The notes below the pieces were generated by a model. It searched no databases. It saw only the letters and a program-made list of their open reading frames with translations, and had not been told where the DNA came from. The position numbers and the translations under genes are program-made. A stretch of 38,174 nucleotides of DNA from Syntrophomonadaceae bacterium (GTDB lineage: Bacteria; Bacillota; Dethiobacteria; DTU022). The DNA lies in the NCBI GenBank assembly GCA_007130825.1, contig SLRT01000094.1, forward strand, positions 1 to 38,174, written 5' to 3'. Numbering within the stretch: the stretch's first letter is position 1; every line of letters starts with the position of its first letter. Shown piece after piece: positions 1 to 38,174 of this stretch.

Positions 1-406
1 AAAAGTTCCGGTCTTTTCGTTACGTCGGCCAGCACAGTGATCGACATGGACGATGTGTTGGAAGCAAACAAAGTTTCCGCTTTGCAGACCTGCTCAAGTT
101 CATTGAAAACCTTTTTTTATGCTCCAGGTCCTAGATTATTGCTTCAATAACCAGGTCCACATCTTTAAAATCGGAAATAGTTGTAGTGCGGGTGATGCGG
201 GACAAAATTTTCTCTTTTTGATCTATAGTCAGCCTCCCCTTTTCAATACTTCTATCCATGAATGCCGCCATTTTAGTAAGAGCTGCGTCCACGACAGACA
301 TTTCTCTATCGCTAAGGATAACCTCGTATCCGGAGTGAGCGGCAACCCGGGCTATGCCGCCGCCCATTGCACCGGAGCCAAGAATTCCTATTTTTGAAAC
401 AGCCAT
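1..406 (-). pseudogene. 3-hydroxyacyl-CoA dehydrogenase, N-terminal part, interrupted by in-frame TAG at 133..131 and truncated by the window edge
   Basis: MAVSKIGILGSGAMGGGIARVAAHSGYEVILSDRE (Rossmann GxGxMG) ...DVDLVIEAII-TAG-DLEHKKKVFNELEQVCKAETLFASNTSSMSITVLADVTKRPE. The same frame continues with family-like sequence to position 1. Confidence 0.75.
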
Positions 407-669
407 CCGGATGTTCCCCCTTTACTTTTGCATAAAAAAGGTAATCTTGCAAGGAAGATAGAAAAAAAATTCTTATAAACTTAATATTATAAAATATGAG
501 TTAATTTTTCTATCACCTAAAAGAGGTATTTTTAAAGCAGAGGAGTGATAAATGGGTTACCACTACTATAAAATAAGTTTTACGGGAGGTAAAGATATAA
601 AAATGAAGAATAATTATTATTGAGTTACGATAGAGATTATTCTCACGACCCGGTTTAATAATATATTAC

Positions 670-2274
670 ATGGGAGTTGGATTAGTAATGACTGTGAGCA
701 AGTGGATGAACGTTGGAACCATACTTAAAAACAATGCATTTAATTATCCTGACTGGATGGGCTGCCAGGATAAGACCAAGAGCTTTACTTTTAACGAATG
801 GAACGAGAGGGCCTGTCGTATTGCCAACGGTCTGCGTGAAAAAGGAGTGGGTTACGGGGACCGTGTTGCTGTTCTTGCTTACAACCGGGTCGAATGGATG
901 GAAATCTACGCAGCTTTAGCCAAAGGAGGACAGGTGGCTGTGCCGATCATGTTTCGCCTGACTCCCATGGAATATGAGTATATAGTTAATCATGCGGAAT
1001 GTAAAGCTTTTATTGTGGAAGCCCCTTTCGCGAAAGATGTTAAAGGTATAAGTGAAAAATTGAAGACTATTCCCCAAGAGAATTTTATTATAATGGGAGA
1101 CAATAATAAAAAAGAAGGTTTCATTGATTATGAAACATTTATCGAACAGAGCCCGGCCGGTGAACCGGATGTAATGGTCGACGCTGCCGACACCTGGACA
1201 ATCATGTATACCTCCGGGACAACCGGTAAACCGAAAGGTGCAGTGAGGAACCATGAAAGCTATATTGGCCAATATATGCTAAGTAATATAAATATGGGTG
1301 TCAGACCGGATGATAAAATATTGCTGGTAATGCCGATGTGTCATGTCAACTCGATCTACTATTCATTTGCTTATACGCTGCTGGCAGCTCCGGTGATGGT
1401 CTACAACATGACTACCTTTGATCCCGAGGACTTGTTAAAAACCATTTCCGAATATGAGATAACCTACACTTCTTTGGTTCCAACCCATTATATAACTATA
1501 CTTGGCTTGCCGGAAGAGGTAAAGAAGAAATACGATGTAAACAATATCAGGCAGCTGTTAATTTCTTCTGCGCCGGCCAGAAAAGATCTGAAACTGGCGA
1601 TTATGGAGTACTTCAAATCGGCGGAACTGTGGGAGGCTTACGGTTCGACAGAGGCAGGTTTGGTTACCTACCTGCGGCCCGAAGAACAGTTTACCAAGCT
1701 TGGTTCAATTGGGCGGGAAATATTCGGCAGTGATCGGATCAAACTTTTAGATATAGACAAAAATGAGGTCCCGGAAGGTGAGGTTGGCGAACTCTACAGC
1801 CGCTCACCTATAGTTTTTAAGGAGTACTGGAAAGATCCGGAGAAAACAGAGGCTGCTTTCCACGGGGAATGGTGTTCGGCCGGAGATATGGCCCGCAGAG
1901 ATGAGGAAGGTTATTATTATCTCGTCGATAGAAAGCAAAACATGATTATTACCGGGGGAGAAAATGTTTATCCCTCTGAAGTTGAGAATGTAGTTGGCGC
2001 TCACCCGGCCATAAAAAATATTGCGGTAATCGGGGTTGCTGATGAGAAGTGGGGAGAAGCGGTAAAGGCAGTGATTGTTTTAAATAAAGATTATCAGGCT
2101 TCTGAAAAGCTGGCCAATGAAATAATGGAATTTTGCAGGGGCAAAATTGCCGGGTATAAACGTCCCAAATCGATAGATTTTATTGCGGAAGAAGAAATGC
2201 CGGTTACGGCGACCGGTAAAATACTGCACCGGGTACTGCGAGACAAGTATGAGAGCTGGAGCGATGATCGTTGA
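670..2274 (+). CDS. AMP-forming acyl-CoA synthetase/ligase
   Basis: 534 aa; YTSGTTGKPKGAV P-loop, YGSTEAG, GEWCSAGDMARRDEEGYYYLVDRKQNMIITGGENVYPSEVE, C-terminal PVTATGKILHR. Confidence 0.93.
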   Translation: MGVGLVMTVSKWMNVGTILKNNAFNYPDWMGCQDKTKSFTFNEWNERACRIANGLREKGVGYGDRVAVLAYNRVEWMEIYAALAKGGQVAVPIMFRLTPMEYEYIVNHAECKAFIVEAPFAKDVKGISEKLKTIPQENFIIMGDNNKKEGFIDYETFIEQSPAGEPDVMVDAADTWTIMYTSGTTGKPKGAVRNHESYIGQYMLSNINMGVRPDDKILLVMPMCHVNSIYYSFAYTLLAAPVMVYNMTTFDPEDLLKTISEYEITYTSLVPTHYITILGLPEEVKKKYDVNNIRQLLISSAPARKDLKLAIMEYFKSAELWEAYGSTEAGLVTYLRPEEQFTKLGSIGREIFGSDRIKLLDIDKNEVPEGEVGELYSRSPIVFKEYWKDPEKTEAAFHGEWCSAGDMARRDEEGYYYLVDRKQNMIITGGENVYPSEVENVVGAHPAIKNIAVIGVADEKWGEAVKAVIVLNKDYQASEKLANEIMEFCRGKIAGYKRPKSIDFIAEEEMPVTATGKILHRVLRDKYESWSDDR

Positions 2275-2427
2275 TTAAAAATGCCGGCTTCGGCCAGTGC
2301 TGATTATTTATATTATCGCTTATGTTTATAAAAATTAATTACTGAAATCATGGGGATCTCAGAACTCATCTTTAATTATCTTTGTGTCCGACCAGGCAAA
2401 AAATGATTGCTTAACTATAAAATGATC

Positions 2428-2455
2428 AGGGGTGCAGATCCTGCACCCCTTTTTG
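2428..2455 (+). terminator. Rho-independent terminator of the 670..2274 ligase gene
   Basis: Perfect stem AGGGGTGCAG-ATC-CTGCACCCCT followed by TTTTT. Confidence 0.85.
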
Positions 2456-2482
2456 TGCTACGGACAGTCGCATCCGCTGAGG

Positions 2483-2506
2483 GGGAAACCACGAGAGTGG
2501 TTTCCC
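2483..2506. repeat. Perfect 10-bp hairpin with GAGA (GNRA) tetraloop
   Basis: GGGAAACCAC-GAGA-GTGGTTTCCC between two convergent ligase genes; no strong T tract. Confidence 0.6.
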
Positions 2507-2534
2507 TACTCTATTACATCCTGTACCATTGTAA

Positions 2535-4109
2535 CTATTTTTTGCCGATATACTTTTCCCTTATACGGGGTTTGTCGATTTTTCCGGTGACGTTACGCAT
2601 AACCTGATCGAAAACTACTTTTTCCGGCCATTTGTAGCGGGCCAGACCCTGTTCTTTACAGAATTCGATCACTTCCTGTTCGGTCATTGTTTCTTCAGGA
2701 TACAGCTGCACCACGGCCATTGCGATTTCCACGTAACGTTCATGCGGATAGCCAATTACCGCCACATCGGCAATCTTCGGGTTGCGGCGCAGTATATCTT
2801 CAATCTCGACCGGGAATATATTTTCGCCTCCCCTGATGATCAAGTCTTTTTTACGGTCGGCAATATAGATATAGCCGTCTTTATCCTGTTGAACCAGGTC
2901 TCCGGTGTAGAGCCACCCGTCTTGAATGGTTTTGGCGGTCATTTCAGGGTTTTTAAAGTATTCCTTCATGTTGCGGGGGCCTTTTAATAAAAGTTCACCG
3001 ACTTCTCCAACCGCCACATCGTTACCATTGTCATCAACTATGCGCGCAGCAACATTGAAGGTCGGTTTACCGATTGATCCCCGACGGTCTAAAACATCTT
3101 CGTCGTAAAGGTTAAGCGTTCCGCCTCCGCCGCCTTCTGTGATTCCGTAAATATTTCCGGTTCTAAACGGTAATAACTTTTTCATATCCTGGAATAAGGC
3201 TGAAGGAACCGGTTGGGCGCCGATTACAATATTTCCGACGACATGTGAAAAATCATACTGGTTGATATCAATAACACCTTTTTTAATTGCATTGATAGAA
3301 TCGGACATAGTCGGGACCGTAACCCAGCCGTTGTTTATTCTTTCATTGGCGATAGTATCTAAAAGGTACTTGGGATCACTGAGTTCAAGGAGCATAACAA
3401 TTTTGCCCCCGGCCAGGTATGAGGGGAAAGATAAAAAGAGACTGCCGCTGTGGTAAAGAGGGTGGGCGGCCAAATAAACTGTTTCGTGGCCTTCTGAATA
3501 AGTCAGCCCATTACCGACACCGATTTCATAGAGAGTTTTGTGAGCCTGGCAGACGGGCTTGGGAGGGCCTGTAGTTCCCGAGGTAAACATCAATTCTGCC
3601 GGATCTTCACCATCTACTTCGACAAGCACATCCTCAGTGCCGGAGTCATTCAAAACATCCGAGTAATCAAGCATATCGGCAGGCACGTTAGCGCCGATGC
3701 AGATATAAGTGCTGATTGTTTTCATTTCTTCACGGATCGGATTTACTTTGTCTAAAAATCCATCGCCCAGAATAAAAGCTTTGGGATTGCTGGCATCGGC
3801 AGCATACTTTATGTCTGTGCCGGCAAATCGGAAATTAAGCGGGACTGCTACTGCTCCGACCCTTAGAATGGCATGATAGGTAACTATCCATTCCAGGCTG
3901 TTCATCAGCAGGTGCATTACAAAATCGCCTTTTTTAATTCCCAGTTCTTTTTGTAAATAATTGGCTACACGGTTGGTTTGTTCATTGAACTCCTGCCATG
4001 TAAGCGCACGGCGGATATTTTTTGAGGGACTGCATTCAATTAAAAAGTCTTTTTCCGGATATTTTTTTGCATTAACAATGCCGTAGGATGCAAAATTCAC
4101 CGTTCTCAC
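2535..4109 (-). CDS. AMP-forming acyl-CoA synthetase/ligase
   Basis: 524 aa; MFTSGTTGPPKPV, GWLYTGDLVQQDKDGYIYIADRKKDLIIRGGENIFPVEIE, NVTGKIDKPRIREKY. Confidence 0.93.
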   Translation of the reverse strand: MRTVNFASYGIVNAKKYPEKDFLIECSPSKNIRRALTWQEFNEQTNRVANYLQKELGIKKGDFVMHLLMNSLEWIVTYHAILRVGAVAVPLNFRFAGTDIKYAADASNPKAFILGDGFLDKVNPIREEMKTISTYICIGANVPADMLDYSDVLNDSGTEDVLVEVDGEDPAELMFTSGTTGPPKPVCQAHKTLYEIGVGNGLTYSEGHETVYLAAHPLYHSGSLFLSFPSYLAGGKIVMLLELSDPKYLLDTIANERINNGWVTVPTMSDSINAIKKGVIDINQYDFSHVVGNIVIGAQPVPSALFQDMKKLLPFRTGNIYGITEGGGGGTLNLYDEDVLDRRGSIGKPTFNVAARIVDDNGNDVAVGEVGELLLKGPRNMKEYFKNPEMTAKTIQDGWLYTGDLVQQDKDGYIYIADRKKDLIIRGGENIFPVEIEDILRRNPKIADVAVIGYPHERYVEIAMAVVQLYPEETMTEQEVIEFCKEQGLARYKWPEKVVFDQVMRNVTGKIDKPRIREKYIGKK

Positions 4110-4134
4110 TCCTTCTTATCATGATAACTTTTTA

Positions 4135-4719
4135 TTAACCTGTAACCTTTCGGCCTTCAGAAAAGGCTTCCTTGTTCAGCTCCACGAATTTCTGCGGAAC
4201 CATTTGCCCGATCACTTCAAGCCATGCTTCTTTATCGCCACCAACTAAGTTGGAAAGAGCGCCGAGCATTACCACGCCAACCATGGCCGGATTGCCCAGT
4301 TCTTTGGCAATGCCCGTACCTTCAACCCAAAACACTTTTTCAGCCCTGCTGAGCAGTAAAGATTCGATATTTTCTTTAGATGGATAACCTGCCTTGCCCA
4401 GATTCACCAGGGGCGGGTTAATGCGGTAGTCGTTAACCAGGGCTGTAGAGCCTTCTTTGAGAAACTGCGGGAAACGGGCCGCTTCAAGCATTTCAAAGCC
4501 AATGATGTAATCAACTTTGTTAACCTCTACCAGGGGTGAGAAAACCTTTTCTCCCCAGCGAACGTGGCTGTCTACCTGGCCGCCCCGCTGAGCCATACCG
4601 TGCACTTCCGCTTTTTTTACATCATAACCAAGCTGCAGCCCTACTTCCGCCAGGATATTACTGGCCAGGATTGTTCCCTGACCGCCGACCCCGGCCATTA
4701 AAAAGTCTAGATTAGTCAT
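4135..4719 (-). CDS. iorB: Indolepyruvate ferredoxin oxidoreductase beta subunit (2-oxoacid oxidoreductase gamma-domain family)
   Basis: 194 aa; LDFLMAGVGGQGTILASNILAEVG, KKAEVHGMAQRGGQVDSHVRWG. Confidence 0.9.
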   Translation of the reverse strand: MTNLDFLMAGVGGQGTILASNILAEVGLQLGYDVKKAEVHGMAQRGGQVDSHVRWGEKVFSPLVEVNKVDYIIGFEMLEAARFPQFLKEGSTALVNDYRINPPLVNLGKAGYPSKENIESLLLSRAEKVFWVEGTGIAKELGNPAMVGVVMLGALSNLVGGDKEAWLEVIGQMVPQKFVELNKEAFSEGRKVTG

Positions 4720-4762
4720 ATCTATGCCTCCCTCGAATATTAGCTAAAAATGTCGCACCGGT

Positions 4763-6511
4763 TCACTGCTCGATAATTGCCTCCTGGGGACAAACCTTGA
4801 CACAAAGGCCGCAACCGTTACATAACAAGGAATCGATGCGTACATGTTCGTCTTCCTGGATCAGTGGAGAACAACCAACATCCAGGCAAATACCGCAGTT
4901 AATACAAAGCTCCGGGTCCACTTCCGGTGGTGTGTGCTTTTCTTTAGCGTGCAGCACGCAGGGATGACGGGAAATAATTACCGACGGCTTGCCGCTCTTG
5001 AGATGGTCCTGCAGTATTTTTTCCATCTGGTCAATCTCGTAAGGGTCGCAGATGTCGACCTTTTCAAAACCGATCCCGCGGACCAGTTTTTCCGGATCCA
5101 CTACCGTGGTTGGTTGACCCTGGACTGTTTTACCGGTTCCCGGGTGCTCCTGGAAGCCGGTCATCGCCGTAGCGCTGTTATCAGATATAATGGTGGTGGT
5201 ATTGCCCTGGTTGTAAAGGACATCGATTAAAGGATGGATCCCGGAGTGCAGGAAAGTAGAGTCTCCCAAAACGGCGACAACATCGTCTTTTACCCCGGCC
5301 TTGTCAATACCATGAGCCACGCCTATACTTGCGCCCATGCAGCCGGTAGTGTGCATGGCGCTCAGCGGGGGTGCAGAACCCAGGGTGTAACAGCCGATAT
5401 CGCCTGTTACCAGGACACCGTTTTCTCTGAGCACGTGAAAAAGGGCACGGTGGCCGCAGCCGGGGCAGAGCATGGGGGGACGAATCGGCCGTTCTAAATC
5501 AACTTTGATTTCTGGTGGAGCTTCAGGGGCTGGAATCAACCCTGCTTTTACAGCACAATCACGCACCAGGGTAGGGCTGAATTCTCCCAGCATGGGAAAG
5601 ATGTCTTTGCCCTTAACCTGGATGCCCATTAACCGCAGTTGTTCTTCCAGGAAAGGATCAAGTTCTTCTACGATTACTACGGTTTTTACCCGGTCGGCAA
5701 ATGCACGGATTAATTTTTCCGGCAGTGGATAAACCATGCCGAGTTTTAAGAATGTGGCATTGGGGAAAACTTCTTTGGCGTAATGGTAGTTTACCCCGGC
5801 GCTGATAATGCCCAGGTTGTCATCTCCCGGTTCGATATAATTTATCGGTATTGTTTCAGCATAGTCAGCCAGTTTTTCCAGCCGCTCTTCGACCAGCGGG
5901 TGGCGGCGCCGGGCATTGGCAGGAACCATGACATACCTCTGTGCATCGCGCTCATAAAATGGCGTCTCTTCCGAAGGAGGGGGCGGGCCTGCATCACTTA
6001 CTTCTACCGGTGTAGAAGAATGAGACAGGCGGGTTACACTGCGGACAAGCACCGGTGTTTCAAATTCTTCGCTCATGTCAAGGGCCATGCCGACAAATTG
6101 TTTTGCTTCTTCACTATCGGAAGGTTCAAGCATGGGGCACTTGGCAAACTTGGCGTAATTGCGATTATCCTGTTCGTTCTGAGAGCTGTGCATTTCAGGG
6201 TCGTCGGCGCAAATAATCACCAGGCCCCCTTTTACTCCGGTATAGACAGCATAAAACAGTGAATCGGATGCTACGTTTAAACCGACATGTTTCATCGAGG
6301 ACATAGCCCTGGTGCCCGCATATGCTGCTCCAATGGCCACGTCCAGGGATACTTTTTCGTTGGGAGACCATTCGGCAAATATGCCCGGGTACCTGGAGAA
6401 GTTATCCAAAATTTCCGAGCTGGGAGTGCCGGGATAGGCTGCTCCGACCTGAACCCCGCCCAGGTAAGCTCCGTAAGCAAATGCCTCATTTCCGGTCATT
6501 AATTTTTTCAA
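4763..6511 (-). CDS. iorA: Indolepyruvate ferredoxin oxidoreductase alpha subunit with C-terminal 2x[4Fe-4S] domain
   Basis: 582 aa; GNEAFAYGAYLGGVQVGAAYPGTPSSEI, MLCPGCGHRALF, TPP motif GDIGCYTLG/VLGDSTFLHSG, CINCGICLDVGCSPLI and CNGCGLCVKVCPQEAI. Confidence 0.93.
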   Translation of the reverse strand: MKKLMTGNEAFAYGAYLGGVQVGAAYPGTPSSEILDNFSRYPGIFAEWSPNEKVSLDVAIGAAYAGTRAMSSMKHVGLNVASDSLFYAVYTGVKGGLVIICADDPEMHSSQNEQDNRNYAKFAKCPMLEPSDSEEAKQFVGMALDMSEEFETPVLVRSVTRLSHSSTPVEVSDAGPPPPSEETPFYERDAQRYVMVPANARRRHPLVEERLEKLADYAETIPINYIEPGDDNLGIISAGVNYHYAKEVFPNATFLKLGMVYPLPEKLIRAFADRVKTVVIVEELDPFLEEQLRLMGIQVKGKDIFPMLGEFSPTLVRDCAVKAGLIPAPEAPPEIKVDLERPIRPPMLCPGCGHRALFHVLRENGVLVTGDIGCYTLGSAPPLSAMHTTGCMGASIGVAHGIDKAGVKDDVVAVLGDSTFLHSGIHPLIDVLYNQGNTTTIISDNSATAMTGFQEHPGTGKTVQGQPTTVVDPEKLVRGIGFEKVDICDPYEIDQMEKILQDHLKSGKPSVIISRHPCVLHAKEKHTPPEVDPELCINCGICLDVGCSPLIQEDEHVRIDSLLCNGCGLCVKVCPQEAIIEQ

Positions 6512-6537
6512 TATTAACCCTCCTTGTTATTACTTTC

Positions 6538-7734
6538 TTAACTCAACTGTTCAAAAAATGGTTCCAGTTCGGCAAGCACCTGAGCTTCGGAAAAGAAACG
6601 CAGGTCCGACATGTCCGCTTCGAATACCGTTCCGGGAAGGCCGGTTCGTTCTCTGATTAGTTTGCTCTTGGCATAAAGTCCGATAGCGTTGGGTTTACAG
6701 CTGCGGTTGGAAAAGAATACAAAGCCGTCAACTCCGTATTTGGTCATAAAATTGATTTTTCGTTGGACCCGGTACTCAAAACAGCGGTTAACAAATTCAT
6801 GGGTGTAGCTTTCAGCCAGGCTTTCCAGTGGACGTTCCAGGTTAAAAGAATATGCCCAGGAATGGGTATACTGTGAAGCTACTACCAGCGCTCCCCGGGA
6901 AGCAAACAGATCGGAAAACCAGCGCAATTTAGGCCAGCAGGGAATGTGGTCAAAATAGATCTTGTAGCGCTCTTCCGGTATGGCTGTTATCCCGTTTTCG
7001 ATCCGTTCATCTATTTCTTCCTTTAAAGCACGGTAATAGTCTACAGCCTCCTGTGTGCCCCTTAAGGTAACAATCGGAGCCATGTGAAAACAGGCGTCAA
7101 AAAAACCAAAGGGGGCCGGTTTTAAGGCGGCGGTATCAAGAATCTCGTTCCAGAGGCGGCAGGCTTCGTTGGAAAGGGCCAGCACTTCTGAGAGCCTTTC
7201 ATAATTAAAAGTGTTTCCGGTAAAATTTTCGATAAAAGCGATCATTTCATGTAACTGTTCGATAAAATAACCCTTGCAAAGCTCGTCTGTTTCAAGGCCC
7301 ACCCGTGGCGAATCAAGCAAAAAATAAGGTGCATTGTAAAAACGGCCAGCTACTTCAAACCATTTTGGCAGGCTTCCGCACTGGGTGTTGCAGCAGAATA
7401 AGAGATCGGGTTCCAATATTTCCCCGATCGGGTGTTCGTCAGCGTAAGCATCACCAATGCCGCAGCGGGCGTAACCGCAGAGATCCCGGGCATAGCCCCT
7501 GGCCTCAGCGGCGGTGGACAGTTTGTCAGCCACTTTCCTGGCGGCGGCTACGGCTCCATAGTTTTCCGGATAGTAGGGGAAAAGCCCGGCTGCATAGATG
7601 ATCTCCACCGGAAAAACGGCAGTAACCCAGGCTACCGGGATACCCTTCTTTTTTGCTTCTTTACCGGCATCATTGTAGCGGGCCATTATTTCTTTCATCA
7701 GCGCGGCAGTTTTAAAGACGTTTTTAGCGGTCAT
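6538..7734 (-). CDS. 2-hydroxyacyl-CoA dehydratase-family (HgdB/FldB/BcrB-like) subunit
   Basis: 398 aa; VAWVTAVFPVEIIYAAGLFPYYPE, LCGYARCGIGDAY, NTQCGSLPKWFE, FFSNRSCKPNAIG. Confidence 0.85.
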   Translation of the reverse strand: MTAKNVFKTAALMKEIMARYNDAGKEAKKKGIPVAWVTAVFPVEIIYAAGLFPYYPENYGAVAAARKVADKLSTAAEARGYARDLCGYARCGIGDAYADEHPIGEILEPDLLFCCNTQCGSLPKWFEVAGRFYNAPYFLLDSPRVGLETDELCKGYFIEQLHEMIAFIENFTGNTFNYERLSEVLALSNEACRLWNEILDTAALKPAPFGFFDACFHMAPIVTLRGTQEAVDYYRALKEEIDERIENGITAIPEERYKIYFDHIPCWPKLRWFSDLFASRGALVVASQYTHSWAYSFNLERPLESLAESYTHEFVNRCFEYRVQRKINFMTKYGVDGFVFFSNRSCKPNAIGLYAKSKLIRERTGLPGTVFEADMSDLRFFSEAQVLAELEPFFEQLS

Positions 7735-8879
7735 ACGTTCTCACCCCCAACCATCTCCATAAAGGCATGGACCCTGGTCCGCAGCTGACCCAGGCCTGAA
7801 CGGCCAAATTGTGTCTCGAGGCGCATAGCTGGAATGCCTGCGTTTTGCATTGCCTGTAAGTTATCATAGGAATCAAAGTTTTCGGGCTCGCAAAATTTAA
7901 GATGAAGGAAAATTGCCCCCTGCACCTTCTTTTCGTTTGCCAGGTTTGCTAGAAAAAATCTCCTTGGGTTATGTGCCGGATCAAATGCAGCAGAAGGAAT
8001 CCGGTTTAGCTGGCGGTCGGCAAGAGCCTCGATAAGACTTCCCCGGGTGGCGACATCGGCCTCGATATAGCGGTAGCCGTTTTGAAAGTCGTCTCCAACT
8101 ACAGCGCCCCCGAATTCCTCAATATAATCAAGAATATCCATCGGTTCCAGCAGTGTTCCCGATAACAATATGCGCACATGTTCTTTATCCACTTCAGTAG
8201 CATTTAAATCATCTTCTAATGTACTCACGATCTTGACCAACAGCTCGTTGACTTTTTCCCGGGGCATAATCATGGCTGCATTAATGATCGTATAGAGTTC
8301 CCGGTTACTGATTAAAACAGGGTTTTGGGCATGCAGGTCAACAAGCCTGCGCATCAGTTTCCGGTTGTGATTATATAGAGTTATGCTGTGTTTTAAATCT
8401 TCCGGTTTAATAGATCGGCCAATGTATTGTTCCAGTCTGTATTTAATTCTCTCCAGCTCGCCGATAATATACTTTCCGACGCTGGGGCGGTCAACCTGCC
8501 TTGGCAGGCGAAAATCTTCCATGTACGCTAAGGGCCGGACATGCTTCCACAGGTCCAACAACATGCGGGTAGTATCACAGGTTTGGGGAACGATCAACCC
8601 GTCTAAAAAGTCAAGATTACCGCCTAAAGCAAGAGCCAGGCTGTTACGAGCGTGAGAGCAGACCCAGGCTTGCAGATGTGTGTCCGCTTTTTCCAGTTCC
8701 GCTTTTCCGTTGATGATTCCATACGGAAATAATCCGGCTGCATGAATCAACTCTTCGGGAACATCGCTCATTAGAAAACCGATGGCCCCGCTATTTTGTT
8801 CTGTTTTCCACTGCCTGACCTGGTCCGCAGGATTTATAAGCGCACTTTCAAAAGTTTCTATTAACTCGGTTCTTTTCAA
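7731..8879 (-). CDS. 2-hydroxyacyl-CoA dehydratase-family (FldC/BcrC-like) second subunit
   Basis: 382 aa; GFLMSDVPEELIHAAGLFPYGI, WVCSHARNSLALALGG, LIVPQTCDTTRML, HLKFCEPENFDSY; 4-nt overlap with the downstream gene. Confidence 0.85.
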   Translation of the reverse strand: MKRTELIETFESALINPADQVRQWKTEQNSGAIGFLMSDVPEELIHAAGLFPYGIINGKAELEKADTHLQAWVCSHARNSLALALGGNLDFLDGLIVPQTCDTTRMLLDLWKHVRPLAYMEDFRLPRQVDRPSVGKYIIGELERIKYRLEQYIGRSIKPEDLKHSITLYNHNRKLMRRLVDLHAQNPVLISNRELYTIINAAMIMPREKVNELLVKIVSTLEDDLNATEVDKEHVRILLSGTLLEPMDILDYIEEFGGAVVGDDFQNGYRYIEADVATRGSLIEALADRQLNRIPSAAFDPAHNPRRFFLANLANEKKVQGAIFLHLKFCEPENFDSYDNLQAMQNAGIPAMRLETQFGRSGLGQLRTRVHAFMEMVGGENV

Positions 8880-8903
8880 ATGTCTGCTCCTTTAAAATTA
8901 AGC

Positions 8904-9929
8904 TTATGTGTTCTTAATCCATTGCGGATTGCCCTCGAAGCCGGGTACCACATTTAATAATGGCTGTCCATTTAAAAAGCGTTCTATATTATCGACAAAG
9001 GCGCCGCCAAATCGGGGGGCGTACTGGTCCGTCCAACTGGAAATATGCGGTGAAATGATGATGTTTTCGCATTCCCAGAGCTCATCTTCCGGAGGAAGGT
9101 AAGAAGGAAGCGGGTCTTTAATCCAATGAGTATCATTGGCCGCCCCGGCGATCCATCCTTCTTTTAAAGCCTTGACTAAATCTTCTTTGACGATTAATGA
9201 GCCGCGGGCGCAATTGATCAGGTATGCTGAATTTTTCATCAGCTTAAACGTTCTTTCGTTCATCATTTCCCGGGTCTGATCGGTTTCCGGGCAGGAAAGC
9301 ACCAGAAAATCGCTTTGGCGGATAACTTCATCTGCCTGGTCACTTAAGAATATTTCGTCTACGTGCGGTATATCCATAATCTGGATATCTGTGCCGATAA
9401 CACGCATGTCGAAAGGTTTGGCCCGCCTGGCAATCTGGCGCCCGATACCACCAAGGCCGATAATCCCAATGGTTTTACCGTACAGTTCTTCTCCGCGGAC
9501 ACGGATAAACTTATTTTCTTTTTGCTGGTCCCACAGTTGATTAAACTTTTTGGCAAGATTGAGCATCAGGCCGATCACAAATTCAGAAATCGGGATACCG
9601 GAACCTCCCGGAAGGTAGGTCAAGGGCACGTGCGCCGGCACTTTGCCCCATTTTTGCCAGTGATCTATCCCGGCGCTGAAAGACATAATCCACTGCAGAT
9701 CCTTCATCTCCGGGACCCTTTCTACAATTACACCGGAACCGACAATATGTGTATCAAGGTATTCATCGGGAATGGATTCAGCTGAGCCCTTCTGGATGAG
9801 CCGAATTCTGATTTCTCCTTTGGCTACTTTTTCAGGGTATCTTTCTTTAATCAACTCCTCGTACTCAACCGGACTGCCCAGCCCGGGCTGTAAAGCGACA
9901 AGTATATTCAGAGGATTAAAACTGGCCAT
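8904..9929 (-). CDS. D-isomer-specific 2-hydroxyacid dehydrogenase
   Basis: 341 aa; GKTIGIIGLGGIGRQIARRAKPFDMRVIGTD, NCARGSLIVKEDLVKAL, SPHISSWT. Confidence 0.9.
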   Translation of the reverse strand: MASFNPLNILVALQPGLGSPVEYEELIKERYPEKVAKGEIRIRLIQKGSAESIPDEYLDTHIVGSGVIVERVPEMKDLQWIMSFSAGIDHWQKWGKVPAHVPLTYLPGGSGIPISEFVIGLMLNLAKKFNQLWDQQKENKFIRVRGEELYGKTIGIIGLGGIGRQIARRAKPFDMRVIGTDIQIMDIPHVDEIFLSDQADEVIRQSDFLVLSCPETDQTREMMNERTFKLMKNSAYLINCARGSLIVKEDLVKALKEGWIAGAANDTHWIKDPLPSYLPPEDELWECENIIISPHISSWTDQYAPRFGGAFVDNIERFLNGQPLLNVVPGFEGNPQWIKNT

Positions 9930-10002
9930 CTTGTTGACACCTCCACATATTTTTTATACACTACACAGTCTGAAAATTTTTCTGCTCCAGGCAGGCAAAC
10001 AA

Positions 10003-10026
10003 ACCGGCCGGCCATATCCGGCCGGT
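10003..10026 (-). terminator. GC-rich hairpin, possible terminator downstream of the amidohydrolase gene
   Basis: ACCGGCCGG-6 nt-CCGGCCGGT perfect 9-bp stem; on the minus strand followed by TTGTTTG (weak T tract). Confidence 0.5.
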
Positions 10027-10282
10027 CACAGTTCAAGAAATTGTCCATACTGCCATATTGCCATGCGGTGAATAATACTAAGCCAAGAGGCATCATTCCT
10101 GCCGTCCTGTCAATCAGGAAATCATGTAATTGAAAGAAATTAAGGCAGCTCACAACTATACTATTTAGACTTCTTACAGCACCCCCAAATGAAGTTTCAA
10201 TTTTCCTAATTCCACATAGAAAAAAAATTTCCTTCTTTTGTTTATATTTCAACTCCTCCTTTAATTTGCTCAAGTCAATATT

Positions 10283-11128
10283 TTATTGATTTTTGGGTGG
10301 CAGTGACAGTAACCTGGTCGCATTGGCGCCTAAAATGTTTCTTTTAGCTTTTTCGGTTAAAGGCAGATTCATGATGGCCTCGATATTGCGCTTTAAATCA
10401 GTTATTCCCGGCCAGTCTGAACCGAATATAACCTTCTCAGAAACTCTTTCCAGTTCCGGGAAATAGTCCAGAAGTTTTTGCGGTGGAAGACCGGATACTT
10501 CCATATAAACATTATCATGTAACCGGGTTAATACAAAAGCGCTCTCATACCAAATTCCCCTGCCGCTGTGAACAAGGATAATTTTCAATCCGGGAAAATC
10601 GACGGCCACTTCATCCAGGTAAAGAGGATCACCATATTTTAATTTTGATCCTTTGAACATCGAAGTCCCGGTATGAACCATCAACGGCACTTGTAGTTCT
10701 TCCGCCTGAGAATAGAGAGGGTAGAGGTTGTTATCTGTGGGATAAAAATGCTGGTAAGTAGGATAAAGTTTTATTCCCCGGAAACCTTCTTTGACCAGGC
10801 GCTGTAACTCTCTGCCCGTATGTGCGGTAAGGTAAGGATTAATGCTGGCAAATGGTATCAACTCTTGTCTGTCTTTACAAAATTCCAGGACATATTCATT
10901 CGTGCATATACCCGTAACTGCAGGACATATATCGGCCAGTATTACCCCATAATCAACACCGTTTTCCTGCAGGTAGTTACGGAAATAGTCCGGATTGGAA
11001 AAAGTATGATAAAATTCGTCCCAGTTTTTATCTGCATGCATTTCCTTGATCCAGTTCAAAGTGCTTTCGACATAATACTTATCGTAGCAAATCGGATGTA
11101 TATGAAAGTCAACCACAGGTGAACGCAA
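10283..11128 (-). CDS. Amidohydrolase_2-family metal-dependent hydrolase/decarboxylase
   Basis: 281 aa; VVDFHIHP, GFRGIKLYPTYQHFYP, LMVHTGTS, IILVHSGRG, VIFGSDWPG. TTG start with upstream AAAGGAG. Confidence 0.85.
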   Translation of the reverse strand: MRSPVVDFHIHPICYDKYYVESTLNWIKEMHADKNWDEFYHTFSNPDYFRNYLQENGVDYGVILADICPAVTGICTNEYVLEFCKDRQELIPFASINPYLTAHTGRELQRLVKEGFRGIKLYPTYQHFYPTDNNLYPLYSQAEELQVPLMVHTGTSMFKGSKLKYGDPLYLDEVAVDFPGLKIILVHSGRGIWYESAFVLTRLHDNVYMEVSGLPPQKLLDYFPELERVSEKVIFGSDWPGITDLKRNIEAIMNLPLTEKAKRNILGANATRLLSLPPKNQ

Positions 11129-11283
11129 TTGGGCATTACTCCTTTAAGCTTTATCCAGTTGTTATTTTCAATAATATCATTTATATCTCTATTGATAGTT
11201 CCGCGGCGTTTTATGTATCTTGCTTCGAATCCTGAATCCCAAGCAGTTATCTCTAAAGCTGCGCAAGTTATTTTTTACATGAT

Positions 11284-12438
11284 TTACGATCCCAGGATGA
11301 TTACATTCCCATAGATACCGACACCGCCTACATTATGGACAAGCCCTACTTCCGCACCGGGGACCTGGATTTCACCTGCTTCACCGCGCAGCTGCAGCAC
11401 AATGGTCCGTACCTGGGAGCCTCCGGTAGCCCCGATCGGATGTCCTTTTGATAACAGTCCACCATCCACATTTACGGGGATTTTACCCTCGAGATAAGTT
11501 TCCCCGTTGCGGATAAGCTCTACACCGCGGCCGGGCTCGGCAAACCCAAGATTTTCATAAGCCATCAGTTCGGCAATGGTGAAACAGTCATGTACTTCAG
11601 CTACGTCAATATCCTCAGGCTTCATTGACGACATCGTATATGCCTGACGGGCAGCCTGGCGAACACTTTCCAGGCCGGAATAGGTTTCTCTGCCGGTCAT
11701 GCTGAAAGAAGCGGTGGCCGAACCAAGTCCCAAAATCCAAACCGGTTTAGTCGAAAATTCCTTTGCTTTTTCTGCTGAGGCTAAAATAATACAAGAAGAT
11801 CCGTCGGCATTGGCGCAGCAGTCAAATCTTTTTAACGGGCTGGCCACAAAGTCGCTTTCTAAAACCTTGTCCATGTCAAGATCCTTGCGGTAAACAGCCT
11901 TTTCGTTTAACTGCCCGTATTTTGCCGCTTTAACCCTGATCTGGGCTAGATCCTTTTCAGTGCTTCCGTAGGTTTCGAAATGAGATCGCGCGTGCATAGC
12001 ATAATAAGCCGGCATTGTCGTGCCGAAGGGAGATTCCCACATTATATCGGCGCCTCGTCCCATGCGTTCCTGGGAATCAGCAGATGAAATTTCTGACATT
12101 TTTTGGAACCCAATTACTGCTACTGCATCGTGCAGCCCGCTTTTAATCAAGGCATAAGCAGTACGCAGCCCGGTTGTGCTGGATGAGCAGATACTTTCAA
12201 CGACAAATGTTGGTTGCGGGTTTAGTCCCAGATATTCTGCAATTAGCCCGGAAGGGCTGCGCTGCTTATCGTACTCAGGAGCAGAGCAGACAATAGAGGC
12301 ATCCAGATCGCTTGCGGCAATCCCGGCATCTTGCATAGCTTCCCTGTATGCTTCAAAGGAAAGTTCCCTGATCGAGCCTTCATAACCCCTGACAAAAGCA
12401 CTTTGGCCCACCCCGATAATAGCTACATCTTTGGCCAT
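11284..12438 (-). CDS. Thiolase-family protein (SCP-x/BbsB-like)
   Basis: 384 aa; VVESICSSSTTGLRTAYALIKSG, VAEVHDCFTIAELMAYENLG, LLSKGHPIGATGGSQVRTIVLQLRGEAGEIQ, GLVHNVGGVG. Confidence 0.9.
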   Translation of the reverse strand: MAKDVAIIGVGQSAFVRGYEGSIRELSFEAYREAMQDAGIAASDLDASIVCSAPEYDKQRSPSGLIAEYLGLNPQPTFVVESICSSSTTGLRTAYALIKSGLHDAVAVIGFQKMSEISSADSQERMGRGADIMWESPFGTTMPAYYAMHARSHFETYGSTEKDLAQIRVKAAKYGQLNEKAVYRKDLDMDKVLESDFVASPLKRFDCCANADGSSCIILASAEKAKEFSTKPVWILGLGSATASFSMTGRETYSGLESVRQAARQAYTMSSMKPEDIDVAEVHDCFTIAELMAYENLGFAEPGRGVELIRNGETYLEGKIPVNVDGGLLSKGHPIGATGGSQVRTIVLQLRGEAGEIQVPGAEVGLVHNVGGVGIYGNVIILGS

Positions 12439-12543
12439 AATTATACCTCCTTCAAATTAAGTGCTGCTAAACATCTAGTTCAAACTGGCTTTTTATGGTT
12501 CTAAATCCCGGACTTTCACAGTTTAATCAATAACCCGCCTGGC

Positions 12544-13290
12544 TTAAAGCATCACCATACCGCCGTCAATACAGATAGTTTGCCCGGTGATAAAGCTGGA
12601 TTCATCCGAGGCTAAAAATACAACTGCCGGCCCGACTTCCTCCGGAAGGCCGAAGCGGCCCAGCGGGATTCGTTCCAGGTATTTTTCTTTAAACTTGGGG
12701 TCGTTGGCAATAACTTTTGTCATATCAGTTTCAGCCATCGGAGCGATCGTATTTACCCTGATCTTATAACGGGCCAGTTCCCTGGCGGCGGATTTGCTCA
12801 TGGCATAGACCCCGCCTTTTGCAGCTGTATAGTTAATTTGCCCGATCGTTCCCATCAGCCCGGCAGAGGAGGTTACGTTTATGATCGATCCCGATTGCTG
12901 TTCCATCATTGGTTTTGCCACTGCCTGCATACAGTAAAAGGTCCCGTTAAGGTTTATCCTGAGCACCTCGTCCCACTGCTCAGGACCTATTTTCCACATC
13001 ATACCCGGTTTGCTGATTCCGGCATTATTAAAAAGCGCATCAACTCGGCCAAAATTATCAATTGTTACTTTAACCATTTCTGCAACCTGTCTGCTGTCTC
13101 CGACATCAACCTGCTTGATTAATACACGATGCCCGATTTTTTTTGTTTCGCGGACAACCTGGTCATTTTCCTTAATGCTACGGCTAACCAAGACCAGATC
13201 GGCTCCTTCATTGGCCAGCGCCATGGCAACCGCTTCTCCGATTCCTTTACTGGCCCCGGTAATAATTGCTACTTTTCCCTGTAATCGCAT
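12544..13290 (-). CDS. Short-chain dehydrogenase/reductase (FabG-like)
   Basis: 248 aa; VAIITGASKGIGEAVAMALANEGADLVLVSRS, LFNNAGIS, YTAAKGGVYAMSKSAARELA, FITGQTICIDGGM. Confidence 0.92.
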   Translation of the reverse strand: MRLQGKVAIITGASKGIGEAVAMALANEGADLVLVSRSIKENDQVVRETKKIGHRVLIKQVDVGDSRQVAEMVKVTIDNFGRVDALFNNAGISKPGMMWKIGPEQWDEVLRINLNGTFYCMQAVAKPMMEQQSGSIINVTSSAGLMGTIGQINYTAAKGGVYAMSKSAARELARYKIRVNTIAPMAETDMTKVIANDPKFKEKYLERIPLGRFGLPEEVGPAVVFLASDESSFITGQTICIDGGMVML

Positions 13291-13531
13291 AGTATCGCCT
13301 CCTTTATTGGTGTTCTAAAAGGCCCGGCCTAAAAACGACTGTTACTGATGCCAGTTCAAGATCATGAATTACTGTCATATTATTAATATTATCATAAATA
13401 AGACGATCATAATTAAAATTTTAAATTACCAGGATTCCTCCTGTTTCAAATGCCAGGTATATCTTTACCGGGGATCCCCATATGTCGGCTTCATTTAAAA
13501 GTCGGGACAGGAAAATAGCACAATAAGAGGA

Positions 13532-13768
13532 TCAGGATGCACTTCTATTTATAGATACTAAAAAGATCGCGCCTGCAACGTATTCAAGTTTAAGGTGAAG
13601 TCCGGCTAAAATGCTTTTTAAATGAATTCGATTAATTCTTGCAAAATCCTTGTCCGACGCTGTAAAATTATATCTCAAAAAAGCAATCACAATTGCGATA
13701 TCATCATTTCCGCAGGCAATATCCAGCATCGGCTGAACCGGATAGTGGTTAAGGAAGATTTTTAACAA
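13532..13768 (-). other. Short ORF, possible remnant of a degraded gene
   Basis: 78 aa; minus-strand coding-like sequence upstream (NSWATKPPESGSCDLDELFKPG) lies in interrupted frames. Homology not established. Confidence 0.3.
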
Positions 13769-13922
13769 GGTCAGTTACCTGTTTTCAACGCAAAAGGCGA
13801 CAGCTCTAACTTGGTTTCTGCCACACAAAAGGGTGGCGATCCAATTTTACCCCGGTTTAAAAAGTTCATCCAGATCACAGCTTCCGCTTTCAGGCGGCTT
13901 TGTTGCCCAGGAGTTTTCCTTA

Positions 13923-13958
13923 TACAGTGCTACTGTGAAATACAGTGCTATTGTGAAA
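13923..13958. repeat. Two-copy 18-bp tandem repeat
   Basis: TACAGTGCTACTGTGAAA then TACAGTGCTATTGTGAAA (one mismatch). Confidence 0.85.
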
Positions 13959-14158
13959 CTTTTTTAAACTCTTCCATATTAGTCAGATCTTAAACAAAGT
14001 CAATCAATAATAAAATCCCTTAAAAGCATGGAATCTTGGTTAAAAAGAGTGAATTCGGAGCTAACCCCATCGAATGAACACTTTTTCAATGATTTATGTT
14101 GACTCTGTATAAGGGAAAAGTTAAAATTGCAGAGACAGGCCAAAATGGATTATTGTTC

Positions 14159-14212
14159 CCGCTGACATTTCTTCCAAACTCGATGTTTGGAAGTTATTGT
14201 AAATGGCAGCGG
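14159..14212. repeat. Long compound inverted repeat upstream of the histidine kinase gene
   Basis: CCGCTG-a-CATTT-CTTCCAAAC-TCGAT-GTTTGGAAG-7 nt bulge-AAATG-g-CAGCGG. Confidence 0.65.
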
Positions 14213-14316
14213 AAAAGAACGACTAATCACTGTATTTTCACGGTTAACGACAATTGACTGATAACAATTGAATGAATAAATAAATAAACAAATAACTGAA
14301 TGAACAAAAAGGTGGT

Positions 14317-16017
14317 GTGCAATTGCCTGAGCTTCCATCTGAACTAATTGGAAAGCCGGAGTTGATCTTGATATGTCATGTCAGCCCCAACTTTAACTCG
14401 ATTGATCAGGTTGAATCATCCCTGCAGCATACCCTGCAGGCCTCGGTTGAAAACTTTGATTTTTGCAGGGCCACCCTGATTTTAGTTCGTCATGGTAAAA
14501 GCCCGGTATGTTGGCATGCCGCAAAAGCAGTTGAAAGAGATGAAAAACAAAAAGGGCCGGCTATGTCCGGTGGCGCTCATACAGAGCGCTGCTCCCAACT
14601 GGTCGATTTTTTATCATCGGCTGAAAACAGGCAGATAAAAAAAGTTCTCGATGAGCTTTCTCCGGTAATTTCCACAAATTTGCCGGTTTTTTTGCAGGCC
14701 GGCGATCCAGTGGGCACGATGGAAATCGGCATTTTTAATACCGATTATCAGAGTGGACAGTACATATTACCAAAGGCTGTTTCTTTAGGCAGGCACATGG
14801 CCGACATTATTCAGGAATCACTTTTTCAGAGGCAAAAAGATCGCCATTTGAGAAAACTTGCTGTCTGGCTGGAAATGTTGAATACGATCAGTTCCACACT
14901 CGATATCAGGCAGGTATTACATGTCGTCGCGCAGCTAACAGCGGATCTTTTTTCTGCCAAGAGCTGTATTTATCTCTTGAATGAAACAGATCAGACCCTG
15001 ATTCCGGCTGTAGCGGTAGGCAGCTATGATCCGGTATTGAAAAATAAATTTAAATCATTAAAAGGCAAAAATATTTTCCCGGGCATAAAGCAAGCAATTA
15101 AAACCGGTCAGCCGGTAATTGTTACCCCGCAAAATAAAACTAAACTGTTAACCAGGGATATTATCGATGATTTTGCTTACGATTGGGTCGTGCTGGCCCC
15201 AATTTTAAGCAAAGGGAAAACCATCGGTATAATGCAGGTGGATCGCCCGCTGGAAGCGGATGGTTTTGACAACGAGGAAGTCGAGATAATCTTTGCCATT
15301 GCCCGTGCCACTGCAGTGGCTATGGAAAATGCCAGGTTAATTGATATGCTCGGTCAGAAAGAACAGCTTTTGCACCAGTTGGTAAATAAGCTGATTACCG
15401 CCCAGGAAGACGAGCGAAAATTTATCGCTTCCGATTTGCATGACGGAATCATTCAGTCCTTGATTGCCATTTGGTATCGCCTGCAGCGTCTTTCATCCGC
15501 TGAAGAAACTGAAGCGAGTAACAGTCAAGATGAGATCAGGGAACTTACCGGTATCCTTAATGAACAGATCCAGGAAATCAGGCGTATTCTTTACGACCTG
15601 CGGCCGATTATCCTGGATAACTACGGATTGTTCCCGGCTGTTGAAGCGCATGTTAACAACATCACAGATAAGTATGATCTTCCCATTGATCTTAAGGTTG
15701 AAGGCGAAAATCAAAGGTTGGACTCAAAAACAGAAGTAACATTGTTCAGAATTTTACAGGAAGCGCTGACAAATGTAATCAAGCATGCCGGGGCCACCAA
15801 GGTGAGGGTCCGGCTGGATATCCAGGATGAGCAGGTGAACCTGTCAGTTGAAGATAACGGTTCCGGGATCAATAAAATGTATTCTGAAGACCTGCAACCG
15901 CATAACCGCCTGGGGCTGGCCAGTATACAAGAACGAGCCCTGCTGTTGGGCGGTGTTTGCAATATTGATTCACAGCCTGGCAAAGGTACGAGGGTAAATG
16001 TAAGTATCCCGGTTTAA
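14317..16017 (+). CDS. GAF-domain sensor histidine kinase, NarX/HisKA_3 family
   Basis: 566 aa; GAF-like central region; DERKFIASDLHDGIIQSLIAIWYRLQRL, TLFRILQEALTNVIKHAGATKVRV, LGLASIQERALLLGG, PGKGTRVNVSIPV. Start could be TTG at 14323. Confidence 0.9.
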   Translation: MQLPELPSELIGKPELILICHVSPNFNSIDQVESSLQHTLQASVENFDFCRATLILVRHGKSPVCWHAAKAVERDEKQKGPAMSGGAHTERCSQLVDFLSSAENRQIKKVLDELSPVISTNLPVFLQAGDPVGTMEIGIFNTDYQSGQYILPKAVSLGRHMADIIQESLFQRQKDRHLRKLAVWLEMLNTISSTLDIRQVLHVVAQLTADLFSAKSCIYLLNETDQTLIPAVAVGSYDPVLKNKFKSLKGKNIFPGIKQAIKTGQPVIVTPQNKTKLLTRDIIDDFAYDWVVLAPILSKGKTIGIMQVDRPLEADGFDNEEVEIIFAIARATAVAMENARLIDMLGQKEQLLHQLVNKLITAQEDERKFIASDLHDGIIQSLIAIWYRLQRLSSAEETEASNSQDEIRELTGILNEQIQEIRRILYDLRPIILDNYGLFPAVEAHVNNITDKYDLPIDLKVEGENQRLDSKTEVTLFRILQEALTNVIKHAGATKVRVRLDIQDEQVNLSVEDNGSGINKMYSEDLQPHNRLGLASIQERALLLGGVCNIDSQPGKGTRVNVSIPV

Positions 16018-16043
16018 ATTTCACCCGAAAAGGAGTCAACAAG

Positions 16044-16778
16044 GTGCTCATAAAAATACTTATTGTCGATGACCATCCTATGGTCAGGGAAGGGCTGTCG
16101 CATATGCTCAACAACTGTGAAGAGATAACTGTCGCCGGCAGTTGTGGAAACAGTGAAGAAGCTCTGGCGAAAGCTCATTTAGTTGATCCTGATATTATTC
16201 TTATGGATATTAAAATGGAAGGGATCAACGGCATTGAGACGGCGAAGCAGGTGCTGGCCCAAAAACCGGGGATTAAAGTGATATTTTTGACCATATTTGA
16301 GGATACAGAATCAATCCGACTTGCTATGCAATCCGGAGCTGCCGGCTATCTTCTTAAGCATGTAAGCAGGCATAACCTGATTGATACAATCAAAAGAGTT
16401 TATAGCGGTGAAACTATAATTGACCAGTCAGTTTTTCGGCAGATTGTTAATGATTATACCCGGTTAAGTAAAAAGCATACCGATATAAAACCGTTAAAAA
16501 GGGAAGAAGAACCGGTTGAGCTTACTCCGCGGGAACAGGAAATCCTCAGGCACCTGGTCCGGGGGTTGACTAATAAAGAAATATCTACCGCTACGAACCT
16601 TGCAGTCGACACGGTAAAAACCCACCTGCGCAATATTTACCGGAAACTGCAGGTTAAAAATAGAACCCAGGCCATTTCCCGGGCCATGAAATCTGGTCGA
16701 AATGACACAGAAAGCTTATTTGTGATTGAAAATCACGGTATTGCGGATATCTATGGCCATAATTCCAACACCGAATAG
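16044..16778 (+). CDS. NarL/FixJ-type response regulator
   Basis: 244 aa; receiver IKILIVDDHPMVREGL, DIILMDIKMEGINGIE; HTH ELTPREQEILRHLVRGLTNKEISTATNLAVDTVKTHLRNIYRKLQVKNRTQAI. Confidence 0.95.
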   Translation: MLIKILIVDDHPMVREGLSHMLNNCEEITVAGSCGNSEEALAKAHLVDPDIILMDIKMEGINGIETAKQVLAQKPGIKVIFLTIFEDTESIRLAMQSGAAGYLLKHVSRHNLIDTIKRVYSGETIIDQSVFRQIVNDYTRLSKKHTDIKPLKREEEPVELTPREQEILRHLVRGLTNKEISTATNLAVDTVKTHLRNIYRKLQVKNRTQAISRAMKSGRNDTESLFVIENHGIADIYGHNSNTE

Positions 16779-16782
16779 AAAA

Positions 16783-16811
16783 ACAAGCCGGTTTTTTTGA
16801 TTCCGGCTTGT
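16783..16811. terminator. Inverted repeat between convergent response regulator and TRAP genes
   Basis: ACAAGCCGG-11 nt (T-rich)-CCGGCTTGT. Confidence 0.65.
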
Positions 16812-16871
16812 CAATATGTTTTCAACCATATATTTATTAAATGTGAAATCTTTTTGTCTTAAATATTTATC

Positions 16872-18176
16872 TTATTGCGCCAATCCAGGCAGGAACAGGG
16901 CAATCTGGGGGAATGCGGTGAGAAGGATTACGCAAACAATAATTGCTAGCAGGTACCATCCCACTCCCCGGAAGATCTCCATAACCGGGGTTTCCCTGTC
17001 TACCCCGGCTACGACGTAAACATTGGCTCCCACAGGAGGTGTGATTACCCCCATACCGAGGGCCAATACGATAATAACACCGAACCAGATTGGATCAAAC
17101 CCGAGTTCAACCGCTACCGGGTAAAAAATGGGTACGGTTAGCAGTATTAGTGCCAGAGCATCAATAAAAAACCCGAGAACAAGATAAATAAGCAGGATAA
17201 CCGCTAAAATAGCAACCGGGGGCAGGGGGAGTTCCACGGCCCAGGTAGCCAGCTCTCTAGGCAACCCGCTTATGCCCAGGAAGCGGCCGTAAATGGCCGC
17301 TGCAGCAACCAGGAACATGATCATGGCCGATATGCGCACCGAATCGTTCAGCGAATTTAAAAAACCCTGCCAGGTAAGCTGCCGCCTGACCAGGGCTACA
17401 ACCAGTGTGGCAAAAACGCCGACTGCCCCGGCTTCGGTGGGGGTAAAAATTCCGCCGAACAGGCCGCCCATGACTGCGATAAAGATGATAATTACTTCGA
17501 CTCCACCGCTTACTACTGCCTTAAATTTGTTAGACCAGGACACCTGCTCTCCTGCAGGAGCCAGTTTTGGATTTCGGATCGTCTGCAGGTAGGCAGCGAG
17601 CATAAAAAGCAGCATTAAAAGCAGGCCGGGAAAAATACCGGCCATAAAAAGCCGGCGAATAGATTCGCCGGCAGCAACTCCATAGAGGATAAAAATGACG
17701 CTAGGTGGAATCATTACCCCTAAAATTGCAGCTGCAGCGATCGTGGCTGTGGCGATAGAGCGGTTATAGTTATATTTTTTCATCTCCGGCAGGGCTACAG
17801 CGCTCATTGTCGCTGCGGTAGCCGTAGTTGAACCGCAGATAGCCCCAAAGGCGGTGCAGGCTGCGATAGTGGCTAAAAGCAAACCCGCTTTTAGATTACC
17901 CATGACTTTATAAGTGGCATCATAAATCCTAGAACTTAAACCGGAGTAAAAGGCGATATAGCCCATCCAGACAAACATGGGAACCACAAGCAGGGAATAG
18001 GAGGCAAAAGTATTATAAATGGCCTGGCTCGAAAGTGAAAACATTGCCTCCGGTGTTCTGACAATAGCAAAGCCTGTCATTCCCACTACCAGCATAACAT
18101 AAGCTACAGGCATTCTCGCAAAAAGAAGTATGAACACAAAAAAGATTGATATTATTCCGATGTAAATTGGGTTCAT
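16872..18176 (-). CDS. dctM: TRAP transporter large permease (DctM)
   Basis: 434 aa; hydrophobic; GAICGSTTATAATMSAVALPEM, AAILGVMIPPSVIFILYG, FFIDALALILLTVPIFYPV, GVITPPVGANVYVVAGV. Confidence 0.95.
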   Translation of the reverse strand: MNPIYIGIISIFFVFILLFARMPVAYVMLVVGMTGFAIVRTPEAMFSLSSQAIYNTFASYSLLVVPMFVWMGYIAFYSGLSSRIYDATYKVMGNLKAGLLLATIAACTAFGAICGSTTATAATMSAVALPEMKKYNYNRSIATATIAAAAILGVMIPPSVIFILYGVAAGESIRRLFMAGIFPGLLLMLLFMLAAYLQTIRNPKLAPAGEQVSWSNKFKAVVSGGVEVIIIFIAVMGGLFGGIFTPTEAGAVGVFATLVVALVRRQLTWQGFLNSLNDSVRISAMIMFLVAAAAIYGRFLGISGLPRELATWAVELPLPPVAILAVILLIYLVLGFFIDALALILLTVPIFYPVAVELGFDPIWFGVIIVLALGMGVITPPVGANVYVVAGVDRETPVMEIFRGVGWYLLAIIVCVILLTAFPQIALFLPGLAQ

Positions 18177-18733
18177 TGACTGTCACTCCCTTGTGCTACA
18201 GTTCTTACAGCTTTGATCAGGTCCAGCAGAATTACCATAGCAAACATAATTATGCCGAAAGCAACCAGGTAAATCGATGGAGCAATGGGTACTTCCAGGT
18301 GGCCGGTATAATATCCCGCCATCATTCTGTTGTAGGCGAAAAACAAAATTTCCCGGGCCAGGATGTAGGAAAATATAAGGGCTATGCCAGAGACAACAAG
18401 ATCGATCAATCCCTGCACACGCGGAGAAAACTTGTCCACGAGCAACCCGACCATGATGTGTCCTTTCATTAGTGCAGTATAAGCTACGCCGAGGCCAAGC
18501 AGTACGGCTCCGGACATTTCCACCAGTTCGACGGCACCGCCTATCGGTCTGTATGGAATACGAATAATTACGTTGGTTACTGTAATTGCCATGACAATAA
18601 TCAGGGCCAACTGGGCTACCTGTGCTGTTCGCCAGGTTAAGCCCCGGACTAATCGTTCGAATAAACTTAACAAGTATAACCGCCCCCCTGTTATCGGTAT
18701 ATTCAAAATTTCATTTACTTTAAGGTTTATCAT
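18173..18733 (-). CDS. dctQ: TRAP transporter small permease (DctQ)
   Basis: 186 aa; TM segments, RPIGGAVELVEMSGAVLLGLGVAYTALMKGHIMVGLL. Overlaps dctM by 4 nt. True start may be a downstream TTG after an AGGGGGG RBS. Confidence 0.88.
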   Translation of the reverse strand: MINLKVNEILNIPITGGRLYLLSLFERLVRGLTWRTAQVAQLALIIVMAITVTNVIIRIPYRPIGGAVELVEMSGAVLLGLGVAYTALMKGHIMVGLLVDKFSPRVQGLIDLVVSGIALIFSYILAREILFFAYNRMMAGYYTGHLEVPIAPSIYLVAFGIIMFAMVILLDLIKAVRTVAQGSDSQ

Positions 18734-18736
18734 CAG

Positions 18737-18791
18737 AGAGGGCTTCCACCTTAATGGGATTAAAGAAACCCAGTGACGGTGGAAGCCCTCT
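18737..18791. repeat. 14-bp perfect stem-loop between dctP and dctQ
   Basis: AGAGGGCTTCCACC-27 nt-GGTGGAAGCCCTCT. Confidence 0.8.
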
Positions 18792-18840
18792 TAAGCTGCT
18801 TCACTTACAAACAAAAATCGTTTGTGTCCATAACGATAAA

Positions 18841-19971
18841 TTAATTACCGTAGTCACCGTACTCTTCAGAGTGTTTTTCATCGAGTTCAAGGGCTAAGTC
18901 CATAATTTCCTGACCGGGCAGTCCTTCAGCCTCAGCTTCTTCTACCCAGCTTTCCATGATCGGATCGATCAGGTCTACCCAGCGCTGCCATTCGTCATCG
19001 CTAAGCTCGATTACTTCCATGCCGTGCTCCTCGACACCAAATTCCTGGCCGGCAACGGTATAATCTGTCCTCAGCATGCCGTACATTTCGACATACTCTT
19101 CGTTAACCTCATCAAAAATCTGCTGTACTGATGTGGGGAACGCGTTCCAGGTATCCCAGTTCATCACTTTCATGAATATAATGTTATAGGCCCCGGGAGC
19201 TTTAGTGATATACTCGGTAACTTCGGCCAACCTGAAGCCTTGCAATGTATCGGTAGGAGCGAGCAGTCCGTCAACGACTCCTGTTTCAATATTTTCGTAA
19301 GAAGCACCCATGCCAAATGAGACAGGGTTTGCCCCGAGTGCGGTTACCCAGGGTATAGTTCCTCCCACAGCCCTGATATCAAGGCCGTCAAGATCTTCCA
19401 TGGTCTCTACCCGGGTATTGGTCATAAAATCGCCGGGGCCGGTGGCCCAGAAGTGCATGATCTTGACATCGGCGTACTCTTCCTGCAGCAGTTCGGATTG
19501 CTTCCAGGCTTCATGCATGGTCATTGAGGCGACCAGGGCATTGTCATTGTTAAAACCGGGCTGTTCGAAAGCATCCGTAAGTGGAAATACACCCGGTGTA
19601 TAAGCGGGGCAGGTTGTTCCTATATCAGCAACTCCTTCGGCGACGCCCCCGTAAATTTCGGGCATTTCGAGAAGTGCCTGGGCGGGATGCCATGCAAAAT
19701 CAACAGTGTGGGGAGTTTCTGCCGCCACACGGTCCGAGATCTCCTGGGCCCAGACTACGTGTCCCTCAGCTACCTGGAAGTCTCCTTCCGGCCAGAAGGT
19801 GGCGAATTCCAGGGTGAAACTTTGGGCCTCCTCTTCCGGTTCATCTACCGGTTCTTCATCCGGTTCATCTACCGGCTCTTCTATCGGTTCTTCGGCAGGC
19901 TCACAACCGCTAATTACAGGAACAAGCACCAAAGCTAAAACAAGCATCAGCAAAAATATCTTTGTTTTCAT
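18841..19971 (-). CDS. dctP: TRAP transporter solute-binding lipoprotein (DctP)
   Basis: 376 aa; lipobox VISGC, acidic Pro/Glu linker, MENLDGLDIRAVGG-like MEDLDGLDIRAVGGTIPWVTALGANPVSFGMGASYENIETGVVDG. Confidence 0.92.
   Translation of the reverse strand: MKTKIFLLMLVLALVLVPVISGCEPAEEPIEEPVDEPDEEPVDEPEEEAQSFTLEFATFWPEGDFQVAEGHVVWAQEISDRVAAETPHTVDFAWHPAQALLEMPEIYGGVAEGVADIGTTCPAYTPGVFPLTDAFEQPGFNNDNALVASMTMHEAWKQSELLQEEYADVKIMHFWATGPGDFMTNTRVETMEDLDGLDIRAVGGTIPWVTALGANPVSFGMGASYENIETGVVDGLLAPTDTLQGFRLAEVTEYITKAPGAYNIIFMKVMNWDTWNAFPTSVQQIFDEVNEEYVEMYGMLRTDYTVAGQEFGVEEHGMEVIELSDDEWQRWVDLIDPIMESWVEEAEAEGLPGQEIMDLALELDEKHSEEYGDYGN
19836..19884. repeat. 24-bp tandem repeat in the dctP linker
   Basis: CCGGTTCATCTACCGGTTCTTCAT followed by CCGGTTCATCTACCGGCTCTTCTA; encodes repeated EEPVDEPD. 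Confidence 0.8.
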
Positions 19972-20614
19972 TACTTCCTTGACCCTCCTTTTAATGTTAC
20001 AAGCTTAATCAAATCTGGAAACGTATATAACTGGCTATTTTTATTCACCCATATATTAAATCACTCTCCTTTATAAACATATGAGCCCTATATGGATTAT
20101 ATTGGGATAATCCAGTAAAACACAGCGTTTATAGCGTTCATATTTCTTATTATTCTTGAAACAAGATCCATGCCGGATGATAGGGCATCGTTAGTTATAG
20201 ACATTTGCAAATACAGAAAATATTTTAGAAAATGATATTTTTAAGTTTAACACAAATTATTTATATAATCAACACTCATTTTTTGTTTAAATCAATATAT
20301 TTGATTTTTTATCATATTGTTAAATAATGGGCTTAGCACTAAGTTTAAATAATCGGATTTTTCCCCGTTCGTATCTTGTCAACACTGGTTTAAGGTTATA
20401 TTCAAAACGAATAATGTAAATAATTGATCTGTCGATAAACAAATTGTCGACACGCATTTTATACCCGCTTACCCGCTTGACTCAGTTGGAGGCAAAATAT
20501 AGTATATACAATACAAAGGAAATAAAGGCCGGAAAAGATGCTTAAACTGTTTGGCCAGTCTTTGGCAAAACAGGTTTCTCGCCGCTGATAACTAAAACAG
20601 GGGATAAATAATTA

Positions 20615-21886
20615 ATGAGATTTGTAATCAAACGTGAATTAGTATTCTTAATCTTCAGCTTGCTTTTTGTTGTTGCTCTTTTTTTGCGCACCAGCACAGC
20701 CATAATTGTGGAGGACCTGGTAGCTGAATTTGCTGTCCCTGCCGCTGCTCTCGGTTTGATGGCTTCGGCTTTTTTTTATGCCTACAGCCTGGTTCAGCTG
20801 CCTGTGGGCATGCTGTCAGATCGTATCGGGGTCCGCTATACAGTTGTTATTTCCGGTTTGCTCGGGGTTGCCGGGACCGTTTTGTTTGCTTATTCAACGG
20901 GAATCCAGATGGCCACCTGGGCGCGGTTGCTGACCGGAGTCGGCACGGCGGGAATATGGGTGCCGGCGTTAAAATATCTTTCTCTGGTCTATCCTCCCGA
21001 GAAGTTTGCCACTCGCACCGCGATTATTTCTACTATCGGAAGTTTTGGGCTTCTGTTTGCCACTTTCCCGCTGGCTGTACTGGTTGAAAGAATTGGCTGG
21101 CGTTATTCCTTTGTTTTGGTAGCGGCAGTGCTGCTGATGTTAATGCTTGGCGCCTGGTTTCTGATGAGTGCCCGATCTGCTTCAGAGCCGGTTAATGAAA
21201 CCGCTGAAGAAATTAAGAATGAAAATAAAGAGCAGCCTTTGGTAAACAAGAGTTCTATCTTGCGTACCCGGACCTTCTGGCTTTTTGCTATTTGGGTGTT
21301 CCTGGTTTATGGTGTTCAATTCAGCTTTCAGGGATTATGGGGTGCTGTATTTTTACAGGACACTTTCGGTGTCAGCAGGGAAACCGCCGGAAGCCACCTT
21401 TTTTTTACTTCCCTGGGAATACTTTTTGGGGGCATTTTTTGGGGTTTGTTGTCGGATCGTTATTTTCAGGCCCGCCGTCCGGTAATTCTCATCGCCACAT
21501 TGGGTATGCTGCTGTCGTGGGGTATTATGACATTTCTTACCATGTACCCCGGACCTTTTATAACTTCGCTCCTGTATTTTTTCCTCGGTTTCTTCAGCAT
21601 TGTTTTCCTGGTAACATTTTCATCTGTTAAAGAAATATTTCCTGTCAAAAAGGCAGGGACAGCGCTCGGTGCCATTAATATGATTATGCTTCTTGGAGCC
21701 GGGATTTACCAGGGGGTAACCGGTTACATGATCGACCACTATTTTGCTGAAGGAGCTGTCTTTACAGCATATCGTGTTGTGTTTATTTTTTATTTTGCAA
21801 GTATAGTCTTTGCTTTTTGCCTGGTTCTGTTCATGCCCGAAACATTTCCTTCCCCGGTTAAGGCGGGCCAATCGAAAGGAAAGTAA
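20615..21886 (+). CDS. Major facilitator superfamily transporter
   Basis: 423 aa, about 12 hydrophobic segments; QLPVGMLSDRIGVRYTVVISGLLG, ARLLTGVGTAGIWVPALKY, GGIFWGLLSDRYFQARRPV. Confidence 0.9.
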   Translation: MRFVIKRELVFLIFSLLFVVALFLRTSTAIIVEDLVAEFAVPAAALGLMASAFFYAYSLVQLPVGMLSDRIGVRYTVVISGLLGVAGTVLFAYSTGIQMATWARLLTGVGTAGIWVPALKYLSLVYPPEKFATRTAIISTIGSFGLLFATFPLAVLVERIGWRYSFVLVAAVLLMLMLGAWFLMSARSASEPVNETAEEIKNENKEQPLVNKSSILRTRTFWLFAIWVFLVYGVQFSFQGLWGAVFLQDTFGVSRETAGSHLFFTSLGILFGGIFWGLLSDRYFQARRPVILIATLGMLLSWGIMTFLTMYPGPFITSLLYFFLGFFSIVFLVTFSSVKEIFPVKKAGTALGAINMIMLLGAGIYQGVTGYMIDHYFAEGAVFTAYRVVFIFYFASIVFAFCLVLFMPETFPSPVKAGQSKGK

Positions 21887-22164
21887 CATTTACATATTAC
21901 CTGTGTTTGTGATGGTCGCATATTTCATAACAGGTTGTATTGTAAATGGCCAGGAGCAGGCTTGCCTGCAGACCCCGGTTTTGTTGCTACCGATTTATTG
22001 CCGGAAAACCCGCGGCGCGTTTTTTATAGAAGCGCGCCAAAAAAGCATTTGATCGGTGCTTAAGACAAATTCTTGTAGAATTGTATCATTAACACATTAA
22101 TTAGTATGTGTTATCTCTGGTATATGGTTATTTACTTTCTTTAATTATGCCTGATAAGTTTTAT

Positions 22165-22587
22165 TTACTTAATGATCATGATATTTTTCTTAATACAGTT
22201 GGCTACGGCATTGCTAACGCTTCCGAGGATTATTCCACTGATCTTGCCCAGGCCCCTGCCCCCGAGGATAACCAGTTCAAAGTTTTCTTTTTCGGCGATT
22301 TCACAAATGATATCTGCAGGATTTCCTTTTTCCAGCCTGGTGTTAACCGTAATTCCCTGCTCGCGAAAAGACTGGGTAGTATTTTCCAGAATCTTGTTAC
22401 CGGTATTTTCTAATTCTTTTTCCTTTGACTTGTAAGCGGAAAAGAAATCATATCCTTGCTGGGGATTAACTTCGATAACATAGAGAATGGTTACTTCTGC
22501 ATTAAATTTATTTGCCAACTCGATGGTTTCTGCAATTGTTTTAGTTGAATGTTTGGATCCGTCAGTAGCCAGCAAAATTTTATCCAT
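22165..22587 (-). CDS. Universal stress protein UspA family
   Basis: 140 aa; MDKILLATDGSKHSTKTIAETIELA, FELVILGGRGLGKISGIILGSVSNAVANCIKKNIMII. Confidence 0.93.
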   Translation of the reverse strand: MDKILLATDGSKHSTKTIAETIELANKFNAEVTILYVIEVNPQQGYDFFSAYKSKEKELENTGNKILENTTQSFREQGITVNTRLEKGNPADIICEIAEKENFELVILGGRGLGKISGIILGSVSNAVANCIKKNIMIIK

Positions 22588-22874
22588 GTGTAAAACACGC
22601 TCCCTTATATTTTATAGTTTTAACACTGTCTGAGCAGCCTTATTGTTTAAGACAACTGCAAACACCTCCATGGATGCTTTTTTTAATAGCATATTTTCCA
22701 TAAAGAGCAGATATTATTTAATAGCATAATTACTCTTTGGTTACTTTTAGTCAATAAATGAGTATATTTTTTAATTATTGCTATTACAGTATATAGCGAA
22801 TAGTAAATATAAACAAGATCTTGTATTTACCCGCAGAACCTGATAATTTACTCTCCAGCGTGGAATACAGAATA

Positions 22875-23402
22875 TTAACCGTCAACCCGCCCGATGCCCT
22901 GTTCCAGGTAGCTCTGGGCCATGTCGCGGTAAAAGGCGGCGCTGGAGTCTACCCACATTAAGGAGGCGCCGTCGATCTCTTTTTTGATTTTAGCCGGTGA
23001 GCCCGCTGCCAGGTGCCTGGCCGGAATTTTCATGTTGTCGGCGACCACGCTGCCGGCGGCGACCATCGCCTGTTCTCCAATTTCACAAAAGTCCAGCAGC
23101 ACAGCGTTTAAACCGATGATTGCACCGTTTTGGACAGTGCAGTTGTGCAGTACGGCTCCATGGGCTACGGTAACATTTTCACCGATGGTCGTTATACCGT
23201 CATCCATAATGTGCACTACCACATTATCCTGGATGCTGGTACCTTTGCCCACATAGATCCGGCCGAAATCCCCCCGCAACACAGCTCCAAACCAGATACT
23301 GGCTCCGTCCTCGATTACCACATCACCGATTACCGATGCGGTGGGCGCTACAAAAGCTCCCGCGGCTACCTGCGGTATTTTTCCATTTAGTTCCATTATC
23401 AT
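22875..23402 (-). CDS. Gamma-carbonic anhydrase / PaaY-like hexapeptide-repeat protein
   Basis: 175 aa; APTASVIGDVVIEDGASIWFGAVLRGDFGRIYVGKGTSIQDNVVVH, VTVAHGAVLHNCTVQNGAIIGLNAVLLD, VAAGSVV. Confidence 0.92.
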   Translation of the reverse strand: MIMELNGKIPQVAAGAFVAPTASVIGDVVIEDGASIWFGAVLRGDFGRIYVGKGTSIQDNVVVHIMDDGITTIGENVTVAHGAVLHNCTVQNGAIIGLNAVLLDFCEIGEQAMVAAGSVVADNMKIPARHLAAGSPAKIKKEIDGASLMWVDSSAAFYRDMAQSYLEQGIGRVDG

Positions 23403-23542
23403 TAGTATGGTTCTCTCCTTTCGACTCAGGTAATTAGTTTGTTTAATTTATTTATAAAGCGCTCTCCACGGAAAATGATCCGGCCCAATAAACCTGGTAA
23501 TGGCAGTTTAAGTTATAAACAAGACCGGCTTTGTTCTGGCAA

Positions 23543-24022
23543 TTAGATTTTACGAAATACTGTTCCTCTCAACAAGGCTACCGTTTGATCGTTGCGGGAA
23601 ACGGTCATGCGATAAACTCCTGTCGAACGGGTGAGGTGTTCTTCTTCGGCCACAGCGGTTAGCCGGTCTCCGCTAGCGGTGCCTCTTACATAGTTGACGC
23701 TAATATGCATAGCCAGGGCTGTTCCGCGGGTATTCGAAGCAATTCCGAAAGCGGTGTCGGCCAGGGTAAATAAAGCCCCTCCGTGGGTAACGCCGTTGAA
23801 GTTATGCATGTCGGGTGCGACCTCCATGCTTACCCGGGCATAACCGGCCTGCACTGTTTCAAGCTTGATTCCCAGTTTCCGGGGGAAAAGATCCTGCTGG
23901 TAGCGTTCCTGCATCTGCTGTGAGTAGTCATTTTCCCGATTATCCATTACCAAGCCCCCTGCCTGTGTTATATTATAGGAACAGTATACTTGATGTTTAA
24001 ATTGTTTGAAACCCCTGCGCAA
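23543..24022 (-). CDS. Hotdog-fold thioesterase, PaaI family
   Basis: HNFNGVTHGGALFTLADTAFGIASNTRG, NYVRGTASGDRLTAVAEEEHLTRSTGVYRMTV. Likely start at internal Met (MDNREND). Confidence 0.88.
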   Translation of the reverse strand: MRRGFKQFKHQVYCSYNITQAGGLVMDNRENDYSQQMQERYQQDLFPRKLGIKLETVQAGYARVSMEVAPDMHNFNGVTHGGALFTLADTAFGIASNTRGTALAMHISVNYVRGTASGDRLTAVAEEEHLTRSTGVYRMTVSRNDQTVALLRGTVFRKI

Positions 24023-24269
24023 ACAGGAATAATTGGTTTGATCAGTGTAAATTTTAATGATCGCCTTTCATATGCACAGGTATTTGCTTAGAAGTAAAAA
24101 CTGAAAACAAAAGTTTCAATATGTGACTTGATCCAGGTTGGCAAATACCCCATCATTTTGCTGCGGTTCTTTCAGATCCAGGGTTTTTGGTTTTAACAGC
24201 TGTCATCGCTTATGATAGAATAGTTGTTGTTGAGGTTAGAATATAGTTCAACAAACGGCTGCGGGGGGA

Positions 24270-26192
24270 GTGAAACAAATGGATCCGAAAGATCATCAGC
24301 AAAAGAAAATCCAGCTGGCAGTGACCAAAGAAAAATATCCGGAAAAATATGAATCGGAAGATACAATTTTCAGCCATATCCATGCCGGCGACAGGATTTT
24401 TATTGGCACAGCCTGCGGTGAACCGCAATACCTTGTCCAGGCCCTTATTAAATTCGTGGAATCTAACCCGAAAGCTTTTTTCGATGCAGAAGTTTTACAT
24501 GTCTGGACGCTTGGTGTTGCTCCATACATGGATCAAAAATTTAAAAAGAATTTCAGGCACAATTCTTTTTTCATTGCGGAAAACACCAGGGAGGTGGTTA
24601 ACAAGGGCCTTGCCGATTATACACCCGTTTTCGCTTCCGATATCCCCAGTTTGTTCAGACGCAGACTGGTGCCGGTCGATGTCGCCCTGGTCCAGACATC
24701 ACTGCCTGATCGGCATGGACATCTGAGCCTCGGTATAAGCGTTGATATTACCAAGACGGCTGTTGAAAACGCAACGCTGGTTATTGCCCAGGTTAATTCA
24801 GAGATGCCGAGAATCCATGGAGACACTTTCGTCAACATCGAAGACGTAGATTTTATTGTCCCTTATGACGAGCCGTTGTTGGAATATAAAGCCCCCAATC
24901 CTCCAGCCGGCGCTGTGCAGGAAATTGGAAGGTATGCCGCCCGGATCATTGAAAACGGAGATACAATTCAGGTTGGCTATGGAAGCTTGCCCAATGCGAT
25001 TCTGGCTAACCTTGACTCCAAAAAGAACCTTGGCATCCACTCGGAATTACTCAGCGATGGGATAGTGGATCTTATCAAAAAGGGGGTTGTGAATAACTCA
25101 AAAAAAACCATAGATCGTGAAAAAACTGTCGCTTCTTTTTGTATGGGAAGCAGGGCAACCTACGATTATCTTGATGATAACCCGGGCATGGAATTCAGGG
25201 CAATCGATTATACCAACGACCCGATTACGATTGCCATGAATAAAAATATGGTGGCCATAAACACCGCCCTGGAAATTGACCTTACCGGGCAGGCTACGGC
25301 GGAATCGCTGGGACGCTATTTTTTCAGTGGAATCGGCGGGCAGGCTGATTTTATGCGCGGTGCGGTTTTGGCAAAAGGCGGTAAAACCATCCTCGCTCTA
25401 CCTTCAACCAGTGAAAACGATGAGATTTCTAGGATTGTCCCTTTTCTCAACGAAGGTGCCGGTGTTACTCTAACCCGCGGGGACATCCATTATGTGGTCA
25501 CAGAATACGGGATAGCATACCTGCATGGGAAAAATGTGAGGGAGAGAGCGATGGCTTTGATATCTATAGCCCATCCTTCTCATCAGCCGTGGCTGATAGA
25601 AGAAGCAAAAAAATATTCTCTTATATATAAAGACCAGGCCTTTATTCCCGGAGAAAAAGGTAAGTATCCCGCTGAACTTGAGACACGCAGAGCCACAAGT
25701 TCCGGGCTGGAGTTTTTTTTGAGACCGGTCAGGATCAGCGATGAACATTTGCTTAAAGATTTTTTTTACAGCCTTTCAGATGAAACCCGGTATAACCGGT
25801 TTCTTTCCCGGCGGGAAGATATGCCGCGCCAAATGCTGCAGGATCTTTTCCTGGTTATTGATTATACTAAGCAAATGGTGATCCTGGCGACAATTGAGCA
25901 TGAAGGCGCTGAAGTTATTATCGGCGTCGGTCAATATGTTGTTCTTGAAGGGACCCTTACTGCCCAGGTAGCCCTGGTTGTAAGGGATGATTATCACCAT
26001 AAGGGCCTTGGGACCGAATTGCTTTCTTACCTGGCCTACATCGCAAAAAGAGAGGGGTTGACCGGCTTTACAGCCGAAATACTGCCGGAAAACAAACATG
26101 TCTTGCATTTGTTAGAAAAAATTGGCCTTGTAGTGGAAAAGAAATTTTCCGCAGGAGTTTACTTGATAGAAATTGCCTTCCAGGAGAGGTGA
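24270..26192 (+). CDS. Acetyl-CoA hydrolase/CoA-transferase fused to C-terminal GNAT acetyltransferase domain
   Basis: 640 aa; IQVGYGSLPNAILANL, LGIHSELLSDGIVDLIKKG, GIGGQADFMRGA, VTEYGIAYLHGKNVRERA; then LRPVRISDEHLLKDFFYSLSDETRYNRFL ... ALVVRDDYHHKGLGTELLSYLAYIAKREGL. Confidence 0.92.
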   Translation: MKQMDPKDHQQKKIQLAVTKEKYPEKYESEDTIFSHIHAGDRIFIGTACGEPQYLVQALIKFVESNPKAFFDAEVLHVWTLGVAPYMDQKFKKNFRHNSFFIAENTREVVNKGLADYTPVFASDIPSLFRRRLVPVDVALVQTSLPDRHGHLSLGISVDITKTAVENATLVIAQVNSEMPRIHGDTFVNIEDVDFIVPYDEPLLEYKAPNPPAGAVQEIGRYAARIIENGDTIQVGYGSLPNAILANLDSKKNLGIHSELLSDGIVDLIKKGVVNNSKKTIDREKTVASFCMGSRATYDYLDDNPGMEFRAIDYTNDPITIAMNKNMVAINTALEIDLTGQATAESLGRYFFSGIGGQADFMRGAVLAKGGKTILALPSTSENDEISRIVPFLNEGAGVTLTRGDIHYVVTEYGIAYLHGKNVRERAMALISIAHPSHQPWLIEEAKKYSLIYKDQAFIPGEKGKYPAELETRRATSSGLEFFLRPVRISDEHLLKDFFYSLSDETRYNRFLSRREDMPRQMLQDLFLVIDYTKQMVILATIEHEGAEVIIGVGQYVVLEGTLTAQVALVVRDDYHHKGLGTELLSYLAYIAKREGLTGFTAEILPENKHVLHLLEKIGLVVEKKFSAGVYLIEIAFQER

Positions 26193-26270
26193 AGGTGAAC
26201 TGTAATGGCGCTTACACCGCCACCTGTCTACTTTTCCATTTCTGCCTGTTCTCCTCCTGGAAGCTTCGCA

Positions 26271-26882
26271 TTAATTTTTCTCAAATTCGAAAGACGGGGT
26301 GGAAGATATCTGAGCTTCTATAAAAACGTAAGCTGCCTGTAATGCCGCTGTAGGACAAAGTGGAAAACATTCCTTGCAGTTCCAGCACTCCTTGACGGCC
26401 AGTTCCGGATTAAAGTTTATCTCTCGTTTCGCTCCCCTGTTTATAAATCCCACCGCGTTCTTTTTCTTTACTTCAGCACAGTATCGCACACATAAGCCAC
26501 AGTGTATACAAAATGAGGCCTCTTTTTCAAAACGATCCTTGTCTGCGCCATATATTTTAGCCAGATCCTGCAGCTGCTTGGAATCAGGAGCGTGTGAAAG
26601 CAATAATTCCAAGATCATCTTACGCACTCTGTTTACCTTTTCCGTTCTGGTTCGCACTACCAGGTTTTGCTCTACCGGGTAAACGCAGGAGACAACGAGT
26701 TTTTTCCGTCCGTTTACTTCTGCTTCTACAGTGCAGATCCGGCAGCCGCCGTAGGGCTCTAATTTTTCGTTGTGGCAAAGGGTCGGGATAGCTATCCCCA
26801 CACTTTGTGCCGCTTCTAAAACGGTCATACCTTCTGCGGCTTCAACTTCTTTGTCATCAATTGTTATAAGGGTCTTGGTCAT
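26271..26882 (-). CDS. bamI-like: NuoG/HoxU-like iron-sulfur subunit (BamI-like)
   Basis: 203 aa; IPTLCHNEKLEPYGGCRICTVEAEV [2Fe-2S] motif, CIHCGLCVRYC, CWNCKECFPLCPTAAL. Confidence 0.82.
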   Translation of the reverse strand: MTKTLITIDDKEVEAAEGMTVLEAAQSVGIAIPTLCHNEKLEPYGGCRICTVEAEVNGRKKLVVSCVYPVEQNLVVRTRTEKVNRVRKMILELLLSHAPDSKQLQDLAKIYGADKDRFEKEASFCIHCGLCVRYCAEVKKKNAVGFINRGAKREINFNPELAVKECWNCKECFPLCPTAALQAAYVFIEAQISSTPSFEFEKN

Positions 26883-28807
26883 TTTTCTTTGCTCCCTTTG
26901 GCTATAATTCTTTCTTCTTCTGGAATAGGAGAAGGCACAGGTTCACCGGAAATCTTTTTCACCGCATTAAAACGGGGAGGGCAAACGTCAAAACAGGTAT
27001 TGCACTTTGTGCACTTATCCTGGTCTATAACATGAATAGTTTTTTTGCCCCCGATAATTGCATCTGAAGGGCACTTCTTAAGACAAGCCATACAGGCCTG
27101 GCACTTCTCCGGATCAATGTAGTAGGCAATCAGTTCCTTGCAGTAAAGGGCCGGGCATTTTTTTCCCTTGATATGTGCCTCATATTCATCTTTAAAATAT
27201 TTTAAGGTGCTAAGAAAAGGATTAGGTGCAGTCTGACCTAATGCACAAAGTGAAATCTCTTTTGCTGTTTCACCCAGTTCTTCTAAAAGCTCGATGTCGC
27301 CATCTTTTCCCTTTCCCTGGGTGATGTTAGTTAAAATTTTAAGCATCTGCCTGACGCCTTCGCGGCAGGGGACGCATTTACCGCAGGATTCATCGGTGAG
27401 GAACTCAAGGAAATACCTGGCCACATCGACCATGCAGGTATCTTCATCCATAACGATCATCCCACCGGAGCCCATCATTGAACCGGCCTGGGTAAGTTCA
27501 TCAAAGCCAACTTGTAAATCCAACAAGTCATCAGGGAGGCACCCGCCTGAGGGTCCACCGGTTTGCACTGCTTTGAACTTCCTGCCTCTATGGATTCCAC
27601 CGCCCACCTTGTAGATAATGTCACGCAGGGTCATACCCATTGGCACTTCCACAAGGCCTGTATTGTTAATTTTCCCGACCAGGGAGAAAATTTTTGTGCC
27701 GTTGCTTGTTTCAGTTCCATATTGGGTAAACCAGTCAGCGCCTTCATTAATAATCAGTGGTATATTGGCCCAGGTTTCAACATTGTTCAAGACAGTAGGT
27801 TTTTCCCAGAGACCCTTGATATTGGAGCGAATATATTTCGGCCTGGGCTCACCGGCTCTTCCTTCCAGCGCTGTCATCAGGGCAGTAGATTCACCGCAAA
27901 CGAAAGCGCCGGCACCCTGGTGAACTATAACCTTGAATTTGAAGTTTGAACCAAGGATATTTTCCCCAAGGAAGCCATATTCTTCAGCCTGCTTGATTGC
28001 AAGCCCCACATTTTCAACTGCCAGGGGGTATTCTTGGCGGACGTAAATATAGCCTTCCCTGGCCCCGATGGTATAGGCTCCGATGGCCAATCCCTCCAGG
28101 ACTGAATGAGGATTACCCTCCAGTAAGCTCCTATCCATGTAAGCGCCGGGATCACCTTCGTCAGCATTGACGATTACATATTTTGTATCATCGGGAGCGT
28201 TGCGGGACCCTTCCCATTTAATTCCGGCAGGGAAACCGCCACCGCCCCGGCCCCGCAGGTTAGCCTTTTTCACTTCCTCCAACACCTGTTCAGGGGTCAT
28301 TTGAAAAAGCACTTTTGCTAATGCACTATATCCGCCAAGAGCCAGATAAGCCTCAATGCTTTTTGGATCAATTTTAATGTTGTTCCCGAAAAGCAAGCGC
28401 TGCTGGTTTTTATAAAAGGGGATTTCAGTTTCATGGATGATCTTTTCTTCGTTGACGGAGTCGACATAAACTAAACGCTCCAGGATCTGATTTTGTTTTA
28501 TCGTCTGAGAGACAATTTCAGGTACGTCTTCGGGCTTTATTTGTAAATAACATATTCCTTCCGGTTGGATAACTATAATCGGGCCTCTTTCACAAAATCC
28601 ATGACAGCCGGTCTTCCTAATGTCCACCTGATCACTTAAACCTTGTTTACTTATCTCTTCTTCAATACTAGAAGCAACTTCTTTACTGCCGGTTGCGTGG
28701 CAGGCAGTCCCGGAGCAGAGGGTAATTGTTCGTTTATTAGGGTCTATTTTTGATAAGATGCTTTCCCTGAGTTTTTCCAGTTCAGCAGATGAATTTATCC
28801 TTGGCAT
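26879..28807 (-). CDS. bamH-like: NuoF-like FMN/NADH-binding subunit with thioredoxin-like N-terminus and 2x[4Fe-4S] C-terminus (BamH-like)
   Basis: 642 aa; LRGRGGGGFPAGIKWE, VNADEGDPGAYMDRSLLEGNPHSVLEG, ESCGKCVPCREG, CQACMACLKKCPSDAI, CTKCNTCFDVCP. Confidence 0.88.
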   Translation of the reverse strand: MPRINSSAELEKLRESILSKIDPNKRTITLCSGTACHATGSKEVASSIEEEISKQGLSDQVDIRKTGCHGFCERGPIIVIQPEGICYLQIKPEDVPEIVSQTIKQNQILERLVYVDSVNEEKIIHETEIPFYKNQQRLLFGNNIKIDPKSIEAYLALGGYSALAKVLFQMTPEQVLEEVKKANLRGRGGGGFPAGIKWEGSRNAPDDTKYVIVNADEGDPGAYMDRSLLEGNPHSVLEGLAIGAYTIGAREGYIYVRQEYPLAVENVGLAIKQAEEYGFLGENILGSNFKFKVIVHQGAGAFVCGESTALMTALEGRAGEPRPKYIRSNIKGLWEKPTVLNNVETWANIPLIINEGADWFTQYGTETSNGTKIFSLVGKINNTGLVEVPMGMTLRDIIYKVGGGIHRGRKFKAVQTGGPSGGCLPDDLLDLQVGFDELTQAGSMMGSGGMIVMDEDTCMVDVARYFLEFLTDESCGKCVPCREGVRQMLKILTNITQGKGKDGDIELLEELGETAKEISLCALGQTAPNPFLSTLKYFKDEYEAHIKGKKCPALYCKELIAYYIDPEKCQACMACLKKCPSDAIIGGKKTIHVIDQDKCTKCNTCFDVCPPRFNAVKKISGEPVPSPIPEEERIIAKGSKEK

Positions 28808-28816
28808 AGTTTTCCC

Positions 28817-29269
28817 TCACTCATATTTTTTTAATGCGCCAGCTGTATCTGCCGGTGATAGCTTGCCGTGAATTTGCCCGTCAATTTCCATTACCGGACC
28901 TAGAGCGCAGCAGCCCAGGCAGTTGACGGTTTCCAGGCTGAATTTCAAATCCAAATCGGTTTCGCCTGGATTAATTCCAGTTAAATTTTTAACTGCGTCG
29001 AGGACATTTTGCGAGCCGCGAACATGGCAGGCGGTTCCCATGCAAATGTGAATTTCATGACGGCCTTTCGGTACCAAACTAAAAGCTTTATAAAAAGTAG
29101 CGATATGCTGGATCCGGGTTAAAGGCACCTGTAATTTTTCGCTGATCCTTTCTAATGCTTGCCTGGGAAGCCAGCGGTTCTCGTTCTGAACCTCCAATAA
29201 CACTTGAATCAGCGAATTAGCTTCACCGTTATGTTTCTCAATTATTTGATCAACTCTTTCGTTATTCAT
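28817..29269 (-). CDS. bamG-like: NuoE-like [2Fe-2S] thioredoxin-fold subunit (BamG-like)
   Basis: 150 aa; IQHIATFYKAFSLVPKGRHEIHICMGTACHVRGSQ, ETVNCLGCCALGPVMEI. Confidence 0.88.
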   Translation of the reverse strand: MNNERVDQIIEKHNGEANSLIQVLLEVQNENRWLPRQALERISEKLQVPLTRIQHIATFYKAFSLVPKGRHEIHICMGTACHVRGSQNVLDAVKNLTGINPGETDLDLKFSLETVNCLGCCALGPVMEIDGQIHGKLSPADTAGALKKYE

Positions 29270-29319
29270 GGTTTCTGTTCACAATACCTCCTTTACCCTC
29301 ATCAGCGTTCTCTTTTAGC

Positions 29320-30087
29320 TCAGGCGAGGGCAAAGCGCTTCTCGCCTTCTTCGTATTTGACCAGTCCCTGTTTAGAGGAACTATTCAGGTGTTTTGATAT
29401 TTCTGAAGGGCTTAGTCCTAAAATCTCTGACATTTCTCCCGTGGACAGGGGTTTTTCTTTTAGAAGCAGCATAATCTGACTGATCGCCAGTTTATCTGCA
29501 ATTAATACGCTGAACAATTTCTCAAATTCTTCACTGGCGTAGAATTCCTTATAATCCTCCAATGTGGCAAAGTGTCCTCTTAATCTTTCGCTTTCCACCA
29601 ACCTGATGTAAGGGATCAGGTTTAAAATTGCATTAAAGTTTATCTTTAAAGCATTTTTATTTATCCCTTTGCTTGTACCAATGGCTCCTGCATCCCGGAC
29701 CGTCTGAACAAAATCATCAACAACTTCGGCAAAAAGGTTTCCTTCACCGGAAGACATAAATTCGATCCTTAACCTTTCGGGGTTTAGCCCGATATGTTCC
29801 ATTATTTTTTTACTCAGAAAAACCATGTTTAATGCATGGAAATTTCCATGAGTAATATAATTACACTCATTCAAACGGCAGCCGCCAATGAACACCCCAT
29901 CAATTCCGTTTGAGAAAGCCCTGAATACATGGGCCAGATCGATTCTACCGCTGCACATCAAACGAATAAGCCTGATTTCAGTTGTATATTGTAGTCTGGA
30001 AACTCCAGCCAAGTCCGCAGCTCCATATCCTCACCACTGGCATACGAAGCCTATAATCTTAGGTTTAAATGTATGTCCTGTACTCAT
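29320..30087 (-). CDS. bamF-like: Selenocysteine-containing MvhD/FlpD-like hydrogenase delta subunit (BamF-like) with C-terminal winged-helix-like extension
   Basis: Supplied ORF starts at TTG 30012. Same frame extends upstream through TGA (30033..30031) to ATG 30087 preceded by GGGAGGTGGG: MSTGHTFKPKIIGFVCQW-U-GYGAADLAGVSRLQYTTEIRLIRLMCSGRIDLAHVFRAFSNGIDGVFIGGCRLNECNYI. Confidence 0.88.
29996..30008 (-). promoter_or_regulatory. Candidate bacterial SECIS hairpin for the MvhD-like gene
   Basis: CUGGA-GUU-UCCAG, apical loop about 28 nt 3' of the UGA. Confidence 0.55.
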
Positions 30088-30169
30088 TCGTTCCCACCTC
30101 CCTGGTTTATAATCCGCTTTAAATCTAACCGGATAACCGCCTTGCCCTGATAACCCCAGCCGCAATACA

Positions 30170-30196
30170 TCCTCTCCCCTCCGTAGGGGGAGAGGA
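30170..30196. repeat. Intergenic palindrome between HdrA-like and MvhD-like genes
   Basis: TCCTCTCCCC-7 nt-GGGGAGAGGA perfect 10-bp stem. Confidence 0.75.
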
Positions 30197-30267
30197 CGTG
30201 GATAAGGGGGTATTACATTCTGGAATTAACTTTTATGCCTCAAGAAAACCATGTTATTTTAAATATC

Positions 30268-33200
30268 CTAAACCATAACTTCTTTTATTTCTGTAGTTTC
30301 TTCTTCCTGAACTGCTGCATCAATTTGACTCAAGAGTTCTTTATCGGTGAAATGCTTGAGCTGTATCGCCCCTGTTGGACATACCGCGTTACAGAGACCG
30401 TCTCCTTTGCAGAGGACAGGGTTCACGGCAGCTTTAAAGCCCGCTGTTTCAGTTTCACGAAACTCGATTGCCCCATAAGAACAGGCGGCAATACAAGCCC
30501 CACAGGAAATACACTTATTTTCTTCAACTTCGCAAATAGCGCCGGAAGCGGTGACTATATCGTTTGATAGAAGGGTCAAGACCCGGCCTGCTGCTCCATA
30601 AGCCTGGCTTATTGTTTCTGATAAAAGTTTTGGATAGTGCGCTATTCCACAAAGATAAATTCCTTCTGCCGCAAACTCAACCGGCCTTAATTTTACGTGA
30701 GCTTCTTTGAAAAAGCCATCGGGGCTCAATCCGACCTTGAATAAATTTTCTATTTCCCTGGTTCCTGCAGAAGGAATTACAGCAGCAGCCAAAGCGACTA
30801 TATCGGCATCAATTTCAAGTTTTTTCTCTAAAACATAATCCGGCAGGGTAACCCTTAATACAGGTTTGCCTTCTTCTTCAGCCTGTTCTACATGCGGTTC
30901 TTCTTCCGGATCGTAGCGAATGAATTTAACATCTTTATCTGCCGCTTCACGGTAATAATCCTCGTTATATCCGTATGTCCTCATATCCCGGAAGAGGATG
31001 TAGATATCCATCGCGGGGTTTTTCTCTTTTAGTTTGAGAGCATTTTTTACAGATTCACTGCAGCAGATCCGGCTGCAGTAGTTTCTGTCTTCATTTCTAC
31101 AGCCTACACATTGGATCATGACCAGACTTTCAGCATTGATTACCTTATCTTCTTCTGCAGCAATCTTTTCCTCCAGCTCAAGGTGAGTGAGAACCCGGCT
31201 GTCTTCTCCATAAAGGTACTCGGTGGGAGTATATACTTCAGCGCCGGTGGCGATTACCGTGGCCCCGTGTTTAATTTCAACAGCCCCTCTTTCAGAATCC
31301 ACCCTGGTTATAAAGTTCCCTATATAACCGGCAGCTTCAGTAATGGCTGCATTGGTGTATACATGGATAAGGGGATGTTGATAGATCTTTGCGGTCAGAT
31401 CGCGCAAGTAGGCCTGGACATCCAGCCCCTCCAGGGTTTCATGAACTTTTAGCGCAGTTCCACCAAGTTCAGCCTCCTTTTCCACCAGGTATACATGGTG
31501 CCCCTGCTCGGCGATAGAAAGAGCACAGGTCATGCCCGCTACGCCTCCGCCGACAACCAATGCCTTTTTATTGACCGGCAGATCAATTTCCATTAAAGGT
31601 TCTAAGTGGCGGGCCCTGGCTACTGACATACGGATAATATCTTTCGACTTCTGGGTGGCTGCCTCTTTTTCTTTGGGGTGGACCCAGGAGCAGTGCTCCC
31701 TGATATTGGCCATTTCATAATAGTACTGATTGATTCCCGCCTCCCGGAGAGTGTCCCGGAACAACATTTCCAGGGTCCTTGGGGAGCAGGCGGCCACGAT
31801 TACCCGGTTAAGTCCTTTTTCTTTTATCTTTTCCGTAATTTCTTCGGCGCTGTTGGTTGCGCATGAAAAGAGTTGCTCCTGAGCGTAAACCACGTTGGGT
31901 AAGGTTAAGCAGTAGTCAACGGTTGAAGGAACATCGACAATTCTTCCGATGTTTGCTCCACAGTGACACACAAATACACCTATTCTTGGCTCTTCCAACG
32001 AAACATCTCTTTCCGGCGGGTATACCCTTTCTATGGAAAGATTACCTTTCCTGTAGTTAAGAAGCGCACCACACTGGGAACCGGCCCCGCTGGCGCTCAC
32101 AACTGATTCTGGTATATCCACAGGTCCCTGGAAGGCTCCACTTATAAACAACCCCGGGCGAGTAGTTTCGATTGGATTAACAGGGTTAGTTTTGCAGAAG
32201 CCGTGGTGATTGAGTTCGATACCAAATTTATCAGCCAGGCCTTCAAAGTCAGCAGGAGGGTTAAGCCCGACCGATAATACCACCATCTCGAATTCCTCTT
32301 CCATTACTCCTTCGTCATTGGTGGCGTACCTTATGGTCACATTTTTGGTTTCCGGATCTTCTCTTACGGCCGATGCATAGCTTCTGATAAACTTGACCCC
32401 GGGAAGATTTTCCGCTCTTTGGTAATAGCGTTCGAAGTCTTTCCCATGGGAGCGGATATCATTATGAAATACAGTGCACTCGGTTTCAGCGTCATGTTCT
32501 TTGGTTAGAATAACCTGTTTCTGTGTATAGGTACAGCACACCGCGGAACAATAACTGTTAGCCCCCGGGGGGTTGACCTGCCTGGAACCGACGCACTGGA
32601 TCCAGGCTAATTTACGGGGTTGTTCCAGGTCCGAGGGACGCAAGATCCGGCCTTCGTATGGACCGGTAGAATCTGTCAGTCGTTCATAGTCCATACTGGT
32701 TACAACGTTGTCAAATTTCCCGTAACCAAAGTCTTCTCTCAGTTTGGGGTCAAATTGTTCATAACCCGGAGCCAGGACTACCGCTCCGACATTTATTTCT
32801 GTTTTTTCCTCTTTCTGATTAAAATCTATGGCTTCATTTTGACAGACTGCTTCGCAAATACGGCATTTTTTTTCCTTTAAAAAAAGACAGTTTTCGTCTA
32901 TATAAGTGATCAGCGGAATTGCTTGAGAGTAGTAAATATGAATGGCTTTATTGTTCGATATACTCTGGTTAAATTCATCAGGGTATTGGACCGGGCAGTA
33001 TTCTGTACAGGTAGTACAACCTGTACATTTATCTTCCAAAACATATCTCGGTTTTTTCCTCAGTGTTGCTTTAAAATTTCCTGCAGATCCTTCTATACTG
33101 TCAACTTCAGTATAGGAAAGGACCTCAATATTGTTATGCCGGTCGACCTCGACCAGTTTGGGTGAGAGTATTCACATGGAACAATCATTGGTAGGAAAGG

Positions 33201-33402
33201 TTTTGTCCAGCTGGGCCATATGTCCGCCAATGGCCGGAGCCCTGTCGACAAGGTAAACTTTAAAACCGACAGCGGCCAGATCCAGGGAAGCCTGGATACC
33301 GCTGACCCCTCCGCCAACCACCATAACGTCTCCAAAGTTACTGGCGGTTAGACTTTTAACCAGTTGTTCACTGTATTTTGTCATATCTAAATCTTTCTCC
33401 AC
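30268..33402 (-). CDS. bamE-like: Selenocysteine-containing HdrA-like flavoprotein with two Rossmann/HdrA modules and multiple [4Fe-4S] sites (BamE-like)
   Basis: Supplied ORFs 33172..33402 and 30268..33039 share one frame. [75 protein letters not shown]...[12 protein letters not shown]; second module [23 protein letters not shown]-terminal [16 protein letters not shown] and [16 protein letters not shown]. 1044 aa, Sec at codon 77. Confidence 0.9.
33139..33156 (-). promoter_or_regulatory. Candidate bacterial SECIS hairpin for the HdrA-like gene
   Basis: CUGGUCG-AGGU-CGACCGG: 7-bp stem (one U-G wobble), loop AGGU, starting 15 nt 3' of the UGA at 33174..33172. Confidence 0.8.
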
Positions 33403-33468
33403 TTTCTATCACCTCGTCAGGTTTTATCTGTCTCTGCCGGCCGGGTTTAGCCGGACCGGTCAATTATA

Positions 33469-33994
33469 TTATAATGAGCAGCCAATTCTCTCCGGGTGGG
33501 AATATACCAGCATTTGTTTACTGCGCACATGGCTGACCAGGGTAATGCCCATGTCACGTGTTAAAGATACGGCGCTTTCTGTCGGCGAAGGCGTGGAACA
33601 GCAACCGTTATGTGCATATCTTCCGCCATAAGCAAAATTTCCGTCGAAACGCGGCCGGTGGACAGCAGTATCCGATCTATGGTTGATATTTCCCTGGCCA
33701 GGATTACGCCCCGAATTTTACCCTATCTATTATGATATCCAATATCCTCGGCTATCCGGAAGTAATGGTGCGCTTTGCCGGCAATTTATAATCTGGATCT
33801 CTCAGCATTATACTGGCCAGCAAATCAGCCTCAAAAACTTCTATCATAACTATCGTCGATACCGGAGATGATTATTTCGGTGTAGCAAAATCCATGAACA
33901 AGGTAATTCAGCTTGATTGGAGCGCACAGGATAGTGACCAGTTCCTGCCGCTTTACAACGACTGTAAGCTTTATTTCGCCGGGTAAGTTGACCG
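33469..33994 (-). pseudogene. fdhD: Degenerate fdhD (formate dehydrogenase accessory sulfurtransferase)
   Basis: Minus-strand fragments in shifted/stopped frames: TVNLPGEIKLTVVVKRQELVTILCAPIKLNYLVHGFCYTEIIISGIDDS; AEDIGYHNR*GKIRGVILAREISTIDRILLSTGRVSTEILLMAEDM; PTESAVSLTRDMGITLVSHVRSKQMLVYSHPERIGCSL*. Confidence 0.75.
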
Positions 33995-34099
33995 TGGTTT
34001 AACCCCTCACACTGTACAATAGCGGTGGCAGATAAAGTTTCCTTTCACAGCCTTTTCCGAATCTGCCCATCCCTTCCTGCATAATTACCCCTGCTTCAG

Positions 34100-35251
34100 C
34101 TAAATTACTTCCTGAAGGATCTCCGTGATGTCTTTAACCAGTATAACATCTTCATAATTGAGGCCCGACCTGCTTTCCTCGAGTGCATCAATGCAATAGG
34201 GGCAGGAGGTGCTCAGAACGTCAGCTTCAAGCTCAATAGCTTGCTCTGTCCTCAGGTTGGAGAATCTCTCGTGCATTTTAGTATCGATCCAAATCCTGCC
34301 TCCCCCCATACCGCAGCAGAGGCTGTCTTCCCGCGAATCGGGCATTTCACTTAATTCCAGCCCGGGGATCTTTTTTAAAATTTCCCGCGGTTCTTCGTAT
34401 ATGCCGTTATGCCGGCCCAGGTAACATGGATCATGGTATGTTACTTTCTTCGGAAATTCCTTGTTGATCTGCAGCCTCCCCTCATTAATAAGTTCTAATA
34501 AATACTGGGAGATATGGACTATTTCAAAGTTTGCCTTGAATTCAGGATATTCGTTCTTGAAGGTGTGGTAACAATGAGGTGACGAAACAAGGATTTTTTT
34601 AACTCCGTTTCCGATAAATGTTTTGATATTTTCCCGGGCCAGGTTTTTAAAGACATCCTCATTTCCTGTCTTGCGAATACTTTCTCCACAGCAATTATCC
34701 TGAGTTCCTAGTATTCCGAATTCTACTCCCGCTTTGTTCAGGATATTAACTGTGGCTTGAGCAACTTCTTTTAATCTTTGATCATAGCAAACATAGCAGC
34801 AGGGGAAATACAAAATCTCCATTTCTTCGGCAAATGGCTTAACATCGAGGCCTTCAGCCCAATCTGCCCTCTCGGATCGTTCCTGGACGAAGGGGTTGCC
34901 TTCTGCAGCAAGACTTGCGCTGGCTGAACGGACAGGCTTTAGAAGGGGAGGAGCAACCCCGTATTCAGTGGCAATCCTGCGCATAGCTACCACGTCATCT
35001 ACCTGTTTTACGTCCCTGGGACATTCCTGGGGGCACTTCCCACAGGTAGTGCAACGCCAGACTTCCTCCAACTCTATTTCCGGTAGACCGAATGTTGCCT
35101 CCCGGATCAACTTGCGTATACTAAAGTTTATAACTCTGTTCCAGGGACATACAGTATCGCATTTTCCACATTGATAGCATAACTTGACGGCATCTCCGCC
35201 AAATTCTTTTAATTCCTCAACAACTTCCTTAATCGGGGTTTCAGTGTCCAC
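34100..35251 (-). CDS. bamD-like: HdrD-like (Fe-S binding plus CCG-domain) heterodisulfide reductase-type subunit (BamD-like)
   Basis: 383 aa; CYQCGKCDTVCPWN, CTTCGKCPQECPRDV, two CCG motifs NCCGESIRKTG and SLCCGMGGGRIW. Confidence 0.88.
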   Translation of the reverse strand: MDTETPIKEVVEELKEFGGDAVKLCYQCGKCDTVCPWNRVINFSIRKLIREATFGLPEIELEEVWRCTTCGKCPQECPRDVKQVDDVVAMRRIATEYGVAPPLLKPVRSASASLAAEGNPFVQERSERADWAEGLDVKPFAEEMEILYFPCCYVCYDQRLKEVAQATVNILNKAGVEFGILGTQDNCCGESIRKTGNEDVFKNLARENIKTFIGNGVKKILVSSPHCYHTFKNEYPEFKANFEIVHISQYLLELINEGRLQINKEFPKKVTYHDPCYLGRHNGIYEEPREILKKIPGLELSEMPDSREDSLCCGMGGGRIWIDTKMHERFSNLRTEQAIELEADVLSTSCPYCIDALEESRSGLNYEDVILVKDITEILQEVI

Positions 35252-35281
35252 GATGTTGTAATCCCTTCTTTCACAGTAAAA

Positions 35282-35830
35282 TTATTCTTTTTTTGACATT
35301 CGGGCAATAGTATCCATCAGGTTATCCAGACCATAAGTGTCTGCCAGTGACTTTAACCCTCTTTCCATCTCTTTCGGCACGGTTTCTTCTTCCTCTTCGT
35401 CCACTTCCTCTTCTCTTTCCTCGTAAGTCAGGGCATCGGATAAGCACCACTTCACACACAAGGGTTCTTCTTGCGGCGGATCATCTTCACACATGTCGCA
35501 TTTGAGAGGAAGGCCGGAGTCCGGTTCTTTGAAAGCGTCCCTTGAGGGGCAGGAAGCCCTGCAAAAGTCACATTCGTCGTATTCTTTCCCGTCAATCACA
35601 TACTTGTCCCTGCCCATACACTCAGCTGCGGTATACTCTCCCGCATATACAGGAAGGTATATGTCTTCCAGTGGTCTGCGAATCATCCTAATCCGGGACC
35701 TGGCCGGATTATTACTGCTATATCGTTCCTGAGCGTGAAATGCGGAGCAGATCATTTCACATGACCGGCATCCGTTGCACTGTTCAAGGTCGATCTTGAT
35801 TACCTTAACTGTTTTTTTCGCTTTGCTCAT
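35282..35830 (-). CDS. bamC-like: 4Fe-4S ferredoxin-type electron transfer subunit (BamC-like)
   Basis: MSKAKKTVKVIKIDLEQCNGCRSCEMICSAFHAQ ... ECDFCRASCPSRDAF ... KCDMCEDDPPQEEPLCVKWC. Likely ATG at 35830 rather than the ORF-track start; overlaps the AOR stop. Confidence 0.85.
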   Translation of the reverse strand: MSKAKKTVKVIKIDLEQCNGCRSCEMICSAFHAQERYSSNNPARSRIRMIRRPLEDIYLPVYAGEYTAAECMGRDKYVIDGKEYDECDFCRASCPSRDAFKEPDSGLPLKCDMCEDDPPQEEPLCVKWCLSDALTYEEREEEVDEEEEETVPKEMERGLKSLADTYGLDNLMDTIARMSKKE

Positions 35831-37784
35831 GGTTATAGATTCCTCTCTTTTCCAAGTCTTCACCAACGTAATCCATAGCCAGTTCATGTAGAGACTCTTT
35901 GGTAGGAACACCGTTTTCATTGAATCCTTTAAGCCTGTAATACTCATCTAAGAGCTGAGTTTCAAGCTCGGGAAATCTTTTCTTCCAATGGTTTTCCGGT
36001 GGCTGATCATCATTTCTCCTCAGACCCCTTCTGACATTTATGGCTCTGACTAATGTTCTGTTCCGCTTGGCTATTTTCCATAATTCATCCTTATCAAATT
36101 CAATTCCGGTCGCCGCAGAGATTAAGGTGGGGAAGTTATGTATATGGTAGGGGGGTTTGAGGGGAAATGATGACAACCCGGCACACATTCCAAGGGCATC
36201 ATCAATGTAGTGCATTGTTTCCTGCCAGTCAACAATTTCGCAAACTGCGTCAACGGGTGGATAATATGGAAATGAATTTTCTCCGCGCAGTTCCCAGTTC
36301 AAAAAGATTTCTTTAAGCCTTTCACTGGGTACTTGAACCCAGTCCTTGACGAATTCTTCTCTTTCCTCGCGCGTTGGAAAAGGCGCCTGCGGGAAATTGC
36401 CTTCAATCTGGGTAATGTTTACCTTTTCGCCGGTGGCCCACATGAGGAAATAAATTGGGTTAAGCATTGACAGCTTGATTGGTAGCTGCTCATGTTTTTT
36501 GATGGTGTTATGGTCATATTCTTCCGCCCCCTTGCCAATTTGACGGGCCGCCCAATAGACGCCATCGGCCAAAACATCGCCAATTCCTTCCCGCCGAACA
36601 ATCCTGTCAAGCAACCAGTAAAATTTTCCCTCATTATCGGACGGGATTCCTTCCAAGTCTTTATCAGTGAGGATACCCGCTTCATGAAGCTCGATCGCGA
36701 AGGCCATAACCTGCGGGGTTGAGAATCCGTCCACGCCATATTCGGTTGCCCGTTGGGCGATTTTAAAACCAAAATCCAGGTCTGAATAGGCCGCCATCGT
36801 ATAGGTAAGCTTGGAAAAGCATTTCATCATGTATGTTGAAAGACCGGGGACTGAAATAATCGCACCGCATTTCATCGGGCAGTTATAGCAGCTGATTAAC
36901 CGTTTGCGCACACTTTCTTGCGTCTCTTTCCATTTTTCTTCGACTTCCTTGTTCCAGTAATCTTTTATCCTGGTGCGGGCATTTCCCCAGAGGAAATTTT
37001 CGGTATGCCATTTCTCATCATGGATCAACATTTCTTTCGGTGATCCCAGTCCGGCTAAAATAGGCATAACCCCCGGGACTGGATTACTGTCACGCTCCGG
37101 TATGTATTCAAGAATATCATGGCAAAACTCGATTAATTCAGCTGGCCGGGCAATGTTGACATCTTTGGTTCCACGTACAGCGATCGCTTTTAAACCTTTG
37201 TCTCCCATAACTGCGCCAATTCCGAGCCGGCTGGCACTGGACCTGCTATGCTCGATGGAAGCCATATAGACCCTGTTTTCACCGGCCAGGCCGATAGAAG
37301 CGACCTGTACATCCTCGTCATGCAACTCTTCGCGAATGAGCTTTTCAGTTTCAACAGCCCCTTTACCCTGTAAATGAGAAGCATCACGGATTTCTACCTG
37401 GTCGTTGTTTATCCACAGGTAAACCAGCTTAGGCGATTTGCCACGAAAAATTACTTTGTCATAACCGGCATATTTCAATTCAGGCGCTAAAAAGCCTCCC
37501 ATCATGGAAAATGCCATAAACAAAGTCTGTGGAGAATAGGTAGAAACAATAGTCCGGTTTGCACCAACAGCCGGTGTGCCACATAACAGCCCGGTGCTAA
37601 ATATTAGCAGGTTATCAGGAGAAAAAGGTTCAACATCAGGAGGAACCCGATCCCATAATATTTTGGCGTTGGTACCAAGACCTCCCAGATAGAGTCTGGT
37701 TAATTCCGGATCAGTTTCTACTTTTTCAATGTTTCCGCTTGACAAATCAATTTCTAAATTGTAGCCTGCCTCTGCGTACCTCAT
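35805..37784 (-). CDS. bamB-like: Aldehyde:ferredoxin oxidoreductase-family tungsten/molybdopterin enzyme (BamB-like)
   Basis: YLGGLGTNAKILWDRVPPDVEPFSPDNLLIFSTGLLCGTPAVGANRTIVSTYSPQT, SCYNCPMKCGAIISVPG. Likely ATG at 37784 behind AAGAGG; ORF-track start at 37793 is GTG. Confidence 0.88.
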   Translation of the reverse strand: MRYAEAGYNLEIDLSSGNIEKVETDPELTRLYLGGLGTNAKILWDRVPPDVEPFSPDNLLIFSTGLLCGTPAVGANRTIVSTYSPQTLFMAFSMMGGFLAPELKYAGYDKVIFRGKSPKLVYLWINNDQVEIRDASHLQGKGAVETEKLIREELHDEDVQVASIGLAGENRVYMASIEHSRSSASRLGIGAVMGDKGLKAIAVRGTKDVNIARPAELIEFCHDILEYIPERDSNPVPGVMPILAGLGSPKEMLIHDEKWHTENFLWGNARTRIKDYWNKEVEEKWKETQESVRKRLISCYNCPMKCGAIISVPGLSTYMMKCFSKLTYTMAAYSDLDFGFKIAQRATEYGVDGFSTPQVMAFAIELHEAGILTDKDLEGIPSDNEGKFYWLLDRIVRREGIGDVLADGVYWAARQIGKGAEEYDHNTIKKHEQLPIKLSMLNPIYFLMWATGEKVNITQIEGNFPQAPFPTREEREEFVKDWVQVPSERLKEIFLNWELRGENSFPYYPPVDAVCEIVDWQETMHYIDDALGMCAGLSSFPLKPPYHIHNFPTLISAATGIEFDKDELWKIAKRNRTLVRAINVRRGLRRNDDQPPENHWKKRFPELETQLLDEYYRLKGFNENGVPTKESLHELAMDYVGEDLEKRGIYNHEQSEKNS

Positions 37785-38174
37785 TTTTAACACCTCTTAG
37801 GTATGTTTTTCCTTAAATAATCCAATAATCATTTTGAATCAAGCTTTTAAACCGGAGCACCGCTTATTGAGCACAAGTTACAGTCCTGATTATATGCTAA
37901 AGAAGACTATACCGGGCCTGATCCAAAAAGCTTGTTTAAGTTTGCCCTAAATTCTGCCTGGAACACCCCAAATGAAACTGCTTAATGTGGCCTTGTCGGA
38001 AAAGAATGTAGGTTTAAGCTATATATAGTAATTGTTATGTTAAATAAGGGCCTGCAGTGAGCATGATAGCGATTTTTAAACCAGTGAACTGTGTTTTAAA
38101 CGGCACAGTAACACCGGCAAATTTATATATTTTTATTGCTTATAAAACTTTTCTATCAGCAGCTATTTCATGGT

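Follow-up and report, generated by a model that had tools for sequence, protein, structure and literature searches.

Selenocysteine very probably encoded by an in-frame UGA in bamE, with a predicted second in bamF, in a class II benzoyl-CoA reductase cluster of an uncultured Bacillota bacterium

Selenocysteine is well established in HdrA and in MvhD/FrhD proteins (PMC1794560, PMC9312934), and bacterial HdrA and FrhD genes that encode it are on record from Syntrophobacter, Syntrophus and Moorella, with hdrA and mvhD/frhD clustered in Syntrophobacter (PMC1794560). There the selenocysteine hdrA-frhD pair is coupled to hydrogenase genes and GlpC, whereas the pair described here is coupled to an AOR-type reductase. 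BamE of Desulfococcus multivorans (dmul_C24500/10) was reported in 2016 as a selenocysteine protein with an in-frame UGA and a SECIS element (PMC5109826). Since selenocysteine in HdrA, in MvhD and in BamE has already been published, the bamE gene analysed here is not a novel class of finding; it is a well-supported further example, from a different phylum (Bacillota). The five selenocysteine genes listed for D. multivorans include an mvhD, and BamF is not named among them (PMC5109826), whereas in our locus bamE and bamF both contain an in-frame TGA.

The BamBCDEFGHI complex of Geobacter metallireducens has the same set of subunits as the one encoded here, and its BamF has also been described with a helix-turn-helix (HTH) domain, like ours. 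The complex purified from Geobacter reportedly contains two selenocysteines per dimer, that is, one per half. For G. metallireducens a 2006 survey of selenocysteine genes lists FrhD (of the MvhD/BamF type) and not HdrA (PMC1794560), and because HdrA is missing from that list its BamE is apparently of the cysteine type, in contrast to our locus, where both bamE and bamF carry the predicted selenocysteine codon. The selenocysteine HdrA of methanogens such as Methanocaldococcus jannaschii resembles BamE in bearing the residue in an HdrA subunit, and a solved HdrA chain, 9SFI, has a non-standard residue at the CxxU position that matches residue 77 of BamE; however, the methanogen protein is a single unit of heterodisulfide reductase encoded by an archaeal gene, whereas BamE is a fused double unit. 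The archaeal SECIS element lies outside the coding region.

The window, by which we mean the whole 38,174-nucleotide stretch of DNA that was analysed, comes from an uncultured Bacillota bacterium that has metagenome-assembled genomes of Syntrophomonadaceae as its closest named kin. It holds a complete bamBCDEFGHI cluster in the gene order bamB, bamC, bamD, bamE, bamF, bamG, bamH, bamI. Its features are as follows.

35805..37793, minus strand: bamB, tungsten aldehyde oxidoreductase-type catalytic subunit (1121.9 bits, full length, against 4Z3W, a putative benzoyl-CoA reductase)
35282..35947, minus strand: bamC, multi-[4Fe-4S] ferredoxin subunit (domain matches; homolog at the equivalent place in related loci)
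34100..35251, minus strand: bamD, HdrBC/HdrD-like subunit with two CCG domains
30268..33402, minus strand: bamE, fused double-HdrA selenoprotein of 1044 aa, as predicted from its open frame, HdrA family matches and homologs
33172..33174, minus strand: in-frame TGA of bamE, predicted Sec77, motif CxxU (NDCSMU)
33139..33156, minus strand: predicted bacterial SECIS hairpin of bamE, CUGGUCG-AGGU-CGACCGG
29320..30087, minus strand: bamF, MvhD-like subunit with a C-terminal ArsR-type HTH, predicted second selenoprotein (FlpD/MvhD and HTH_5 matches, read-through from ATG 30087)
30031..30033, minus strand: in-frame TGA of bamF, predicted Sec19, motif VCQW-U-GYGAADLAG
29996..30008, minus strand: putative SECIS hairpin of bamF, CUGGA-GUU-UCCAG
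28817..29269, minus strand: bamG, NuoE-like subunit
26879..28807, minus strand: bamH, NuoF-like NAD(P)H/FMN subunit
26271..26882, minus strand: bamI, N-terminal NuoG/HoxU-like Fe-S subunit

The listed bamC frame overlaps the end of bamB, so that its true start probably lies further downstream. In related loci with sufficient flanking sequence, bamB, bamC and bamD are mostly kept upstream of bamE. The ring-cleavage hydrolase BamA/Oah is encoded elsewhere in the genome (TIGR03200, 579.9 bits, contig C58). From the ordered bam neighbours and the presence of BamA we conclude, on sequence grounds, that the cluster encodes a class II (tungsten, ATP-independent) benzoyl-CoA reductase and that the gene is its bamE. 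The preliminary description had called its product HdrA-like; the kinship holds, and the identity is refined from a generic HdrA to the BamE subunit of this complex. BamE contains the FAD/thioredoxin-reductase, inserted ferredoxin, N-terminal and C-terminal domains of the HdrA family, spread over two fused units. Its scores lie below the NCBIfam curated cut-offs for HdrA2 (960 bits versus 1100) and HdrA (740 versus 1400), and for this reason we classify it by sequence as an HdrA-like, non-canonical heterodisulfide reductase subunit.

Adjoining the bam cluster, positions 24270-26192 of the plus strand encode a protein that joins a CoA-transferase (nearest to the butyryl-CoA:acetate type) to a GNAT acetyltransferase domain. 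A further cluster at 2535-9929 on the minus strand encodes an acyl-CoA ligase, an indolepyruvate:ferredoxin oxidoreductase, two 2-hydroxyacyl-CoA dehydratase-like subunits and a D-2-hydroxyacid dehydrogenase, and has the appearance of a branch for fermenting aromatic amino acids. In-frame TGA candidates elsewhere in the window (for example at 18185, 28819 and 7743) look like ordinary stop-and-next-start junctions between genes or non-coding frames, and were rejected as selenocysteine codons.

The bamE frame starts with GTG at 33402 and contains one internal TGA before its terminal stop. The mechanical open reading frames 33172-33402 (76 aa) and 30268-33039 (923 aa) were both found again, and translation confirmed the earlier observation that they share a frame with no other stop between them. 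The 44 open codons that link them are by themselves weak evidence, with a probability of about 12% by chance on our own estimate. Homology settles the question of one continuous frame: the joined 1044-aa protein aligns end to end with homologs of 68-84% identity that carry the identical in-frame TGA, and its alignment to solved HdrA chains is unbroken across the TGA.

A scan of bacterial and archaeal genomes gave 73 loci, with 59 close homologs covering position 77; these homologs are drawn from Bacillota, Thermodesulfobacteriota, Chloroflexota and others. Codon 77 is TGA in 50 of the close homologs and TGC or TGT in the other nine, with no other codon observed. A separate search of relatives found one TGA in the bamE of every same-genus or same-family match that covers the site (79-84% identity). 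The alignment that the preliminary description had proposed places residue 77 on a conserved Cys/Sec position of HdrA: the equivalent residue is cysteine in distant HdrA proteins, Cys 197 in 5ODC, and an X, denoting a non-standard residue that we infer to be selenocysteine, in 9SFI.

Within the coding sequence, a hairpin of 7 base pairs with an AGGU loop begins 15 nt past the UGA, its loop lying 22 nt past it. Zhang and Gladyshev are said to have placed the apical loop of bacterial SECIS elements, in 2005, within 16-37 nt, a range that includes the bamE loop. Over codons +6 to +11 the same-codon fraction is 0.92-1.00 in 50 TGA versions of the gene, most flanking codons having values of 0.3-0.7; the Cys versions show no such freeze (0.25-0.78 over the same codons). 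The stem is 99.2% paired across 51 sequences, with double changes in two pairs (CG to AU and GC to CG); shuffled versions all fell short of it in pairing, in double-change counts and in covariation score, and versions slid along the sequence fail. The same columns in the Cys versions are 76% paired, which does not exceed the shuffled level. The hairpin is also the minimum free energy (MFE) fold of the short segment around it, with a z score of -1.8 that is modest for a piece of this length. None of the curated Rfam models matched anything in the window, and they do not detect this element. Taken together, the sequence comparisons support the view that the hairpin behaves as expected of a bacterial SECIS element.

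The genome carries the genes with which such a codon could be read. Those for SelA, SelB and SelD are mutually adjacent (contig C135), selD has its own in-frame TGA at the expected place in the active-site motif SAG-U-AAK, and a tRNA-Sec gene is present (74 bits, anticodon TCA, i.e. UCA), so that a search suggested in the preliminary description has recovered selA, selB, selD and a selC-type tRNA-Sec. On contig C76 a gene of the fdhA type also has an in-frame TGA. A SelA match was absent in 2 of the 23 sampled genomes that have such loci; both are metagenome-assembled genomes (1.0 and 1.9 Mb), and incompleteness is possibly the cause. SelB and tRNA-Sec, steered by the SECIS hairpin, would insert selenocysteine at UGA77. 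With the homolog codons, the SECIS element and the machinery all in its support, the earlier proposal that the in-frame UGA specifies Sec77 of a 1044-aa protein is almost certainly correct.

Selenocysteine is not strictly required in BamE, given that nine homologs use cysteine. These nine form one group nested among the selenocysteine versions (SH-aLRT 99; quick tree, midpoint root), a placement that fits a single Sec-to-Cys change. SelA is retained in 9/9 genomes with a Cys-type BamE, and the change is therefore not due to loss of the machinery. Most loci of the group lack a close bamB and bamC, and are therefore possibly paralogs that work with a different partner. Loci L034, L040, L047, L058, L065, L069 and L071 are Cys-type paralogs of this kind, with a CIESPKFVEC motif and mostly without bamB/C neighbours. 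UBA7919 and UBA7527 have both a Cys-type and a Sec-type BamE.

The preliminary description was right about the selenocysteine codon of bamE and missed the one in the adjacent bamF. The bamF codon is TGA in most loci and otherwise TGC or TGT among close homologs. Its putative SECIS hairpin is almost invariant and 98.8% paired over 49 distinct sequences; covariation is absent and the single-sequence MFE prediction prefers a different fold, so that conservation is the sole support for this element. Among 54 loci with adjacent bamE and bamF, TGA is found in both genes in 45, cysteine in both in 8, and a mixed state in 1 (Fisher p ~9e-9, uncorrected for shared ancestry). In the sole mixed locus (L050:6001-9923), where the bam cluster is complete in other respects, a Cys-type BamE stands beside a Sec-type BamF. 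A standard gene call for bamF would begin past the TGA (29320-30012). At its C-terminus (29320-29500, minus strand) BamF joins the MvhD domain to a DNA-binding domain of the ArsR/HTH_5 type, which hints at a regulatory role.

In methanogen HdrA, each copy is reported to supply its Cys 197 as a ligand to the N-terminal Fe-S cluster of its partner, and in fused HdrA proteins the Cys 197 feature and the N-terminal cluster are divided between the halves (PMC9012536). BamE unit 1 (residues ~1-460) combines an FAD domain, in which Sec77 lies, with the inserted ferredoxin domain and is without the N-terminal domain; unit 2 (~464-1044) has the N-terminal domain and is without the stretch bearing Cys74/Sec77, the Cys 197 equivalent. 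Cys479, Cys481, Cys514, Cys539 and residue 77 are invariant in 25 homologs, counting selenocysteine as cysteine, and Cys74 is likewise invariant in them. From the Cys 197 homology and the complementary domain loss between the units we tentatively propose, giving the idea a little under an even chance, that Sec77 of unit 1 lends a selenolate ligand to an Fe-S cluster held by Cys479, Cys481, Cys514 and Cys539 of unit 2. An AlphaFold prediction of BamE made with 25 homologs (mean pLDDT 64, residues 59-82 below 50) was too poor for cluster geometry. Ligation by Sec77 would tune a redox step in the probably bifurcating electron path behind benzoyl-CoA reduction, and the BamF selenocysteine (CQWU) would sit in an MvhD-like partner, for which homology predicts electron exchange with the HdrA-like subunit. 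The combined proposal, that in class II benzoyl-CoA reductases with both selenocysteines Sec77 ligates the [4Fe-4S] cluster of unit 2 in the same chain and that the BamE and BamF selenocysteines were co-selected for the very low potential of ring reduction, falls similarly somewhat short of an even chance in our judgement.

Sec77 might instead be a redox-active selenol and not an Fe-S ligand, forming a CxxU selenenylsulfide pair with Cys74 in the manner of thioredoxin reductase. The motif is indeed CxxU, HdrA is listed as CxxU (PMC9312934) and the partner Cys74 is as invariant as residue 77; however, the equivalent Cys 197 of methanogen HdrA is described as a cluster ligand supplied by the partner copy (PMC9012536) and the complementary domain sits in unit 2 of BamE itself, and we regard this role as unlikely and cluster ligation by Sec77 as the better account.

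Readings in which the codon is not selenocysteine fare far worse. The source genome is in 177 contigs and a change from TGC to TGA needs one base only, but that the TGA is an assembly or sequencing error, or marks a broken gene, is refuted by its independent recurrence across assemblies, in 50/59 close homologs from several phyla and in the same-genus and same-family genomes, with both the protein and the hairpin past it conserved; we give this reading next to no weight. UGA can of course terminate, and selenocysteine sites commonly yield some truncated product, yet there is hardly any chance that the locus makes two polypeptides as split genes do, a 76-aa BamE-N ending at the UGA and a BamE-C starting from an internal TTG: the break would disrupt an invariant Cys motif within the FAD-binding domain, the stretch from the TGA to the next start encodes conserved protein, and the homologs that encode cysteine run uninterrupted. 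Insertion of another amino acid, Trp or Gly for instance, through a reassigned code or a suppressor would explain the open frame, which is open whatever TGA means, and is nevertheless extremely improbable, as TGA terminates 9/29 genes of the window, and so has not been reassigned genome-wide, is internal to bamE and bamF only, aligns in relatives with Cys or a non-standard residue and never with Trp or Gly, and occurs in a genome with the full selenocysteine machinery.

We thus retain selenocysteine as the meaning of UGA77. As the preliminary description had anticipated, standard annotation would split bamE in this genome, and it would truncate bamF as well. What the present analysis adds is that the two-selenocysteine state, in BamE and in BamF, is the usual one in the sampled loci of class II benzoyl-CoA reductases. 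If this is true, the reduction of aromatic rings in many anaerobes would depend on selenium, and a natural selenolate-ligated Fe-S cluster becomes a testable possibility.
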